Origin: Streptomyces roseochromogenus subsp. oscitans DS 12.976 | Lineage (GTDB): Bacteria; Actinomycetota; Actinomycetes; Streptomycetales; Streptomycetaceae | Assembly (NCBI RefSeq): GCF_000497445.1 | Contig: NZ_CM002285.1 | Span: 9,377,519 to 9,441,518, forward strand | Reading direction: 5' to 3' | Length of the DNA: 64,000 nucleotides | Shown here: piece by piece, positions 1 to 64,000 of the stretch | How positions within the stretch are numbered: the stretch's first letter is position 1 | Layout: each line of letters begins with the position of its first letter | Notes under the pieces: generated by a model | Told to the model about the DNA's origin: nothing | The model's database searches: none | What the model saw: the letters and a program-made list of their open reading frames with translations, nothing else | Program-made: the position numbers and the translations under genes

Positions 1-90
1 GTGGCTTCGCGGCACCCGGCCACGGAGCCTGCGGTGCCGTGCTGTGAAGCCGTGGGGAGCTGTTGGTGGTGGTGCTCTCGCGCTTGGCGG
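1..90. other. No gene seen at left edge
   Basis: This is the stretch downstream of the monooxygenase gene. No reading frame here resembles a known family and no clear hairpin terminator was noticed. Confidence 0.4.
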
Positions 91-1215
91 TCAGGATGGC
101 TGGACTTGGTCGAAGAGGGCGAGGGCTTCGGCGGGGTCCGGGCTCACGAGGCGTTCCAGACCGGCCGTCGTGATCTTCGCCCACCTGCTGGCCCGTACCC
201 ACATGTGTTCCTCGAAGGCGCGGACGGCCTCGTCCAGATCGCCAGGGGTGGGGGCGGCGGCGATGGACTCGGCGAGTTCGGCGCCTTCCAGCATCGCGAG
301 GTTCGCGCCCGCCCCCAACGGGGGCATCAGATGGGCGGCGTCGCCCAGTAGCGTCACCCCGGGGACGTGGGTCCAGGTGTGGGACACGGGCAGGACGTAG
401 AGGGGGCGGTGGACGAAAGCGGTGCCGTGGTGGAGGAGGTCGAGGACGGGAGCGGCCCAGCCGTCGAACAGGGCCAGCAGGCTTGATCGCACGGCCTCGA
501 CGTCGGCCAGGTCCAGGTTGGTGTGCCAGTCGAGCGGTGCGCGGAACTGGGCGTGCACCTTGACGTGGCCGCCGCTGTTGCGCTGGGCGACGAGAGCTCG
601 GTTCACGCCGTACACAGCCACGGAACCGTCGCCGATCAACCGGGCGAGGTCAGGGTGGCGGGTGTCGACGTCGTCCAGGGAGGTCTCGACCGAGGTGACG
701 CCGGTGTAGTGCGGCGTCACCGAAGAGACTGCCGGGCGGATCCGGGACCAGGCGCCGTCCGCGCCGACCACGAGGTCGAACGTCTCCTGTCGTCCGTCCG
801 CGAATTGGACCAGTACGCCATCCCGGGTCCCCGGCACCACCTGCGTCACGGCCCGCCCCCACTGGACGTCGAGAGGGCCGAGCAGCAGGTCACGGAGTTG
901 CCCGCGGTCGATCTCGGGATTGGCCCGGTCACCGGGGCGGGGTTGCCAGTCGCGCAGGACGGTCCCGTCCGCGTCCAGGATGCGCATGGCCTGCCCCTCG
1001 GGGCGAGACAGCGCCTGGAACTCCGCCAGCAGCCCCGCCTTGTCCAGTGCGAGCTGGCCGAGCCCTTCGTGCAGGTCCAGTGTGCCGCCCGGGGGGCGGG
1101 CGTCGGGGGCGGGATCGCGTTCGAGAACGGCGACGGGGTAGCCATGGCGGTGCAGGACGCGGGCGAAGGTAAGGCCGGCCGGGCCGCTCCCCACCACTGC
1201 GATACGATGTCTCAT
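91..1215 (-). CDS. TetX-like FAD-dependent monooxygenase
   Basis: A cytosolic group A flavin monooxygenase of about 374 residues, expected to hydroxylate or inactivate a small aromatic or tetracycline-like compound using NAD(P)H and O2. The N-terminus carries the FAD Rossmann motif (VVGSGPAGL, residues about 6-14). GADGAWSR lies mid-protein and the second FAD motif GDAAHLMPPLGAGANLAM follows; this is the family pattern of TetX and related hydroxylases. I chose the ATG at 1215 because the Rossmann strand starts immediately after it. An upstream in-frame start at 1248 would add 11 residues and run into the putative operator. The gene is divergent from a TetR regulator only 47 bp away, which suggests repression by that regulator until a substrate or drug is sensed. 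The true substrate cannot be read from sequence. Confidence 0.85.
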   Translation of the reverse strand: MRHRIAVVGSGPAGLTFARVLHRHGYPVAVLERDPAPDARPPGGTLDLHEGLGQLALDKAGLLAEFQALSRPEGQAMRILDADGTVLRDWQPRPGDRANPEIDRGQLRDLLLGPLDVQWGRAVTQVVPGTRDGVLVQFADGRQETFDLVVGADGAWSRIRPAVSSVTPHYTGVTSVETSLDDVDTRHPDLARLIGDGSVAVYGVNRALVAQRNSGGHVKVHAQFRAPLDWHTNLDLADVEAVRSSLLALFDGWAAPVLDLLHHGTAFVHRPLYVLPVSHTWTHVPGVTLLGDAAHLMPPLGAGANLAMLEGAELAESIAAAPTPGDLDEAVRAFEEHMWVRASRWAKITTAGLERLVSPDPAEALALFDQVQPS

Positions 1216-1219
1216 GTCG

Positions 1220-1250
1220 ATACACTGTATTTCTCCAATACGATGCATCG
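1220..1250. promoter_or_regulatory. Putative TetR operator between divergent genes
   Basis: The 47-bp intergenic gap is packed with dyads: ATACACTGTAT (1220-1230, symmetric except at the centre), GTATT-N5-AATAC (1227-1241) and a perfect CGATGCATCG (1241-1250). TetR-family repressors usually bind such symmetric sites between themselves and the divergent target gene. Which dyad is the real operator is inference. Confidence 0.5.
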
Positions 1251-1262
1251 CAAGAGAACGGT

Positions 1263-1961
1263 GTGACCATGACTGTGTGGGACCGGCCGGAGCCGCCGAC
1301 TCGCCCCGTGCCGCTCGACCGGGAGCGGATCGTCGCCGCCGCCATCGCGCTGGCCGACGCGGGCGGGCTGGAGGCAGTGTCGCTGCGCAAGGTCGCCGCG
1401 CGGCTGAACGCCGGCCCGATGCGGCTGTACGGATACATCTCCACCAAGGAGGAGCTGTTCGACCTCATGGTGGACGAGGTCCAGGCCGAGATTCTCCCCG
1501 AGGAACAGCCCGGTGACTGGCGGGAGGCGCTGCGCATCCTCGCCCACCGCACCAGGCAAGCCGCTCTTCGTCACGAATGGCTGGCCGACCTGCTCGGCGG
1601 CCGCCCGACCCTGGGCCCGAACGGCCTCGCCGTGACCGAGGCCACGCTGGCCGCCCTCGACGGCCTCGCCGACGTGGACACCGTCATGCGTGCTGTGGAG
1701 ACTGTCAGCGCCTACTTCACTGGCGCGATCAGGCGCGAGATCGCGAACCTGCGGGCCGAGCGCGCCACGGGCCTGTCCAAGCGCGACTGGCAGCGCGCCT
1801 CCGGCCCGCATGTGACGAGAATGTTGGCCACGGGCCGCTTCCCGGCGCTGACCAAGGCCGTGTACGACGCCACGGACGTGGACGCCGGGGCATCCTTCGC
1901 GACCGGCCTGGACTGGGTCCTCGACGCCGTGGCCGCCAAACTCACCCGACCGCCGGCGTGA
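1263..1961 (+). CDS. TetR/AcrR-family regulator
   Basis: A DNA-binding repressor of about 232 residues. The N-terminal helix-turn-helix is clear (RIVAAAIALADAGGLEAVSL, then the recognition helix around LNAGPMRLYGYISTKEELF, residues about 22-75). The C-terminal part resembles the TetR_C dimerisation/ligand domain. The start is GTG at 1263, with ATG at 1269 as an alternative; no strong Shine-Dalgarno separates them. Transcribed divergently from the TetX-like monooxygenase, so it most likely represses that gene and itself through the palindromes between them. The ligand is unknown. Confidence 0.85.
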   Translation: MTMTVWDRPEPPTRPVPLDRERIVAAAIALADAGGLEAVSLRKVAARLNAGPMRLYGYISTKEELFDLMVDEVQAEILPEEQPGDWREALRILAHRTRQAALRHEWLADLLGGRPTLGPNGLAVTEATLAALDGLADVDTVMRAVETVSAYFTGAIRREIANLRAERATGLSKRDWQRASGPHVTRMLATGRFPALTKAVYDATDVDAGASFATGLDWVLDAVAAKLTRPPA

Positions 1962-1974
1962 CGCTCAGGATTTC

Positions 1975-2425
1975 CAGGTGACGTCCGTGGCACCGCATGA
2001 CGCCGCCAGACCGGCCGTGGGCGGCGATGACCTCCAACGTGTCGCGGCACTCGAGCGACACCCGGGCCAGGCGGTCGGCCACGCCGTACATCCGCTCCAG
2101 GTACCCCGTTCAGCCGCGCCGGCAAGGAGATCCTGGCGGTGTCGGCCGCGTCGAACCGCCAGCCGGTACGGCGCAAGGTCCCGGTCCGCCCCTGGGCGGG
2201 CCGTACCCAGACCCGGCGGGCGCCCTCCAGATCCTCCAGACAGGACAGGTCGCCGCCCAGCGTGGAGGGCTGCTCGGCAGTCAACACCGCGAGCGACCCG
2301 CAGAACGGTTCGACGTAGTAGGCGTGCTCGGGCAGCATCGCGGCGATCTGCTCGGCGAGCTTGGCTTTGCCGCCGTAGAGGATGATCGGGGAAGCATGGT
2401 CACCGTCCCGGTCGGGATCCGTCAC
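1975..2425 (-). pseudogene. Dam-type (D12) adenine methyltransferase relic
   Basis: Broken remains of an N6-adenine DNA methyltransferase of the MT-D12 class. The amino end is recognisable: PIILYGGKAKLAEQIAAMLP followed by YYVEPFCGSLAVL, the SAM-binding start of Dam-like enzymes. A mid-section (LEGARRVWVRPAQGRTGTLR) follows after an internal deletion. A third piece in another frame (ERMYGVADRLARVSLECRD) corresponds to the region before the catalytic DPPY motif. That motif and the C-terminus are missing, so no activity is expected. Such genes are common on actinophages and integrative elements, consistent with the adjacent resolvase relic. Confidence 0.7.
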
Positions 2426-2750
2426 GCCGCTCGGCGGACAGGTAGTGGTGGAGCGCGGCCTTGGGGATGCCGGTCTTGGCGGCGATCCGGCCCAGCGAAT
2501 CGCCCTGCTCCTGAAGCAGCCGCGCGTAATCGATCTTCTCAGCGGGGTGAGCCACGGGCCGGCCGACGTGTCGTCCGTTGGCCTTGGCCGCGCTGGGCGC
2601 GTGCTCGGCGCGCTCGGCGGTGAAGATCCGCTCCATCTCGGCGAACAGGGCCAGGAGGAGGAAGGCGATGCGCGCCATGCCCTCGCCGGCGGGGTTGACG
2701 GGCAGCGGGTCGGCCAAGGCCCTCCGCAAAAACCCGTTGGCGGACCACGG
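2400..2750 (-). pseudogene. Serine resolvase/invertase C-terminal fragment
   Basis: About 109 residues match the distal part of a serine recombinase. They cover the end of the catalytic domain ([18 protein letters not shown]), the linker [18 protein letters not shown] and the C-terminal helix-turn-helix ([20 protein letters not shown]). The N-terminal catalytic half with the nucleophilic serine is absent, and upstream sequence in this frame does not continue the family. It overlaps the 5' end of the methyltransferase relic by about 25 bp, so both probably derive from one decayed mobile element. Confidence 0.65.
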
Positions 2751-2856
2751 CGACCGCTGCTACTTTTCCGGAGGCCGTGCGAGAGAACGAGGAGGTGGTA
2801 CCCGTGAACGCAGTATCGACATGGGTGCTCCCCTCCGGGGTCACGGTCGGGCGATA

Positions 2857-2902
2857 GGTCGTCCGGGAGTGCCGTTCAAGAGCACTCCCGAAAGGCACGA
2901 CC
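2857..2902 (+). promoter_or_regulatory. Hairpin spanning the hydrolase ribosome site
   Basis: CGGGAGTGC (2864-2872) pairs perfectly with GCACTCCCG (2882-2890) around a 9-nt loop. The outer arms GGTCGT (2857-2862) and ACGACC (2897-2902) pair as well. The right arm encloses the probable ribosome site GAAAGG and ends at the base before the ATG at 2903. As DNA it could be a repressor operator; as RNA it could mask translation. Both roles are inference. Confidence 0.5.
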
Positions 2903-3625
2903 ATGCACTTCACTTCCGAACAGCGCCTCGACGGCGGCGTCCTCGAACGCGAATTCACCCTCGGCGAGATCCCCGGCACCCTGTGGACGCCTGAATCCGC
3001 CGCACCGGCCCCGCTGATCCTGATGGCTCACAACAACGCCCTGCCCAAGAGGGAAGCCCGGCTGGTGGCCAGGGCCCGGCAGACCGCGGCGTACGGCTAC
3101 GCGGTGGCCACCATCGACGCCGCCGGGTGCGGCGACCGGCCCCGTTCCGCCGCCGACGAGCAGGCCCGCGCCGACCTCCGCCGGGCGATGCAGACCGGCG
3201 AGCCGGTCGACGAGATCTTCGAGTCCTTCATCGGCCCGCTGGTCGAAAAGGCGGTTCCGGAATGGCGGACCACCCTGGACGCCCTCCTTTCACTGCCCGA
3301 GATCGGCGGCCCGGTCGGGTACTCGGGGTGGACCGCCGTGGGCATTCGGCTGGCGGCGGTCGAGCCGCGTATCGCGGCCGCCGGTTTCTTCGCCGGGGGC
3401 TACGTGCCCCGCGCCCAGCGCGAGGAGGCCCGGCAGGTCACTATTCCGCTGCTGTTCCTGCTGCAGTGGGACGACGAAGGGAACCCCCGGCAGCGGGCCC
3501 TGGACCTGTTCGACGCCTTCGGCACCGAAAAGAAGACGCTGCACGCCAATCTGGGCGGGCACACCGGCACCCCGTGGTTCGAGATGGAGGAGGGGGACCG
3601 GTTCTTCGGCCGGCACCTGAAGTGA
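2903..3625 (+). CDS. Alpha/beta hydrolase (dienelactone hydrolase-like)
   Basis: A predicted cytosolic hydrolase of 240 residues, complete for its family. The oxyanion region is MAHNNALPK (about 41-49). The nucleophile elbow is GYSGW with Ser141, unusual because the last glycine of GxSxG is tryptophan. Acid candidates are Asp190/191 (LLQWDDEG) and the catalytic histidine is His220 (LGGHTGTPWF), followed by the family ending RFFGRHLK. The ATG at 2903 is preceded by GAAAGG inside a large inverted repeat. The gene stands alone between mobile-element relics. It probably cleaves small esters or lactones; the substrate is unknown, and the altered elbow leaves some doubt about activity. Confidence 0.75.
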   Translation: MHFTSEQRLDGGVLEREFTLGEIPGTLWTPESAAPAPLILMAHNNALPKREARLVARARQTAAYGYAVATIDAAGCGDRPRSAADEQARADLRRAMQTGEPVDEIFESFIGPLVEKAVPEWRTTLDALLSLPEIGGPVGYSGWTAVGIRLAAVEPRIAAAGFFAGGYVPRAQREEARQVTIPLLFLLQWDDEGNPRQRALDLFDAFGTEKKTLHANLGGHTGTPWFEMEEGDRFFGRHLK

Positions 3626-3849
3626 GGCCGGTCCGCCAGGCAGGCAGCAGACGGTAGGCGGTGTCGGCCAGATGCCGCTCGTCGAGGACAGGTCCCGGCC
3701 CTCCTCGATGGCGGTGGCCAGCAGATGCACAACCGCCCCGATCGCGGTGGTACCGGCCATCGGCGGTACCCGGCGGTCGGGGCGGCGGCTACTTGGGGTC
3801 TCATCGCAGCTTCCCGAGTGGAGGGCCGTGACGGTGGCACCGCCTGGCC

Positions 3850-4873
3850 GTGCAGCGTCCGCCATGTGTACCGCCTCGGCATCGGGCTTCTGCGGGACAA
3901 GCACATGGGCCACTCCCGCAGGAACTACTCGGTTGACGTCCGCGAGGTCGGCCACCTGCGGGAGACTGGGCGGCTGCCCTGGGAGTGGATCACCGACGGA
4001 ACTCACATGGTCCGGCAGGAGACCCGGTACGACTCGCTCGACGATGCCATGCAGCGCAACACGGAGACCTATCGGCGCGATCTGTGGGCCTCGCAGTCCC
4101 GCCGCGTTGCGGTCTGGTGCGAGAACGACTCGGTCGGTGGCGTGCTCCTGCCGATCACCTCGGCCTGGGGCGTGCGCCTGTACTCCTGCCGCGTCCAGTC
4201 CTCCAAGGCCTTCGTCCACGAGGCGGTGCAGCAGTACGTGCACCAGGCAAAGGAGTGACGGTGGTCTTCTGCGGCGACTGGGTTCCTACCGGCAGATGTG
4301 TCCCTCGTTGCGTGGTCGAGCGGATGGAGCGCTACGGCAACGGCGAACTCGACCCGGAGTTCCGGCAGATCTCCATCACCGCCGACGACGTCCGCTCCGG
4401 CCGGCTCACCACCCACGACGTCAACTTTGCCCGCTACCGCGAGGAGTGCCTGCGCGAAGGCATCGATCCGCACACCGCCGTCGAGGTCGAAGCCCTCCGC
4501 CCCGGGCTGCAGCGGCAGCGGCTCGACGAGACGATCGAGAGCCTGGTCGACGACGTCCGGCAGTGGACATCGAGTTCGGAACGGAAGGTGCCGAACGGGA
4601 GTGGATGGGCAGGTGCGCGCGTACCAGCTGCCGTCGGCGGAAGGGAAGAGGGACGATCCGCGCTGGCCCGGGTTTGCCCGCCGCTACGGCTTCGACCTTG
4701 ACCGTCCCGTGCAGCGGGAGGTTGAGGCACTGGAACCGGCCGAACTCAAGCGCCTCGTGATGGAGGCCGTCGGCGGCTACGTCGACCGGGAGATCCTCGC
4801 CGGGGTCATGGCCGAGGAAGAGCAGCAGCGTGCCCAGCTCGCCATCCTCCTCGGCCAGCAGCAGGACGGCTGA
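3850..4873 (+). pseudogene. Frameshifted winged-helix/Toprim-like mobile-element protein
   Basis: Three consecutive frames carry pieces of a protein type found on actinobacterial integrative elements. The first piece (to 4258) includes LPWEWITDGTHMVRQETRY and SRRVAVWCENDSVGGVL, the Toprim-like core with its E/D residues. The second (from about 4261, shifted) continues as VVFCGDWVPTGR and then RYGNGELDPEFRQISI. The third (to 4873) contains YQLPSAEGKRDDPRWPGF and REVEALEPAELKRLVMEAV. Pieces two and three both end in a similar C-terminal motif (VEVEALRPGLQRQRL versus REVEALEPAELKRLV), as though two related copies had recombined. A functional product is unlikely. The family assignment is from recognition of motif style only. 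Confidence 0.5.
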
Positions 4874-5019
4874 ACGAGCGCACGGGCTCGGCCATCGGGA
4901 AGTGCGGGTGCCGGTGAAAAGCGCCCTGGGCGGGGCTCGGGCTGCGACAGTGGTCCTGTCCCGCTGTCCCTTTGAGTCAGGAGGCCCTTCGCCGTGAGCG
5001 GGGTGCGGATGAACTGGGG

Positions 5020-5889
5020 TCAGTCCTCGTCCTGGGCGCGCCGGTAGAGCTTGGCGATGTCGTCGTCGAAGTACGCGGCGTAGGAGACATCGTCCTGGTC
5101 GCCGCCGCCCTCGTGGCCGCCCAGGACGCCGATGACCGTCCCGGTGTGGCTCTTGGGGTCGTAGTCGGCGAGCCAGGGGCTGCCGCTGGTCCCGCCCTCG
5201 AAGTCGGTGCACTGGATGCGCAGCTGGGTGTCGCTGAACTTCGTGGTGCGGTTCTGGCACGAGATCGGGGTGTCACGGCTGGTGGGATAGCCGGTGATCT
5301 TGACCTTGTTGTCGAAGCCGCGGTCTATGCCGAGGGTGTTGCCGCCCAGGACGTCCTGGATGTGCTTGCCGTCCTTCTGGTCGAGGACGAGGAAGGCGAC
5401 GTCGAGGGCCTCGTCCTGCGACGTGGCCCAGAGGTCGTCGACGACCACCTTGCTGACCTTCCACAGGCCGGAGGGTTCGTCGCCGTCGCGGTAGCCGGGG
5501 GCGAAGACCAGGTCGTTCACCGGCTGTCCGGAGTCGGCGTCGAAGGCGCAGTGGGCCGCGGTGATCAGCATGTTCCGGCCGGGACTCCGCACCACGCTCG
5601 CCGTGCAGAAGTGGTCGCCCTGGTCGTCCTTCTCGAAGATCGCGCCGATCCGGGCGTTCTCCTCGGTCCTGCGGGGGGTGTACGCGATGCCGTCCTCGGC
5701 CGAGGCCGTCGCGGAGAGGTCCTGGTCCTGGCCCTGCGGGGACTGGCCCGGCTCGCCGGACTTGCCGAAACCGCTGCGCCCGCTGCTTCTGGGCGTATAG
5801 GTTTCCTCCGCGGCGTCGCCCACCACTGCGGCTGCCCCGATGATGACCAGCGTCAGGGGCAGGATGGATTTCCTGGCTAGCGAGCGCAC
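5020..5889 (-). CDS. Secreted trypsin-like (S1) serine protease
   Basis: A chymotrypsin-fold endopeptidase of about 289 residues. The N-terminus (RSLARKSILPLTLVIIGAA) is a typical signal or anchor segment, followed by a polar low-complexity stretch. The triad is visible: His in LITAAHCAF, Asp in EALDVAFLVL, Ser in EGGTSGSPW. I chose the GTG at 5889 because it places basic residues just before the hydrophobic segment; earlier starts add unlikely proline-rich sequence that overlaps an IS30 relic. No good ribosome site is visible, and the IS30 remnant about 70 bp upstream may have replaced the native promoter. The role is extracellular proteolysis; specificity is unknown. Confidence 0.85.
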   Translation of the reverse strand: MRSLARKSILPLTLVIIGAAAVVGDAAEETYTPRSSGRSGFGKSGEPGQSPQGQDQDLSATASAEDGIAYTPRRTEENARIGAIFEKDDQGDHFCTASVVRSPGRNMLITAAHCAFDADSGQPVNDLVFAPGYRDGDEPSGLWKVSKVVVDDLWATSQDEALDVAFLVLDQKDGKHIQDVLGGNTLGIDRGFDNKVKITGYPTSRDTPISCQNRTTKFSDTQLRIQCTDFEGGTSGSPWLADYDPKSHTGTVIGVLGGHEGGGDQDDVSYAAYFDDDIAKLYRRAQDED

Positions 5890-5959
5890 AAGGTCATTAT
5901 TGACACGGGCCGGGAATTCGCGAGGTGCTTCACCGGGAGGCTCCCGTGACAATCCACCG

Positions 5960-6380
5960 TCCGGATCGGCCATCGGGACGCTGGTCGAGCGTGCCACCCG
6001 CTACGTCATGCTCCTGCACCTGCCCGCCGACCACGGCGCCGAAAGTGTCCTGGACGCGCTGGTCACCACGGTCCAGCCCCTGCCCTCCCACCTCCGACGG
6101 TCCCTGACCCGGGACCAGGGACGCGAGATGGGCGCCCACGACGCGTTCACCGTCGCCACCGGCATCCCGGTCTACTTCTGCCATCCGGCCAGCCCCTGGC
6201 AGCGCGGCTCCAACGAAAACACCAACGGCCCGATCCGGCAGTACTTCCAAGGGCACCGACCTGCCGGTCCACACCCGCAATGACCTGGACACCGTCGCTG
6301 CCGAGTTCAATAGCCGCCCACGCAAGACGCTCGGCTGGGAAACTCCAGCTGAGCGCCTGTCTGAACTTCTCGCGGCCTGA
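5960..6380 (+). pseudogene. IS30-family transposase C-terminal relic
   Basis: The catalytic core end of an IS30-type transposase. AIGTLVERATRYVMLLHLP and [15 protein letters not shown] (one DDE aspartate) are followed by [19 protein letters not shown] (the catalytic glutamate). One frameshift lies near 6250, after which [18 protein letters not shown] continues in another frame to the stop at 6378-6380. The N-terminal helix-turn-helix half is missing. The sequence after the stop (GTGTTGCAATGATCAATGGA) probably contains the IS end. Confidence 0.8.
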
Positions 6381-6497
6381 TCAACCGACCACGTGTTGCA
6401 ATGATCAATGGAGTCCGCCCCCGTCGGCGCTTTTTCCTCGGCGCGGCACTGGCCCGGCTGGGAGGCGCGATTGCCTGAAAGTCGGCAGTCCCCCCTT

Positions 6498-6529
6498 TGA
6501 TCAGGTCGTGGGCTGATCAGGTCGTGGGC
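6498..6529. repeat. Tandem 16-bp duplication
   Basis: TGATCAGGTCGTGGGC occurs twice head to tail with no spacer, just beyond the IS30 relic. It is probably a slippage or excision scar; no function is proposed. Confidence 0.8.
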
Positions 6530-6589
6530 CGCGCCAGCACCGTGGATTCTCCGGGTACCGCAACAGCTGCCGCAGGACACGGGACGCTC

Positions 6590-7560
6590 GATGCGACCCT
6601 CGACCACCTCGGCTGCGACCTGCCCTGGGAAGCCGTCTACGGGGCCCGGCCGCGCCCGCTCTGACCTGCGCCCAGTGCGTTCTGCCCATGCACGCCAAGG
6701 TCTCCTAGCGCGGCGGACGCTTCTTCGAGCACGAGCGCCGCTCCGCGATGTGCGCGGCGGCTGGCAAGACGGAAGAGCACCGGAGCCTGGAACAGGCCCT
6801 GGACGCGACCGCGCGCGAGTCCGGCCACCAGGCTGAGCTGGAAGTGGCCGCCGCCCACGGGGGCTGGCGGGCCGACGTGCTCGTCACCACTCCCGACGGG
6901 CGGCCAACGGCCTTGGAGGCCCAACTGTCCTCCGCGTCCCTCGTCGACGTCCTCGCGCGCACTCGCCGTTGCGACGCCGACAGAGCCGGCGTCGTCTGAA
7001 CTCACCCACCGCGCCGCCCGCTGGCTCGATCACGTGCCTGCCGCACGCCTGTACCGGTCGGCAGCCCAGCACGGACCGTGGACGCGCACCCACCCGCTCG
7101 TGAACTCCTTCAGCGTCGTGAGCTCTCCGGAAGTCTGCGACCCGCAGCTTCCCCGGCACGGTCCCGAACACGCTGGCTGGAGCGACGGCGAGGAGCGGGC
7201 CCATGGGGAGATCGTCGGCGATCTACTGCACGGCCACCTCGTTCCCCTGGATCACCGCCGACCTGCACACCACCACGACGGCTGGACCACTTCCGAGGCC
7301 GTCCAAGCAGCCGCAGGCTACGCCTTGGCACACCAGCCCCCCGCACCCGCATCCCTACCCGCGTACGTCCCCGACGCCGATGCACCCTGGTACCAGCGGC
7401 GGCCGCCCCCAGACCAGCAGCGGCTGCTGAAGGCGGCCAAGAGATGGGTGAAGCAGACCACCGGCGCGTGGCCCGTGGCCGGGGCGCAGTGGGAGGGGGC
7501 TGGGTCGCGGGCGGACTCGAGGCGCACTCTGCATTCGAATCCGGCTCGCCCGTAGAGCTG
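6590..7560 (+). pseudogene. CoiA-like competence protein relic
   Basis: Fragments resemble the CoiA-like proteins of streptomycetes. A cysteine pair region (LTCAQCVLPMHAKVS) ends at a stop; RRSAMCAAAGKTEEHRSLEQ and HGGWRADVLVTTPDGRP follow, then ALEAQLSSASLVDVLARTRR, the nuclease-like core with its E-x-Q signature. Downstream pieces (RLYRSAAQHGPWTRTHPLVN, then HDGWTTSEAVQAAAG) continue after frame changes. Several frameshifts and stops make it non-functional. In known relatives the protein has a PD-(D/E)xK-like nuclease domain. Confidence 0.55.
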
Positions 7561-7749
7561 TCTCTTGAAGAGGTCACCAACTACTCGTGGCAGTGCGCGG
7601 ACATACTCACGGCCGCGCTGCTGCGCTCCCGAGTGATGGCCGCGTCGCGCTCGTAACCCCAGGTCACGGTGACGGCCCTGGCACCCGCGTCTGGGGAGTG
7701 CCGGGGACTCTCGGCTACTCCCAGCCGGCGATCGCGCTGTGAGGATGAT

Positions 7750-8319
7750 TCAGATGCCTTCCGTCGCCACATGTGCGATGACACGCCGGATGTATGCCTC
7801 GCGGTGCCGAAGCAGTTCAGCGCTGACGAGGATGCGGTATCTGCTGATCGGGAGGAACAGGGTGCCGGTGACGGGCAACGCGGTCACCTTGATCCGGAAT
7901 CCGCCGAGGCGGGTACCGGTGGTCCTCTCGTACTCGCGTACGGCATCCCTCATGCGCGGAGCACCACGCCGAGGGCGGCTCGCGTTCGCGACTTCGCGTT
8001 TGCGTTCGGCGCTCCACAGGCGGACGATATCGCGGTTGTCCTTGACAACGCGGCCGAGCAAGCCGCCCGGCGACAAAGGAACCGCCGATTCATCCTGCTC
8101 CGAGGCGGCCAGAGCGCGGTCCCACCACCGCAGCCACTCCGCGTCAACTTCCTTGGCACCGTGCACAGTCGATTCGACAGCCAGGCTCGGCGGCGCTATG
8201 ACTGCCGGTATGCCCAGCGGGTCACGGATGCCGAGCGCGTCGCGGACTGCCAGCGTAGCGGCCAAGTAGGAGGTGTACCCCAGGACTACTTCCCACGGCG
8301 CACCCGACATCGATCCCAT
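7750..8319 (-). CDS. Conserved-looking hypothetical protein
   Basis: An intact frame of 189 residues with actinobacterial codon use and no recognised domain. It begins MGSMSGAPWEVVLGYTSYLA, is charged in the middle (VKDNRDIVRLWSAERKREVA) and ends with ILVSAELLRHREAYIRRVIA. No signal peptide or clear membrane segment is present. It lies between the CoiA-like relic and an IS21 relic, both on the other strand, so it may be a survivor of the same mobile region. The start could also be the fourth codon (Met). Function unknown. Confidence 0.55.
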   Translation of the reverse strand: MGSMSGAPWEVVLGYTSYLAATLAVRDALGIRDPLGIPAVIAPPSLAVESTVHGAKEVDAEWLRWWDRALAASEQDESAVPLSPGGLLGRVVKDNRDIVRLWSAERKREVANASRPRRGAPRMRDAVREYERTTGTRLGGFRIKVTALPVTGTLFLPISRYRILVSAELLRHREAYIRRVIAHVATEGI

Positions 8320-8349
8320 GAGTCCCCCTCAGGCCGGTGCCGCCAGCCG

Positions 8350-8748
8350 GTTCACCTTAATGCACGACGCTTGGTGGGGTGCCGCCGTCAAAGCCCACGG
8401 CGAACGCGACGACACCCGGACCCTGATCGAGGTCCTCCTGTCCAGTCCCATCTGCCTCACGAACACCTCGTCATCGGTCTTGCCGCGGCCCTGAAGACCG
8501 GTGCTCTCACCGCCGATGCCGTCGCCCTGGAAGCCCGCAAGGCATCCGACGCCGATACCGGACCGGACCCGAAGAAGCGCCGCAGATGCCCTCCACCACC
8601 AGCCAGACCCGCCATCGCCCCACTGCCCGCAGCCGTCCGAACCGACCTGCCACCCGACAAACGGCCCATGCCCTCCGTCGCCCACTGCGGCCAGTTCCTG
8701 CGGGTCCGCCGACCCGACCGCCCCATGAACGAGGAGACAATGCCGTAG
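8350..8748 (+). pseudogene. IS21-family IstA C-terminal relic
   Basis: The distal part of an IS21 transposase. AHGERDDTRTLIEVLL precedes a frameshift near 8440-8460. HLPHEHLVIGLAAALKTGAL and DAVALEARKASDAD follow, then the family's terminal LPPDKRPMPSV. The catalytic DDE region is absent and no IstB gene follows. It overlaps nothing intact and is clearly decayed. Confidence 0.6.
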
Positions 8749-8785
8749 CGGGCCTCAGTGTCATGGGGGCTTACCAGCCTCTAGT

Positions 8786-9405
8786 GTCCAGGGGGCAGGT
8801 CCTCGCCCTCACGGATGTGCACGCCGTCCGGGCCGCGGTGGTACTGCTGCACCCACACCTGGCGCAAGATCTGCAGGGCGGGTATGCGGCGCAGCCAGTC
8901 GGTCGACCGTTCCGCCAGGGCCTGCTCCAGCCGTCCGGTGCACCCGCGGCTTGCGCCTCCAGCGCAGCACGCAGGGTCTCGGCAACTAACTCCATCCGGT
9001 TCGGCACGCACACGTCGGCCACCACCCGGGTGGAGTCGATACGCTGGCGTCCGCCCCGGCGCAGCAGCCCCTGGCCCACGTGGCCTCCAACTCCGTCTCC
9101 AAGACGCACTCTTCAAGTCCGTGCGCGACCAGCCGGGCCCGGAGCCGGGCCAGCAACGAGTGGTCGAACCCGCTGCCGTCGAGGTCCAGGCCCAACAAGT
9201 ACTTCCGGTCGGTCCGCGCCCGCACGGCCTCGGCGGCCTGCCGGTCGCACAGCCTCTCGGCGTACTGCATCACCGACACCATCGCCGACGCGCCGGGCGA
9301 GGCTGTCGGCCGCCCATCAGCAGGGAATGCGGCTGCGAAGAGCGCGTCATCGAAGACCTGTCCCACACTGTCACGCAGCCGTATCGCCAGCGAGCGCGCT
9401 GGTGA
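8786..9405 (-). pseudogene. IS1182-family transposase N-terminal relic
   Basis: The amino half of an IS1182-type transposase: LAIRLRDSVGQVFDDALF, then VMQYAERLCDRQAAEAVRAR and RKYLLGLDLDGSGFDHSLLA, the hallmark DRQAA/KY.LGL pattern. A frameshift near 9090 separates a downstream piece (RQRIDSTRVVADV, carrying the first catalytic aspartate). The 5' end and the catalytic C-terminus are lost. A C-terminal fragment of the same family lies far away at 48.8-49.1 kb. Confidence 0.7.
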
Positions 9406-9815
9406 CTCAACCTCACCATTTCACCTGAGCTTGCTGTCCGGTGCGGGCCAACGCTCTAACGGTCGGTGTCCGCCTCCAGGTGTGAGGTCCCGGGACACAG
9501 AACGAATGGGCACGGTCGATGGCGCAGACGAAGCTCGACAAGCAGGCGGAGGAGACCGCCGAATCCCGCATGTTCTGCATCGGCCGGATCCTGGCCGGCC
9601 GGGACCTGGACGGCGTGAAGCGCACCCGAGGCCACCTTCTGGCGTTCCGGAAGCCGCGTCCTGCTCGAAGTGGAGGGGCCGTGCACCCAGCCGCCCCTAC
9701 AGGCGTCACTGTCACGCGGGGCGCCTGCCGCACCGGCTCCCCGCAGGGCGCGGTGGCGCACAGCTACGGCATACTGACGCCCTACCAGTGCAACAAAATG
9801 TTTAAGGAGGGGAAG

Positions 9816-10394
9816 TTGGCAGCCTGTTTCAGGATCGTCACCGAGGTGGGAGAGCCTCATCTTGCCCAGGCGGAAGCCCTGGGGCGTGCCTTCCAGGAGG
9901 CGATCGCGCCCGCCACCGTGAACTACGACTTCGGCCACATTCGCGATGCCGCCGCCATGCTTCCCGACAGTGAAATCGTCAAGATGGTCCGTGGTTGGGG
10001 GCTCCAGGAAGAGGCGCCGGTCCTGGTGATGGCGCTCTCCCTCAAGGAGGCGGTCCGCCAGGCGCTCCCGCCCGAGGCGGCTGAGGCGTCGTTCTGGGAC
10101 ACCGTCGAGCGCGACCTCGTAGATGCCTTCACCGGTCTCGCGGCGCAGGAGGGCGAGCCGGGACTGGCCTACTACGAGGAGGGGCCGGACCAGACGAGCT
10201 ACTACCGCGATTTGTTCTTCGCCCTCCAGGACGAGCAAGCCGGCGCGTACCTGTACGCCGTCGCCTTCTGCGCCGACGTCACCGTGGGCTTCGGCAAGTC
10301 CCGTGTGGGGACTCTGAGCTTGACTGACACCGCACCGTTCGCGGTCCGGCTCAATGCGATCGTCGTGCGCCAGAAGCTCGCGAACGTCGCTTGA
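9816..10394 (+). CDS. Hypothetical protein, TTG start
   Basis: An intact frame of about 192 residues that I do not recognise. I chose the TTG at 9816 because AAGGAGGGG lies a few bases upstream, an almost perfect ribosome site. The frame is open upstream to 9519, but that part has irregular composition and looks like chance extension. The protein is acidic with helical character (LAQAEALGRAFQEAIAPATV, then FWDTVERDLVDAFTGLAA) and ends in a strand-like segment (SRVGTLSLTDTAPFAVRLNA). It has no signal peptide or membrane segment. It stands alone between IS1182 and IS630 relics. Confidence 0.55.
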   Translation: MAACFRIVTEVGEPHLAQAEALGRAFQEAIAPATVNYDFGHIRDAAAMLPDSEIVKMVRGWGLQEEAPVLVMALSLKEAVRQALPPEAAEASFWDTVERDLVDAFTGLAAQEGEPGLAYYEEGPDQTSYYRDLFFALQDEQAGAYLYAVAFCADVTVGFGKSRVGTLSLTDTAPFAVRLNAIVVRQKLANVA

Positions 10395-10409
10395 TCCTCC
10401 GGGCATCGT

Positions 10410-10881
10410 GGGGACGCAGGCAAGCCCGGACCGGACCGTTGCGGGTGAGCGAGCGTTCGGTGGAACGCCGGCGGCGTGCCTGGCGGGAGGGTGGCATGGC
10501 CGCCCTCGCCTCCGTGGAGCCGCCGAAACCGCCCAAGCTGTCCGATAGCCGGTTTGCCGAGCCGGAGAGGGAACTGGCGAGGGGGCCGGCCGTGCATGGC
10601 TGGGAGGACCGACGCTGGACCCTGGCCCGAACCAGAGTGTTGATCGCCCGGAAGTTCCGGCTGGACTGCTCGTCGGCGGTGGTGTGGCGGCTGATGCACC
10701 GGCACGGCTGGTTCTGGCAGTGTCCCGCCCGCCGGGCGCTGGAACGCGACGAGCAGGCAGTGGGCTTGTGGAAGAAGGATGTGTGGCCGCAGGTGGAATG
10801 ACTGCGTCGGCGCTGGGGGCCTATCTCGTCTTCGAGTACGAGGCCGGGTTCTCGATGATGCCGCCGCGCGCCGGGGAGTAG
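10410..10881 (+). pseudogene. IS630-family transposase relic
   Basis: The amino part of an IS630 transposase: the helix-turn-helix region, then ELARGPAVHGWEDRRWTLAR, VWRLMHRHGWFWQCPARRAL and LWKKDVWPQVE. A frame change near 10795 leads into AYLVFEYEAGFSMMPPRA, the start of the DDE core with its first aspartate/glutamate neighbourhood. The frame then stops and the remaining catalytic domain is gone. Confidence 0.75.
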
Positions 10882-10919
10882 GTCCGCCAAGTGCCGTCCG
10901 CGGAGTGGACGGCACCGCG

Positions 10920-11525
10920 TTCGATGTCCTGTCGTACGCCGTCGCGCGCCAATTGAATCTGTGCACCGCGCGGATGCGGTCGGGATCCGGGTGGTGGCCG
11001 GGAGCCCGGTGGTTACCGAAGACCACGGTGACGTCGCGGGCAGGCCAGGACGATCTTGCGCGGGCGGCGTGCAGGAGCCAGGTGGGTGAGGTGGCCGCCG
11101 AGAGGAAGGGCGTTGTCCAGGCCGCCGTCAAGGCGCCAGCCGGTCAGGCGTCCGCTCGCGGTGACCCGGTCGAGCATCAGCCCACCGACGACGTGGTGCC
11201 GGTCTTGTGCGCGTGGGCAATCACCTTGGAGCAGCGGGCCGGAGTAGTGGTGAAACGCGTCGGCGTCGGCGAGCAGGTGCCAGCCCGGCCCGGTGCCGAC
11301 GTGCGTACCGCGGTTCGCTGTTGGTGTGCTAGCGCCAGGGGCCGGCGCTGGTGCGGCCGGGGATGATGCCCGCGTCCCGGGCGACGGCCTGGAGTTCGTG
11401 CCGACGGATCTCGGGTACGTGCTCGGGGCAGTGGAAGGCGATCAGGAACCGCTCGATGCCCAGCTTGCGGTAGTGGCGGACCCAGGCGGCCAGCAGTTCG
11501 GTAACCCGGGTATCTCCGGCGGCTG
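10920..11525 (-). pseudogene. Family-2-like glycosyltransferase relic
   Basis: Pieces in several frames fit a glycosyltransferase with a GT-A fold. AWVRHYRKLGIERFLIAFHC is the usual early segment, GWHLLADADAFHHYSGPLL contains the DxD metal/nucleotide-sugar motif, and VVGGLMLDRVTASGRLTGWR and FGNHRAPGHHPDP come later. At least two frameshifts and stops separate them. It was probably once a complete gene upstream of nothing else recognisable. The acceptor sugar cannot be inferred. Confidence 0.5.
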
Positions 11526-11583
11526 TTGGTGACCGAAGATGTTCACCGATGCCGGCCGCCGAGGACGGCTCAGCGAACGAGCG

Positions 11584-12564
11584 TCACCGCGCCGGGAGCC
11601 AGACGGGGTCGGCGACCTGATAGGCCGGATTGCCTGGGAGGATCGTGCGTGGTGTGCCAGGCCGGGCGAGGGTCAGGCCCACGATGCTCCTCAGCAGATC
11701 GCCTCCGCGGTCGCCACTGGGTGTGATCGACATGAAGGCCAGCTGTGTCCCGTCCGGGGAGTAAGTGGGTTCTAAGTAGCCCGTGGTGCTGTTGGGGCTG
11801 GTGACCAGGGTGCGCCAGGTCGAGCCGTTGGCGGCCACCTCGTACAGGCCCTTGCCGTCGGCGAAGACCAGGTGCCTGCCGTCCGGGGACCAGCGGAGCC
11901 ATCCGTACGGGTCGTTCGGCAGTCCCGGCTTCCTGACGGTCAGCGGTGCGGCGGGCTTGTTGCCCTTCTTCAGCCAGATCACGCCCCCGACGGTGAAGGC
12001 CAGGGTGCGGCCGTCGGGGGAGAAGCGGGGAACGCCGTCGGGGGCTGTGCTGACACCGAGGTCGAGCGGTGCGAGGCCGGTGCCGTCGGTGTTGATGGTC
12101 CAGTAGCGCGTCTGCGAGGGACCGTGCGGGAACGTCCCGAAGAGGATCCGTTTTCCGTCCGGGGAGATCGCGGGGTTGCCCACTACGGACTGGCGGTTGC
12201 CGAAGTCGGGCGGCATCTGCCAGACCACACGTTGTCCCGTGCCGTCGCGGTTCATCACGCTGACGGTGTCGCCGCCGCGGTCCGTGAAGTAACCGCAGAC
12301 GGTGCTGTAGACCAGCGTTTTCCCGTCCTGCGAGGCGGCGAGATTGCAGCCCTTGATCCGGTTCGGGGCGCCGATGTCGGAGGTGGCGCCGGTGACGGGA
12401 TCGGTGTTCTGGAGATAGATGACCTCCGCGCCGTAGTCCGTGGCGATCTGGCCGTTCCTGATGTGGTGTGAAGCGGTGGCGGCTGTGGCCGCCGTGGTGC
12501 CCAGTCCGCAGCTGACCGCGAGTGCCCATGCGACGGTGATGGGCGTGGTCAAGCGTAAGCGCAC
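11584..12564 (-). CDS. Secreted TolB-like beta-propeller protein
   Basis: An exported protein of about 326 residues. The start GTG at 12564 follows a G-rich ribosome site (GGGGGG) and places RLRLTT just before a hydrophobic signal segment ending ATAATA. The mature part carries repeated propeller blades of the TolB/PD40 type: ISPDGKRILFGTF, FSPDGRTLAFTV, WSPDGRHLVFADG and YSPDGTQLAFMS. There are no catalytic residues, so a binding or scaffold role outside the cell is likely. It is monocistronic, convergent with nothing intact. Confidence 0.8.
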   Translation of the reverse strand: MRLRLTTPITVAWALAVSCGLGTTAATAATASHHIRNGQIATDYGAEVIYLQNTDPVTGATSDIGAPNRIKGCNLAASQDGKTLVYSTVCGYFTDRGGDTVSVMNRDGTGQRVVWQMPPDFGNRQSVVGNPAISPDGKRILFGTFPHGPSQTRYWTINTDGTGLAPLDLGVSTAPDGVPRFSPDGRTLAFTVGGVIWLKKGNKPAAPLTVRKPGLPNDPYGWLRWSPDGRHLVFADGKGLYEVAANGSTWRTLVTSPNSTTGYLEPTYSPDGTQLAFMSITPSGDRGGDLLRSIVGLTLARPGTPRTILPGNPAYQVADPVWLPAR

Positions 12565-12739
12565 GATGAATCCCCCCTGGAACAAGGCGAGTTGAACGCC
12601 ACAGGCTCCGATCGAGCCGCCCCCTGCGGCCCATCGCCCTCGGAGCTGAGCGTCAGGTTAAAGGGCCGCACGCGTCACGGACACCCGTCGCGCACAATCA
12701 GTGCAAACAGAACCACTTCATGTGGAACGTGCTGACCCT

Positions 12740-13607
12740 TCATCGTGGGATGGGAGAGCAGTTGGACGTGGCGAGTTCAGTTCGGTGCGGCAGGGGGTGA
12801 TCCTCGTGGCCTGGATGGAGTGGCGGAAGCTCAGGTCCGGATCGGTGATGGTCGGAGCTCTGACGGCCTGGGTCGCGCGGGGGCGGAGTCCTTGGCCGTG
12901 CTGGTAATGGCGGGCGGTGACTTGTGTCCAGGGCAGGGAACGCGGTTGCTGGGACAGGGCTGGCTGGCTGGCCTCGACGCCCAGTGGGCGGTGCGCGTTC
13001 TTCTCCTTGACCAGGAATCGGGGGTGGGATCGCTGAATGTGCCGTGCGTCGGTCGTGACCACGACTCCCGTGAGGTCGAACGGGGCGAGCAGGGCGGGGA
13101 AGCAGGTGGTCTCGTTGGTGCGGTCGGATACTCGCAGTTGGGTGACGGTTTGCCCGGTGCTGGTCATTGCTGTCGGCAGGTGCTCGGCTGGACTGTCACC
13201 GTGCCCCGCGAGCCCCGCGCTGACTTGCCGGCCATGGCGAGCGTGTCCTGACCGGCAGGGTCGTATCCGGTGAGCTCGGCCAGCCCGCCGGGGCAGACGG
13301 GTCCGGCGAGCTGCCGGATGGTTGCCGTGTTCGGTGGGATGCGGATGCTCAGCACGCCGACCGCCTGTGCGCGGAGTCGGGCCGGGCTGTGCTGCGGCGC
13401 GGAGGTGGCTCACTGCCCGATCGCCGCATACGACTTCGCGCCCGTCGACGCCGTGCTCGCGCCGATCAGCAGCACGCTCACGAACGGTTGGCGTCGCCCG
13501 CGCCGACAGCGCCGGTCCGGCAGCAACCGCCCCACCACGCCCACGCTCGTGCCGCGTTGACGGGCCGGTGTCTTGGCGAGGCGGACGCTAGCAGACTGAC
13601 GGCACAT
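12740..13607 (-). pseudogene. ISAs1-family transposase relic (copy A)
   Basis: Degenerate remains of an ISAs1 transposase: FVSVLLIGASTASTGAKSYA near the start, then GQTVTQLRVSDRTNETTCFP and FDLTGVVVTTDARHIQRSHP (catalytic D region), then FLVKEKNAHRPLGV. Frame changes and missing 3' sequence show it is dead. A second, longer ISAs1 relic lies at 17.05-18.17 kb in the opposite orientation. Confidence 0.7.
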
Positions 13608-13858
13608 CGAAGCCTGGGCGGTTCAGGGCGACTTGGGAAGGTCAGTCCGGTTCAGCTGGGGCTTCGTCGTGTTCGTGACGAGCCGGCCCGGACTTTCCGC
13701 GCGGCTTTGACAGGCTGTCGGCGTACGAGTCCATGTGCACAGGTAGGTACAAGCGAACATACATGGCCGTCTGTAGGAGCCCAGGACTCACCGGCGAAGA
13801 GCGGCCCATCGCCTTCTGGGACCTTCTCCGGCCCCGTCTGGACTGTCAGAATGCCGGC

Positions 13859-15361
13859 ATGCTCACTCGGGGGGATGCGCAGCCGTGCCTGCGGCTGTTC
13901 GCAGCCGGGCCGGTCGGGGGGATCGCGGCTGCGGCCGCGACGCTGCTGATCGCACTGTCGGGCCGCTACGGCTTTCACCGCGACGAGCTGTACTTCCTGC
14001 TCGCCGGCCAGCACCCGGCCTGGGGCTACCCGGACCAGCCACCACTCACCCCGCTGCTTGCCAGGCTCGGCGCGGAGCTGTTCGGCTCCACCCCGACCGG
14101 CGTGCGGATCCTGCCCGCGCTGCTCACCGCGGTCACGATCACGCTCACTGCTCTGGTCGCCCGCGAACTGGGTGCCGGACAGGGCGGGCAGGTACTGGCG
14201 GCAGGAGCCGCGGCCTGCTCGGGCTATACGCTCGGAATCGGCCACCTGCTCTCCACCGCGACTTTCGACCTGACGGTCTGGCTGGCGATCATTCTGCTGA
14301 CGCTCCGACTGCTGCGCACGGGCGAATTCCGCTGGTGGCCTTCGCTGGGGGCGTTGGTCGGGATCGCACTGCTGAACAAGCTGCTGGTGCTGGGGCTGTT
14401 GCCGGCCCTGGCGTTGGGTGCGCTGACGGCCGGACCGCGCGGCTTCTTCGTACCGCGTCCACGCGCGCTGCTGGGCCCCCTGACCGCTGTCCTCGCCGCG
14501 CTGCCCTTCGCGATCCCGACCCTGTGGTGGCAGGCCGTGCGCGGTTGGCCCGAGCTGACGGTAGCTCACGCAATCAGTGCCGATGTCGGAATCGGCGGGC
14601 GCCTGCTCGCCTTGCCGATGCAGCTGCTCCAGTTCTCCCCGGTGCTGGCGCCCCTGTGGCTGACCGGGCTGAGTCGGCTGTCGCGCCGACCGGAGCTGCG
14701 CTGGGCCCGACCGGTCGCGGTGGCCTGGGTGGTGCTGTGCCTGCTGGTGCTGGCCGGCGGAGGCAAGGGGTACTACCCGATTCCGCTGCTGTACGCGATC
14801 AGCGCCGCTGGCTGCGAGCCCTACGCCCACTGGATCCGCGAGCACCGCGCCAGGCTGGCAGGCGGACTGCTCGCGGCTCTGCTCACCAGCGCCCTGGCCG
14901 CCCTGCCGGTGCTGCCCGCATCGGCGCTGACCGTGCCGATGGCCGTTGACCCCGACCTCGGCGAGGAGGTCGGCTGGCCACAGCTCGCACGCGCCACTGC
15001 CACCGGCTGGGAGGCGATCCCCGCCGACCGGCGGGCCACCGCCGTGCTGCTGACCGCGAACTACGGCGAGGCCGGGGCCATCGCACGGTACGGGCCCGCC
15101 CTCGGCCTGCCCGCATCGTACTCCGGCCACATGGGCCTGCACGCCTGGGGCCCGCCGTCGGCCACCGCCACCGGTCCGGTGCTGCTCGTCCACCCGGCGG
15201 GCTATCCCGAGCTGGAGCAGCACTTCACCGCCTGCCACACGGTGGCACGCGTCGACAACGGGCACGGCACCGCGAACCAGGAGCAGCACGCGGCCGTGGT
15301 GCTCTGCGCGGGGCCGGACCGGCCATGGCCCGTGCTCTGGCCGCTGCTGCGCCGATACTGA
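13859..15361 (+). CDS. GT39/ArnT-like membrane glycosyltransferase
   Basis: An integral membrane protein of about 500 residues with roughly ten hydrophobic segments. The family signature is early: GRYGFHRDELYFLLAGQH (Asp42-Glu43, the acidic pair in the first extracytoplasmic loop) followed by GYPDQPPLTPLLARL. This is typical of dolichyl-phosphate-mannose/ArnT-type enzymes that move a sugar from a polyprenyl phosphate donor to an acceptor at the outer membrane face. The start is ATG 13859; the frame is open further upstream but that part lacks character. The C-terminal soluble part (about 400-500) is as usual for the family. It lies between ISAs1 relics with no sugar-biosynthesis partner nearby. 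Confidence 0.8.
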   Translation: MLTRGDAQPCLRLFAAGPVGGIAAAAATLLIALSGRYGFHRDELYFLLAGQHPAWGYPDQPPLTPLLARLGAELFGSTPTGVRILPALLTAVTITLTALVARELGAGQGGQVLAAGAAACSGYTLGIGHLLSTATFDLTVWLAIILLTLRLLRTGEFRWWPSLGALVGIALLNKLLVLGLLPALALGALTAGPRGFFVPRPRALLGPLTAVLAALPFAIPTLWWQAVRGWPELTVAHAISADVGIGGRLLALPMQLLQFSPVLAPLWLTGLSRLSRRPELRWARPVAVAWVVLCLLVLAGGGKGYYPIPLLYAISAAGCEPYAHWIREHRARLAGGLLAALLTSALAALPVLPASALTVPMAVDPDLGEEVGWPQLARATATGWEAIPADRRATAVLLTANYGEAGAIARYGPALGLPASYSGHMGLHAWGPPSATATGPVLLVHPAGYPELEQHFTACHTVARVDNGHGTANQEQHAAVVLCAGPDRPWPVLWPLLRRY

Positions 15362-15869
15362 GCAGCCAGGTTCCTCTGCACGTTCACCCGTAGGTGGCTC
15401 TGTACTCCTAGCCTTTTCTTGGTACTCAGCACCATGATCAACCCATGACCGCCGCTCACCCCGTTGCCGAGTGTGTTGCCGCCTCTCAACGCGCTGGGGA
15501 ACACTTCCAAGCCGGTCTTGCCCAAGTCACCTTCCGGCTGGCGGATCGCCTCGACGAGCATGTCCGAAGCGACGACGTGGTTGAGCGCTAGCACCTCAGT
15601 GCCGCTCTCCAACCCGAGCGGCACGTGGAACGATCCGCCCTTGTCCACGATCGGCTGTTGGTAGCCGGGACGGACGACGGAGCCCTGGCTTACTGCCGCT
15701 GTGACGTCGATGGGCTCCGGCTGAGCACGCCGAAAGGCGGCTCTTCTGCTCAGACGAGCCCGATGGGCACCTGACTGTAGGCAAAGAACGGGAAGTCCGG
15801 GTCGGTCGCCTGCGTTTCCATCCGGGAACCGTGGTGCCAAAGTTCTCCTTCTGCCTGGGTCGGGTCGCC
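15362..15869. other. Degenerate stretch, no convincing gene
   Basis: Both strands hold short codon-biased runs (plus strand from 15445 beginning MTAAHPVAECVAASQRAG; minus strand around GGSFHVPLGLESGTEVLALN), but each is interrupted and neither is a recognised family. I take this as decayed coding sequence linked to the TerD relic that follows. Confidence 0.35.
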
Positions 15870-15967
15870 CAAGTCTCCGGGCAGCCCAGTCCGACCGTGA
15901 CCGTAGTCAAGCCGGGACCTGCTTGCTGAGCGACACGTTGCCGTGCCTTGGTCAGGGACACGCCCAT
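15870..15967 (-). pseudogene. TerD-like N-terminal relic
   Basis: GVSLTK is followed, after a one-base slip, by GNVSLSK and then PGLTTVTVGLG. Together these are the opening strands of the TerD/CABP stress-protein domain (usual form GVxLxKGGNVSLxKxAPGLxxVxVGLGW). The calcium-binding remainder is absent. Only the first ~30 residues survive and the frame is disrupted. Confidence 0.45.
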
Positions 15968-16010
15968 TCACGTCCTCGGCAGCTGCTTCCGCTTCCCGCC
16001 TTCATCGCGG

Positions 16011-16766
16011 TCAGCGTGCCCCCAAGGCAGTGGCTCTTCCGTCACACAACACCGCGCCGACTGCCCGGCTGGCCTGGGTGACGATCCGGGCCAGCCGTCG
16101 CAGGTCCTGCGCGGGGTCGACCATGGCGCACAGGGCGCCGACGACCTTGCCGCGCGGCAGGCTCACCGGTACGGCGACACAGCAGACTCCGGGGATCAAC
16201 TCCTCACGATCCACGGCCACTTCGCTCTCCTGGATGGCCTTCGCCTCTCGCTTCCAAGAGGTCGGCAGTGGGCCCAGCGGGACGGCCGGGGGTCCCGTCG
16301 CCACCAGGAGTTTTCCCGCCGCGGTGGTCCAGGGCCAGGTCGCGCCCGCCTGCAGGGGGGCCAGTTCGTCCACCATGCCGGAGATACCTGTGGCAGCCAT
16401 GGTGCGGCCTTCGCGCAGTACGCACAGGCAGACGCTGGCACCGGTGGTGCCTGCCAGCCGCTGCAACGGTTGCCGTGCTGCGGCCCGCAGGCCGGGATGC
16501 GGCTGCCACTGGCGCCCCAGCCGGAAGATCCGTGACCCCACCCGGTAGCAGGTGCCATGGCGTTCCACGGCGCCGAGTTCGGTGAGCTGCTCCAGCAGGC
16601 GGTATGCGGTCGTCTTGGGTAGGCCGCTGCCCGCGACAAGTGCGGCCAGACCCGCCTCGTTGCGTTCCGCCAGTGTCTCCAGCAGCGCGAACGCCCCTTC
16701 CAGTACGCTCCGTCCGGGGAACGGATCCTCATCCGGCTTCCGGACCGCCGACCCTCGCCCCGCCAT
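16011..16766 (-). CDS. IclR-family transcriptional regulator
   Basis: A DNA-binding regulator of about 251 residues. It has an N-terminal winged helix-turn-helix (VLEGAFALLETLAERNEAGL, then SGLPKTTAYRLLEQLTELGA) and a C-terminal GAF-like effector domain (MAATGISGMVDELAPLQAGA, TTAAGKLLVATGPP, ending VTQASRAVGAVL). ATG 16766 has a GGAAGGGGG ribosome site; longer in-frame extensions upstream lack these features. No adjacent catabolic operon is visible, so the target is unknown. A CCCATG-T-CATGGG palindrome 54 bp upstream may be its own operator. Confidence 0.8.
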   Translation of the reverse strand: MAGRGSAVRKPDEDPFPGRSVLEGAFALLETLAERNEAGLAALVAGSGLPKTTAYRLLEQLTELGAVERHGTCYRVGSRIFRLGRQWQPHPGLRAAARQPLQRLAGTTGASVCLCVLREGRTMAATGISGMVDELAPLQAGATWPWTTAAGKLLVATGPPAVPLGPLPTSWKREAKAIQESEVAVDREELIPGVCCVAVPVSLPRGKVVGALCAMVDPAQDLRRLARIVTQASRAVGAVLCDGRATALGAR

Positions 16767-16819
16767 GGGCCCGACCCCCTTCCGCTCCGGGAACCAGTCA
16801 AGGCAGCGGGGATAAACGT

Positions 16820-16832
16820 CCCATGTCATGGG
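16820..16832. promoter_or_regulatory. Palindrome upstream of IclR gene
   Basis: CCCATGTCATGGG is a 6+1+6 perfect dyad about 54 bp upstream of the IclR start, the normal distance for autoregulation. A role as operator is inference. Confidence 0.35.
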
Positions 16833-17049
16833 GATAAATCGGCTGATGGGACTGCCGTTGGGGAGCCAGTGGGGGAGTGGTACGGCAGGTTCGGCCGCGT
16901 GGTCGGGCCCGGCGCAGGGCGATGACAAGGTCGGATCGATCTTGAGTATGTGCTGGTCACCGCCGTGTGACGATGCCCGCCGGGGGTGTCACCCATGCAA
17001 CGAAGCTCCCGTTGAGGACGGATGACTCTCCAAGTCTCCGTTCACAACA

Positions 17050-18173
17050 GGAGCTTCGAGGTTCAGTCGGTCTGCCCGTGTCTGTCTGGTCAGCTCGCCC
17101 GCCTGCTGGCACCGCGCCATCGCGGACTTGCCGGAGCGGCTTGCGACCTTGGCGGATCCTCGGGACCGACAGGGGAAGCCTCACCCGTTCTTGAGTGTGC
17201 TGCTGGTTGCCTGCCCGGCCGGTGGGAGAAGAACGCTCCGCAGGACACGCTCGCCCGGCTCGGTGCCCGCACGGCGACGGTGTGTCGGTATCCGGGTGAC
17301 ACCGAGCGGGTCGACCGTCCGGCCCCTGATGAACTGCACCTGTCTAGGCGGCCTGGCCGACCTGCTTGGATGCGACCCTCCAGAGGCCGACCCCCTGGCC
17401 GTAGACGGCAACCGCGGGTGGCTCGCGTACCTCCGGCAGTCCGGCCACGCCCCTGCTGGCCGCGATGACGGATGCCGGGCAGGCGGTCGCCCAGCTGCTG
17501 GTGCCGGACAAGACCAACGAAATCACCAGCTTTGCCGCCCTGTTGGAATCCTACGACCTGGTCGGGGTCACGGTGACCGCGGACGCGCCCTCCATACCCA
17601 GCGCGATCAGGCCTGGTGCCTTGCCGAGGAGGAGAAGACCCGCTGCGCCTTCACGGTGAAAGCCAACCAGCCGACCTTATACACCCAGCTCAAGGCCATG
17701 CCCTGACAAGAAGTCCGGGCGAAGTACTACGACCGCAGTCGGGGCACGGCCGGCTGGAGATCCGCGTCGTGAAGACCCTGACCGTCACCGGCCCCGGTAT
17801 CGAATTCCCCTACGCCGCCCAGGTCGCGCGGATCGTCCGGCACCGCGCCGGCGCCAAGACCGGCAAGCGCACCCGTGAGACGGTCTACGTCATCCCCGAC
17901 CTCACCAGCCGCCAGGCCACGCCCGAGCGCATCGCGAAGATCATCCGATCGCGTTTGGTGATCGAAAACAGGCTCCACTTCGTACGCGACACCGCCCTCC
18001 CACGAGGACGCCTCCCAAGTCCGCACCGGACACGGCCCAGAGAACCTGGCCACCCTCCGCAGCCCGCCATCAACCCACTCCTCGCCGCCGGTCACACCAA
18101 CATCGCCGCCGCCCTCCGCGAGATGTCCCTCCGCCCCTTCGAGTGGCCACTGAACGTCCTCGGACTCAGCTGA
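17050..18173 (+). pseudogene. ISAs1-family transposase relic (copy B)
   Basis: Nearly full-length but broken by several frameshifts and stops: PERLATLADPRDRQGKPHPF, LADLLGCDPPEADPLAVDGN, AQLLVPDKTNEITSFAALLE, LAEEEKTRCAFTVKANQPTL and finally RSRLVIENRLHFVRDTALPR, with HTNIAAALREMSLRPFEWPL at the end. These are the ordered ISAs1 blocks. Shortly after the stop, GACTTTGCAATCGCCCTGG probably marks the element's right end. The relic sits directly in front of the lanthipeptide operon. Confidence 0.8.
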
Positions 18174-18343
18174 CCAGCAGCGATACAAGATCACCAGACT
18201 TTGCAATCGCCCTGGGGCCTGGCGTGCTGTTCCGCTCAGTGGAACGCGACTCGTGCGGCCGACTGCCGCGCCATTACGGTGAATTTGTGGCCGGCGCTCC
18301 AGACGGCCCATCCATGGGGGATGATTGGGAGGGGAATCCTTCG

Positions 18344-19378
18344 GTGAATACGCTGAGCGGCCCCACAGATGTAATCTGGGACATGACGTATTCCTGTCCG
18401 CTGCGCTGTACGCACTGCTATTCGGAGTCCGGCCGACGGCCGTCACGGCAACTCGATCACGCCCAACTGCTCCAAGTCACTGACGCGTTGATATCCCTGC
18501 GCCCACTGGGTATCGCCCTCACCGGCGGAGAACCTCTCCTTGTCAAGGGGCTTCTGGAAGTCGCCGGACGCATCACTCGGGCGGAAATCCCGGTGGTCCT
18601 CTACACCAGCGGGTGGAATGTCGACCGGGCCCTGGCCGAAGAACTCCTGAAAGTATTTCACCGGATCGCCGTGAGCCTGGACGGCGCCACCGCCGGAGTG
18701 CACAACAGGATCAGGGGCCGGGCCCGCTCCTTCGAGAGCGCGCTGAGCACGCTCAGTCTTCTGGACGAGGCGTCCCGGGACCTCGCCGCGCAACTTCATG
18801 CCCATGTCGGCACCTTCGGGATCGACTGCTCATTGATGCGGAGCAACATCCACCAACTGGAGAAATTCTGCACCGACATCGTGCCGCGCTTTCCCGCCAT
18901 GAGGCACCTGGTCTTCGGGGTGACGGTACCCTCCGGCCTGGCCAACCGCGCCGGATTCGCCGAACGCGAGCTCCTCGACGACGCGCTGATCCGCCGCACG
19001 GCAAGTGCTTGGCAGCTCAAACGACTTCAGTCGCTCGCGCCCGGCACGCTGGACATCACCGTCGAGGACAACCGCATGCTGATGATGCACCCTGACGATC
19101 TCGCCAAGGGCTGGGCCCTGCCGGCCATGCAGGTTGAACCGGACGGCGGAGTGCGGGCCATGCCGATCTACGAGGGCACGGTGGGAAACATCCTGGACGA
19201 GGACCCGAACGCCCTGTGGAAAAAGGCGGTTGCCCGGCGAAGTGACCCTTTCGTCGTCGAAACGCTGACGCCCGTGCGCACCATGAGGGAATGGGCCGAG
19301 GCCGCCCGCCGCATCGACCACCACTTCGGCACCGCCGAGGACCGCGCCAGAATAGCCCGGCGCCCCGAATATCGCTGA
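18344..19378 (+). CDS. Radical SAM protein of lanthipeptide operon
   Basis: A predicted [4Fe-4S]/S-adenosylmethionine radical enzyme of about 344 residues. Cys18, Cys22 and Cys25 form the CxxxCxxC motif (SCPLRCTHCY). GGEPLL follows (SAM-binding), and VSLDGATAGVHNRIRG is typical of peptide-modifying subfamilies. The C-terminal part keeps the shape of a SPASM domain (QVEPDGGVRAMPIYEGTVGN), but the cysteines expected there are replaced by alanine-methionine pairs, so an auxiliary cluster is unlikely. I chose GTG 18344 because GGGAGGGG lies 9 bp upstream; ATG 18314 is the alternative. It is followed after 55 bp by lanL and two precursor genes, so it probably adds a second modification to those peptides or acts on a different substrate. 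The reaction is unknown. Confidence 0.8.
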   Translation: MNTLSGPTDVIWDMTYSCPLRCTHCYSESGRRPSRQLDHAQLLQVTDALISLRPLGIALTGGEPLLVKGLLEVAGRITRAEIPVVLYTSGWNVDRALAEELLKVFHRIAVSLDGATAGVHNRIRGRARSFESALSTLSLLDEASRDLAAQLHAHVGTFGIDCSLMRSNIHQLEKFCTDIVPRFPAMRHLVFGVTVPSGLANRAGFAERELLDDALIRRTASAWQLKRLQSLAPGTLDITVEDNRMLMMHPDDLAKGWALPAMQVEPDGGVRAMPIYEGTVGNILDEDPNALWKKAVARRSDPFVVETLTPVRTMREWAEAARRIDHHFGTAEDRARIARRPEYR

Positions 19379-19433
19379 CCCCTCACTGACCTCTCTGTCT
19401 CGCGTTGTCGGTACCGGACGAAGGTGGAAGCCC

Positions 19434-22202
19434 ATGGAACCCGGCCGCATCGCGGAACGGTCGCTGCTCGTGGACTGCGTCCGTTCCGTTCTCTCTCGTC
19501 ACCAACCGCACGAATGGCAGATCAGGCCGGGCGAATTCTGGTGCCATGTCAGGCTGCCGGAGGCTTCAGCACGCATTCAAGGATGGAAACTGCACATCTC
19601 GGCGACACCGTTGTCCGCCCCGCTGGTGCTGGCGCGAACGGCTGAGGTCCTGGCCGACCACCACTGCCCATTCAAATTCGCCGGAACCCTCTCCCGGGTG
19701 GCGGAACTCTGCGCGCGCCAAACGGCCCGGAGCAGCGGCGGGAAATTCATCACCGCCTACCCGGACGGCGACGACGACCGGCTGCGCGCACTCGCGGAGG
19801 AACTGCACCGCGTCACCGAGGGCCTGCCCGGGCCCGGCATCCTCTCCGACCGCCCCTACCGGCCCGGCAGCCTGGTGCACTACCGCTTCGGCGCCTTCCA
19901 GGGGGTGCCCATGCTGGGCAACGAGGCATCGTACGAGGTCATGCTGATGGCCCCGGACGGCTCGCTGGACCGGGACCGGCGCGAGGCATGGTTCTCTCCA
20001 CCGCCCTGGGCGCCGCGCGATCCGTTCACCGGACAGCGGCCCGAACCGCCCGCCTCCGGAACAACGGCACCCCGGCCTGTACGGCTCAACGACCGCTATG
20101 TCGTCCGCGACGTCGTCCGCCACGCCTTCACCGGCGGCGTCTACCGGGCGACCGACGAACGAGACGGCCGCTCTGTCATCATCAAGCAAGCGCGCCCCCA
20201 CACCGGGGCCACCGCGACCGGGACGGACATCTGCAACGCCCGGCGCCATGAAGCCGCCATGCTGGAGCACTTCGCGTCCTCCGGCCGCACCCCGCAGCTC
20301 GTCGCGCTCTTCGAGCAGCAAGGCGAACTCTTCCTCGTCCAGGAGGCCATCGCCGGAGTCACCCTCCGCCAGTGGGTCGCGGGGAACATCACCCTGGAAG
20401 CCGTGGACGACGGCGGCGGCGAGTGGGGCCTGCCCATGGCGCTCGCCGAGCGGCTGGCCACCGGCCTGGCCGACCTGGTGGAGCTCGTCCACTGCGAGGG
20501 TTTCGTCCTGCGCGACCTCAACCCCAACAATGTGATGGTCACCGAAGACCACCAGCTGCGGCTGATCGACCTCGAACTCCTCTCCCGTCCCGGCGAACGC
20601 GTGGTGCACGCCCACACACCGGGCTACGCGGCCCCCGAACAAGCCGCCGCCCGCGCCTGCGACGGCTGTCCCGACCCCACCGCCGACCTCTACGGCCTCG
20701 GTGCGACGCTGCTGTACCTGCTCACCGGCGTCGACCCACTGCTCGCCCCCGATGATCCGCCCGCCCGTCCCGGCCGGCAGCGGATCGCGGGCCTGCTCGA
20801 CCAGCTGAGCCGCGACAACCCCGCCGCGCAGCGGTACGCGCCCCTCGTTCTCGCGTTGCTGCACGAGCGGCCCGAAGAGCGGCCAGGCCTCGCGGACGTA
20901 CGGCGCGCCCTGTCCGGCCAGGCCCGGCCGGCGCCACCCGCGGTGAGCACGGCGGTACCGAGGCGGCCGGCCGGGCCCGAGCTCAAGCAGCTCACCGGCG
21001 ATGCGCTGGAACATCTCCTGGCCACGATGACCCCCGACGCCGACCGGCTCTGGCCGCCCTCACCGTTCGGCGCCACCAGCGACCCCCTCAACATCCAGCA
21101 CGGCGCCGCAGGCGTCCTGGGCGTGCTCGCCCGGGCGCTGCGCGCCGAACCCGGAGCGGAGTTGCGGGAAGCCGTCGCCACGGCCGCCGGCTGGATCGTC
21201 CGCCGGACCGGGCGGGAGCCGCGTGCGCTGCCCGGCCTGTACTTCGGCCGCTCCGGCACCGCGTGGGCCCTCCTCGACGCCGCCGAGGCCCTGGGGGACG
21301 ACACACTGGCCGACACCGCGGCCGACCTCGCCCACCGCATACCGCTGCGGTGGCCCAACCCGGACATCTGCCATGGCTCAGCGGGCGCCGGAATGACCCA
21401 GCTCCGCTTCTGGGAGGCCACCGGCGACCAGGACTTCCTGCGCCGAGCCGGCGAGGCCGCCGAATCCGTGGCCGCCGCGGCCGTCCGCCGGGACGACCGG
21501 CTCCTGTGGCCCATCCCGCGCGACTGGCCGTCCAACCTCGCCGGACTCGTCCACTACGGCTTCGCCCACGGCGTCGCGGGCACAGGCACGTTCCTGCTCG
21601 CCGCAGGCCGGGCCACTGGCGAGAGCGCGTACACGGAGCTCGCGGAAGAGGCCGCACAGACACTTCTGACCACAGCCCACCACGACGGCGGCGCCGCCTA
21701 CTGGACCGCCGGGCCCTCGGGCGGGGCACGCAAGACCAACTGGTGCAGCGGCTCCTCCGGCATCGGCACCTTCCTGCTGCGGCTGTGGCAGCAGAACGGG
21801 GACGCCCGGCTGCGAGCCGGCGCTGAGGCGGCGGCCATCGCTGTCCGTCGCACCCGCTGGCACGCGGGAACCGCCCAGTGCCACGGACTGGCGGGCGACG
21901 GGGAGTTCCTGCTCGACCTGGCCCAGGCCTGCGGACAGCCGCGGCACACCCGGTGGGCCGAGCAGCTGGCGGTCGCCCTTCACACCCGCCACGCCATCCG
22001 CGACGGGCGCGTGCTCGCACCGGATGAGACCGGAACGTCGGTCGTGACCGACTACGGCACCGGCCTCAGCGGAGTGCTGGCCTTCCTGCTGCGCCTGCGG
22101 GACGGCGGGCCCCGCCTGTGGCTGCCAAGGACGCTCGCCGGGCCGTACACGGCACACACGGCCGGTGAGTCAGGAGACCGGACCGGAACCGAAGGGAGGT
22201 GA
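19434..22202 (+). CDS. lanL: Class IV lanthipeptide synthetase LanL
   Basis: A three-domain enzyme of 922 residues that phosphorylates and eliminates Ser/Thr and then forms thioether rings. The N-terminal lyase region (about 1-200) has GWKLHISATPLSA and SGGKFITAYP. The kinase (about 221-495) has Lys251 in VIIK, LRDLNPNNVMV (Asp361) and IDLE (Asp379). The LanC-like cyclase (about 545-900) has CHGSAG (646-651) and the three zinc ligands Cys771 (NWCSG), Cys816 and His817 (QCHG). Retained zinc ligands separate class IV (LanL) from class III (LanKC). The ATG follows GAAGGTGG. The stop codon is 5 bases before the first precursor gene. Regulation is presumably from a promoter in front of the radical SAM gene. 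Confidence 0.93.
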   Translation: MEPGRIAERSLLVDCVRSVLSRHQPHEWQIRPGEFWCHVRLPEASARIQGWKLHISATPLSAPLVLARTAEVLADHHCPFKFAGTLSRVAELCARQTARSSGGKFITAYPDGDDDRLRALAEELHRVTEGLPGPGILSDRPYRPGSLVHYRFGAFQGVPMLGNEASYEVMLMAPDGSLDRDRREAWFSPPPWAPRDPFTGQRPEPPASGTTAPRPVRLNDRYVVRDVVRHAFTGGVYRATDERDGRSVIIKQARPHTGATATGTDICNARRHEAAMLEHFASSGRTPQLVALFEQQGELFLVQEAIAGVTLRQWVAGNITLEAVDDGGGEWGLPMALAERLATGLADLVELVHCEGFVLRDLNPNNVMVTEDHQLRLIDLELLSRPGERVVHAHTPGYAAPEQAAARACDGCPDPTADLYGLGATLLYLLTGVDPLLAPDDPPARPGRQRIAGLLDQLSRDNPAAQRYAPLVLALLHERPEERPGLADVRRALSGQARPAPPAVSTAVPRRPAGPELKQLTGDALEHLLATMTPDADRLWPPSPFGATSDPLNIQHGAAGVLGVLARALRAEPGAELREAVATAAGWIVRRTGREPRALPGLYFGRSGTAWALLDAAEALGDDTLADTAADLAHRIPLRWPNPDICHGSAGAGMTQLRFWEATGDQDFLRRAGEAAESVAAAAVRRDDRLLWPIPRDWPSNLAGLVHYGFAHGVAGTGTFLLAAGRATGESAYTELAEEAAQTLLTTAHHDGGAAYWTAGPSGGARKTNWCSGSSGIGTFLLRLWQQNGDARLRAGAEAAAIAVRRTRWHAGTAQCHGLAGDGEFLLDLAQACGQPRHTRWAEQLAVALHTRHAIRDGRVLAPDETGTSVVTDYGTGLSGVLAFLLRLRDGGPRLWLPRTLAGPYTAHTAGESGDRTGTEGR

Positions 22203-22207
22203 GACAG

Positions 22208-22315
22208 ATGGAGCTTGATGTGAAGGCTCTGCAGCACCTGCAGGAGGAGGAGCCCGAAACGGGCCTCTACCCGTGCACCTGGACCTGCCCGTGGACCTCG
22301 ACGTCCGCGGAGTGA
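22208..22315 (+). CDS. Lanthipeptide precursor LanA1 (35 aa)
   Basis: A tiny frame directly after lanL with an excellent ribosome site (GGGAGGTGA, overlapping the lanL stop) and ATG at 22208. The leader is MELDVKALQHLQEEEPET, helical and acidic like other class III/IV leaders. The putative core is GLYPCTWTCPWTSTSAE: two cysteines four apart and six Ser/Thr. It shares G-L-aromatic-P-C-x-x-T-C with the second precursor 112 bp downstream. Ring topology cannot be predicted with confidence, because most Ser/Thr lie after the cysteines. No known precursor is recognised, and no peptidase or transporter gene is adjacent. Confidence 0.8.
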   Translation: MELDVKALQHLQEEEPETGLYPCTWTCPWTSTSAE

Positions 22316-22426
22316 TCGGACCGCACCAGGCGCGCCGGCCTTCTCCAGGAGAACTCTTGGGGACGGCCGGCGCGCTCGTGCACCTCGCACACCCCTGCGT
22401 CCAGCGACGGAAGGACGGCGATATAG

Positions 22427-22558
22427 ATGAACGAAGAGGATGTAACGGACGCCACTGACAGGGCCGCCGCTGAGGTGCGGGCCCTTCACCTGCTCCCGGA
22501 CGCCGAAAACGACGGCCTGTGGCCATGCCCCATCACCTGCGGGAACACCCAGTGGTGA
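22427..22558 (+). CDS. Lanthipeptide precursor LanA2 (43 aa)
   Basis: A small frame starting at ATG 22427 with GGAAGGA 11 bases upstream. The leader is rich in acidic residues (MNEEDVTDATDRAAAEVRAL, then HLLPDAEND). The putative core is GLWPCPITCGNTQW, which aligns without gaps to LanA1 over GL(Y/W)PCxxTC. Only Thr37 and Thr41 are dehydratable in the core, so at most two dehydrations are expected. The shared core with a divergent leader supports two substrates for one LanL/radical SAM pair. It lies 36 bp before a hairpin terminator. Confidence 0.78.
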   Translation: MNEEDVTDATDRAAAEVRALHLLPDAENDGLWPCPITCGNTQW

Positions 22559-22597
22559 CCACTCCGCTCTGATCTCCGGAGCACCCGCACGCCGTGG

Positions 22598-22631
22598 GCG
22601 TCCCGTCCATCAACGGGGGCGGACGGGGCGC
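22598..22631 (+). terminator. Terminator of lanthipeptide operon
   Basis: GCGTCCCGTCC (22598-22608) pairs with GGACGGGGCGC (22621-22631) with one G-T type mismatch and a 12-nt loop, 39 bp after lanA2. It has no U-tract, as is normal in streptomycetes. Confidence 0.65.
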
Positions 22632-23251
22632 ACACGGGGCCAGCCGGAATGCGGCGGAACCCTGCCGTTGCCCCAAGGGTCCGCAGGCCAGTGAGCTGTG
22701 ACGCCCTGTTGGTCTGTTGCGGTACATCACGTATTCACTGCGGCAGGCAGCAGCGGAGGGGCAGCACGGGCGCTCGGCACGGGTCCGCTTGGCGGAATCC
22801 GCGATGCAAACTCTCAGAGCCTGGCTTTCAGCCTGCCGGTGCGTGTCTGTTGGTCAGTGGCCTGGGCACTTCTTCCAGGCGAAGCGGTACTTGGTGTTGA
22901 AGCCGCCGTGTTGAAGTTGCGCTTCTCGCCGCAGGGAGCGCATACGAGGGCCCTTTGGGGCTTCTGCTCCCCGACCCCCATAGAGCGGCAACGCCGTTCA
23001 CCCACCGTAGCCACCACAACCGAACGACCACTGTTGCCCTTCACTCGACCAATCGGACAGCCCCTAGACCGAAGCCGAGCAGCAGTGCCAGAAGGACGGT
23101 CGTGGCGCGCCCTTGCGGACCTGCCGGCGTGTGATGGTCATTCATGCCTCCATGTGGTACGTGCGGATGCGGTTGTCACCTTGCGCAACTTAGCAACTAT
23201 TATCGCGACGGACAGCGATTCTTCCCACCTCCGGATCATGACGGGGTTCTG
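22632..23251. other. Gene-free or degenerate 620-bp stretch
   Basis: No frame here has a convincing start, ribosome site or family. A short minus-strand run near 22.85-23.0 kb contains CAPCGEKRNF and, in another frame, FNTKYRFAWKKCPGH, which looks like a decayed small zinc-ribbon protein. The last 100 bp probably hold the promoter of the LURP-one-like gene. Confidence 0.4.
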
Positions 23252-23755
23252 ATGCGTTACCTGGTACGTGACCGCATGCTGGCCTTCCACGAGGAGGCCT
23301 GGGTCGAGACGGAACACCGGCAGAGGCTGTTCAAGGTCAATCGCAAACTGCTGCGCCTGCGCACCACGTTCGACTTCGTCGACACCGAGGGCCGGCAGAT
23401 GGCGAGCATCGTCAAGAAGGCGCTCACCTTCCACCACACGATCCTCATCAAGCAGGACGGCGAGAACGTGGGCCGCATCAGCAAGCGGAAGTTCCGGATA
23501 TTCGGGGACCGCTACAAGGTGACCCTGCGCGGGGGACGCCGGCTGCGCATCGCCGGCAACCTCTGGGACCGCGAGTTCGACATCGCGGACGACAGCGGCA
23601 CCCTGGCACACATCTCGCGCCGGTGGTTCACCATCCGTGACGCCTACGCCATCGACGTGATGAGCGAACCGGACTGGCTGCTGCTGGTCATCCTCGCCGT
23701 GTGTGTGGACCACATCATCGAGGACCGCGAGGGCGAGCAGCTCACCAACCTCTGA
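23252..23755 (+). CDS. LURP-one-related (DUF567) protein
   Basis: A cytosolic protein of 167 residues with the LURP-one/tubby-like beta-barrel pattern: MRYLVRDRMLAFHEEAWVET, then NRKLLRLRTTFDFVDTEGRQ, KALTFHHTILIKQDGENVGR and ISRRWFTIRDAYAIDV. Length and strand order match the family, often described as phospholipid scramblase-like in fold. Members have no established enzymatic function in bacteria. I chose ATG 23252 because the conserved strand order begins there. It is followed 74 bp downstream by a membrane metallohydrolase gene on the same strand, possibly co-transcribed. Confidence 0.75.
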   Translation: MRYLVRDRMLAFHEEAWVETEHRQRLFKVNRKLLRLRTTFDFVDTEGRQMASIVKKALTFHHTILIKQDGENVGRISKRKFRIFGDRYKVTLRGGRRLRIAGNLWDREFDIADDSGTLAHISRRWFTIRDAYAIDVMSEPDWLLLVILAVCVDHIIEDREGEQLTNL

Positions 23756-23829
23756 CCCAAGCACATCTGTGACGCTCGGACATCTACGCGCCGTTGACGC
23801 GGCACCGAATCGGGGGAGAACCACCTTCC

Positions 23830-24531
23830 ATGATGGGCCATTCGCACGCCGTGAGCGGCGCCCTGCTGTTCGCCGGCACCGCTCCCTACCTTCCACCTGT
23901 GCTGCTGCACACACATCTGTCGCCCCAGGAGATCCTCATGGGCACGGTGCTGTGCGCGGGCGCCGCACTGCTGCCCGACCTGGACCACCACGACGGCACG
24001 ATCGCGAACTTCCTCGGTCCGGTCTCCCGGATGCTGTGCCGGTTCGTCGCCTTCATCTCGGGCGGTCACCGCCATGCCACCCATTCCCTGTTCTTCGTCG
24101 CTTTCGCGACCCTGGGTACCTGGGCCGGAATCGCCTATCTGGGCAGGCCGTTCACGCTCGGCATGTGCTTCCTCCTGCTGGCGCTTGCGGTGCGGGCACT
24201 GAACCTCTGCCCGCCCGGGCACGGCTTCCATGCCTGGGGCACCAACGTGGCGCTGGCAGCGCTGGGGACCGCCGCCATCGCCAAGTTCATTCCCTCCGCG
24301 CCGGATTGGCTGCCCTACGCGATCGGCCTGGGCTGCCTGGCCCATCTCCTCGGGGACTCCATCACCAAGCAGGGCGCGCCGTGGCTGTGGCCGCTGAAGA
24401 CACGGTACGAGATCGTGCTGATCAAGAGCAGCGGCAACAAGCTGGAGACCGAGATACTGACGCCGCTGATGGGCGCCGGGACGATCGCCCTGCTCTGGCT
24501 GACCGTCCTGTCGCCGTATCCCCTGCACTGA
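23830..24531 (+). CDS. DUF457 (YdjM-like) membrane metal-dependent hydrolase
   Basis: An integral membrane protein of about 233 residues. The family signature is visible: GHSHAVSGALLF at the N-terminus, LLPDLDHHDG (metal ligands, about 52-61), GGHRHATHSLFF (about 79-90) and LAHLLGDSITKQG near the end, with 5-6 hydrophobic segments between. These are the conserved His/Asp residues of inner-membrane metallohydrolases of the YdjM type, whose substrate is unknown although a role in envelope or lipid metabolism is often suggested. ATG 23830 has GGGGGAG about 12 bp upstream; ATG 23833 is equally possible. Confidence 0.8.
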   Translation: MMGHSHAVSGALLFAGTAPYLPPVLLHTHLSPQEILMGTVLCAGAALLPDLDHHDGTIANFLGPVSRMLCRFVAFISGGHRHATHSLFFVAFATLGTWAGIAYLGRPFTLGMCFLLLALAVRALNLCPPGHGFHAWGTNVALAALGTAAIAKFIPSAPDWLPYAIGLGCLAHLLGDSITKQGAPWLWPLKTRYEIVLIKSSGNKLETEILTPLMGAGTIALLWLTVLSPYPLH

Positions 24532-24815
24532 GGCTGGATACCGTCAGCGGTCGTCGTACGAGCGACGCACGAGCCCTCCGGTGTCGACGACGGTGTCACC
24601 CGCACTCTGACCCACGACAACGTCACCCTCGCCGTACTCCTCGACCACGACGCCAAGACGATCACGTCGTGCAGATCGGCTACAGCTGCTGACAAGCCAC
24701 CGCCGTCACCCGAACAGGCCAGATACCCCACCGCCCCACGGGCACGATCACCACATGAACAGCGACGCCGACCGCAAAGTGTGGCTCGCCGCCCACCGGC
24801 ATCGACACGAGCACC
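24532..24815. other. Short-frame remnants, no clear gene
   Basis: A plus-strand run around 24580-24680 (GVDDGVTRTLTHDNVTLAVL) has coding-like composition but no start or family, and it ends in stops. It is probably a remnant. Confidence 0.3.
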
Positions 24816-24965
24816 GTGACCGACGAGAACGGAGCCACCCACCAGCTGCTCGACGAGGACAGCATGCGACGCCTCGCCGACATCGCCCCGGACCCGATGC
24901 GGGCCCACGCCCTGGTCGATCAGATCCTCGCCGAGGTGCGCGACGTCGAACAGCGAGCGGTCTGA
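24816..24965 (+). CDS. Small acidic hypothetical protein (49 aa)
   Basis: A short frame with strong third-position GC: VTDENGATHQLLDEDSMRRL, then ADIAPDPMRAHALVDQILAE and VRDVEQRAV before the stop at 24963. It is predicted fully helical and soluble. GTG 24816 is the only start after an upstream in-frame stop at 24756. No strong ribosome site is seen, so it may be a truncated 3' end of a larger gene. Confidence 0.35.
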   Translation: MTDENGATHQLLDEDSMRRLADIAPDPMRAHALVDQILAEVRDVEQRAV

Positions 24966-24995
24966 CGCCCGAGTCGTCCACGATCCCGCTCTTGA

Positions 24996-25808
24996 TCACG
25001 GAGCCCCGGGCGTCCAGGGCGCCCGGGCTCCACCCTCACTCCACGAGAAGCCCGGGAGACCTTGAGTCGCTGTCGTGTGGAAGTCTTCTCCTGAATCCTT
25101 GATCACACTGTGCCCTTGAACCGAACCGTCGATCCAGGTCAGGTCCGCGTACCAGGAGCACAGACACGACGTGGTGTTCACGGTGACCATGAACATTTCC
25201 GGATCACCCGCCGTCACCTTGTACGGAAACTTGAGCGCATCCGCCTGGACATCTCCCGGAAGTTTGGGGTTCGGAACCCAGTACGGCGCCTTCCTGTCCA
25301 GGTCTATCTCTCCATATCGATATGCACCGCCTCCACCGCAACCCCACGCCACGTTTTGAATCGTGCCCTTGATGGCGGGTTTCCGGCTCGTCACATGTAT
25401 TTTCAATCCGGTGAGGACAATGGCGTGATCGACTTTTCCGGTCGCATATACATACAGGGTGACCGGGCTGGCCGGCGCAGCGCCGAAGGCCGCGGGATCC
25501 TGGTCCCAGGTGTGACCGTTACGCTTCGGGCCGTGCCCGGGCGGGACCGTCGCCCGACTCGACTTCATGGGAAATACCCACCCAGAACTGGCACACCCCA
25601 TCCCCTGATCCGCCTCCAAACGCAGTGAGGGCCCTGTCGCCGTTGTCAGCGTGGCTTGGATACTTTTCCCGCCGAGGAACTCTTCGACCTTTTTCTCACC
25701 GGCCACGATCTTGTCAGAGATGACAGCGGCCAGTCCGGCCAGGACTGCTGCCGCGATCCAGATGAGAATTCGCCGTCCGAGCGCCGGCAGGCTTTTATAT
25801 CTGGGCAT
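24996..25808 (-). CDS. Membrane-anchored extracytoplasmic hypothetical protein
   Basis: A 270-residue protein with a short basic N-terminus (MPRYKSLPALGRR), one transmembrane helix (about 14-29, ILIWIAAAVLAGLAAV) and a large exported domain rich in Gly, Thr and aromatic residues. Cysteines at CASSGWVF, WGCGGGG and SCLCSW probably form disulfides outside the cell. The pattern VTLYVYATGKVDHAIVLTGL suggests a beta-sandwich. No catalytic motif or known family is recognised. It is monocistronic on the minus strand. Its 3' end faces the short frame at 24.8 kb. Confidence 0.65.
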   Translation of the reverse strand: MPRYKSLPALGRRILIWIAAAVLAGLAAVISDKIVAGEKKVEEFLGGKSIQATLTTATGPSLRLEADQGMGCASSGWVFPMKSSRATVPPGHGPKRNGHTWDQDPAAFGAAPASPVTLYVYATGKVDHAIVLTGLKIHVTSRKPAIKGTIQNVAWGCGGGGAYRYGEIDLDRKAPYWVPNPKLPGDVQADALKFPYKVTAGDPEMFMVTVNTTSCLCSWYADLTWIDGSVQGHSVIKDSGEDFHTTATQGLPGFSWSEGGARAPWTPGAP

Positions 25809-25970
25809 CGTTGCATCCCCAGCTCCGACAATCCCACCGATGCCAGCCTATGCCTGTGGATCTCCACGCGCTGGACGACACCCGGCACCAGAAGCGGGAC
25901 GAGGGCACCCCAGCGGACCGCACCCGGGGCTGAAACCACGCTGAACCGCCCCGCCCGCACGCTCTGCGGC

Positions 25971-26176
25971 ATGACGACGGACCTCGAACTCGCGATCGCA
26001 GCCACCGGGCTGCGCAAGTCCTACGCAGGCAACACCGTCCTCGACGGCATCGACATCCGCGTGCCCGGGGGCACGATCTTCTCCCTGCTCGGGCCGAACG
26101 GCGCGGGCAAGACCACGGCGGTCAACGTCCTGTCCCCCTGATCTCCGCCGACGGCGGGCAGGCGCGGATCTGTGGC
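25971..26176 (+). pseudogene. ABC transporter ATPase 5' fragment
   Basis: ATG 25971 opens a clear drug-export-type ATPase: LELAIAATGLRKSYAGNTVL, then SLLGPNGAGKTTAVNVL with a perfect Walker A. A one-base slip near 26138 brings in a stop; the correct frame continues only as LISADGGQARICG before unrelated sequence begins. Signature motif and Walker B are absent, so this is the truncated stump of a daunorubicin-resistance-type ABC gene. Confidence 0.75.
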
Positions 26177-26187
26177 TGACGTGGCCA

Positions 26188-26469
26188 TCAGGGCAGTCCG
26201 AGCAGGCGCTTCAGCAGCGTGCGGCGGGGCCGCGGCGCGGGCTGGCGAGGCTCGGGGTGCCGGTCGCGGATCCGGTACCCGGGGTGCAGGTTGCGCGGCT
26301 GGAGGCCGGGCGGGATGCCGTCGTAGGGGAGGTGCAGGCACTCGTTGACGTCGAGCGAGCCCTCGCGGTCGAGGTCGTAGTGGACAGTGGCCCGCAGCAG
26401 CCGGGTGTGCTTCGTCTTGCGGTGCCGACGGTGGACGGGGCGCAGCACGGTCTCCCCGTCGATCTCCAC
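26188..26469 (-). CDS. Hypothetical protein, possibly 5'-truncated
   Basis: An open frame of 93 residues with a GTG start (26469) and an in-frame stop just upstream. The sequence is basic: VLRPVHRRHRKTKHTRLLRA, LDVNECLHLPYDGIPPGL, ending PRPRRTLLKRLLGLP. I recognise no family; the high charge could mean a nucleic-acid-binding tail of a larger, lost protein. It faces the ABC stump tail to tail. Confidence 0.35.
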   Translation of the reverse strand: MEIDGETVLRPVHRRHRKTKHTRLLRATVHYDLDREGSLDVNECLHLPYDGIPPGLQPRNLHPGYRIRDRHPEPRQPAPRPRRTLLKRLLGLP

Positions 26470-26959
26470 CAGGGCTTTGCCCGGGGCGTCTCACCAAGGG
26501 CTGGCAGGGAGGGCCGCCGCCGGCCGCGCAGTGCCTGATCGTCATGTGCCCGTCGTTGCTCGTGGCACTGACAATGCTCCGAGTGGGCGCGGTAAAGCCT
26601 TCGCGTTGCGGTCAGGTTGCGCTGCGAAGGCTCCGAGGGCAAAGCAGTCCCCGGTAGTGCTGCGCGTGTCCTGAAGCTTCAGTCGTCACCGTTGCTTCGG
26701 TGTCGCGCCGGCTTGCCGGGGGCTTGAACCACATCCTGTCCGAGTCGCTCCGCCGATTAGACGTCCTCGTCGGCTTTGCAGCCTTTTCGGTGTTGTGGTC
26801 TAGACACCACCCTCCACGCATTGCGGTGCGAGTCAATGGGTTCTAGGTAAAACTTTTAACCGTCGGCGGGTGGAGGCCATGCTTGACCCCGGCTGGCTCT
26901 GGAGCATGTCCCGCCCACTCCTCGTCATAGGCTGGACTCAGCTCGGGGCTGAACGCGCG
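26470..26959. other. Intergenic, no gene seen
   Basis: No supported frame. It contains GTGGTCTAGACAC at 26795-26807, which resembles half of a DasR-type site but is not symmetric enough to call. The right part probably holds the left end of the IS5 element. Confidence 0.35.
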
Positions 26960-27802
26960 GAGGTCCGCAATGCCGTCGCGATGGTCCGGAGCCATCTCGT
27001 TCGGATGGTCACCGTGCCTGCGACCGTGGTCTCCGCTACCCAAGATCGTCAAGACCGCCCACCCGCTGGGCTGCTACAACCCGCGTATCCCCGACCGAAT
27101 CGTCTTCGAGCGTGTCATGGCTGCCCTGGTGCACGGTTCCGGCTACGAGCGGATCGCTGGTCCCGACTGCTCCGACCGCACCATCCGACGTCGCGTCAAG
27201 TACTGGGCGGAGCTTGGGCTGCCCCCGCAGCTGTATGCGCTGGCGTTGCGGGTGTACGACCGCGTGATCGGCCTGGAACTCGGCGAGTTGTCCGTGGACG
27301 GCTGCATTACCAAGGCCCCTGCGGCGGCGAGGCAGCTGGCCGGTCCCCGGTGGACCGGGGCAAGCAAGGGCTGAAGCGCTCGGTGGCCACCGAGGCGTGC
27401 GGCGTCCCGCTCGGCATGGTGGCGGCCGGAGCCGACCGCCACGACTCCCCGCTGCTCGTGCCCACACTGGAAGCCGCCAAGGAGCAGGTCGACGTGGATC
27501 TGGACCGCGGCTATGACAGCGACAAGACCCGTGCCGCCCTGCCAGAGTTCGGCTTCACCGGCGAGATCGCCCGCAAAGGCCTGCCCGCCCCGATCCAGGC
27601 TGGCAAGTGCTGGGTGGTCGAACGCGGTCACGCCTGGATGAACGGTTTCGGCAAGCTGCGGCGGTGCATCGAGAAGCGCAGCTGCGTCGTGGACTTCTAC
27701 CTCTACCTGTCCGCCGCGACCATCACGCTGCGTATGCTCATCCGCCGCGCGACTCCGCTCTACCGCTGGGACACCCGCCCCACCACCCAGCGCCTCAAGT
27801 AA
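26960..27802 (+). pseudogene. IS5-family transposase, one frameshift
   Basis: The two halves of a DDE transposase lie in neighbouring frames. The first (to about 27350) has VFERVMAALVHGSGYERIAG, RRRVKYWAELGLPP and LELGELSVDGCITKAP (first catalytic Asp). The second continues KQGLKRSVATEACGVPLGMV, DVDLDRGYDSDKTR (second Asp) and VVERGHAWMNGFGKLRRCIE (catalytic Glu), ending LIRRATPLYRW. A single slip near 27320-27350 would join them. I see no classical A-rich slippery site, so decay is likelier than programmed frameshifting, although some IS5 subgroups do use the latter. Confidence 0.7.
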
Positions 27803-28141
27803 CGCCTACTGCCGGACTCTCTAAGCCCTTGAGCTTAACCGCGGCCACTGACACGGCAGCTGCGACGAACCCAGAGGCCCGGGCCCCGTGCTGCCGGTCA
27901 CGGCCCGCGGCAACAGGCCGCCGCGCGGCTTCCCTCGGTGTGTGCTCTGGACGGCTGCGCGATCTCGGTCGCCCGTGAGGCGGACGGAAACGGTGCTCTG
28001 CCCGATGGGCCGTCATGCGTACGGGAAACGCGCACCACAGGCCCGTGACTGGGCTCTGTGCCCAGGGGAGAGAGCTGCGCCTGCCGGTCTGTGGCTTGCC
28101 GTGCCACAGACCGGCAGGCGGCGTCAGATGAGCCGGCCGCG
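27803..28141. other. Intergenic, no gene seen
   Basis: No frame on either strand looks like a gene; scattered inverted repeats around CTGCCGGTC and GACCGGCAG (28080-28118) may form a hairpin. Confidence 0.3.
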
Positions 28142-28285
28142 ATGGCGGGTAGCGGTTTCGCGGACGAGTTGGGCGAAGCGTTCGCGGCTGCGGTTCTGCT
28201 GCTGTTCGGCCTGAAGTACCGGCTCTTCTCGGTCACCGTGGACGCACAGCGCACCGACGAACTGGAGACCGATTCACACGGCTGA
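28142..28285 (+). CDS. Possible small hypothetical protein (47 aa)
   Basis: A short frame MAGSGFADELGEAFAAAVLL followed by LFGLKYRLFSVTVDAQRTDE and an acidic end. It would have one weak hydrophobic helix. No good ribosome site and no family; it may be the tail of a lost gene. Confidence 0.25.
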   Translation: MAGSGFADELGEAFAAAVLLLFGLKYRLFSVTVDAQRTDELETDSHG

Positions 28286-28301
28286 GTGCCTCGAAGCTCT
28301 C

Positions 28302-28823
28302 TTAGGTGGGTTCGGGATCAGCAGCGAGGGGTGAGCGGCGTAGCAGGGCGTTCAGGAGCAGGTCGAGTGCTTGGGTGATGTCCTTCCGGTCGCTTTCCGT
28401 GAGGTGTGCGAGGAGGTCGGCTTCCATGGCGAGGCGCTCGGGGAAGATCTCGTCGGTGAGTCGTGCTCCTTCGTCGGTGAGGCGAATGAGGGCCGCGCGT
28501 CGGTCGGCGGGGTTGGGTTCGCGGGTGACCAGGCCGCGTTTTTCCATCTTGGCGAGGATGTTGCTCATGGCGGCGCGGGAGCAGCCGCGAAGGGCGGCGA
28601 TGTTGCGGGCGATGAGGGGATAGTCGGCGTGGCGGAGGGTGATGAGGACGTCGAGTTCGCTGCTGGTGAGTTGGGCTGCGCTGAGGTGGTAGCCGGCCTC
28701 GAGTTCGGCGAGGACGTGCAGTCGGCGTAGGCGGCCGAAGACGTCCATGGAGCGGGTGTCGAGGTCGGGGCGTGCCTGACGCCACCAGGCGCTGACGGTG
28801 TCAGCGGGGGTGGACGGGATCAC
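28302..28823 (-). CDS. MarR-family regulator
   Basis: A winged-helix repressor of 173 residues. The core is clear: YHLSAAQLTSSELDVLITLR, then RGCSRAAMSNILAKMEKRGL (recognition helix) and VTREPNPADRRAALIRLTDE (wing with the conserved DRR). It is divergent from an MFS exporter that heads a biosynthetic operon. The 141-bp gap contains two copies of a 23-bp repeat, very probably its operators. It likely derepresses export and biosynthesis when the product or a phenolic ligand binds, by analogy with MarR biology. Confidence 0.88.
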   Translation of the reverse strand: MIPSTPADTVSAWWRQARPDLDTRSMDVFGRLRRLHVLAELEAGYHLSAAQLTSSELDVLITLRHADYPLIARNIAALRGCSRAAMSNILAKMEKRGLVTREPNPADRRAALIRLTDEGARLTDEIFPERLAMEADLLAHLTESDRKDITQALDLLLNALLRRSPLAADPEPT

Positions 28824-28846
28824 TGGTGGGCCTCCAGCCTTTCCAC

Positions 28847-28901
28847 GTTGTTAATCACTGAACCATAGTATATATCTAGTTGTTAACCACTGAACCATAG
28901 T
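28847..28901. promoter_or_regulatory. Tandem 23-bp MarR operators
   Basis: Copies at 28847-28869 and 28879-28901 differ at a single base (TTAATCACTG versus TTAACCACTG) and are 32 bp apart centre to centre, about three helical turns, on the same DNA face. Each contains the partial dyad GTTAAcCACTGAAC and the whole lies between the MarR gene and the MFS gene. Binding is inferred. Confidence 0.65.
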
Positions 28902-28964
28902 GTAACTACCTTGGGTTGACACCGACCTGACGGCACTTCCCGTACATGAAAGGCGAGTTGACGC

Positions 28965-30248
28965 ATGGAAGCCCCCCTGACTGCCTCTCCTCCCTCACAT
29001 GCGGCTGCGCCGCGACGCGGGGGGCCGGTCATCCTCCTGCTGGCGCTGCTGACCGCTTTGACGCCGCTGTCGACCGACATGCTTCTGCCGGCCTTCCCGG
29101 AGATGTCGGACGGGCTGCACGCTTCGACGTCCAGCATCCAGGCCACGCTCACGTCGTATCTGGCGGGCATGCTGGTCGGCCAGTTGCTGATCGGCCCGGT
29201 CAGTGACGGCGTGGGCCGCAAGAAGCTGCTGGCGTGGGGGTCGCTGCTGTTCGCGGTGTTCTCTCTGCTGTGCGCGGTGGCGACGAACGCGGCCCTGTTG
29301 AACGCGGTCCGCGTCCTGGAGGGCCTGACCGGCGCGGCCGGAATGGTTCTTGCCCGTGCGGTGGTGGGCGATTGGTATCGGGGCCAGGAAGCCGCGAAGC
29401 GGTTCACCGCCCTGTCCATGATCTTCGCGGTGGCGCCGATCATCGCCCCGATCATCGGCGGCGGGATCCTCGCCGTCGGCTCCTGGCGCACCATGTTCAT
29501 CGTCCTGGCGATCCTCGGCCTGGTCCTGGCCGTCGCGGTCGCCACCGGTCTGCCGGAATCTCTGCCGCCCGCGCGCCGCGCCTCTGGCGGCGTGTCGCAG
29601 GCGTTCAAGGGCATGAAGGACCTGCTCGGGCAGCGGCCCTTCACGGGCTACGTGCTGACGTTCTCCTTCGCCAACATCGCCCTGTTCGCCTACATCTCCG
29701 GATCGTCGTTCGTGTTCCAGGACGTCTACGGCCTGTCGGAGACGATGTTCTCCCTCACCTTCGCACTGACCGCGATCGGTGTCCTCATCGGCGGGGCGCT
29801 GTTCGGCGCCCTGTCCGGCAAGGGGGTGGCGTTCAACAAGGTCCTCACCATGGGCATCTTCGTCGGCTTGCTCGCGACTGCCGTTCACTTGGTCATCGCG
29901 GTCACGGTCGGCAACACCCTGGTCACCTCGCTGGTGTTCATGTTCCTGTCCATGTTCGCCGTCGGTGCCACCATCCCGTCCGTGATGACGATCGGGCAGG
30001 AGATCGGCCGCCACACCGGGGGCGCCGCCTCCGCTCTCCTGGGCGCCGGTCAGTGCCTGCTCGGCGGCATCACCGCCCCGCTGGTCGGGGCACTCGGCAC
30101 GAACAGCGACAAGCCGATGGCCGTTTTGATGGTGGTCGGCTTCGCCCTCGCCACGGTGGCACTACTTGGGATCGCCCGTCCCCGGGAGGGCCACGGCGAG
30201 CCCAGCGAGCCGGCGCAGCATGCGACAGCGGGTGCAGGTGCCGAATGA
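28965..30248 (+). CDS. MFS drug exporter (Bcr/CflA type)
   Basis: A 12-helix proton-coupled efflux protein of 427 residues. Motifs: LTPLSTDMLLPAFPEM in helix 1, LLIGPVSDGVGRKKLL (motif A, loop 2-3), ARAVVGDWYRG and RFTALSMIFAVAPIIAPIIG (motif C region). These are typical of the Bcr/CflA group. It is first in an operon: its stop overlaps the start of the flavin monooxygenase (ATGA), implying translational coupling. It most likely exports the product of the adjacent cluster or confers self-resistance; the divergent MarR protein should control it. Confidence 0.88.
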   Translation: MEAPLTASPPSHAAAPRRGGPVILLLALLTALTPLSTDMLLPAFPEMSDGLHASTSSIQATLTSYLAGMLVGQLLIGPVSDGVGRKKLLAWGSLLFAVFSLLCAVATNAALLNAVRVLEGLTGAAGMVLARAVVGDWYRGQEAAKRFTALSMIFAVAPIIAPIIGGGILAVGSWRTMFIVLAILGLVLAVAVATGLPESLPPARRASGGVSQAFKGMKDLLGQRPFTGYVLTFSFANIALFAYISGSSFVFQDVYGLSETMFSLTFALTAIGVLIGGALFGALSGKGVAFNKVLTMGIFVGLLATAVHLVIAVTVGNTLVTSLVFMFLSMFAVGATIPSVMTIGQEIGRHTGGAASALLGAGQCLLGGITAPLVGALGTNSDKPMAVLMVVGFALATVALLGIARPREGHGEPSEPAQHATAGAGAE

Positions 30249-31525
30249 GAGAGAAGACATCGAAGGAGCATCTGGTGGGAGAAGGCGTGGAGTGTCAGTG
30301 CGACGAGGGCGCCCCGGAAACGTGGAAGGGGGCGCCGGACCTGGCCGCACAGGTGCTGTGCCGGGCGCGGAAGGCCGCCCCGCTTCTGCGGGAAGCAGCA
30401 GCCGAGATCGAAGACGGGCGGCGGCTTCCCGACCGGATCGTCGACCTCCTCGGCAACACGGGGGTGTGGCGGGCCTGCATGCCCAAGGCGTGGGGCGGAC
30501 CGGACCTGACATCGATGGAACAGGTCGAACTGCTGGAGATACTTGCTCAAGGTGATGCGTCGGCCGCTTGGTGCTCGATGATCGCCATGGACTCCGGCAT
30601 CTACTCCGGCTACCTCGACCCCGTCGCGGTCAAGGAGATCTACCACGACATCGATCTGATCACAGCCGGTGCCCTGTTCCCGACCGGCACCGCGGAAAAG
30701 GTCGACGGCGGCTACCGGATATCGGGCCGGTGGCGGTTCGCCTCCTGCATCAGCCACGCCGACGTGCTCATGGCCTCCTGCATCGTCCACGACAACGGCG
30801 TTCCGGTCGGGGATCCGGTCACCGGCGAGCCGAAGCAGTGGCGGGTGTTCGCCGCACGCCCCGACCAGTTCGAGATCCACGACACCTGGTACACCACCGG
30901 CCTGCGCGGCTCGGGAAGCCACGACTACTCGGTCAAGGACCTGTTCGTCCCCGAGTCCCACGCCTTCACCATGTCCCTGCCCCGTCAGGACCGGATCCTT
31001 TTGCGGACGCCGGATGCGATCCAGCGCAAGATGCCCGGCATCCCCCTGGGCCTGGCGCGCGCGGCGATCGACTATGCCGTCGACGTCGCCGGCGGGCGCC
31101 GCGACCGGGAGACCGGCACACCGTGGACGTCCGACATGCGCGTGCATGAGGTAATCGGCCGCTGCGAGATGGAACTTCACGCCGCACGTGCCTCCGTCTA
31201 CACCTCCCTCGCAGACCAGTGGGAAGGGTTCACCACCGGCAAGGAAGACCTTCGATCGGAGCGGGTCACCACCGCTCTCGCCCGCTACCACGCCTTCCAG
31301 ACCGCCCGCACCATCGTCCAGCGCCTGTACGACCTGCTGGGCGGTACCGCTGTCTACGCTGCCGCCTCCCCGTTCGACCGGTGGCTGCGGGATGTGAACA
31401 CCATGTGCCAGCACGCCGTGGCACAGGATGCGGTTCTTCAGATGGCTGGTGTCGTCCGCCTCGGCGGCGAGCCGCCGAACCCGGTCAACCCGGCTCTTGC
31501 CGTGTCCCTGCCCGCCGCACCGTAA
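30245..31525 (+). CDS. Acyl-CoA dehydrogenase-fold flavin monooxygenase
   Basis: A 426-residue protein of the HpaB/HsaA-like group D monooxygenases, which use reduced flavin supplied by a partner reductase. Seen: ARKAAPLLREAAAEIEDGRR, the GDASAAWCSMIAMDSGIYSG segment, GRWRFASCISHADVLMAS, GLRGSGSHDYSVKDLFVPES and LARYHAFQTARTIVQRLYDL. True acyl-CoA dehydrogenases have a catalytic glutamate that I cannot locate here, favouring oxygenase chemistry on an aromatic or acyl-carrier-bound substrate. ATG 30245 overlaps the exporter stop. A flavin reductase gene lies 5.5 kb downstream in the cluster and is the obvious FMNH2 donor. Confidence 0.75.
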   Translation: MREKTSKEHLVGEGVECQCDEGAPETWKGAPDLAAQVLCRARKAAPLLREAAAEIEDGRRLPDRIVDLLGNTGVWRACMPKAWGGPDLTSMEQVELLEILAQGDASAAWCSMIAMDSGIYSGYLDPVAVKEIYHDIDLITAGALFPTGTAEKVDGGYRISGRWRFASCISHADVLMASCIVHDNGVPVGDPVTGEPKQWRVFAARPDQFEIHDTWYTTGLRGSGSHDYSVKDLFVPESHAFTMSLPRQDRILLRTPDAIQRKMPGIPLGLARAAIDYAVDVAGGRRDRETGTPWTSDMRVHEVIGRCEMELHAARASVYTSLADQWEGFTTGKEDLRSERVTTALARYHAFQTARTIVQRLYDLLGGTAVYAAASPFDRWLRDVNTMCQHAVAQDAVLQMAGVVRLGGEPPNPVNPALAVSLPAAP

Positions 31526-31537
31526 GGAACCGTATCG

Positions 31538-32353
31538 ATGCAGATAGCCGTGATCGGCCATACCGGGATGGGCGGCAAAGCCCTCACCGACCTCTTCATC
31601 ACCCGAGGACACCAGGTCACCGGAATCTCCCGCAGCGCGAAGCCGGACGCGGACCGCAAGGGCCTGACGAACGTCGCCGCGGACGTTTTCGACACCGACC
31701 GTATGACTGAGGTCCTGGGCGGTCACGATGCGGTGGTGTCGATGTATTCCGGCGGGCACGAAGTCGACCTCGAGGTCTACTACCGGCAGGCCGAAGGCAC
31801 CCGCCGGCTCATCAAAGCCTTCCGCCAAGCCCAGGGCCGCTATCTGCTGTACGTGGGCGGGGCGGCCAGCCTGTACGTCAAGCCGGACGTGCAAATGTTC
31901 GACGATGAGCGGTTCCCGTCCTGGTACTTCGGGATCATGCCTGCTGAGCACCTGCACTGGCTTGCAGAGATCACCGGGATCGGCTTCTTCCACGACGCCG
32001 CCAAGCGCAAGGAGAACGGAACCATCGCGCCGGGGCATACCGACCTGGAGCTGGAGGAGTTCGTGTCCGGGTGGGGGCGGGTTCCGCTGCTGGAGGGCTG
32101 CCGGATGGCCCTCGATCTGTTCGAGGGCCGCACCGACTTCGCCTGGTCGTTCCTGTCACCGCCCTGGCTGTACCGGCCGGGGCCGGGAACCGGCCACTAC
32201 CGCACCGGCGTCGACTACATGATCTTCGACGAGGGCATCCCGTCCGGGATCGCCCTGCCCGATCTCGCTCTCGCCGTCGCCGACGAGGTCGAACGGCAGG
32301 AGTTCAGCCACCGGCACTGGACCGTCGCCGGTCCCCTCGACGCGAAAGGCTGA
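31538..32353 (+). CDS. NmrA/NAD(P)-binding Rossmann protein
   Basis: A 271-residue atypical short-chain dehydrogenase/epimerase-like protein. The dinucleotide motif is at the extreme N-terminus (IAVIGHTGMGGKALTDLF, GxxGxxG). The strands that follow (HQVTGISRSAKPD, NVAADVFDTDRMTEVLGGHD, GRYLLYVGGAASLYVKP) fit NmrA/isoflavone-reductase-like folds. The usual YxxxK pair of classical SDRs is not evident. It lies 12 bp after the monooxygenase and 7 bp before the prephenate dehydrogenase gene, so it belongs to the same operon. It may reduce an enone or ketone intermediate; the substrate is unknown. Confidence 0.7.
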   Translation: MQIAVIGHTGMGGKALTDLFITRGHQVTGISRSAKPDADRKGLTNVAADVFDTDRMTEVLGGHDAVVSMYSGGHEVDLEVYYRQAEGTRRLIKAFRQAQGRYLLYVGGAASLYVKPDVQMFDDERFPSWYFGIMPAEHLHWLAEITGIGFFHDAAKRKENGTIAPGHTDLELEEFVSGWGRVPLLEGCRMALDLFEGRTDFAWSFLSPPWLYRPGPGTGHYRTGVDYMIFDEGIPSGIALPDLALAVADEVERQEFSHRHWTVAGPLDAKG

Positions 32354-32360
32354 GCCGGGC

Positions 32361-33527
32361 GTGAGCAGTGTCATCCCCCTGCCGGGGATCGCAGCCGGAC
32401 CCCTGCCCCACGGGGCCGGGGTCGGGCTGCGTCCTCTGCGCACAGTGACCGTCATCGGAACCGGCCTGATCGGCACCTCCATCGCCCTGGCTCTGACCGC
32501 ACACGGCGTACGCGTCCACCTGGCCGACCGCAACCCGGTCCACGCCAAGGCTGCCCAGGACATGGGAGCGGGCACCACCAAGACGCCCTCCCACCCTGTC
32601 GACCTGGCCGTCATCGCCGTACCCCCCGACCACGTCGCCGCGACCCTGTACGCGTGCCAGCAGCAGAACCTCGCGCGCGCCTACACCGACGTCGCCTCTG
32701 TCAAGACCAAGCCGGCACTGGCCACGTCGGCGCTCGGCTGCGACATGGGCACCTACCTCGGCAGTCACCCCATGGCCGGTCGCGAACGCTCCGGCCCCCA
32801 GGCGGCCAAAGCGGACCTGTTCGAGGGCCGCCCCTGGGTGATGACCCCTGACGAGGAAACCCACCCCGACACCCTCATCGCCGTCCGCGAGGTGATCGCT
32901 CTGTGCGGCGCCGTCCCGGTGGTGATGACCCCGGCCGCACACGACCGTGCCGTGGCTCTGGTCTCCCACGCCCCCCACGTCATGGCTGCGCTGATGGCTG
33001 CGCGCCTTCAGCACGCCGACACCACCGATCTGAAACTGACCGGTCAGGGCCTGCGCGACGTCACCCGTATCGCCGCCGGGCACCCGGCCTTGTGGGTGGA
33101 GATCCTTGCCGCGAACGCCGGCGCCACCGCCGACGTCCTCGAAGGCGTCGCCGCCGACCTGGAAGAAATGATCGCCGCCCTGCGGATGGCCTCGGTAGCA
33201 GGATCTGACGCCTGCGTGGGCAAGCGGGTCGTCATCGACCTGCTCAGCGCAGGACAAGCCGGCCGTGAACGGCTGCCCGGCAAACATGGAGGACCCCACA
33301 CCGTGTACGAGAGCATGATGGTGCACGTCGGCGACCAGCCCGGCGAGCTCGCCCGCCTCCTGGCCTGCGCCTCCGATGCCGGGATCAACATCGAGGACAT
33401 GGCCATCGACCACACAGCGGCACCCTCCGGGATTGTCGAGCTCATGGTCGGCCGAGGAAACGCCGCCCGGCTTTCCAAGGAGCTGGGCCGCCGCGGGTGG
33501 CGCTGCGAACAGGCCGCACCCGCATAA
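32361..33527 (+). CDS. tyrA: Prephenate dehydrogenase with ACT domain
   Basis: A 388-residue TyrA that oxidatively decarboxylates prephenate to 4-hydroxyphenylpyruvate for tyrosine supply. The NAD motif VIGTGLIGTSIALAL lies at about 30-44. The conserved TDVASVKT (about 111-118) and YLGSHPMAGRERSGPQAA (catalytic His) are intact, and AHDRAVALVSHAPHVMAALM is the usual helical-domain motif. The C-terminus is an ACT domain (VHVGDQPGELARLLACASDA), normally for feedback by tyrosine. Its presence inside the operon implies extra tyrosine or hydroxyphenylpyruvate is needed as a building block; a dedicated copy may escape normal regulation. Confidence 0.92.
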   Translation: MSSVIPLPGIAAGPLPHGAGVGLRPLRTVTVIGTGLIGTSIALALTAHGVRVHLADRNPVHAKAAQDMGAGTTKTPSHPVDLAVIAVPPDHVAATLYACQQQNLARAYTDVASVKTKPALATSALGCDMGTYLGSHPMAGRERSGPQAAKADLFEGRPWVMTPDEETHPDTLIAVREVIALCGAVPVVMTPAAHDRAVALVSHAPHVMAALMAARLQHADTTDLKLTGQGLRDVTRIAAGHPALWVEILAANAGATADVLEGVAADLEEMIAALRMASVAGSDACVGKRVVIDLLSAGQAGRERLPGKHGGPHTVYESMMVHVGDQPGELARLLACASDAGINIEDMAIDHTAAPSGIVELMVGRGNAARLSKELGRRGWRCEQAAPA

Positions 33528-33644
33528 CAGTGACGCCTGCCCGCCCGCCCAACTCGTAATCGTTGCACCGACGTTGGCGCGGGCGCGGCTCCACTATGAG
33601 ATCACTCGTTCGATCATTGAGTTGCAGTCACGGGGGACTGTCCA

Positions 33645-34529
33645 TTGCGCCGCGATCTCGATATCCGCCTGCTCAGAACTCTGGTCACCATCGTCGACAC
33701 CGGCGGCTTCCGCCGGGCCGCCGAAGCACTCAACATCTCCCAGCCCGCCATCAGCCAGCACATCCGCCGCCTGGACACCCTCGTCGGCGAACCCGTCTTC
33801 CTGGAGACTGGGCAATTCCTGCGCCCGTCCCCCATCGGGGAAGAACTCCTCCGCTACGCCCGACAGCTCGTCAAAACCAACGACGAACTCGTCCTCCACC
33901 TCAGCGCAGCCCAACGCCGCCGACGTCTCGCGCTCGGCATCTGCGACACCCTCATCGGGGTCATCCCTGGCCTGCTCGCCGGGCTGACGAACCACGTGCC
34001 GCTCACCCGGCTCGCCGTCCAGACCGGCCCCGGTGACCGACTTGCCGACGACCTCACCGAAGGAACTATCGACCTCGTTCTCAAGATGAGTCCTCCGGCC
34101 GGCACGCAGGAAAAGGTGGCAGCGACCATCAGCTGTGCCTGGTTCGGTCGTCCACAGCTCGCCGAGGCCAGCCCCGTGCCGGTCGCGGTGTGCGCGTCCA
34201 AGACCGCACCATTGCGGGAACTGACCGAACAGACCCTCCAGACCGCCCACGTGCCGTGGCGCACCGTGTACGAGGGTCTGGGGGTGGAGGATGTGGTGAC
34301 AGCCACCCGCTCCGGCCTGGGGGTTGGGCTGCTGTTCTCATCCGCTGACCGGTTGTGGGGGCTGACGCGCGTTCCGGCCGGTGCGCTGCCCGATCCGGTA
34401 CGGGACTTTCCTGTCACCCTCACCGCAGGCCCCCGCCTGTCGGCGGAACTGGCGGGGGCGGCGTTGGAAGCGGTCAGGACCGCGCTGGAAGCCTATCTGG
34501 GTGGCGATCACGGAGCGCTTTCCGCATGA
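33645..34529 (+). CDS. LysR-family regulator
   Basis: A 294-residue LTTR. The N-terminal helix-turn-helix is classic: IRLLRTLVTIVDTGGFRRAA followed by EALNISQPAISQHIRRLDTL. The effector domain has the usual start RRLALGICDTLIGVIPGL. The start is TTG 33645 with GGGGGA 7 bases upstream. The preceding gap contains a dyad around GATCACTCGTTCGATC (33600-33615) that could be the LTTR box. Its 3' end overlaps the convergent acyl-CoA ligase gene by 56 bp. It probably activates the cluster; the inducer is unknown. Confidence 0.85.
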   Translation: MRRDLDIRLLRTLVTIVDTGGFRRAAEALNISQPAISQHIRRLDTLVGEPVFLETGQFLRPSPIGEELLRYARQLVKTNDELVLHLSAAQRRRRLALGICDTLIGVIPGLLAGLTNHVPLTRLAVQTGPGDRLADDLTEGTIDLVLKMSPPAGTQEKVAATISCAWFGRPQLAEASPVPVAVCASKTAPLRELTEQTLQTAHVPWRTVYEGLGVEDVVTATRSGLGVGLLFSSADRLWGLTRVPAGALPDPVRDFPVTLTAGPRLSAELAGAALEAVRTALEAYLGGDHGALSA

Positions 34530-35970
34530 TCTTCCCCGTCGCGTTGCGGGGGAGATGGTCCACTACGCGTACGTAGCGGGGCAGCTTGTAGGGGGCGAGC
34601 TGCCCGCTCAGTTCCTGACGCAGCCCTTCCACGGTGGGAGCGGCGCCGCTTGCAGGGACGACGTAGGCCAGGCCGACCTCCCCCCACCGCTCGTCGGGGA
34701 CACCGACGACAGCGGATTCCCGGACGTCGGGCAAGGCGTCGAGGCGGGCTTCGACTTCGGCGGGGTAGATGTTCTCCCCGCCGGAGATGATGACGTCCTT
34801 GATCCGGCCGGCCACGGTTGCCCAGCCGTCCTTGTCGAAGGTGACCGCGTCGCCGGTACGCAGCCAGCGCCCCTCCATGGCTGCGGCTGTGTCGGCTGGG
34901 CGTTTCCAGTAGCCGCGAAAGACGTTCAGCCCGGACACCAGCAGCTCCGGCGCCCCGCCGGCTTCGCAGGGGCGCTGGTGGACGTCGGTGAAGAAGTGCG
35001 GTACCCCCGGCGAGACGGGCTTGGCCATTGCCGCGTCGCCGAGGACGGCGAGGGTGACACCGGGGGATGCCTCGGTCATGCCGTAGCCCTGCAACAGGGT
35101 CACCCCGCGCTGCTGCCAGGCGCGGGCGACGTCTTGAGAGGCGGGGGATCCGCCGTAGATGACGTACCGCAGCGACGACAGATCAGCAGTGGGGAAGGCG
35201 GGGTGGTCACACATCATCTTCAGGATCGTCGGCACAGCGGCGAAGGAGGTGATGTGCCGCTCGGCGATATCCGTAAGGGCCTGGGCGGCCTGGAAGCGGG
35301 GTGAGACAGCAAGGGTTCCCCCCTTGAACAGGGTCGGCAGGGTCACCTGCCCCAGGCCGGCTGCGTGGAACAGCGGGGCGACGACGAGAGCCGTGTCCGT
35401 GGAGAGCACGTCCACGTGGGCGAGCTGGTTCATCGTATTGAAGGTGAGGTTGCCGTGGGTGAGAACGGCACCCTTCGGTACCCCAGTGGTGCCGGAGGTA
35501 TAGAGGATGACCGCGTCGTCGCCGAGGCCGACATCCGTATCCACCAGTTCCGGTGAGGGCTCAGCCGTCATCGCTTCCCGCTCGTCCGGGCCGACCAGCC
35601 ACACCAGACCGTGACTGGCCTCCTGGGCAAGCTGGTGGTGCCCGCTGTCGTGGAACAGCAGCGACGGTGTGGAGTCCTGGAGCAGGACGGACAGTTCAGA
35701 GCCAGTCAGTCGGGTGTTGAGGGGGACGAAGATCGCTCCGATGCGGGCGGCGGCGAAGAACACCTCCAACGCGGCGATGTCGTTGAAGCCGAGGTAGGCC
35801 ACGCGGTGGCCACGCCGGATCCGGCGCGCGAGCAGAGCAGCAGCCAGCCGCTCGACGCGTTCGGCCAGACGGACGTAGCTGAGGGCGTGGCCGGGCTGGG
35901 TGAAGGCCACCTTGTGAGGGCGTATGCGGGCCTGCCGCCAGGGCCAGGAACCGATCCCGTAGTCAGGCAT
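34474..35970 (-). CDS. AMP-forming acyl-CoA ligase
   Basis: A 498-residue ANL-superfamily enzyme that adenylates a carboxylic acid and transfers it to CoA. Motifs: ILYTSGTTGVPKGAVLTHGN (A3, about 156-175), GYGMTEASPG (A5), RWLRTGDAVTFDKDGWATVA (A7), GRIKDVIISGGENIYPAEVE (A8) and LPRNATGKIMRK with the catalytic lysine (A10). In a cluster with an aromatic ammonia-lyase and a type III PKS-like gene, the likely substrate is a cinnamate-type acid (4-coumarate ligase role), which is inference. ATG 35970 overlaps the end of the MoaF-like gene by 8 bp, so the two are translationally coupled. Confidence 0.9.
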   Translation of the reverse strand: MPDYGIGSWPWRQARIRPHKVAFTQPGHALSYVRLAERVERLAAALLARRIRRGHRVAYLGFNDIAALEVFFAAARIGAIFVPLNTRLTGSELSVLLQDSTPSLLFHDSGHHQLAQEASHGLVWLVGPDEREAMTAEPSPELVDTDVGLGDDAVILYTSGTTGVPKGAVLTHGNLTFNTMNQLAHVDVLSTDTALVVAPLFHAAGLGQVTLPTLFKGGTLAVSPRFQAAQALTDIAERHITSFAAVPTILKMMCDHPAFPTADLSSLRYVIYGGSPASQDVARAWQQRGVTLLQGYGMTEASPGVTLAVLGDAAMAKPVSPGVPHFFTDVHQRPCEAGGAPELLVSGLNVFRGYWKRPADTAAAMEGRWLRTGDAVTFDKDGWATVAGRIKDVIISGGENIYPAEVEARLDALPDVRESAVVGVPDERWGEVGLAYVVPASGAAPTVEGLRQELSGQLAPYKLPRYVRVVDHLPRNATGKIMRKALRDRHPDRLPARS

Positions 35971-36370
35971 GCGCGGCCCTTTCCCCGGCCGGGTCCGTGT
36001 GGGTGACGCGCCGGAGTTCACCGATGTCGAAGAACTCCCACTGGTTCGGCGGCATCATCCCCGACACGTGTATCTGCCCCCGGGCGAAGTCGACGATAAG
36101 CGTCACGTGTACGAGGGAAGGCTGCTTCAGGGTCCAGCACACCAGGAACTGGCCGTCCCGCAGGGCGCGGGCACGATACGGGACGGGGCCCACACGCACG
36201 CCCCGGGCCGGACCGTTGAGATGGTCGAACGAGAGGGTTCCAACGTCGAACGTCATCCGGTAGCGGCGCCCAGAGGAGTACGCGTAATCCATGACGGTCC
36301 CCGACAGTTCACCCGTCGAGGGACCGAATATCTGGTCCTCTTGCGGTGGGGGCAAGGGAATACTTGGCAC
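35963..36370 (-). CDS. MoaF-like calycin-fold protein
   Basis: A 135-residue protein resembling the MoaF C-terminal domain. The strand pattern GTVMDYAYSSGRRYRMTFDV, FLVCWTLKQPSLVHVTLIVD and FARGQIHVSGMM is that of the small barrel also seen in phenolic acid decarboxylases and lipocalin-like folds. The GTG start at 36370 has AGGAGA upstream. Sandwiched between the FMN reductase and the acyl-CoA ligase and coupled to the latter, it probably handles the same aromatic acid, as binder or non-oxidative decarboxylase/cyclase. No catalytic residues can be assigned. Confidence 0.6.
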   Translation of the reverse strand: MPSIPLPPPQEDQIFGPSTGELSGTVMDYAYSSGRRYRMTFDVGTLSFDHLNGPARGVRVGPVPYRARALRDGQFLVCWTLKQPSLVHVTLIVDFARGQIHVSGMMPPNQWEFFDIGELRRVTHTDPAGERAAHA

Positions 36371-36418
36371 GGCTAAATCTCCTGTTTTCGATAAGTGCTT
36401 CGGGTAGGCATATCGGAT

Positions 36419-37018
36419 TCACGCCCAGGCGGGTTCCGTGTTCGCACCGGGAAGTGAGCGCACAGTGCGACAGGAGGCGAAATCCACCAGTTGCGAGGCG
36501 AGGATCTCCAACTGGGACTGGATATGCGGATCCTGGCAGCGCCCGTCAGGATCGAACCGGGTCCGGGAGGTATCCACGGCCACCCCCAAGGGAGTGGGCC
36601 ATCCCCTCAGTGCGTGCACCGTCGTGCGCAGCGAGGCAAGCGCTGATGCTCCGCCCTGCGCTCCCTGCGCCAAGGCGATCAGGCCCACCGGCCTGCCGCT
36701 GAAGTACGGGGCGCGCCTGCCGCGGAGGTCTTCGGCGTAGTCGAGGGCGTTCTTCACCAGTCCTGACATGCCTCCGTGGTAGGTGGGCGTGGCCAGGATC
36801 AGCGCATCCGCTGAGGCCATCACCTCCACCAGATAGCGCTCCTTGGGGCCTCGGGGTGATCCCCAGTCGTACAGGGGAACGTTCAGGTCACCGGCGGTGA
36901 CGCACAGAGTGCGCCCTCCCAGCCGCTCAACCTCTGTCAGTGCTACGCGCAGGACCGTCTCTGTGGCCGAGCCGGGCCGAAGGGAGCCGCCGATCCCGGC
37001 CACCGTCACATCACTCAC
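36419..37018 (-). CDS. NAD(P)H-dependent FMN reductase
   Basis: A 199-residue flavodoxin-fold reductase (SsuE/NADPH-FMN reductase family). The FMN phosphate loop is AGIGGSLRPGSATE at the N-terminus. The isoalloxazine-binding motif TPTYHGGMSGLVKNALDY is intact and a third segment, LIALAQGAQGGASAL, closes the site. GTG 37018 has AAAGGCAGG upstream. It heads the minus-strand trio (reductase, MoaF-like, ligase) and is divergent from the ammonia-lyase. Its obvious role is to deliver reduced FMN to the acyl-CoA-dehydrogenase-fold monooxygenase at 30.2 kb. Confidence 0.88.
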   Translation of the reverse strand: MSDVTVAGIGGSLRPGSATETVLRVALTEVERLGGRTLCVTAGDLNVPLYDWGSPRGPKERYLVEVMASADALILATPTYHGGMSGLVKNALDYAEDLRGRRAPYFSGRPVGLIALAQGAQGGASALASLRTTVHALRGWPTPLGVAVDTSRTRFDPDGRCQDPHIQSQLEILASQLVDFASCRTVRSLPGANTEPAWA

Positions 37019-37331
37019 CAAGCCTGCCTTTCGTCGGGTTTCCCTCTTCCCGCAGGGAAGTTCCCGCAGCTCGAGCAGGTGCAAGGGAGTGTCGTGCCCG
37101 GGCCGTGCATCCTGCAGCGCAGGAGAAGAAGGAGGGAATGCGGTCGAGGATACGTTCCCGGGTACGACCTTGGTGATCAGCGCTGCTTATCTCCCCGATA
37201 ACCAGCGCCTGTTGGCAGGAGCGCAGACGTTGTCCGTAAGGTCCGTAAGGGCGCAGAAATCGCAGCCCCTTGGAGGGGGAATGCGCTTTCAACATCTCCT
37301 CTATCACAACGACTTGTTGTGCGGAAAGGGC
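37019..37331. promoter_or_regulatory. Divergent promoter region of the cluster core
   Basis: This 313-bp gap separates the FMN reductase operon from the ammonia-lyase operon and must contain both promoters. A GTAAGGTCCGTAAGG repeat lies near 37233-37248. ATG 37281, preceded by GGAGGGGGA, is an alternative start for the lyase. No clear single operator stands out. Confidence 0.45.
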
Positions 37332-38960
37332 ATGGACGTGAGTGAAGTAACCATCGATGGACGATCTTTGACTCTCGACGCTGTCGAGGTCGTGGCCCGC
37401 CAAGGCGGCACCACCCTCGTCTACGCGGATTCCGCGCTGAAGGCATCCCGTCGCTCCCGGGACCTGAAGCTGGGGCTGATCGACACCGGGCAGCCCATCT
37501 ACGGAGTCACCACCGGCTTCGGGGATTCTGTCACCAACCAGATAGCCCCGCAGAAAGCCGCGGAACTACAGCGGCACCTGATCCGCTACCACCTCAACGG
37601 CACCGGACCCCTCGCGCCGGCCGAGGTCGTGCGTGCCACCCTTCTCATCCGCGCAAACTGCCTCGCCCGCGGCAACTCCGGCGTACAGCCCGACGTCGTC
37701 GAACGCCTCCTGGACCTGCTGCGCCACGACGTGCTCCCCCAGGTCCCGGAGCGAGGATCAGTCGGCGCCTCCGGCGACCTGGTACCCCTGTGCTACGTCG
37801 CCGCCACTCTGATCGGCGAAGGCGAGGTCACCTACCAAGGTCAGACCCGTGACGCCGGGGATGTGCTGGCCGAACTCGGGCTGGAAGCGATCGTCCCGGA
37901 GGCCAAGGACGGCCTCGGCCTCATCAACGGCACGTCCTTCTCCGCCGCGTTCGCCTCCCTCGCCATCCGGGACGCGCAGCGGATCGCCAACGCCGCCGAC
38001 GTGTGCACCGCGCTCGCCTCCGAAGCCCTGCTGGGCAACCGGGGCCACTACGCGCCGTTCATCCACGACAACCGCCCCCACCGCGGCCAGATCACCTCCG
38101 CCGGCCTGCTCTTCGCTCTGCTGGACGGCTCACAGCTCTCCCTTCCCCACGACCAGGTCGTCAGCCTCAACGACTCCCTCGACGGCGCCGGGCACGGCCG
38201 GCTGAAACGGTCCATCCAGGACCGCTACTCACTGCGCTGCGCCCCCCATGTCAACGGCGTGCTGCGCGACACCCTCACCTGGGTGGAGGACTGGATGACG
38301 ACGGAGATCAACGCCTCAACCGACAACCCGCTGTTCGACGTCGAAGCAGGCGCGGTGCACTCCGGCGGAAACTTCTACGCCGGGCACGTCGTCCAGGCCA
38401 TGGACTCGTTGAAGGTGGCCACCGCATCAGTCGCGGATCTGCTGGACCGGCAGCTTCAGCTCATGGTCGACGCCAAGTTCAACAACGGGCTGACCGAGAA
38501 CCTTATCCACCGTGTGGAGGGCGATGCGTGGGAGAAGGGTCTGCACCACGGCTTCAAGGGCATGCAGATCGCCTGCTCCTCCCTCACCGCGGAAGCACTC
38601 AAACACTCGGGTCCGGCGACGGTGTTCTCCCGCTCCACCGAGGCCCACAACCAGGACAAGGTGTCCATGGCACCGATCGCCGCCCGTGACGCGCGTCGCA
38701 TCACCGAACTCACCCGCGAAGTCGCCGCGATCCATCTGCTTGCCGCGTGCCAGGCCCTCGACCTGCGCGGCATCGACGGCATGAGCCCCCGCACCAGGGC
38801 CGTGCACGCACTCATCCGTACGGTGGCGCCGTTCGTGGACGCGGACCGGCGCATGGACGGAGACATCAAGGCCGTCGTCGCCCTGATCTCCTCCGGATCC
38901 ATCGAGCGGGCCGCCCAGATCACCGACACCGCCACGGCTCCCGCCGAAGCCGCCGCCTGA
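37332..38960 (+). CDS. MIO aromatic amino acid ammonia-lyase/aminomutase
   Basis: A 542-residue member of the HAL/PAL/TAL family. The autocatalytic MIO triad Ala-Ser-Gly is at 146-148 (GSVGASGDLVPLCY), and the catalytic tyrosine is Tyr58 in PIYGVTTGFG. NGTSFSAAFASL and STDNPLFD are also conserved. The substrate-selectivity pair in LIRYHLNGTG is Tyr86-His87, unlike Phe-Leu (plant PAL), His-Leu (TAL) or Ser-His (HAL), so specificity cannot be assigned. With TyrA in the cluster, tyrosine is the favoured substrate, giving coumarate or beta-tyrosine. The start is ATG 37332, or ATG 37281 with a stronger ribosome site. The methyltransferase starts 21 bp downstream. Confidence 0.88.
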   Translation: MDVSEVTIDGRSLTLDAVEVVARQGGTTLVYADSALKASRRSRDLKLGLIDTGQPIYGVTTGFGDSVTNQIAPQKAAELQRHLIRYHLNGTGPLAPAEVVRATLLIRANCLARGNSGVQPDVVERLLDLLRHDVLPQVPERGSVGASGDLVPLCYVAATLIGEGEVTYQGQTRDAGDVLAELGLEAIVPEAKDGLGLINGTSFSAAFASLAIRDAQRIANAADVCTALASEALLGNRGHYAPFIHDNRPHRGQITSAGLLFALLDGSQLSLPHDQVVSLNDSLDGAGHGRLKRSIQDRYSLRCAPHVNGVLRDTLTWVEDWMTTEINASTDNPLFDVEAGAVHSGGNFYAGHVVQAMDSLKVATASVADLLDRQLQLMVDAKFNNGLTENLIHRVEGDAWEKGLHHGFKGMQIACSSLTAEALKHSGPATVFSRSTEAHNQDKVSMAPIAARDARRITELTREVAAIHLLAACQALDLRGIDGMSPRTRAVHALIRTVAPFVDADRRMDGDIKAVVALISSGSIERAAQITDTATAPAEAAA

Positions 38961-38981
38961 TTCCGGAGAAGAGCACACGCC

Positions 38982-40055
38982 ATGTCCCAGCACAGCAAAG
39001 AGCAGGTTCTGGCCCGGTTCCGTGACATCGTCGTGGGTCCGACCCGGTTCGCCACCATCGCCGCCGTCTTCGAACTCGGTATCCCCGCACAGCTGAAGGC
39101 AGCAGGCTCCGACGGCATGCACATCAAGCAGCTCTCGGCCGTCACCGGCGTGGGCGCCCACAACCTTGCCCAACTCCTTGAGCTGCCCGTCAAGGAAGGT
39201 CTCCTCGCCCGCGACGGCGCGGGACACTACCGGCTGGACGGCCTCGGTCTCCTCGACCACGAGGACCTTGCCCGCATCACCCCCTGGCTCGACCTGATCA
39301 AGGAAGTGTGCCTGCGGCAGGTCTACCACCTCACCGAGAGCGCCAGGACCGGTCGGGTGATCGCGTTGAAGGAACTCTTCAACGTCGAAGGCATCTTCTA
39401 CAGCAACATGGACAAGATGCCCGCCCAGCATGCGGTGTGGGCGAAGGCCATGGCACAGGTCACCGGCCTGGTCGACCCGTGGCTGTTCTCCCAGCTCGAC
39501 TTCGCGCAGGACGCCCGTGTCCTGGATCTGGCGGGGAACACCGGGCAGGGCGCGATCCTCGCCCACAAGTACCACCCCGGGAAGGGTCTGCGCGTCGACT
39601 GCCTCGACCTGCCCGAGAAGGAGAGCGAAGCCGTCGCCGCCTTCAAGGCCGCAGGGCTGGATGGGGTGTGCTCTTTCATCGGCGGTGACGCCTTCCAGCC
39701 ACTGCCCACCGGCTACGACGTCATCATGATCAAGCACTTCCTCGACATGTGGGACCGGCAGAACGCCGTCAAGATACTCACGAACGCCTACGAGGCCCTT
39801 CCGGCGGGCGGCACCCTGTACGCGGTGCACCTCGTCTTCCCCGAAGCCGGGGGAAGCGGAGTGGAGGAGTTCTTCCCGGCCTACTTCCTCGCCTGCACCA
39901 TGGCCCAGGGCGGCCCGCAGACGTCCGCCACCTACGCCTCCTGGATCGCCGAGGCCGGGTTCGCCATCAAGAGCATCACCGAGCAGGACACCACCGCGTT
40001 TCCGGCCGACACGGTGCCCGTGCACAGCATCATCTGCGCCACCAAGGCCGCCTGA
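38982..40055 (+). CDS. SAM-dependent methyltransferase (O-MT family 2)
   Basis: A 357-residue class I methyltransferase with the N-terminal winged-helix dimerisation domain of plant-type O-methyltransferases (TRFATIAAVFELGIPAQLKA, IKQLSAVTGVGAHNLAQLLE). The SAM-binding segment is RVLDLAGNTGQGAILAHKY, with motif II around VCSFIGGDAFQPLPTGYD. The segment VIMIKHFLDMWDRQNAVKIL has the usual catalytic-region histidine. It lies between the ammonia-lyase and the type III PKS-like gene and probably methylates a phenolic oxygen; some relatives instead methylate carbon of tyrosine or phenylpyruvate. The start ATG follows GGAGAAGAG. Confidence 0.87.
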   Translation: MSQHSKEQVLARFRDIVVGPTRFATIAAVFELGIPAQLKAAGSDGMHIKQLSAVTGVGAHNLAQLLELPVKEGLLARDGAGHYRLDGLGLLDHEDLARITPWLDLIKEVCLRQVYHLTESARTGRVIALKELFNVEGIFYSNMDKMPAQHAVWAKAMAQVTGLVDPWLFSQLDFAQDARVLDLAGNTGQGAILAHKYHPGKGLRVDCLDLPEKESEAVAAFKAAGLDGVCSFIGGDAFQPLPTGYDVIMIKHFLDMWDRQNAVKILTNAYEALPAGGTLYAVHLVFPEAGGSGVEEFFPAYFLACTMAQGGPQTSATYASWIAEAGFAIKSITEQDTTAFPADTVPVHSIICATKAA

Positions 40056-40096
40056 GCGTGTCCTGCCACCCCCTCTACCTGCCTGAAGGGATCCCC

Positions 40097-41248
40097 ATGG
40101 CCCTGCGCCCCCCGTACGAAACCGACCCGGTGCTCCTTGCCGTCGCCGCGGAAGTACCCAAACCCGTCTTCTCCACCACCGAACTCCTCGACCATGCGCG
40201 CCCGCAGTTCTCGGACAAGCTGCTGGACATGGTCGGCAACCTGGGCATCACCAAGCGGCATTCCATCCTCGCCAACTACCCGGACGTGATCTTCCACGGC
40301 GCCGATCCGAAGCTGGACACCGAAACCGCCGACCTCGCCGTTGCCTCCGCGCGGGCCGCTATGGCGAAGGCCGACATCGCCCCGGGCAAGATCGGGCTCG
40401 TCCTCGGCGTCACCTCCAGCCCCGGCCGGCTCCTGCCGTCCCTGGTCTGCGACGTCATCGCCCGCATGCCCGAACTCCCTCGCGACGTCGCCAACCTGTC
40501 GATTGAGTACATGGGCTGCTCGGCGATGGCGAAGGTGGTGGAGACCTGCCGCTGGTATCTCGCCGCCAACCCCGGCAAGCAGGTCCTGACCGTGTTCACC
40601 GAGGCCATCACCCCCCTCTCGCCGCCGCTGTCCGGCAGCTACCGGCACTTCACCGAAGTCCCCACCGCCCAGCGGCAGTCCACCGTGGATGCCCTGCACG
40701 CCTTCCTCTTCGCTGACGCGAGCGTGGCGATGGTGTTCGGTGCGCACGGCAAGGGCCCCTCCTTCGGTCCGGTGAAGAACCTCACCAACGATCTCCCGGA
40801 AGACACCGAACTCGGCACCGTCCCCGACGGCGGATCTGACATCCCCGTCGTCCAGGCAGACCACGGCCGACGCCTGTACACCCTCTCCCCGGAGGTCACC
40901 CCACGCGGCTCCCGCTACGCCAAGCAGACCATCGCAGCCGTCCTCGACGACCCCGCCTGCACCCTGAACACACCCGGCGACGCCTCCGTGTTCTTCATGC
41001 ACACCGGAAGCACACGCATCCTCGACGCCCTGTGCGAAGGGTTCCTCATAGAGAAGAACAGCCCGGTCGCGGCGGCCTCCTACAATGTGCTGCGCGACTA
41101 CGCGAACACTCTCGGCTGCTCCGTCCCCCTCATGGTCGCCGAAGAGGTCCGCCGTCCCGGTGGGCAGGGCCTGGTGTGCGCCTTCGGCCTGTCCTTCTCC
41201 GCCGGCGCCTTCACGATCAACATTCCCGCCGAGGGCTGGATGCCCTAG
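40097..41248 (+). CDS. Type III PKS-like (chalcone synthase superfamily) ketosynthase
   Basis: A thiolase-fold condensing enzyme of 383 residues. The catalytic triad pattern of chalcone/stilbene synthases is present: Cys141 (EYMGCSAMAKVVETCRWYLA), His302 (FFMHTGSTRILDAL) and Asn337 (LRDYANTLGCS). The closing loop CAFGLSFSAGAFTI replaces the usual GFGPG. It is more divergent than typical bacterial RppA proteins, so KAS III-like single condensation is also possible. The ATG at 40097 follows GAAGGG. Last gene of the ammonia-lyase/methyltransferase operon; it presumably extends the CoA ester made by the ligase at 34.5 kb. A strong hairpin follows 160 bp downstream. Confidence 0.78.
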   Translation: MALRPPYETDPVLLAVAAEVPKPVFSTTELLDHARPQFSDKLLDMVGNLGITKRHSILANYPDVIFHGADPKLDTETADLAVASARAAMAKADIAPGKIGLVLGVTSSPGRLLPSLVCDVIARMPELPRDVANLSIEYMGCSAMAKVVETCRWYLAANPGKQVLTVFTEAITPLSPPLSGSYRHFTEVPTAQRQSTVDALHAFLFADASVAMVFGAHGKGPSFGPVKNLTNDLPEDTELGTVPDGGSDIPVVQADHGRRLYTLSPEVTPRGSRYAKQTIAAVLDDPACTLNTPGDASVFFMHTGSTRILDALCEGFLIEKNSPVAAASYNVLRDYANTLGCSVPLMVAEEVRRPGGQGLVCAFGLSFSAGAFTINIPAEGWMP

Positions 41249-41407
41249 GGTCGCCGGCCGTGGTCTCAAGTCCTGGCGAGAAGAAACAGGTTTGCTGCCT
41301 GACGAGCAAGACCCGGTCTGTGGGCGGGCGGCTGCAGCAGCGAACGGCCCTTTTGACCGCGATCTCCATGGCGAAGAGGGTAATCACCTCTCCCCGGCCG
41401 GTGTGAT

Positions 41408-41441
41408 GCCGTGATCACGCTGTGACTGGTGTGATCACGGC
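41408..41441 (+). terminator. Terminator after cluster operon
   Basis: GCCGTGATCAC (41408-41418) and GTGATCACGGC (41431-41441) form a perfect 11-bp stem with a 12-nt loop. Each arm also contains the palindrome GTGATCAC, so a protein-binding site is an alternative. Confidence 0.55.
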
Positions 41442-41500
41442 GTCGGAGCCTTCCCGGCCAGCCCCGTTTACCGGGCTGAGCCCGGATGGCGTCCCGAGCC

Positions 41501-41525
41501 GGACACCGTTGGCGAATTCGGCGGT
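41501..41525. repeat. IS1182 end remnant (25-bp inverted partner)
   Basis: This 25-bp sequence (starting GGACACCGTTGGCGAATT) is the exact reverse complement of 49101-49125, which follows an IS1182 transposase C-terminus. It is therefore the terminal sequence of another copy of that element whose body has been replaced by the IS481/cmx unit. Confidence 0.7.
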
Positions 41526-41539
41526 CGTCGCCAAATGAC

Positions 41540-42550
41540 CTAGCTGTTGCTGGCCATGACGTTGGTGACGCTCGTGCGGAGGCGTGAGGCTGGAGGACGG
41601 TTTCCGGCGGTGGTGTGGGGCCGGTGGTAGTTGTAGTGGACGTTCCAGACTGCGATCGCTCGGGCTCGCTCTGCTTCAGAGGTCCAGTTGCGGGCGTAGA
41701 GCGGTTCTTCGGCGAGGATGCGCCGGTATCGCTCGACCTTGCCGTTGTGGCGGGGTGTGTAGGGTCTGGTCCGCTGGTGGCGGGAGGCCCATAGGGCCAA
41801 GGTGCGCGTGAAGGCTGCGGCGCGGCAGTTGGCGCCGTTGTCGGTGACCACGTGAACGACCCTGTGGATGCCGTGGGCGGCGAAGAACGCGCGGGCGCGG
41901 CTCAAGAACGCCACGGTGGTGGCGGCCTTCTCGTCGGGAAGGGGCTCGGTATAGGCCAGGTGGGAGAATCCGTCGACGGCGGAGTGCAGGTAGACGTCCC
42001 CGCCCTTGTCGCCGGCGGTCTTCGCGCGCTGGGCTGCCTTGGCCTGCTCGGATCCGCGTCCATGTGCCCGCCGTCCTCCGCCTTCGGGGATGCGTCCGAC
42101 CTTCTTGACGTCGAGGTGGACCGTGTGGCCTGGGTAGCGGGCCACGATTTGTTTCGGCGGGCGGCGGTTGGCGGAGCCGTAGGGATCGAGGAACCGGCGG
42201 TGGTTGATGCCCAGACGTGCCAGCCACCGGCCCACGGTGCGTTCGCTGATCCGCACGCCCTGGCCCGCGAGCTCGAGCGCGATCCTGCGCGCTGACCACT
42301 TGTTGTCCCGCCGTAGCTGCTCGATTCGCTCGACGACGTCGGGCGGGGTCTGAGTCGGTGAGGAGTGCGGAACACTGGAACGGTCTCGCAGCCCGGCTTC
42401 GCCGTACTGGTCGTAGCGGTTCTTCCATTTGGACAGGCAGGCGCGGGAGACGCCGGCCTCGGCGGCGACGTGGGCGATCGGACGGGTGCGGCAGCGTTCG
42501 ATGAGCCTTCGGCGTCCCTCGATGTTCAAGGGCGCGTTCGTATGCGTCAC
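41540..42550 (-). CDS. IS481-family transposase (intact)
   Basis: A complete DDE transposase of 336 residues. It has an N-terminal helix-turn-helix (VAAEAGVSRACLSKWKNRYD), a second HTH (VRISERTVGRWLARLGINHR) and an integrase core: AVDGFSHLAYTEPLPDE (first Asp), HVVTDNGANCRA (second Asp) and HNGKVERYRRILAEEPLY (Glu). The GTG start at 42550 overlaps the stop of the upstream cmx-like exporter (GTGA). This head-to-tail junction resembles the arrangement in the corynebacterial chloramphenicol transposon Tn5564, where an IS481-type transposase accompanies cmx. Probably active. Confidence 0.88.
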   Translation of the reverse strand: MTHTNAPLNIEGRRRLIERCRTRPIAHVAAEAGVSRACLSKWKNRYDQYGEAGLRDRSSVPHSSPTQTPPDVVERIEQLRRDNKWSARRIALELAGQGVRISERTVGRWLARLGINHRRFLDPYGSANRRPPKQIVARYPGHTVHLDVKKVGRIPEGGGRRAHGRGSEQAKAAQRAKTAGDKGGDVYLHSAVDGFSHLAYTEPLPDEKAATTVAFLSRARAFFAAHGIHRVVHVVTDNGANCRAAAFTRTLALWASRHQRTRPYTPRHNGKVERYRRILAEEPLYARNWTSEAERARAIAVWNVHYNYHRPHTTAGNRPPASRLRTSVTNVMASNS

Positions 42551-43725
42551 TGGAGCACCTCGGTGGTTCGGCCGGCCGCGATCACCGTGCGGAGGGGGAA
42601 TGCGATGAGCAGCGCGATGGCGATCAGGAATCCGCTCGACCACAGCGGCCCGAGGTTCCCGGCTCCGGTGCTGAGGGTGGTCGCGGCGATGAGGGGGCCG
42701 ACGGCGGCGCCGACGTTGAGTGCCGCGGTCGCATACGAACCGGCCATGGTAGGGGCTCCCGCGGCCTCGTAAAGGACCCGCGTGATCAGGGTGCTGCCCA
42801 GCGCGAACGACAGAGCACCCTGGACGAACACGAGGGCAAGCAGAACAACCGGCTCATCGGCCAGCACGGCCAGGGCCGGCCAGCCGATCAGCAGCAGCGG
42901 ACCACCGACCGCGATGACCGGGCCGGGGTTGTGGTCGGACAAGCGACCGGCGACGATGACGCCGACGAAGGAACCAATGCCGAAGAGGACCAGGGCGACA
43001 GAGACCCACAGCTCACTCAGCTTGGCGGTGCCGGTCACGACGGGGGCGAGGAAAGTGAAGCTGGCGAAGGTGGCCGCATTCACCAGCGCGCCCAGCAACA
43101 TCACCAGGATCAACCGTGGCCTTGCCAGCTGGGCGAGCTCCGCTCGCAAGGCCGGCCCGTCAGTCGCCTGTTCCTTCACACGTCCCGCTGGGATGCCCTT
43201 CAGGATGCCCAGAGCTGCCGGCAGACAGAGAGCGGCAACAGCCCAGAATGTGGCCCGCCATCCGAGCAGGGCGCCGAGCACCGAGCCACCAGGGACACCG
43301 GCGATCGTGGCCGCCGTCGTGCCTGACAGCAGCACGGCCAGCGCACGTCCCTTCTTGTCGGGCGAGACCAACGTGGCGGCAGCCGTCAGAGCGACAGCGA
43401 GGAACCCTGCATTCGCGAGCGCAGCAACGACCCGGGTAGCGAACAGGACCGGGAAGCTCGTGGTGCTGGCGCCCACGGCGTGAGCTGCTGCGAAAGCCAG
43501 GATGAACCCGAGCAGGCTGGAGCGTCTGGGCCAGTTGCGGGCAAGTGCGGCCACAAGCGGGGCGCCGACGATCATTCCAATCGCGAAAGCGGAGGTGAGC
43601 ACGCCTGTTGTCCCGACGCTGACGTCGAGACCCGAGGTGATGTCCGGCAAGAGGCCGGCGAGCATGAACTCCGAGGTGCCCATGGCGAAGACCGCCAGGG
43701 CAAGCAGGTACAGCGGAAGAGGCAT
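42547..43725 (-). CDS. cmx: Cmx-type MFS chloramphenicol exporter
   Basis: A 12-helix efflux protein of 392 residues. The N-terminus MPLPLYLLALAVFAMGTSEF and MLAGLLPDITSGLDVSVGT are hallmarks of the Cmx/CmlR/CmrA chloramphenicol exporters, as are GVLTSAFAIGMIVGAPLVAA and LAVLLSGTTAATIAGVPGGS (motif C region). ATG 43725 starts just before helix 1. The stop overlaps the IS481 transposase start by 4 bp. Known relatives confer chloramphenicol or florfenicol export. Substrate identity here is inferred from family and context. A mobile origin is supported by the flanking inverted IS481 ends. Confidence 0.85.
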   Translation of the reverse strand: MPLPLYLLALAVFAMGTSEFMLAGLLPDITSGLDVSVGTTGVLTSAFAIGMIVGAPLVAALARNWPRRSSLLGFILAFAAAHAVGASTTSFPVLFATRVVAALANAGFLAVALTAAATLVSPDKKGRALAVLLSGTTAATIAGVPGGSVLGALLGWRATFWAVAALCLPAALGILKGIPAGRVKEQATDGPALRAELAQLARPRLILVMLLGALVNAATFASFTFLAPVVTGTAKLSELWVSVALVLFGIGSFVGVIVAGRLSDHNPGPVIAVGGPLLLIGWPALAVLADEPVVLLALVFVQGALSFALGSTLITRVLYEAAGAPTMAGSYATAALNVGAAVGPLIAATTLSTGAGNLGPLWSSGFLIAIALLIAFPLRTVIAAGRTTEVLQ

Positions 43726-43966
43726 CGAGTGGCTCCGAGGCGAGGAGAAGCACGAGAAGGTCATCTCGTCACCGCGGCCAGCCCCTAAGGGCGCACCCGT
43801 CCGACCGCAAAACGCGGCGCGACGGCAGGGCTATGAGCTCAGTGCTTCAGGGGGCTGACGGCGTGACCGAAAGCCCCCACCTTGTCTGACTCAGGACTCG
43901 ACATGGCCCGCACGCTACCCGACCGATGCCCGTCGAAGCATCTTGGTTTCACCGACATCGGCTTGT

Positions 43967-43996
43967 GTCACCAACGTCATGTCCCGCAACAGCTAG
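43967..43996 (+). repeat. Inverted IS481 3'-end remnant
   Basis: A 30-bp sequence (GTCACCAACGTCATGTCCCG onward, ending in TAG) matches the reverse complement of the last 30 bp of the intact IS481 transposase gene (41540-41569) at 28 of 30 positions. It encodes VTNVMSRNS plus stop, so it is the end of a second transposase copy in opposite orientation, on the far side of cmx. Confidence 0.75.
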
Positions 43997-44135
43997 CGGT
44001 GACCACCCGGTCGCGGGCGGCTCGCAGGGCGAGGGTGAAGCTGTGCCCAATCGATCCTTGGCCGGATAGGGCGCTCTCGGCACTCCAACTGCTGCGTACG
44101 GCTCGTTCGATGTCGGAAAGAAGCAACGGCGTCAT
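43997..44135 (-). pseudogene. Gene truncated by IS481 remnant
   Basis: ATG 44135 opens a coding-like run MTPLLLSDIERAVRSSWSAE, then FTLALRAARDRVV, which runs straight into the IS481 remnant and stops there. The beginning resembles small YunG-like proteins (IERALRxSW), but too little remains for assignment. It marks the right boundary of the cmx insertion. Confidence 0.4.
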
Positions 44136-44165
44136 GCCCGTGATCCTGCCTGCAAGCACTGACAA

Positions 44166-44732
44166 CGGCCGGAGGCTGACCGGTACGGCACCTTCGACCG
44201 GAGCCCGCCCGGTGCGGCCCGCGACGCCTCACCCTGATCACCGCGCTCGCCCACGCCGACGGACCCCTCACCGCCGACGGCATCGCGCTCGCCACCCGCT
44301 GACGCTCTGACGTCGTCCGACACCTTGATGCAAGGTCACGCTGACCAATGCGAAGACCGATGCAGTCTAGAGCTGACATATGCAGAGTCAAGCCGTACCG
44401 GACAATCAGTTTTGATCATAGACAGCGAATAGAGCCCCGGCCCGAAATCGAGTATTGCTCCGCGTGTTGGTGGCGAGCAGAGGTCGGCCGTGGTCGTACG
44501 ATGGCGGCCGCCCGAGTAGGAGTGCCCCGGTTCCTGGGCCCCGGTGTTCACTGCGCGCGGCGATCATCAGGGCGCGCCCCGGATGGTGACCGTTGACCTC
44601 GGCCCTGAGGGGCTCGACCCCTCCGGCAACGGGACACCCGGGTTTGTAGATCGTGATCTTGTTGGTCGGGTGCCAGGTCTCGGGCTGAACTGATCCCCGT
44701 CTCGATTGGTCTGGTCCGATGCCCTTGCCGTC
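44166..44732. other. Mostly non-coding gap
   Basis: No supported gene. GATCTTGTTGGTCGGG at 44655-44670 recurs with one mismatch at 45096-45111, next to the IS701 relic, and may be an IS end. Confidence 0.35.
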
Positions 44733-45053
44733 TCAGCGGAGCTGGTCGGTGGAGGGGCTGATGGCGCTGTCCGTGCCGTAGAAGCGGCCCTGGTCGCACA
44801 GGGCGTCGATCTCGGCGTTGTCTTCCTCGCTCAGTTGTGCATCCAGCGCGACGCTGATGACGCCTCGGGCGTGGGCCAATCGCCGAGCGACATCCCAGTC
44901 GGCGATGAATTGGCCGACGGTGTACTCGTCGGCGGTTCCGGATGCCTGGCGGGATCCGAGTCGGTCGAGGGACACGACGAACTCGTTCAGGTCCTGCAGT
45001 ACTGCGACGACCTCGCTGAGGGGCATGCGGATCTCTCGGGAGGATATGTCCAT
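44733..45053 (-). CDS. Hypothetical protein (106 aa)
   Basis: An intact soluble acidic protein: MDISSREIRMPLSEVVAVLQ, LNEFVVSLDRLGSRQASGTA, YTVGQFIADWDVARRLAHAR and LDAQLSEEDNAEIDALCDQG. It has high coding bias and helical character. ATG 45053 is the best start; the frame is open upstream but that part belongs to IS-related sequence. No family is recognised. The N-terminal half resembles small helical proteins of unknown function common in Streptomyces. Confidence 0.55.
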   Translation of the reverse strand: MDISSREIRMPLSEVVAVLQDLNEFVVSLDRLGSRQASGTADEYTVGQFIADWDVARRLAHARGVISVALDAQLSEEDNAEIDALCDQGRFYGTDSAISPSTDQLR

Positions 45054-45153
45054 CAGCCGATTCAACTCCAGAGTTGGTGCTCGGGCCCAGAGCCTGATCT
45101 TGCTGGTCGGGGCTGGTCCGGGAACGGGTGCGGCCACCGGTGATCATCGGTGT

Positions 45154-45760
45154 GTGAAGACAGGAGATCAGGCGGTGGCCGCAGGTCACAGCATAGATCC
45201 TGCCTGCTGGCAGAAAGCGTTCGAGGTCCTGATGGGCCGTATCGCGGGACGGTTCGTCCGGGTGGAACCCCGGCGCCGGGCACGGGCGTTCGTGCTCGGA
45301 CTGTTGTCGGACATGCCGCGCAAGAACTGCTGGACACTCGCCGAGCAGGCCGGGGACGCGAACCCGTACGGTCTGCAACACCTGCTGTCGAGGGCCAAGT
45401 GGGATGCCGACGCGGTACGCGATGACATCCGCGGCTTCGTCGTCGAGCATCTGCATCACGAGGATGCGGTGCTGGTCGTGGTTGAGACCGGCGACCTGAA
45501 GAAGCGCACGGGCACGGAAGATTGGCTCCGTCCGGTGCCGCCGCCCACGTGCGGGCCGATCCGGCCGCAAGGTGTTCGTCTCCGGCAAGAAGAAGCAGAA
45601 GACGCCGAAGCAGACGGGTGGCCCTCGCGGGTAGTCCCGTCGCAGTGCCGACAGCTGGGTTGGCCGGGCCTCATCGGGAAGTGCTGGAGCGCGTGCGCCG
45701 CGCTGAATTGCGTCGCGAGCCGGATTTGGAGCTGTGGTCGCGGGCGCTGACCGGCTCCTG
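45154..45760 (+). pseudogene. IS701-type transposase relic fused to other IS debris
   Basis: The amino part is clear IS701: LMGRIAGRFVRVEPRRRARA, LGLLSDMPRKNCWTLAEQAG and YGLQHLLSRAKWDADAVRDD, ending VVETGDLKKRTG. After about 45540 the sequence changes: in another frame KVFVSGKKKQKTPKQ looks like IS5/ISL2-type transposase debris, then REVLERVRRAELRREPDLEL of unknown origin. The join is a mosaic of at least two elements and cannot be functional. Confidence 0.7.
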
Positions 45761-45770
45761 GGCTGACAAG

Positions 45771-45974
45771 TCAGTGGGTGGCCATGCCCATCGCCAACAG
45801 GCCGAAGGGCATGAAGATCACGGGAACGGATATGAGCCAGCCCATCCTCCAGGATGTTCTTGACCCGACAAAGACGCAGAGCAGTGTCATCAGGAGTGTG
45901 TAGACGACCAGGAAGGCGAATCCGATGACACCCGCGCCTGAACCCACCCTGCCTCCTCGTGACATCTGCCGCAT
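45771..45974 (-). CDS. Small membrane protein (67 aa)
   Basis: Two predicted transmembrane helices: IGFAFLVVYTLLMTLLCVFV and MGWLISVPVIFMPFGLLAMG, separated by a short basic loop (GSRTSWR). It resembles the many small two-helix membrane proteins next to TetR genes. A perfect 16-bp palindrome lies 39-54 bp upstream, probably its operator, but no regulator gene remains nearby. Start uncertain (Met1 or Met4). Confidence 0.55.
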   Translation of the reverse strand: MRQMSRGGRVGSGAGVIGFAFLVVYTLLMTLLCVFVGSRTSWRMGWLISVPVIFMPFGLLAMGMATH

Positions 45975-46012
45975 GAGCGACGGCAGTTCTCAATGCGTCC
46001 CCGCACCCACAA

Positions 46013-46028
46013 TTTGAACATGTTCAAA
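46013..46028. promoter_or_regulatory. Perfect 16-bp palindrome, TetR-type operator
   Basis: TTTGAACATGTTCAAA is perfectly symmetric, AT-rich against a GC-rich background, and positioned 39-54 bp upstream of the small membrane protein start. Such dyads are typical TetR-family sites. No TetR gene lies next to it. Confidence 0.55.
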
Positions 46029-46327
46029 AACGTTTGGCTAGGCCTTTTCTGAAGGGCCGCGTGCGGGGCGTGGCGGACTGGAAGCCTTCGTGGGGGAATG
46101 TGCATGGGGCAGGCAGATGACGGGGATTCACCTGCCTGCCCCTCATTGCGCGACCACCCGCTCGGAATAGGGGGCGAGCAGGTGCCACGAGGCCCCAGGG
46201 TCCTTGGGCCCACTCCTGCAGCGGACTGGAGTGCCGGGCCGTCACATCCCTGGGGCGCCCAACGCCACACGGTTCTGCGAGCTGGGAGGGCAGGGGCAGG
46301 CCCGGCACGGGGGGAACACGAAGCCGG
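46029..46327. other. No gene seen
   Basis: A 299-bp stretch without a credible frame or family. It may be the decayed remains of the regulator expected beside the palindrome. Confidence 0.3.
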
Positions 46328-46717
46328 TTAGCTGAGATAGTCCGCGCGCCCCTCGTCGTCGAGTTCGAAGGGGCCCTCAGGAATGATGCAGAACTCATTG
46401 CCCTCAGGGTCCGCCACCACCAGGAACCCGCCGTCGGCGTACTGCTCCAGCCTGCGTCCGCCGAGCGTCTCAACCCGCTGCTGCTCGGCGGCGGGGTCGG
46501 CTGAGCTGACGTCGAAGTGCATGCGGTTCTTGCCCGACTTGGGTCCGGCGGTCTGCTGGAAGCCCAGACCCAGGTCGTTCTCTCGCCGCAGCCATACGTG
46601 TGGACCCATACGGCCCGCAATCGGCCTGCCGAGCAGTTCAGACCAGAACGTAGCAAGCCGCTCCGGGGCGCTGGCATCGACGATGAGGGCATTGATCCGC
46701 ATAGGTGAGTCCGCCAT
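46328..46717 (-). CDS. VOC/glyoxalase-fold protein
   Basis: A 129-residue vicinal-oxygen-chelate protein with the paired beta-alpha-beta-beta-beta repeats. MRINALIVDASAPERLATFW and SELLGRPIAGRMGPHVWLRR form the first module; KNRMHFDVSSADPAAEQQRV, YADGGFLVVADPEGNEFCII the second. His in MHFDV and Glu in GNEFCII are the usual metal ligands. It belongs to the actinobacterial group often annotated as glyoxalase or bleomycin-resistance-like; the true substrate is unknown. Starts at 46717 or 46702 are possible. Confidence 0.75.
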   Translation of the reverse strand: MADSPMRINALIVDASAPERLATFWSELLGRPIAGRMGPHVWLRRENDLGLGFQQTAGPKSGKNRMHFDVSSADPAAEQQRVETLGGRRLEQYADGGFLVVADPEGNEFCIIPEGPFELDDEGRADYLS

Positions 46718-46760
46718 GAGAACCACGGCGATATTCGGCACAGTCGGGGATCTTGTGACG

Positions 46761-46776
46761 TACCCAGTCTGAACTG
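46761..46776. repeat. Short hairpin before ISL3 element
   Basis: CCCAGTCTGAACTGGG is a 6-bp stem with a 4-nt loop directly upstream of the ISL3 transposase gene. It may be part of the IS end or a transcription barrier. Confidence 0.35.
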
Positions 46777-46788
46777 GGCATCTACCGG

Positions 46789-48456
46789 GTGTGCGGTTCA
46801 GGGGGTTTGGGGCGGTTGCTGCCGCATTTAGCCGGTGTGGTGGTCGAGTCGATCGAGCGTGCGGCCGGTACGGTCACGTTCTGCGCGCACGCCGCAGGGC
46901 CGACGGCGAGGTGCCCAAGATGCGGGGTGGTGTCGTGGCGTGTGCACGGCCGGTACGCGCGCCGGCTCGCTGACGCGCCCCTCGGTGGAGCCTCGACGAT
47001 GGTCGAACTCGTGGTGCGCCGGTTCAAGTGCCTCAATCCGCCGTGTCCGGCGGTGACGTTCACCGAGCAGGTCGACGGGCTAACCAGCCCGCATGCCCGG
47101 TACACGCCGCTGCTGAGCACGCTGCTCACCTCGATCGCCGCATGTCTGGCGGGCCGGCCGGGTGCGCGGCTCGCGGCCGCGCTGAGCATCCGCGTCGCCA
47201 AGGACAAGCTCCTGGACCTCCTCCGGCAGTTACCGGAGTTGCCGCAGGCCAGCGTGCGCGTCCTTGGGGTCGACGACTTCGCGCTGCGCAAGGGCGGCTC
47301 TTACGCCACGATCCTGGTGGACCTGGAACAGCGGCGCCCGGTCGATGTGCTGCCAGGCCGGGACGCCGAGCCGCTGGCCACCTGGCTGCGCGATCACCCC
47401 GAGGTCGAAGTGATCTGCCGGGACCGGGCCGGTGCCTATGCCGAAGGCGCCCGCAGCGGGGCTCCGCAAGCCCGGCAGGTGGCGGACGCCTGGCACCTGC
47501 TGCGCAACCTCGCCGAGGCGGTGGAAAAGACGGTCGGCGCCCATCACCCGTGCATCCGGACGGCGTTCACCACGGCCCAGGCCGTCGCGGAGTCCGCCGC
47601 CGCGTCCACGGGTACGGCGGAGCCGCCCGCGGAGGAGATGCTGTTCGTCCCTCCGGACGGCACCAGGGACGTCCTCGGGCGCCCGAGGCGGCTGGTGGCC
47701 CGCACCACCGAGCGGTACACAGCGGTGCAGCAACTGCTCGCCGAGGGTGAATCTCTGGCCTCGATCAGCCGTCGGCTGCGGCTGGACCATTCAACAGTGC
47801 GGCGCTTCGCCCGCGCCCAAAGTCTCGACGAACTGCTGGTCAAGGCCACCAGCCGGGCCTCGATCCTGGACGAGTACAGGCCCTACCTGCACGAACGCTG
47901 GCGCGAGGGCTGCCACGACATCCCTCAATTGCACCAGGAACTGCGCGCACGTGGCTTCGCCGGAAGCATCCAGTGCGTCCGCCGCTACTTCCGGCCCTTC
48001 AAGAAATCGCACAGCCCCAAGCCGCGCAACTCGTTCACGCCTGCTCCCGAGCCACGACCCGCCCCGAAACCCCGACGCATCGTCCGCTGGATCATGACCA
48101 ACCCTGGACACCTCGCCGAGAGCGATGCGGCCGAACTCAAACAGATCCGGGCCGCCTGCCCGCACCTCGACGCCACCGCAGGCCACGTCCGCGACTTCGC
48201 CGCCATGATGCGCGACCTGCGCGGCGACGACCTGCCCGCTTGGATGGACCGCGTCCTCGCCGACGACCTGCCCGCCCTGCACTCCCTGGTCAACGGCATG
48301 AAACGGGACCTGGACGCTGTCACCGTCGGCTTGTCGACGCCATGGAGCTCAGGCCAGGTCGAGGGCCACGTGACCAGAGCCAAGCTCCTCAAGCGCATGG
48401 GCTTCGGCCGGGCCAACCTCGACCTCCTCCGCAGACGCATCCTCCTCAGGACGTGA
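46789..48456 (+). CDS. ISL3-family transposase (intact)
   Basis: A complete 555-residue transposase. An N-terminal zinc-finger region ([36 protein letters not shown]) is followed by the catalytic domain with [20 protein letters not shown] (first Asp), [14 protein letters not shown] (second Asp) and, near the C-terminus, [20 protein letters not shown] with the catalytic Glu. An insertion between the second Asp and Glu (about 270-430) carries an extra HTH ([20 protein letters not shown]). GTG 46789 start. All family landmarks are present with no frame break, so it may be active. Confidence 0.9.
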
Positions 48457-48514
48457 TCGCCGAGCTCGCCATATGCTGCAGGCCATCTGCGGACTGACGG
48501 AGGGATCGGACACG

Positions 48515-48766
48515 GTGAGCGAATCGTTCTTGCTGGTCTGCGACGACCTGCCGCACACCGTAGTCCTGACTGACGCCGGCCCCCGGGCCATCGAGATCGT
48601 GAAGCTACTGCACCGGCGAACCGGGCAGAGTTTGTGGCGCTGCAAGTCCCTCATCAGCCACCTGCCCGCGACCATCCTCGAGAACGTGCCGGAAGAAGTC
48701 GCCACCGCCATGGTGGCCGAACTCCACGAAGCCGGTGCCGACGCCCATGCCGAGGCGAATCAGTAG
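48515..48766 (+). CDS. Ribosomal L7/L12 C-terminal-like small protein
   Basis: An 83-residue protein whose body matches the L7/L12 C-terminal fold: FLLVCDDLPHTVVLTDAGPR, AIEIVKLLHRRTGQSLWRCK, SLISHLPATILENVPEEVAT and AMVAELHEAGADAHAEAN. Such stand-alone domains occur outside ribosomal operons in Streptomyces and have no established role. GTG 48515 has GGAGGG about 11 bp upstream; ATG 48473 would add 14 residues. It follows the ISL3 element by 58 bp. Confidence 0.65.
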   Translation: MSESFLLVCDDLPHTVVLTDAGPRAIEIVKLLHRRTGQSLWRCKSLISHLPATILENVPEEVATAMVAELHEAGADAHAEANQ

Positions 48767-48799
48767 GCTTCGGCCCCCTCATCGTCACAAGATCCCCGA

Positions 48800-49097
48800 C
48801 AGAGCCCAGAAATCCCGTGCAGCGGCTACGCCCGCCAACGTGCCACTGCAGATCAACGAGGGAGTCGTCCGTCTGGACTTCAAGGGCGGGATCAGCTTCC
48901 GCGTCGAAGGCGCCATCGCCCAAGGACTACGCCGCTGCGGCCTGCGCAGAAGCCGCTACACCGGCATGGACAAGACCTGCCTCCAGCACGTACTCACCGC
49001 CACGGCCCTCAACCTCATCCGCACGGACGCCTGGCTGACCCAGACCCCGCTGGCCAAGACCAGGACCTCTGGCTTCACGCGCCTTCGCCCTGCATAA
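48800..49097 (+). pseudogene. IS1182-family transposase C-terminal relic
   Basis: The last ~80 residues of an IS1182 transposase: FRVEGAIAQGLRRCGLRRSR (with the catalytic glutamate region), YTGMDKTCLQHVLTATALNL and WLTQTPLAKTRTSGFTRL. The rest is missing. A 25-bp sequence just after the stop is repeated in inverted orientation at 41.5 kb and is probably the element's end. Confidence 0.75.
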
Positions 49098-49100
49098 CGC

Positions 49101-49125
49101 ACCGCCGAATTCGCCAACGGTGTCC
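49101..49125. repeat. IS1182 end (25-bp inverted partner)
   Basis: Exact reverse complement of 41501-41525, beginning 3 bp after the IS1182 relic stop. It contains the palindrome GAATTC in its centre. Confidence 0.7.
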
Positions 49126-49243
49126 GCCGAGTGGTGTAGCAGAGATCTCGACGTAGCCCCGGTCACGGCGTCGCTACGCACAGATGCACGCCACTCGGTT
49201 TGGCGACGGTGCCCGGATGAGCTCCCCGCGCCGATCCGGGTGG

Positions 49244-49744
49244 TCAGCCCTGGTGCTCAAAGTCCGCGAATGGTGAGTCGCGCAGCGGCAGGGGCTTCGG
49301 CCACCAGGGCGGCCGTCCGTGCGGGCAGCGGGCGCTCAGGTACTTCCCGTCCGGTGGGGCGACGTTGTACACCAGGTCGCCGACCAAGACGGCCGAGAGC
49401 ACCAGCAGCCCGGCCAGGCTTGCGGTCAGTACCCGGACGAGGCGGCGGCGCGACCGCGGGAGGAAGCGCCTGGCCAGGAGGAAGCCCAGCGGGAAGGCGC
49501 AACAGTACGCCGCGATGAGCGGAAGGGTGGTGAGGAGGTAGAAGCGCGGGCTGTCCGCGATGTCGTACGCCGCCGGCCACGCGATGTTCATACAGTAGGA
49601 CCAGGTGTCGCTGATGAAGGCGCCGGCTTCGGCCTCGGCCAGCAGGCCGAGCACTAGTCCGGCGAGCGGCAGCAGGCAGCCCCACCCGCCGCACGAGTCA
49701 GGCTGGGAGCCCGGTTCCTGTTCAGCTGTCACTGCCCCTCCCAT
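49244..49744 (-). CDS. Membrane hypothetical protein
   Basis: A 166-residue protein with three or four hydrophobic segments: CLLPLAGLVLGLLAEAEAGA, FYLLTTLPLIAAYCCAFPLG and VLTASLAGLLVLSAVLVGDL, joined by an RRFLPRSRRRLVR basic loop. The tail (PPDGKYLSARCPHGRPPWWP) is Pro/Gly rich and extracytoplasmic by the positive-inside rule. No family assigned. ATG 49744 is one of several possible starts. Confidence 0.6.
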   Translation of the reverse strand: MGGAVTAEQEPGSQPDSCGGWGCLLPLAGLVLGLLAEAEAGAFISDTWSYCMNIAWPAAYDIADSPRFYLLTTLPLIAAYCCAFPLGFLLARRFLPRSRRRLVRVLTASLAGLLVLSAVLVGDLVYNVAPPDGKYLSARCPHGRPPWWPKPLPLRDSPFADFEHQG

Positions 49745-49799
49745 CCGGTCAGGACGGTGGCCGTCGGTCAGCGGTTCCGACACGCGGGCGATCGTGCCC

Positions 49800-50727
49800 C
49801 ATCGAGTGCGTAGTCACTGGCCGAGCTGATTCGCTCGCTGTGGAGGAAGTCGGCGATTGCCCTCACTTGGTTTGGGGTTGAGAGGTTCGGCCATGGAGCC
49901 TTCGGAGAGGTAGCGGCGGTCGAAGACCTGCCACTCGTCGTGGAGTTCGGCCAGGACCGCGGCGGCGAGTCGGCCGAGGGCGGCGGGGTTGGGGAAAGAC
50001 CTGGACAACGTCGGCCCGTCGTTTGATCTCCCGGTTCCACCGCTCCAGCGGGTAGGTGGACCAGATCTTCTTCCAGTGCGCTGGCGGGAAGTCAGCGAAC
50101 GCGGTGATATCGGTGGCAGCGTCCAGCAGCATGGTCTTGACGTGTGGGAACTGCCGTCCGGGCATGTCGGCGACCACGTCCAGCTGGGTGCGGACGGCTG
50201 CGGCGGTGGTCTGCGCGAAGATGGTGCGGATCGTTGCCGCCACCATCTCGCCCGAAACCTTGTCGATCACCGAAAAGACGTCGCGGACGAAGTGAACCCG
50301 GCATCGCTGCCAGGCCGTGCCGAGGAAGACGGTGCGGATCGCAGCCACCAGCCCGCTGTGGCTGTCGGAGATGACCAGCTGGACGTTCTCCAGCCCTCGG
50401 GCCCGAAGCGAGCGCACGAACTTCGTCCAGAACGGCTTCGACTCGCTGTCGCCGACCATCAGGCCGAGGATCTCGCGGTGCCCGGTGGCGGAGATTCCGG
50501 TGGCGATGACCACGGCCTGGGAGACGATCCGGTGGTTCACGCGGGCCTTGCAGTAGGTGGCGTCCAGGAAGACGCAAGGAAAGACGGTGTGATCCAGCGG
50601 CCGTTCCTTGAACGCATCCAGTTCGGCATCGGGTTCGGCGCAGATCCGGGAGACCTCGGACTTGGAGATCCCGCTGTCCGACCCGAGTGCTTTGACCAGG
50701 TCATCGACCGAACGAGTCGACACGCCC
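49800..50727 (-). pseudogene. IS256-family transposase, truncated
   Basis: The central and C-terminal part of an IS256 (Mutator-type) transposase: VDDLVKALGSDSGISKSEVS, FLDATYCKARVN (first Asp), QLVISDSHSGLVAAI (second Asp) and, near the end, TYPLERWNREIKRR with the catalytic Glu. The first ~115 residues are gone at 50727. A frameshift near 50010 separates the C-terminal VLAELHDEWQVFDRRYLSEG. All DDE residues remain, but the N-terminal DNA-binding domain is lost. Confidence 0.8.
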
Positions 50728-50772
50728 TGTTGAGCCGACCCTCGGTCAGAGGTCAGCGACCGGTCTGATGCG

Positions 50773-51801
50773 TCAGTCCAAGGTCTGCGTCAGTTCGCTT
50801 CGGCTTGATGTGTGAACGATACGGCCGTACGCTCCGTTGACGATCGGCATGTAGGGCGGGACGTGGCCGCACTCGATGTCGGCGATAATCGGAACGTTGA
50901 GAGGACCGAGTGCGTCGAGGACGGCCTCGTGTTGGCTGAGTGACCGGTTGTCGGGTGCGTTGGTCCGGCCGACGAGAACCGCGTTTGCCCGGTCGAAGAA
51001 ACCGGCGAGCCTCATGCCATGCAGGTTCCGGCAGATGGTGAAGGCATCATCGCCTGCTGCTTCCACATACACGAGGAGCCCATCCGGTGGCTCGTTGCGA
51101 GCGAAGGTCGAGACGTCGAGGTAGGCCGTCCCCGCGAGGTTGCAGAGAGTTTCGATGCAGCCGCCGATCAGTCTTCCCTCAGCGTCCACGTCACCGCCGC
51201 CGTCGAGCCGGGTCCACGCGCCCGCAGAGTCAAGCGTGTACTCGCGTACGTCGGGGCAGGCGGCGAAGTCGTCGAAGCCGGTGGTCCGGTGGCGACCGGG
51301 CGGCGTCTGGGTGAACCGGTGCCCCTGGGGCGCTGCGACGATGTCGAGCCACGACCGCAGTCCTCCGGGCACTCGGTAGGGCGTGTCCATGAGGTTGTTG
51401 CCATGGACGGTCGCCGTCCCGGTGAGCAGAGTCATCGGCGTGATCAGAGTCGATATGTCGGAGAATCCGACAAGCCAGGTGGGCTCTGCCTCCCGCAGCT
51501 TGTCCCAGTCGAGCAGTGGTAGTAGGTCAATCGCCGTCTCTCCGCCCCACGGCGGCACGATGGCCTTGATGGTGGGGTCGGTCAGCATCGACATCAGTTC
51601 GCTCGCGCGGTCAGCGGCCGAAGCACTGACGTGCCCGGAGCCGTCCATGCACCGGCCGATGACGACCTCGTACCCGCGGTCCTGAACGTCATGAACGGCG
51701 GCATTGAGGCGCTCACGCAGTTCCTTCGCAACCCCGCTCGACGGAGAGGTGACACCCACACGGTCGCCGGGACACAGGGGGGACGGGTATCGAACAGCCA
51801 T
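50773..51801 (-). CDS. S66 peptidase (LD-carboxypeptidase/MccF-like)
   Basis: A 342-residue serine peptidase of family S66. The nucleophile is Ser114 in WLVGFSDISTL, preceded by IVPPWGGETAIDLLPLLDWD. The catalytic Glu is in LIGGCIETLCNLAGT and the His in DIECGHVPPYMP. The sequence style (AVRYPSPLCPGDRVGVTSPS) is closer to MccF, which cleaves peptidyl-nucleotide antibiotics and gives self-immunity, than to cell-wall recycling LdcA. ATG 51801 is chosen because the family opening follows directly. It stands alone next to an IS256 relic. Confidence 0.82.
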   Translation of the reverse strand: MAVRYPSPLCPGDRVGVTSPSSGVAKELRERLNAAVHDVQDRGYEVVIGRCMDGSGHVSASAADRASELMSMLTDPTIKAIVPPWGGETAIDLLPLLDWDKLREAEPTWLVGFSDISTLITPMTLLTGTATVHGNNLMDTPYRVPGGLRSWLDIVAAPQGHRFTQTPPGRHRTTGFDDFAACPDVREYTLDSAGAWTRLDGGGDVDAEGRLIGGCIETLCNLAGTAYLDVSTFARNEPPDGLLVYVEAAGDDAFTICRNLHGMRLAGFFDRANAVLVGRTNAPDNRSLSQHEAVLDALGPLNVPIIADIECGHVPPYMPIVNGAYGRIVHTSSRSELTQTLD

Positions 51802-51889
51802 GCGCTGAATTTTGACATAGTGCCGCGTCCTGAAGACACCGAGTTCTATGCGCTCCAAACGGTCCAGATGCCGTTCACCAGGTTCAAAA

Positions 51890-52150
51890 ACACCTAGTGA
51901 GTCGCCACCGCCACCGCTCGCTGCCCCGGTGCCGTGAACAACTGCAGCCGAAACGACGTCCGCCCCGCACGGAACATGTGGTCGTCCACGGTGCGCCGGC
52001 GCGGAGCAGCACGCCTACCTGCGCTGGCGCAGCCAACACCGCCGCCACTCCCGCGTGCTCGAAGCCCAGCGCCGCGAACGCGCCCGCATCCGATCCGAAC
52101 GCCGGCACCGCTGGGGCCGACCACACCACACCGCAGCATGATCAACCCAC
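51890..52150. other. Degenerate coding remnant
   Basis: A plus-strand run HAYLRWRSQHRRHSRVLEAQ, RRERARIRSERRHRWGR ending at a stop near 52141 has strong coding bias. It resembles the basic tail of a transposase, but nothing upstream in the frame continues it. Confidence 0.3.
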
Positions 52151-52175
52151 CCGGCGCACGTTCACACCCAACGCA

Positions 52176-52853
52176 CTAGCCGCCCTGGTTGCGTGACCGC
52201 TTGGGCACCAGCGCGGCGAGCACGGCGCTGGTGTCCCGCAGCGACTCGGGTACGAACTCCACGGCTCCGGTCCCCCGAGCTCGGTCCAGTATGTGCCGTT
52301 TGGGCCACGAACCCCCGAGGTCCCTGCTCAGCTGGCTTGCGGTCACCATGTCGGAAAGGAACATCATGTGCTCGTCCAACCGATGTTCCCCGGCCTTGGC
52401 CAGGCGCACCGCGTTGATCAACCTATGCCGCACCGTCGGGTCCGGGTAGTACCGCTCCCGCCGCAACAGCCCCCTGCCCGGCACGCGCCGGATCAGACCG
52501 CGCGCGACCAGCGCGCCGCGGTGCTGCAGGAACGCGATGCGCCGCCTCCGCACTCACTTGTAGGGCACCACCACCTCGCCCGCGTGCGCCAGTTCGGCCA
52601 GCAGTTCATCGGCCCAGGCCAGGCCGGTGGAGTCGGCGTTGACCAGCTCGATCTCGGCCCGGTACGGGCGATACGCGTCAAGGCCGAACACGGTGGACTT
52701 GCGTGTCCGGACCGCCAGCTTGCCGCGCAGCGCGAGCTCGCCGAGTTCAGCCACCGCGCAGCCGACCCCGGCCTGGTCGGAGTCGATCACCTTGCCGGTC
52801 TCGGCGAGTGAGAGCAGAGTGAATTCCTCGGGCAGCGTGAGCGGACCAGCCAT
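52176..52853 (-). pseudogene. GPP34-family protein with in-frame TGA
   Basis: A Golgi-phosphoprotein-3-like (GPP34) gene of about 225 codons. The N-terminal part LTLPEEFTLLSLAETGKVID and GCAVAELGELALRGKLAV is typical, and the C-terminal part FLQHRGALVARGLIRRVPGR and RHRLINAVRLAKAGEHRLDE completes the fold. Between them lies a single in-frame TGA (52554-52556), followed at once by GTG, so the reading frame is otherwise continuous. Family members commonly have tryptophan around this position, so one TGG-to-TGA change would explain it. Restart at GTG 52553 could give two polypeptides, but a nonsense pseudogene is simpler. Confidence 0.65.
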
Positions 52854-53098
52854 GGGCCCATCCTGCACGATGACGGCAGCCGTAAAAAGCGGCTCCGATC
52901 CACCTGTTGAGGCTCTGTGACACAGCGTTACGGCCGGTGGGCGGTCTCCTCGGTGGGGTGCGCCCGGCGTCGCGCGCCCGTCCTCCACTGCGAACCGTGA
53001 CCCGGTGAACCTTCGCGGTCAACTAGGACGGCTTCCTTGTGGAGAGATTCCGTGTGTCCGGGCGGGCGGATACGCCTTTGCTGGGTGAAGCTGAAGGC

Positions 53099-53644
53099 GT
53101 GAGCATCAGTAGCGAGCGCCAGGTAAGTGCTGAGCAGATCTACGCGGCTCTGGCCGCTCTTGAGGCTGTACCAGTGGCAGATCCGGAGAAGCGCCCCGAA
53201 GCGCCGCAGGAAGACGACCGCCTGCACCTGTTGGGCAGTCTTCTGGCGAAAACGGAGCTTGAGATCACCGCCGCAACCCGTCTGACTGAGGAAGGGGAGA
53301 TCGAGGACGTCCTTGAGACATTGCTCGGTTGGGGGGAACAGCTGGGAGCGGACCCCGGTCTCGCGGTCAACGTCCTGACGAACCGGCTGCAGCGCACCGC
53401 GCTGCAGGTCTCCGAACCCGGGGCAGAAGAAGTGCCACCGGGCCGGGAGGCAGCCTTCGCGGCTTCCATGACAGCGGTGTACGCGCTCAGCGCCCATCTG
53501 CACGCCGAACGCGGCGACACAGAGGGAACCCGACGCGCTCTGAGCGGGGCTGAAGAGGCCCTCATCGACGTCCTGCAAGGCATGCATGACCTGCGCGTCG
53601 CCATCGGGGACGCACCCGGGCCCGAGAACGAAGCCGACAACTGA
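53099..53644 (+). CDS. Hypothetical acidic helical protein
   Basis: A 181-residue soluble protein, strongly acidic and alpha-helical: SISSERQVSAEQIYAALAAL, LLGSLLAKTELEITAATRLT, LAVNVLTNRLQRTALQVSEP and GTRRALSGAEEALIDVLQGM. No cysteines, signal peptide or known motif. The GTG start at 53099 is suggested because helical coding character begins there; 53039 (GTG) is also in frame. It precedes the alcohol dehydrogenase gene by 57 bp. Function unknown. Confidence 0.55.
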   Translation: MSISSERQVSAEQIYAALAALEAVPVADPEKRPEAPQEDDRLHLLGSLLAKTELEITAATRLTEEGEIEDVLETLLGWGEQLGADPGLAVNVLTNRLQRTALQVSEPGAEEVPPGREAAFAASMTAVYALSAHLHAERGDTEGTRRALSGAEEALIDVLQGMHDLRVAIGDAPGPENEADN

Positions 53645-53701
53645 CATAACGCGAGCCGCAACGGTGGCCCGCTGCTCACCATCCCGGCCCGAAGGAGTCT
53701 C

Positions 53702-54727
53702 ATGACGGACAGAATGACGATGCAGGCGTGGGTAGTGGACGGGCCCCGGCCCGTAGAGGAGGATCCCCTCCGGTTGGTCGGGAAGCCCGTTCCGGTGCCG
53801 GAGGACGATGAGCTGCTGGTGCGCGTGCGCGCGTGCGGGGTGTGCCGCACGGACCTGCACGTCATCGAGGGTGACCTGCCGGTGCACCGTCCCGGGGTCA
53901 CGCCGGGTCACGAGGTGGTCGGTGTGGTCGAGGGCTTCGGGGCCGCGGTGCGGGACTTCACGGTCGGGGAGCGCGTGGGAGTGGCCTGGCTGCGTCGCAC
54001 CGACGGGGACTGTGTGTACTGCCGGCGGAGGTCCGAGAATCTGTGCCCGGCCTCGCTCTACACGGGCTGGGACGCCGACGGGGGTTACGCCGAGTACACG
54101 ACGGTGCCGGCCGCCTTTGCGCACCGGCTGCCCGGCGAACTCGACGACATTGCGCTCGCCCCGATGCTGTGCGCGGGCATCATCGGCTATCGCGCGCTGC
54201 GCCGGGCGTTGCTGCCGCCGGGCGGGCGTCTCGGGCTGTACGGCTTCGGGGGCAGTGCCCACCTGTGTGCGCAGGTCGCGATCGCCGAGGGTGCCACCGT
54301 GCACGTCATGACACGAGGTGCGGCCGCCCGGCGACTGGCTCTGGAACTGGGTGCTGCCTCGGCGCGGGGCGCCTACGACGTGCCGCCCGAGCCTCTGGAC
54401 AGCGCGATCCTCTTTGCCCCCGTCGGTGACCTGGTACCCGTCGCGCTGCGAGCCCTGGACCGTGGCGGCGTGCTGGCCATCGCCGGCATCCACCTGAGCG
54501 ACACGCCGCCGTTGCACTACGAGAGCGATCTCTTCTACGAGAAGGAGTTGCGCAGCGTCACCGCCAACACCCGTGAGGACGCCCGGGAGTTCCTGGCCCT
54601 GGCCGCGCGGCACGGAGTGCACGCGACTACACACGCCTATCCGCTCTCGCAGGCCGGTCAGGCGCTCACGGATCTCAAGGCGGGGCGGTTCGACGGGGCG
54701 GCTGTACTCGTGAACGACTTGTCCTGA
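53702..54727 (+). CDS. Zinc-dependent alcohol dehydrogenase (MDR family)
   Basis: A 341-residue medium-chain dehydrogenase. The catalytic zinc site is complete: [17 protein letters not shown] (Cys), [10 protein letters not shown] (His-Glu) and the later [12 protein letters not shown] (Cys). The structural zinc lobe reads [16 protein letters not shown], with three of the usual four cysteines; the first is replaced by aspartate. The NAD(P) motif is [18 protein letters not shown] perfect ribosome site (GAAGGAG) precedes ATG 53702. It probably oxidises primary alcohols or reduces aldehydes (AdhP/AdhA-like). Monocistronic or with the preceding hypothetical gene. Confidence 0.88.
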
Positions 54728-55079
54728 CCGGCTCGTGCGCCACAGCGACGGCCGCCACCAGGCGCTGCACATTGGCCAGCCAGTCCAGCGCCGCAAGGGT
54801 GTAGCGGTCGGCCAGACACCAGTCCGCCCGCGGCCCGTGCCACCCGGCCGGCCGACGGCAGTCCGGCCGCTGCGCCTCGGTGTCCGGCTCGGCCGTCATG
54901 CCCCAGCACAGGCTCGGTCAGCGCAACGCAGTCCTGCATGGCCATGACAGAAACGGCGGCGGTCATCGGCACGCCCAGTACCTCTCGCCGGAGCGGCGAA
55001 CCGACGAAATGGCCCTTGCAGGGTGACGGAATGCGCTGGGTGGGGCCAGCGGGCCGGGCGGCCGCTGCGCGTTCGATGG
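54728..55079. other. No supported gene
   Basis: Minus-strand frames show some coding bias (WHGPRADWCLADRYTLAALD, then MTAAVSVMAMQDCVALTEPV in another frame), but no family or intact start-to-stop unit. Probably a decayed gene. Confidence 0.3.
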
Positions 55080-55360
55080 CGCTCGCGCTTTGGTGGGTTC
55101 CCAGTTTGGGAACGCTGGATCTGCTCGGGGATCTTGGGGCGTTCCTGGAAGGTGAACTCGGTGGCGAGCGCGAGGGCCCGGCGCGCTTCCTCGCTGGTGG
55201 TGGAGGGCTGAGTGCGTTCCCGAGCGTGGCCATGGACGGCGCGGACGAAGCTCTCCACCCAGCTGGTGAAGCGTGCGCGCTTGGCTGCGTCGTCGCGGCC
55301 GTCGATGGTCTCGGCGATCTCACCCAGCCAGTACGACGACCAGGTGTCCACTCTTGAGAG
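55080..55360 (-). pseudogene. Possible Gfo/Idh/MocA oxidoreductase C-terminal fragment
   Basis: A minus-strand run DTWSSYWLGEIAETIDGRDD, FTSWVESFVRAVHGHARERT and STTSEEARRALALATEFTFQ resembles the end of Gfo/Idh/MocA oxidoreductases (F-x-x-F-v-x-A-v-r-G ... e-e-A-r-x-A-L-a-l-a). The Rossmann half and the catalytic EKP motif are absent. Recognition is by pattern only. Confidence 0.35.
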
Positions 55361-55569
55361 GCCCGTGCCTCTCGGCCCGCCCGGAACCGACCCGAACAGC
55401 GCCCCCGTTGCACTCCAGGACTGGCCTGGCGCCTGCGGGGCCGGGAATGACCTCGTCATGCCTTTCCAGGCCTTGTCCACGTTCGGAGTGCTGAGCATCG
55501 GCCCTCCCGGGCTCAATAGGGTCATGCAGTGAAGTACACGCACGGCCTCCAGGTCTCTCCGACCGGTGC

Positions 55570-56023
55570 GTGTCAAGTCAAATGAGGCGTGTGTGGGCGA
55601 GCGAGGGCACCACGATGTTCTCCGGCAAGCACCGTGACACCGGCTTCAACCTGCAGGTCGCCGCCACCCTCGCCGGGGACCTGCTCGCGGTCTCCGCTCC
55701 GGTGCCGGGCTCGCGGCATGACGTGTACGCCTGGCGCCAGTCCCACTTCCCGGACGCCTTCGCCGGCCGGGAGAATGTGGGCGACCTGGGCTACGTCGGC
55801 TCCGGCATGCTCACCGGACGGCGCAAACCCCCTGGTCAGAACGCCCCGCTGGAGACAAGGTGTTCAACCGGAGCTTCGGCAAGCTCCGTGCCGCCGTCGA
55901 ACGCGCGATCGCGCACCTGAAGGACTGGAAGATCCTCGCCACCCGCTACCGCGGCCCCCTCACCCGCTTCCCCGCCATCGCCAGGACCGTCACCGCCCTC
56001 GCCTTCTACAAGAAGGGCTGGTG
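55570..56023 (+). pseudogene. IS5/DDE_4-type transposase relic
   Basis: MFSGKHRDTGFNLQVAATLA, VSAPVPGSRHDVYAWRQSHF (second catalytic Asp region) and ENVGDLGYVGSGML lie in one frame. After a slip near 55860, NRSFGKLRAAVERAIAHLKD (catalytic Glu region) and RFPAIARTVTALAFYKKG end the protein. The N-terminal third is missing. Confidence 0.7.
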
Positions 56024-56161
56024 AGGCCCTGTGAATAGGCCTCTGGGTTTCAGAAGTACTACGGGCGTCGAAGTGCTCCAGAGGCCGGTGCGGTTGGTTG
56101 TGGCCTGATTGAATCCTTGACGTCCGAGGGACGTGCGCGGACGGTAGAGGCGCCATGTGTT

Positions 56162-56180
56162 GCCATGTTCGCGACAAAAC
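56162..56180 (+). promoter_or_regulatory. Shared element upstream of G1 peptidase 1
   Basis: GCCATGTTCGCGACAAAAC matches GGCATGTTCCCGCCATAAC upstream of the second peptidase at 15 of 19 positions. Here it is also half of a dyad, CCATGTT-N8-AACATGG (56163-56184). It may be a common regulatory site. Confidence 0.4.
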
Positions 56181-56208
56181 ATGGAGACCCCCACACACAA
56201 GGAGCCTC

Positions 56209-56985
56209 ATGAGACCTTCAGGCAAGCTCGGCATATGCCTGGCGCCAGTCATCATGACGGCGAGCCTCCTCGGCGCCGGCATGCCGGCGACCGCCGCGGC
56301 CGACCCGCTCGTGCTCAACCCGGCCAGCCCCGACAGCACCGGTGCCACCAGCCCGAACTGGTTCGGCTACGCCGCTTCGGGCGGCGGCTACAGCAGCGTC
56401 GAATCCACCTGGACGCAGAGCCCCGTTGACTGCTCGCGGGGCGACGGCTCCGTCGTCTTCTGGGTCGGCCTCGACGGCTGGGGCAGCCGCACCGTCGAGC
56501 AGACCGGAACCGGAGCGGACTGCCAGAACGGCCGGGCCGACTACTACGCCTGGTGGGAAACGTACCCGGACAATCCGATCAACCCCTACAACGACCCTGT
56601 CAAACCGGGTGACACCTTCTATGCCAAGGTCACCTACCAGGGCGGCACCAACTACGAGTTGTACATCGAGGACAAGACGGCGGGCTGGCGCGAGGACCAG
56701 GTCGTCCAAGGCGCCTCCGGCGCGAGCAACGCCAGCGCGGAAGTGGTAGGTGAGACTCCCGGATACAGTGGCGGACGGTACGCGTCACTGCCGGACTTCA
56801 GCACCGAGAACTTCACCGGATCGCTCGTCGACGGCAAACCGATCGGCGAGATGAACGCCCGGCGCATCGACCTCGCCCGCAACGGGGACACGTTGGCCAC
56901 CACCAGCGATCTGAGCAACGGCACTGACTTCGCTGTGAGCTGGCAGGCCAATTCACTCGCGGCCAGGAGCCGGGCCGTTCGCTGA
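56209..56985 (+). CDS. Secreted G1 glutamic peptidase (eqolisin-like) 1
   Basis: An exported protein of 258 residues. The signal peptide is MRPSGKLGICLAPVIMTASL with cleavage near ATAAA. The mature part opens NWFGYAASGGGYSSVESTWT and has the family pair: Gln in SRTVEQTGTG and Glu in YYAWWETYPD, the catalytic Gln/Glu of G1 peptidases. FWVGLDGWGS and YELYIEDKTAGW are also typical. Such enzymes are acid-active endopeptidases. ATG 56209 has AAGGAG upstream. A second homologue follows 207 bp downstream in the same direction. Confidence 0.88.
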   Translation: MRPSGKLGICLAPVIMTASLLGAGMPATAAADPLVLNPASPDSTGATSPNWFGYAASGGGYSSVESTWTQSPVDCSRGDGSVVFWVGLDGWGSRTVEQTGTGADCQNGRADYYAWWETYPDNPINPYNDPVKPGDTFYAKVTYQGGTNYELYIEDKTAGWREDQVVQGASGASNASAEVVGETPGYSGGRYASLPDFSTENFTGSLVDGKPIGEMNARRIDLARNGDTLATTSDLSNGTDFAVSWQANSLAARSRAVR

Positions 56986-57066
56986 GCCACCCACGACAGC
57001 CGCCGGCGCACACCGTCGGTGAGAAGTCCGACGCCGCCCCTTCTTGAACCACCGTTCCGCCATCAT

Positions 57067-57085
57067 GGCATGTTCCCGCCATAAC
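57067..57085 (+). promoter_or_regulatory. Shared element upstream of G1 peptidase 2
   Basis: GGCATGTTCCCGCCATAAC, partner of the element at 56162-56180, located 107 bp before the second peptidase start. Function as a common regulatory site is inferred. Confidence 0.35.
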
Positions 57086-57191
57086 CCGGTTGTGCGCCGT
57101 CCATTGAGGGGCGCACCCGACAAGCCGACCATGAGCCCCGGTCGGTCGGCCAACCCCCACATGCACTTCTCTCTCCCAAGGAGCGTGCCCC

Positions 57192-57938
57192 ATGGGCATA
57201 TCCATCGGCGCTGCCGGCAGATCCAGAACCGCGCGGGCCACCGCCACCGTCCTGCTGCTCACCGCCGCGCTGGCACCGGTGGGCGCCAGCACCGCCACCG
57301 CCCACGCCTTCGGCCCCAACTCCCCCCGCATCAAGGACAGTCTCTGGGGCGGCTACGTGGCCCAGGGATCCTTCTCCACGATCAGCGGCTCCTGGGTCGA
57401 GCCACACGCGACCTGCAACTCGTCCAACGACCTGTTCGCCCCCTGGGTGGGCATCGACGGCTACGGCTCGCAGACCGTCGAGCAGACCGGTGTGCAGACC
57501 GACTGTTCCAGCGGCTCCCCCGTGCTATCCGCCTGGTACGAGATGTACCCGGCCGCTCCGGTCTACTGGAACGACTCCGTGTCGGAGGGCGACACCATCA
57601 CCGCCTCGGTGGTCTCCCACGGCGACAGCACCTACACGCTCACCCTGAGCGACACGACCCAGGGGTGGACGGAGCACGTCGACCAGTCCATCGACGCACA
57701 GAACGTCAGCGCCGAGGCCGTCATCGAGTCGCCGACCCAGAGCTACCCGTCCTTCGACCGGCTGGACTTCTCCAATGTGACGGTCGACGGCAAGTCGTTC
57801 GACTCGTTCGGCCCGCAGTCCCTGACCAGCGGCGGTTACACACCCGGTCCGCTGCAGGGCGGCTCGTTCACCATGACGCCGGGCGGAGCCGGCCCCCGTG
57901 CGCCGCACGCCTCCAGGCCCGGCGCGGTCCGCTACTGA
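57192..57938 (+). CDS. Secreted G1 glutamic peptidase (eqolisin-like) 2
   Basis: A 248-residue homologue of the preceding gene. The signal peptide is MGISIGAAGRSRTARATATV with a long hydrophobic run ending ATAHA. The catalytic pair is Gln in SQTVEQTGVQ and Glu in SAWYEMYPAA; WGGYVAQGSFSTISGSWVEP and FAPWVGIDGYGS match the family. It lacks the long C-terminal segment of its neighbour. A strong terminator follows. The two are probably an old tandem duplication, with enough divergence to suggest different specificity. Confidence 0.88.
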   Translation: MGISIGAAGRSRTARATATVLLLTAALAPVGASTATAHAFGPNSPRIKDSLWGGYVAQGSFSTISGSWVEPHATCNSSNDLFAPWVGIDGYGSQTVEQTGVQTDCSSGSPVLSAWYEMYPAAPVYWNDSVSEGDTITASVVSHGDSTYTLTLSDTTQGWTEHVDQSIDAQNVSAEAVIESPTQSYPSFDRLDFSNVTVDGKSFDSFGPQSLTSGGYTPGPLQGGSFTMTPGGAGPRAPHASRPGAVRY

Positions 57939-57946
57939 CCGACGAC

Positions 57947-57974
57947 CGGCGGGGGCGCCCGGCAGCCCCCGCCG
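57947..57974 (+). terminator. Terminator after G1 peptidase 2
   Basis: CGGCGGGGGC (57947-57956) pairs perfectly with GCCCCCGCCG (57965-57974) around an 8-nt loop, 8 bp after the stop codon. Confidence 0.75.
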
Positions 57975-57989
57975 TCCGTCGCTCTTCGA

Positions 57990-58290
57990 ACCTGCTCGGC
58001 ACCGGCCAGGCCCGCAGCCGCACCAGCACAGCGGTCGAACGCACCGTCCCCTTCCAACTCATCTGCCAGACCGTACTCGTGCTCTGGTACGCCCCGCCGG
58101 GAACACCGACAGCGACGTCCAAGCCCGCCGCGCAGCCGCCCCCTGGTACCGCCGCAAGCAACACGTCGCACTCGAAGACGTGATCATCGCCTTCCGTCGA
58201 GCCCGGATTACCGACGCCAGCCGCCAACCCGACCCCGCGCGCTACTCCCCAACACCCCGCCGACCAGCACGGCTACCGCCGCGTAACGGC
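57990..58290 (+). pseudogene. Transposase C-terminal fragment
   Basis: VPFQLICQTVLVLWYAPPG in one frame and ARRAAAPWYRRKQHVALEDV, IIAFRRARITDASRQPDP in another match the C-terminal region of IS701/IS4-like putative transposases (LICQTxxxLWYALxGH ... APWYxxK ... M..KLRR). The rest of the element is not present. Confidence 0.5.
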
Positions 58291-58764
58291 GCGCTGGCCT
58301 ATTCCGTGCCCTGTGGAGCCAGCGGCTCGTTGGCCGGAGCAGTGGCAGCCGTCTTGGCGCTGCGGCCTTGCGGGACACCGCCGCCTCACTCCTGGCTACC
58401 GTCTGGTTCGCCGGACAGCAGCACCTCGTCGAACCCTACGACTATTCGACCTGGATGGCTTGCGCCTGCCGGCCGCTGCCGCGAGGGCGGGGACGAACCT
58501 GGCCACCTTCATAGTGCCGTTGCCAGAGGCCAGATCGTAGCTCTTGGTGGCGTTGTAGCCCCACAAGCTGAGGCCGTTGCTGGACACGAGAGCCGTACGG
58601 CATCGACGACAAGACCACCCGGCAGGCCTAGTTCGGCAGCGCTGGCCTGGCCGTGCTGTTCGTGAACCCGTACACCGAGCGGATCACGCTGCTCTCCCTG
58701 CTCTGGACCGGCTGACGCGGTCTCAGGAGCGCTGTCACACTGGCCCTCGTAACCGGCCCGGGTG
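58291..58764. other. Degenerate stretch without a gene
   Basis: Only short runs are readable, for example GSAGLAVLFVNPYTERITLL on the plus strand near 58628-58700, which looks like the tail of a small lost gene. No start, ribosome site or full domain. Confidence 0.35.
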
Positions 58765-59358
58765 TTAGAACTGCACGTCGGAGCAGGCGTAGAAGGCGTT
58801 GCCGGTGTCGGCGATGTTCCACACCGCGAGGATGAGGTGCTTGCCGGTGAGCCCGGTGGGGACGGTGCCCTGCTGGGTTACGGTGTCACTGGACGGCGGC
58901 TCGCCGTCGTACGGGACGGTCAGGAAGGGCTGTGGTTGCAGTTCCGCGCGGGTCAGCGGCTTGGTGGGGTCGTAGCTGTCGTTGCTGACGAAGTACTCGA
59001 AGTCTGTGGTGGCGTGCCGGGCGGTGAAGGTCCAGGTGAAGTCGTAGGTCTGTCCACCGGTGAGCTGGGTGGCGGGCCACTGCCCGCCCCGTGGGTCATC
59101 GAGCTGCGCGAACCGACTGTTCCCGCCGCTGCATATGGCGCCGTCCGGCGGCCCCGTTTCCGGGAACCCTTTTGGCCCTTCGACGCTCTGCGGTTCGTAC
59201 TGGATGTCCCCGCAGTCACTCACGGTCCCCTCGGCACACAGCGCCTGCCGGCTGGGTGGCTGACTGATGTACCCATGACTGCTCGCACTACCGGTGGCCA
59301 GCGCGGAGGCCCCAAGCACACCGAGTCCGACGATCACCGCACCGAGCTTTCCGCGCAT
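58765..59358 (-). CDS. AA10 lytic polysaccharide monooxygenase (chitin-active type)
   Basis: A secreted copper enzyme of 197 residues that oxidatively cleaves chitin or cellulose. The signal peptide (MRGKLGAVIVGLGVLGASAL, then ATGSASS) ends so that His28 becomes the mature N-terminus (HGYISQPPSRQ), the first ligand of the histidine brace. The second is His115 in FTARHATTDFEYF. Other family marks are CSGGNSRF, WPATQLTGGQTYDFTW and the final NAFYACSDVQF. It has the single-domain length of small chitin-binding proteins. A DasR-like operator 54-69 bp upstream points to control by N-acetylglucosamine metabolism. Chitin as substrate is inferred from length and regulation. Confidence 0.9.
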   Translation of the reverse strand: MRGKLGAVIVGLGVLGASALATGSASSHGYISQPPSRQALCAEGTVSDCGDIQYEPQSVEGPKGFPETGPPDGAICSGGNSRFAQLDDPRGGQWPATQLTGGQTYDFTWTFTARHATTDFEYFVSNDSYDPTKPLTRAELQPQPFLTVPYDGEPPSSDTVTQQGTVPTGLTGKHLILAVWNIADTGNAFYACSDVQF

Positions 59359-59411
59359 GGCGCAACTCCTGTGAAAACGTGGGGGTCCAGGGGTGGCGCG
59401 AGCGCCCAGCG

Positions 59412-59427
59412 ATTGGTCCGGACCAAT
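59412..59427. promoter_or_regulatory. DasR-responsive element (dre)-like site
   Basis: ATTGGTCCGGACCAAT is a perfect 16-bp palindrome fitting the known dre pattern (ACTGGTCTAGACCACT-like core TGGTC-N2-GACCA). It lies 54-69 bp upstream of the AA10 gene start, where DasR sites of chitinolytic genes are normally found. Confidence 0.7.
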
Positions 59428-59544
59428 ACGCACGATAGGCCTGACGGGCGGTCATGTCCATAGGGGTTCTCTTCCCGGCTCCACCATCCGACAATGTGCA
59501 TGCCAAATCCGGAAGCGTTCCGGGTACGGAGAGGATCCCCCCAC

Positions 59545-60387
59545 ATGAACAGGCCTTCTCTCATCGCCGCTTTGTCGGCAGGATGTCTCGCCGTCGTCAC
59601 GCTGTTCGGCGTGACCGCCGCACCTGCCGAGGCCGCGGCAAGGCCAGCGGACGCGCAGGTCAGCTTCGCCGGGACCGTGGCGCTGGACGACTGCTCCGGG
59701 TCCGTCATACGGACCCCCGCCGCGGCGGATGACGACCCGGCGATGGTCATGACCAACGGGCACTGCCTGGAGAGCGGAATGCCCGCCGCGGGTCAGGTCA
59801 TCACCGACCAGCCGTCCAGCCGGACGTTCACGCTGCTGGACGCAGGCGGAAACCAGGCCGGCACGCTACAGGCCACCAAAGTGGTGTACGCGACGATGAC
59901 CGACACCGACATAACGCTGTACCAACTGAGCAGCACCTACGCCCAGATCCGCCAGCAGTACCAGATCGACGCGCTGCCGCTGGCCACCACGCACCCGGTG
60001 CAGGGGGACAACATCGAGGTGGTCTCCGGGTACTGGCAGTCCACCTACTCCTGCACGATAGACGGCTTCGCCTACGAGGTGAAGGAGGCCGACTGGACCT
60101 GGAAGGACTCCGTGCGGTACACCCCGGACTGCCATGTGATCGGCGGTACTTCGGGCTCACCGGTCATAGACACCTCGACCGGCCAGGTGGTGGCGGTCAA
60201 CAACACCACCAACGAGAACGGCGGGCAGTGCACCCTGGACAACCCCTGTGAGGTGGACCAGAACGGCAACGTCACCATCCACCAGGGCATCGGCTACGCC
60301 GAGGAGACGTACCTGATCGCCCCCTGCGTGGGCTCTGGCAACCAGATAGACCTCACCCTGCCGAATTGCGCCCTCCCGAAGCCGTAA
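59545..60387 (+). CDS. Secreted trypsin-like (S1) serine protease
   Basis: A 280-residue exported protease. The signal peptide MNRPSLIAALSAGCLAVVTL ends around AEAAA. The triad is His in MVMTNGHCLESG, Asp in MTDTDITLYQL and Ser in VIGGTSGSPVIDTS; cysteines at DDCSG, YSC and PDC probably form disulfides. ATG 59545 has GGAGAGG upstream. It is divergent from the AA10 oxygenase, 186 bp away, so the dre-like site may influence it too. A perfect 14-bp hairpin ends the transcript. Confidence 0.88.
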   Translation: MNRPSLIAALSAGCLAVVTLFGVTAAPAEAAARPADAQVSFAGTVALDDCSGSVIRTPAAADDDPAMVMTNGHCLESGMPAAGQVITDQPSSRTFTLLDAGGNQAGTLQATKVVYATMTDTDITLYQLSSTYAQIRQQYQIDALPLATTHPVQGDNIEVVSGYWQSTYSCTIDGFAYEVKEADWTWKDSVRYTPDCHVIGGTSGSPVIDTSTGQVVAVNNTTNENGGQCTLDNPCEVDQNGNVTIHQGIGYAEETYLIAPCVGSGNQIDLTLPNCALPKP

Positions 60388-60394
60388 CACGTCC

Positions 60395-60429
60395 GGAACG
60401 CCCTGGCGAGCGCAGCGCCAGGGCGTTCC
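60395..60429 (+). terminator. Terminator after S1 protease
   Basis: GGAACGCCCTGGCG (60395-60408) and CGCCAGGGCGTTCC (60416-60429) form a perfect 14-bp stem with a 7-nt loop, 7 bp after the stop codon. Confidence 0.85.
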
Positions 60430-60569
60430 CTCCAACGTTGCGCGGCACGGGAGGACTGACCCTCATGGACAGTGGGGCCGGACACGAATCACCCCGTGGT
60501 GGAAGGCGGCTGAGGGCCTCCCTGAGGCTCTTCCCGGCGTGCTTGCGGTGAGGGGGCGGCGATGGCAGG

Positions 60570-62377
60570 TCAGCCCACGTCGAAGATGTTGGGCAGACCG
60601 AGCTGGTGGCGCAGCCTGTCGTCGTTCTTGACCAAGGCCAGCTCCGGCGGACTGTACAGCGGGGTGACGGTGCAGCGCGGGGCTGGTGAACCGACGTGGT
60701 CGAGCAGAGCGTTGGTGGCCAGCCGGGCCGATGCGTTGGCGCCTTCCATCGTCGCCAGGTCGATGGGGACGGCGACATAGTCGCCCGCCAGATAGAAGTG
60801 GGGGATCTCGGTGGCGGCCGACGGCCGGTTGTGGAAGGTGCCGACGGGGTGGATGAGCAGTTCGTCGTCGTTACGCGGGTGCGGTGTGCCGATGTCCGAC
60901 ACGCCCGGGTCCAGGAACCACGAGTGCAGCGTGCGGTCGCTGAGGACGGTCTTGCCAGTGTCGTTGAGCGCAGCCTTCAGCTGTCCCACACCTCGCGGGC
61001 GACCTCTTCACGGGTGCACTGCTTGCCCGTCTTGCCATACAGGATACCGGGCTTGTCCCATTCGGAGATGTCCACCGAGAGGCAGTCCACCACGCTGCCG
61101 TCGCCGTAGTCGGCACGGAAGTCGCGGTGCGGCCAGTGCCTCGCCTGCGCGATGGCGGTGAGCGACCAGGGCGAGTCGATACAGTCGAGATGCCCTCGGA
61201 CGGTGTCCGGCCGCTCCGTAAGATAGAACTGAATGCCCGTCATCCAGTCGGTGCGAAGCTTGTCGCAGCGGGCGAGCTGCGGGTCGGCGGCGCGCATGGC
61301 GGCACTCCAGGTGAGCCGGGCATGCTCAACCGGGAGCGCACACACGTAGTGGTCGGCACTGACGTTGCGTCGCACCCCCTCCGGGTCCTCGACGAGGGCA
61401 GCCGTCACCTCGGCACCGTCGTAGGCGAACTCCCGCAGCGTCCAGCCGACGCGGAACTGCACGCCGAGTGAACGCAGATGGTCCACCCACGGGTCGATCA
61501 CGCCTCGTTGGTGGGCGCGTTGAGGATCCGGTCGAGCGGGCCGTCGGCACCCCGGCCGAGAGCGTTGAAGATGAACGCCTCCAGCAGCGAGCCCACTGTG
61601 CGGGTGCTCGACTCCTCGGCCTTGGTGGCCACGATGTTGCGGGTGACTCCCACGGCTAGGAGACGCTGATACTCATACGACATCTGGGCAGCCCGTGTGT
61701 AGGCCCACCAGGGGGTGGCCTCCCACTGGTCGTTGCGGCGCTCGTCGCAACTGGTGAGGAAGGTGAGCAGACGGCCCACGAAGTAGGCCACCTCCCGAGG
61801 CGGAAGGCGTCCGAACGTGCCGAAGAACCCCTCAAGCACGCGCCGCAGCGCATCCGGGGTGAGTGGCTGCGGTATCCCCGACCACGGTAGGGGCAGGCGC
61901 AGGTCCTCGTACCCGGTCCGTGCGAACATCATCTCCTTGGGAGCCACCAGGTTGTCCCGGACGCCGTGCGGGTTGCCCGGGAAGGGGATACGCCGCAGGG
62001 TGTCAGGCAGGTTGTGGTAGATCCCGGGGATGAACCGGAAGCCGTGCTCGGCGGGGAGCGGCGACCGGCCGCCCCTGGCACTGTCGGGCACGTCCATGCT
62101 GCGCGCCTTGCCGCCCAGGGCGCGCCGCTCGTAGACGGTGACCCGAAAGCCACGCTTGGCGAGCTCGTGCGCGGCGGTCAGCCCGGCCACCCCGGCCCCG
62201 AACACCGCGACCGACTGCGCTTCCGCCCCGGCGCTCAGCTCGCGCGCGAGGGCCGGGACGGTGGTCCCGGCCCCCACAGCGGCGGCGGCCCCCGCTACCG
62301 CAGCGCCCTTGACGAACGCGCGTCTCGTGGTACCCGTATGCTCCCTGGCACCCCCTCTTACCCGTGGTAACGGTCAT
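60570..62377 (-). pseudogene. Tat-exported FAD-dependent oxidoreductase, three frameshifts
   Basis: A phytoene-desaturase/HpnE-like flavoprotein of about 600 codons split over four frames. The N-terminus (ATG 62377, MTVTTGKR) leads, after one slip in a G-run, to TTRRAFVKGAAVAGAAAAVG, a twin-arginine signal. SVAVFGAGVAGLTAAHELAK is the FAD motif. Frame two ends NAPTNEA at 61498 where one missing G (GCGTGATC for GCGTGGATC) breaks the frame. MIDPWVDHLRSLGVQFRVGW continues to 60977, where a second missing base occurs. The last frame holds FYLAGDYVAVPIDLATMEGA (C-terminal FAD motif). All domains are present, so recent decay or sequencing error in G-runs are both possible. Confidence 0.7.
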
Positions 62378-62609
62378 GTCGGCACAGGAGGATACGGACG
62401 CGGCCGTGCAGCCGGAAGACAAACTCTGGCCCCGTTGGTGTGCGTGCGGCGGGAAGTCCCCTGCTGTGGCCGAACAGCGCACAAGCCCGCACGCCACTCA
62501 CCCCGCCTCCCGCAACAGCCGCCCCCACGACGGGCCTTGGCCGCAGCAGCTCGGCCCTTCGGGCGGCGAGCTGATCGCACGCTGGTACACCGCCCAGAAC
62601 GGCGACCAT
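62378..62609. other. No gene seen
   Basis: No supported frame. It presumably holds the promoter of the FAD oxidoreductase relic on the minus strand. Confidence 0.3.
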
Positions 62610-62800
62610 CAGTTTCCTGATGTCCGGATCGGTGTTCACCGGGTTCGTTGCCGTAAGTCTGGGCGACTTCAGTAATCACCTCCAGACCGAGCAGTGGACC
62701 GGCACCCTGGAGTCTGTGGTCGTCATGCCGGTACCGCTGACCCGGGTCATGCTGTTCTCCGGAGTCGGCGGCCTGATCGGTACCGGAGTTCCGCACGAAG
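62610..62800 (+). pseudogene. ABC-2 permease fragment
   Basis: FTGFVAVSLGDFSNHLQTEQ followed by WTGTLESVVVMPVPLTRVML matches the conserved E(Q/A)xxGTLExLLxTPVP segment of ABC-2 type permeases. Nothing before or after continues the fold. Confidence 0.4.
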
Positions 62801-62819
62801 CGGGCCGGAGCGCGGTTCG

Positions 62820-63000
62820 GTGACTGTCGCCTGTAGGTGGGCAGTGCATGCCATGGGGGGCGTGATCTTGCTGGTGTTCTCCCAGTGGTGGTCGGTGCCG
62901 TCGCACTGGGCGGTGGTGCCGCCGATGCCGTACACAGAGCTGCGGTCGCCCTGGCTGACCGTGGAGGCGGTGCCGGGGGACGTCCCCTCCTGGAGGTGCC
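62820..63000 (-). pseudogene. Fragment of an unknown coding sequence
   Basis: STVSQGDRSSVYGIGGTTAQ, then CDGTDHHWENTSKITPPMAC has strong codon bias on the minus strand but no start or family. Composition suggests a secreted or phage-like protein fragment. Confidence 0.3.
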
Positions 63001-63251
63001 GTCGGCGCGGAGACCCGGGGGACGGCGAGCCGCTCCAAGTCGCCACGCTCGCGCAAGGCGGTGGACGCCGTGATCGGATCACAGGGCTGGGCCGCGGCCC
63101 GCCGAGAGGACAGCAGGTTGGCCTCGCGACAAGCCTCACATCATGCTGTTCGGTGACATCATGAGTAGTGAATTCCGCATCATGACGGTCGTCCGACCAG
63201 GCGACACCTGAGCCGCTTCCTGCCTGTCAGTACGGGAAGGCGGTGAGCATA

Positions 63252-63413
63252 ATGAGCGACACCGAGCAGGAGCCCACTGCGGCCGAAGGTACAGAGGCAG
63301 AGAGCACCCCCGAGGAGTCACCGGCCACGACTGAGGCCGGCCCTGCGGAGGGCGAAGAGCAGACCCCTGTGGCCGAGGAGACCGGGACAGGAGAATCCGC
63401 CACCGAGGAGTAG
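63252..63413 (+). CDS. Small highly acidic protein (53 aa)
   Basis: A short intact frame rich in Glu, Thr, Ala and Pro: MSDTEQEPTAAEGTEAESTP, then EESPATTEAGPAEGEEQTPV and AEETGTGESATEE. It would be intrinsically disordered with very low pI. ATG 63252 has GGAAGGCGG upstream, and an in-frame GTG lies at 63243. A perfect 15-bp hairpin follows 12 bp after the stop, which supports it as a real transcription unit. No homologue recognised. Confidence 0.5.
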   Translation: MSDTEQEPTAAEGTEAESTPEESPATTEAGPAEGEEQTPVAEETGTGESATEE

Positions 63414-63425
63414 GAACGGCTGTGC

Positions 63426-63461
63426 GCGGCTGCCGTCGTGCACAGCCACGACGGCAGCCGC
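63426..63461 (+). terminator. Strong hairpin after acidic ORF
   Basis: GCGGCTGCCGTCGTG (63426-63440) pairs perfectly with CACGACGGCAGCCGC (63447-63461) with a 6-nt loop: a 15-bp stem typical of streptomycete terminators. Confidence 0.8.
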
Positions 63462-63880
63462 GGGACGCCCCTCAAGCGGACTCGCCGGCAGGGGAACCCT
63501 GGCCCACGATGAGCGGCCTGGCGGCTGGTGGGGCGGGTGGACCGGGGAGCTGTACAGGGCGGCTCTGGACGGCGTGCCGGGGTGGTGTGGGACACCCCCG
63601 CCTGAGTGTTTCCTGGTGGTGCGTGCAAGGACACGTCTTCGATGTGTCTGATCCGGTTGTTCGCCCGGCCGGGTGGAATGATCGTCGCACTGGTTCCGGT
63701 GCCGGGTGTTGCCGCGGGTACGCCTTTTAAATTCCAGGGCATGAGTTCGAGTGATCACGTGTTTGTGGACCATCGTGGCTTCCTTGCCGCCGCTGCCGGG
63801 GCCGCTGCCGTGTTCCTGGCGGGCAGCTGGTGGGCGGCCTCTTCGAGGGTGTATGCGGCCGGTTCCTGTCCGAGAGGCCG
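63462..63880. other. No convincing gene
   Basis: A plus-strand run from ATG 63740 (MSSSDHVFVDHRGFLAAAAG, then AAAVFLAGSWWAASS) could encode a short exported peptide with a signal-like segment, but it lacks a ribosome site. Otherwise nothing is supported. Confidence 0.3.
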
Positions 63881-64000
63881 GTGAAGGCGGCCGTGGGGGT
63901 GAGAGCGGAGAAGGTGCAGCGGTTCGGTGCCCGGGAGCGGGTGGCGGCCGCGCGGGCGGCCGGGGTACGCGGAGGGCGGTGGCGGAAGGCGGCGCTGGGG
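63881..64000 (+). CDS. Possible 5' end of a gene cut by the window
   Basis: GTG 63881 preceded by GAGAGG opens a basic run VKAAVGVRAEKVQRFGARER, VAAARAAGVRGGRWRKAAL to the last base. Coding-like, but too short to assign. Confidence 0.25.
   Translation, partial: MKAAVGVRAEKVQRFGARERVAAARAAGVRGGRWRKAALG

Follow-up and report, generated by a model that had tools for sequence, protein, structure and literature searches.

Enzymes of a radical SAM (rSAM) family and a short motif in lanthipeptide precursors, an aromatic residue followed by proline (OmegaP), go together. This motif sits where the leader of the precursor gives way to the core, and the next residue is mostly cysteine. The gene set from which we describe this association lies in a 64,000-nt stretch of Streptomyces roseochromogenus subsp. 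oscitans DS 12.976 (GCF_000497445.1, NZ_CM002285.1, positions 9,377,519-9,441,518 of the forward strand), hereafter the window. It comprises genes for an rSAM enzyme, the class IV synthetase LanL and two small products, A1 and A2, all on the forward strand at 18344..22631. Our reading of the sequences is that this operon probably makes a twice-modified lanthipeptide, in which the work of LanL would be joined by a second, radical modification at OmegaP.

Gene order and membership of known families

An rSAM gene, lanL and two tiny genes for 35 and 43 aa had been claimed in a preliminary description of this DNA, and all are present (Table 1). The rSAM gene, LanL and A1 are all kept in the nearest relative, G192, so the gene set is more than a chance neighbourhood. 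Precursors absent or frameshifted in related operons had been named as evidence against the proposal; A1 is intact in G192, whereas A2 was not found there. The good ribosome sites ascribed to both small genes are borne out for A1, whose ATG is preceded by GGGAGGTGA, but that of A2 is weaker. A strong hairpin does follow A2, although it starts 33 nt past the stop codon and not the 39 claimed; a 102-nt stretch has a folding energy of -54.4 kcal/mol (z -2.5; 5 of 200 shuffles do as well), and a scan for the terminator consensus at this hairpin gave no match.

Table 1 Features of the gene set, in window coordinates
Feature	Coordinates	Strand	Basis
Radical SAM enzyme, 344 aa, GTG start	18344..19378	+	PF04055, 66 bits
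LanL, class IV lanthionine synthetase (lyase, kinase, zinc cyclase), 922 aa	19434..22202	+	NF038150, domains
LanL C771 (NWCSG), presumed zinc ligand	21744..21746	+	motif position; role as in LanC enzymes
LanL C816-H817 (QCHG), presumed zinc ligands	21879..21884	+	motif position; role as in LanC enzymes
Precursor A1 MELDVKALQHLQEEEPETGLYPCTWTCPWTSTSAE, 35 aa, ALQxL leader, YPC motif	22208..22315	+	NF038157; conserved in G192
Tyr-Pro-Cys (OmegaP-Cys) of A1, proposed rSAM site	22268..22276	+	counted from sequence; rSAM association
Candidate precursor A2 MNEEDVTDATDRAAAEVRALHLLPDAENDGLWPCPITCGNTQW, 43 aa, Trp-Pro-Cys	22427..22558	+	ORF; passes motif-blind filter
Stable hairpin past A2, possible terminator without T-run	22592..22637	+	folding; no consensus terminator

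By score and domains LanL is a member of the class IV family, with the activity that this predicts: profile searches give 1105 bits against NF038150 (cut-off 650), 471 bits against the class III model, below its cut-off of 575, and RamC_N, Pkinase and LANC_like domains. The three cyclase zinc ligands noted earlier are indeed found in its NWC (C771) and QCHG (C816, H817) motifs, and their role is presumed from LanC enzymes. A1 scores as a member of the known ALQxL class IV family (26.4 bits against NF038157, cut-off 19), so this family is already described, which corrects the earlier description, where no described lanthipeptide with this core had been recognised. The family is rare, being met in 3 genomes, the source genome included, among 148 genomes of the class. 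With A1 and LanL both over the curated cut-offs (NF038157 and NF038150), the operon differs from it by the rSAM gene beside LanL and by OmegaP before the first core cysteine, a feature of just 1 candidate out of 71 where class IV loci lack rSAM. A2 has no family match in NCBIfam at E up to 0.1, the NF038157 leader model included, and passes our motif-blind filter with Trp-Pro-Cys. The leader-core border, marked here by a slash, reads GLYP/C in A1 and GLWP/C in A2.

OmegaP accompanies the rSAM gene

A filter blind to the motif was applied to 82 rSAM loci, 58 of them with a candidate precursor, and to 58 class IV LanL loci without rSAM, 50 with a candidate, from one family of bacteria. OmegaP is present in 76 of 79 candidates at the former and 1 of 71 at the latter, the leader pattern of the filter having been written after candidates of both sets were viewed; an earlier scan of the loci, restricted to a narrow ALQ pattern and other limits, had given little and was replaced. 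The motif was first noticed on the same rSAM loci that were later counted, which were collected through rSAM, and 60 class IV LanL places were taken from a longer list. After collapse at 60% identity the counts are 21 of 23 with rSAM and 1 of 27 without. Some strains are present twice among the rSAM loci (L174/L017, L175/L078 and L161/L047, with identical precursors or sequences), a duplication handled by the cluster counts and by counts of distinct peptides. When each distinct peptide is counted once, OmegaP is found in 69 of 72 at rSAM loci, mostly 7-9 residues past the leader motif, with W in 41, Y in 16, F in 7 and H in 5, the search pattern having admitted only these four. The next residue, i+2, is C in 64, D in 2, P in 2 and E in 1 of the 69, and never Gly; a precursor at L040 has OmegaP without any Cys, and Thr at i+2.

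Other comparisons point the same way. In a set chosen by LanL and assembled once the definition of the motif was settled, this filter finds OmegaP in 3 of 4 candidates at two rSAM loci (L076 and L049, both already known) versus 0 of 12 at 18 loci that lack rSAM. Among class III controls, likewise free of rSAM and scanned to 2500 bases versus 1000 for the others, OmegaP is present in 0 of 16 candidates, from 13 of 20 loci. Within one genome, G349, OmegaP is found at L295, with an adjacent rSAM gene, and not at the LanL locus L296, which has none. The LanL clusters L154-L158, presumably venezuelin-type, resemble the window in a LanL over the class IV model, but they differ from it in leader and core and have neither rSAM nor OmegaP.

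The filter gives no candidate at 24 of the 82 rSAM loci and at 8 of the 58 controls. Motif-blind or motif-using rescans found OmegaP peptides at nine of the 24 (L016, L020, L023, L024, L027, L034, L040, L052 and L064), which stay outside the counts, the controls having had no second scan. The other 15 of 82 gave no candidate despite relaxed scans (L008, L010, L022, L028, L036, L037, L038, L056, L061, L063, L072, L073, L079, L080 and L083); L010, L036, L038 and L056 are near contig ends. Two real-looking extra precursor copies at rSAM loci, at L031 and L076, are without OmegaP. Control loci L118, L128 and L133 have no OmegaP in genomes that carry rSAM elsewhere (G265, G152 and G202, respectively). 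Near most solitary rSAM loci there was no convincing OmegaP peptide. Two myxobacterial genomes have rSAM and no RamC_N match, so the enzyme there may have another substrate, and eight more genomes with a solitary rSAM gene gave no OmegaP peptide. Kinship-aware pairing leaves 2 independent pairs on supported branches, or 5 if the best tree is taken as it stands, and a sign test cannot reach significance with so few.

In the tree, rSAM adjoins LanL in all 18 members of the clade that holds the window LanL, partly by construction because most rows were collected through rSAM (the window, L159 and L161 were also met by LanL search). A lack of conservation of rSAM beside this type of lanL had been held to count against the proposal; adjacency stands throughout this clade and fails at L279-L282. 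Of these window-like LanL loci without an adjoining rSAM gene, L280-L282 lie in two genomes that both have rSAM elsewhere and carry OmegaP precursors, and L279, in a third genome, has no candidate precursor. For a 303-residue part of LanL, the best match in the other 149 genomes is at most 54% identical, which fits, without proving, an absence of window-type LanL where rSAM is missing.

An rSAM family without auxiliary-cluster cysteines

The GTG start of the window enzyme agrees with its homologues. Its CxxxCxxC cysteines (C18, C22 and C25) are present in 76 of 76 aligned homologues, a set chosen without regard to them; the 87 rows from the rSAM loci were selected by a pattern containing these three residues, which makes them invariant in that set by design. 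Cysteines of a SPASM/Twitch auxiliary cluster were not found in the C-terminal half in either set: after residue 200 there is no Cys in 60 of 76 homologues (one in 15, two in 1) and in 59 of 87 rows of the loci set (one in 25, two in 3). The most conserved further cysteine, C176, is kept in 74 of 76 homologues and in 74 of 87 rows of the loci set, where most two-synthetase class III loci have A instead, and no Cys beyond the cluster motif is strictly conserved in the 87 rows. The best relatives by profile and by PDB sequence are the mycofactocin maturase, SkfB and PqqE, which share the N-terminal rSAM domain; the window enzyme scores far below the equivalog cut-offs (86 bits versus 265 for the mycofactocin maturase), and its C-terminal half is without conserved cysteines.

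Synthetases accompanied by this rSAM family occupy both the class III and the class IV parts of the tree. That this family adjoins class IV and class III-like synthetases, with OmegaP in nearly all precursors there, is new, and the system extends beyond class IV. LanKC-like synthetases, as in class III systems such as noursin, adjoin the same rSAM family in relatives, whereas class III controls without rSAM are without OmegaP. The accessible text on the noursin cluster gives LanKC, a precursor, an S9 peptidase and a transporter, and names no rSAM (PMC10206099).

Proposed modification and alternatives

Class IV enzymes work by Ser/Thr phosphorylation, elimination and addition of Cys thiols. In the window operon, LanL would bind the ALQxL leader of the precursor, phosphorylate and eliminate core Ser/Thr residues and add Cys thiols to the dehydrated residues. 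The rSAM enzyme would act on the same precursor at the aromatic-Pro pair of the leader-core border, which we infer to be the site of its reaction. The earlier suggestion that it adds a second modification gains support from the association with OmegaP, and the chemistry is a prediction: our best guess is a short-range radical C-H functionalisation starting on the aromatic residue or Pro. Leader removal and export would use genes outside the window operon. The preliminary description had found no peptidase or exporter, which is right for the window operon but not for all related loci, some of which have a prolyl oligopeptidase (POP) or ABC exporters in the cluster; a POP gene is present at 16 of 76 (cluster c7, whose L009 member matches PF00326).

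The likeliest single form of this chemistry, tentative as it is, would be a link between the aromatic residue and residue i+2. This would resemble the triceptides, in which W, Y, F and H residues are described as linked from i to i+2 (PMC11002830, as far as accessible). A cyclophane of that type, in which the aromatic ring and the beta carbon of residue i+2 are joined, would suit the occurrence of all four residues at the first place, within a pattern limited to them, and the make-up of i+2, never Gly and Thr in L040. It is nonetheless doubtful, for the middle Pro is invariant here and, to our knowledge, not part of the triceptide rule. The enzymes described for triceptides are also of the SPASM/Twitch type (PMC11002830, in its accessible part), and the family here is without such cysteines.

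Epimerisation by the rSAM enzyme, turning the aromatic residue or Pro into a D-residue, is an unlikely form of the same explanation. Peptide epimerases carry out a redox-neutral chemistry that needs no auxiliary cluster, in keeping with a family whose radical-cluster cysteines are the sole conserved ones. The known ones, however, use a Cys as hydrogen donor, and the one candidate for this role, C176, is not conserved in the loci set.

Another explanation, which we consider improbable, makes OmegaP a POP cleavage site that frees the core before the first Cys, with rSAM acting elsewhere or not on the peptide. The position of the motif would suit this, as would a POP match at 15 of the 58 candidate-bearing rSAM loci. 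A role in the maturation of class III and IV peptides is ascribed to S9 prolyl oligopeptidases, one of which, FlaP, cleaves behind a Pro (PMC10885120, accessible text). The cross-table of POP, rSAM and OmegaP does not support it: 27 candidate-bearing loci have POP without rSAM or OmegaP, and 43 have rSAM and OmegaP without a POP match nearby. Three more POP-bearing clusters, L296-L298, share the ALEMLP leader with rSAM loci, yet no rSAM gene adjoins them and they have QLRGC or QLRDC instead. POP matches in G000 are weak only, and POPs elsewhere in the genomes are possible. OmegaP tracks rSAM, not POP.

That rSAM and OmegaP are functionally unconnected and just mark a shared handful of lineages is very improbable: independent events are few and most rSAM loci were collected via rSAM, but the pairing spans synthetases of classes III and IV, with differing leaders, includes OmegaP without Cys (L040) and rSAM elsewhere in the genome (L280-L282), and within G349 holds at L295 and fails at L296.

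Implications

A literature search, with subscription papers mostly outside it, returned no title or abstract on this rSAM/lanthipeptide pairing or on OmegaP, and the accessible portions of PMC7268733, PMC10206099, PMC9576775, PMC11002830 and PMC10885120 are without it. That a single-cluster rSAM family installs a new aromatic-Pro modification, independently of Cys, on class III and class IV lanthipeptides in many actinobacterial genera, giving a hybrid RiPP, is to us an evenly balanced proposition. If true, class IV lanthipeptides would have a secondary modification, for which the accessible part of a 2020 survey has no report. The link between rSAM and OmegaP gives short precursors a reaction site that can be tested, and natural variants (W, Y, F or H, with or without Cys) and matched rSAM-free controls are at hand. 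Should the reaction be oxidative, an enzyme without auxiliary-cluster cysteines would be mechanistically unusual.

Organization of the operon

The window lies at 9.38–9.44 Mb of a 9.78 Mb genome in two contigs. As the preliminary description had it, a radical SAM gene (rSAM), lanL and two small genes, A1 and A2, follow one another on the + strand (see table), and LanL is indeed a clear class IV synthetase, scoring 1105 bits against the class IV model NF038150 and below the cut-off of the class III model. A domain search places lyase, kinase and cyclase domains in it, and the motifs expected for zinc binding and kinase activity are present. The proposal that both small genes encode precursors holds for A1, which exceeds the curated threshold for class IV precursors of the ALQxL type (NF038157). 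A2, which bears a GLWPC and clears the motif-blind filter applied to the other precursors, is a probable, not proven, precursor; it has no family match, and a search behind A1 in the nearest relative, G192, whose DNA matches at 82% identity there (188 bases aligned around A1), did not find it. The hairpin reported 3′ of A2 is there, without a match in a terminator-consensus scan.

A transposase-like remnant just upstream, read from open reading frames (the tested piece has no Pfam match), and a DDE transposase gene (PF01609) downstream would fit a mobile region. Genes for a LURP-one-related protein and a YdjM-type membrane protein, also downstream, have no visible tie to the operon.

Coordinates of features in the window and in loci used as examples
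Sequence	Feature	Coordinates	Strand
Window	Transposase-like remnant	16967-18173	
Window	rSAM	18344-19378	+
Window	lanL	19434-22202	+
Window	A1	22208-22315	+
Window	A2	22427-22558	+
Window	LURP-one-related and YdjM-type genes	23252-24531	
Window	DDE transposase gene	26870-27799	
L015	Tandem class III-like synthetase genes beside rSAM	11111-16389	
L016	His-Pro-Cys cluster	4634-10990	
L029	Two-rSAM cluster	10001-18676	

The radical SAM family

A protein search found 1243 relatives of the radical SAM enzyme among 8000 candidates scored; among 120 matches listed, the named ones are mostly actinobacterial, with some from Myxococcota. When 297 genomes from the window's family were searched, 6 of them, its own included, had the gene at E 1e-30 or better. 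A genome-contig scan confirmed 104 stretches, the best 80 of which gave 76 loci. Two of these, L037 and L080, have myxobacterial titles, and their genomes gave no RamC_N match. At 62 of the 76 loci, the flanking DNA that was fetched contains a synthetase match, LanL or LanKC-like, and some clusters also include a prolyl oligopeptidase (POP), ABC exporters, two-component-like genes, cytochromes P450 or an MFS protein. Because C18, C22 and C25 are invariant in an alignment of 76 protein rows and most rows have no cysteine after residue 200 (60 of 76; 59 of 87 in the loci set), the enzyme carries the radical-cluster motif, with no sign of auxiliary clusters.

Cluster layouts vary. L015 has two class III-like synthetase genes in tandem, the first with RamC_N and LanC-like matches and no kinase match, the second with RamC_N, a kinase and a weak LanC-like match, which suggests a split of labour; L017, L025, L033, L035, L048, L062, L067–L071, L074, L075, L077 and L078 are similar. 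Two rSAM genes, ABC-transporter-like genes and one lanL occur together in each of L029, L043, L046, L047 and L161, with short precursors of FPC type. His-Pro-Cys precursors track one rSAM clade, on labels partly assigned by hand; one such cluster, L016, has two cytochrome P450 genes.

An aromatic-proline motif accompanies rSAM

In motif-blind locus scans, precursors beside rSAM share an aromatic residue (W/Y/F/H) followed by proline at the leader–core border (ΩP), mostly then cysteine (ΩPC), in variants that include GLYPC, ELYPC, SLWPC, GLFPC, AHPC, QWPC and GAWPP. Candidates were filtered by leader pattern, ribosome site, Cys and Ser/Thr after the leader, few Arg, and position beside a synthetase, POP or rSAM match. 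With a pattern admitting just W, Y, F and H, ΩP is found in 76 of 79 candidates at 82 rSAM loci, which were gathered via rSAM and on which the motif was first seen, compared with 1 of 71 at 58 class IV LanL loci without rSAM, all from the window's family. The three exceptions are an open reading frame in L013, probably false, and extra copies beside ΩPC siblings in L031 and L076; the single control match, in L143, is an odd long open reading frame. Collapsed at 60% identity, the counts are 21/23 and 1/27 (Fisher p 8e-11, kinship not corrected for), and class III controls have ΩP in 0/16 candidates. Between a control peptide from L114 (ALQALDSEE...VQCTFTCDWTSW) and that of G192 (ALQHLQEEE...GLYPCTFTCPWTSTSAEAE), leader and core are alike and the plainest difference lies at the place of ΩP. 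LRPC, with no aromatic residue before Pro-Cys, occurs in class IV precursors of L276, whose genome (G434) holds a solitary rSAM, and of L138 (G125), with no rSAM nearby.

Because this count is limited by the motif's origin, the collection route, the one-family controls and the restricted pattern, a further set was chosen by LanL, which a search of 296 genomes from the class found in 16; 16 places in those genomes and four more from the earlier LanL search gave 20 loci, passed through the unchanged filter. Two have rSAM, both with ΩP (3/4 candidates), and are the same records as L076 and L049 already seen; 12 have a candidate and no rSAM, with ΩP in 0/12 candidates; six have no candidate. L296–L298 present a telling sequence contrast: they have LanL, POP and an ALEMLP-type leader as at rSAM loci, but QLRGC or QLRDC replaces LWPC, and one genome (G349) holds both L296 and L295, the latter with rSAM and LWPC. 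Across all fetched LanL-chosen loci, ΩP is present at 4/4 with adjacent rSAM (L159, L161, L294, L295) and, among the 76 without it, at 1 of the 62 that have a candidate.

Kinship or function

On a synthetase tree of 165 rows, the rSAM label requires six changes, and rSAM-bearing rows form clades within both the class III and class IV parts. Independent pairs number two on supported branches and five on the best tree; ΩP accompanies rSAM in 200 pairings, save one in which one pair showed no difference. The direction is right, with too few events for a significant sign test.

Two other findings strengthen the link. A motif-using scan found beside rSAM in S. orinoci (L040) a peptide, MPDILELQALEEEAPTLWPTTNLDAAD, with a strong ribosome site, which keeps the aromatic-Pro pair and has no Cys. 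In thirteen genomes, the first scan showed rSAM with no synthetase beside it. Two of them, G436 and G439, carry window-like LanL with ΩP precursors elsewhere in the genome than rSAM; G436 has a second rSAM about 50 kb from that LanL, and the G439 rSAM sits close to the edge of a short contig, so that its own neighbour may be missing. A LanL of G437 lies about 17 kb from rSAM. Among 20 candidates from 26 fetched regions, ΩP occurs in three, those of G436 and G439 (L280–L282), the other 17, at other synthetases, being without it. Another window-like LanL (L279) has no candidate precursor, and eight other genomes of this solitary-rSAM group have no ΩP peptide near the fetched synthetases.

Possible chemistry

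ΩP precursors recall triceptides, in which W, Y, F or H is joined to an i+2 partner (PMC11002830), but the window-type enzyme fails the SPASM test; triceptide-like chemistry is rather unlikely. Epimerization would fit the enzyme's single cluster but not its lack of a strictly conserved Cys donor, and is likewise rather unlikely. That ΩP is a mere POP site for leader removal, a role known for class III and implicated for class IV (PMC10885120), is unlikely in view of 27 loci with a candidate and a POP match but neither rSAM nor ΩP, and of 43 with rSAM and ΩP but no POP match nearby. The other loci with a candidate comprise 15 with all three, 22 with none and one with ΩP alone; ΩP tracks rSAM.

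That lanthipeptide clusters can contain radical SAM genes has been noted before, whereas as of 2020 class IV peptides had no reported secondary modification (PMC7268733). A literature search, with most subscription papers outside its scope, made no paper evident on the rSAM–synthetase pairing or ΩP. In the pathway that we propose, LanL would make the thioether ring or rings and the radical SAM enzyme would modify the ΩP stretch of the same precursor, in ordered steps, and leader removal and export would proceed through genes outside the operon.
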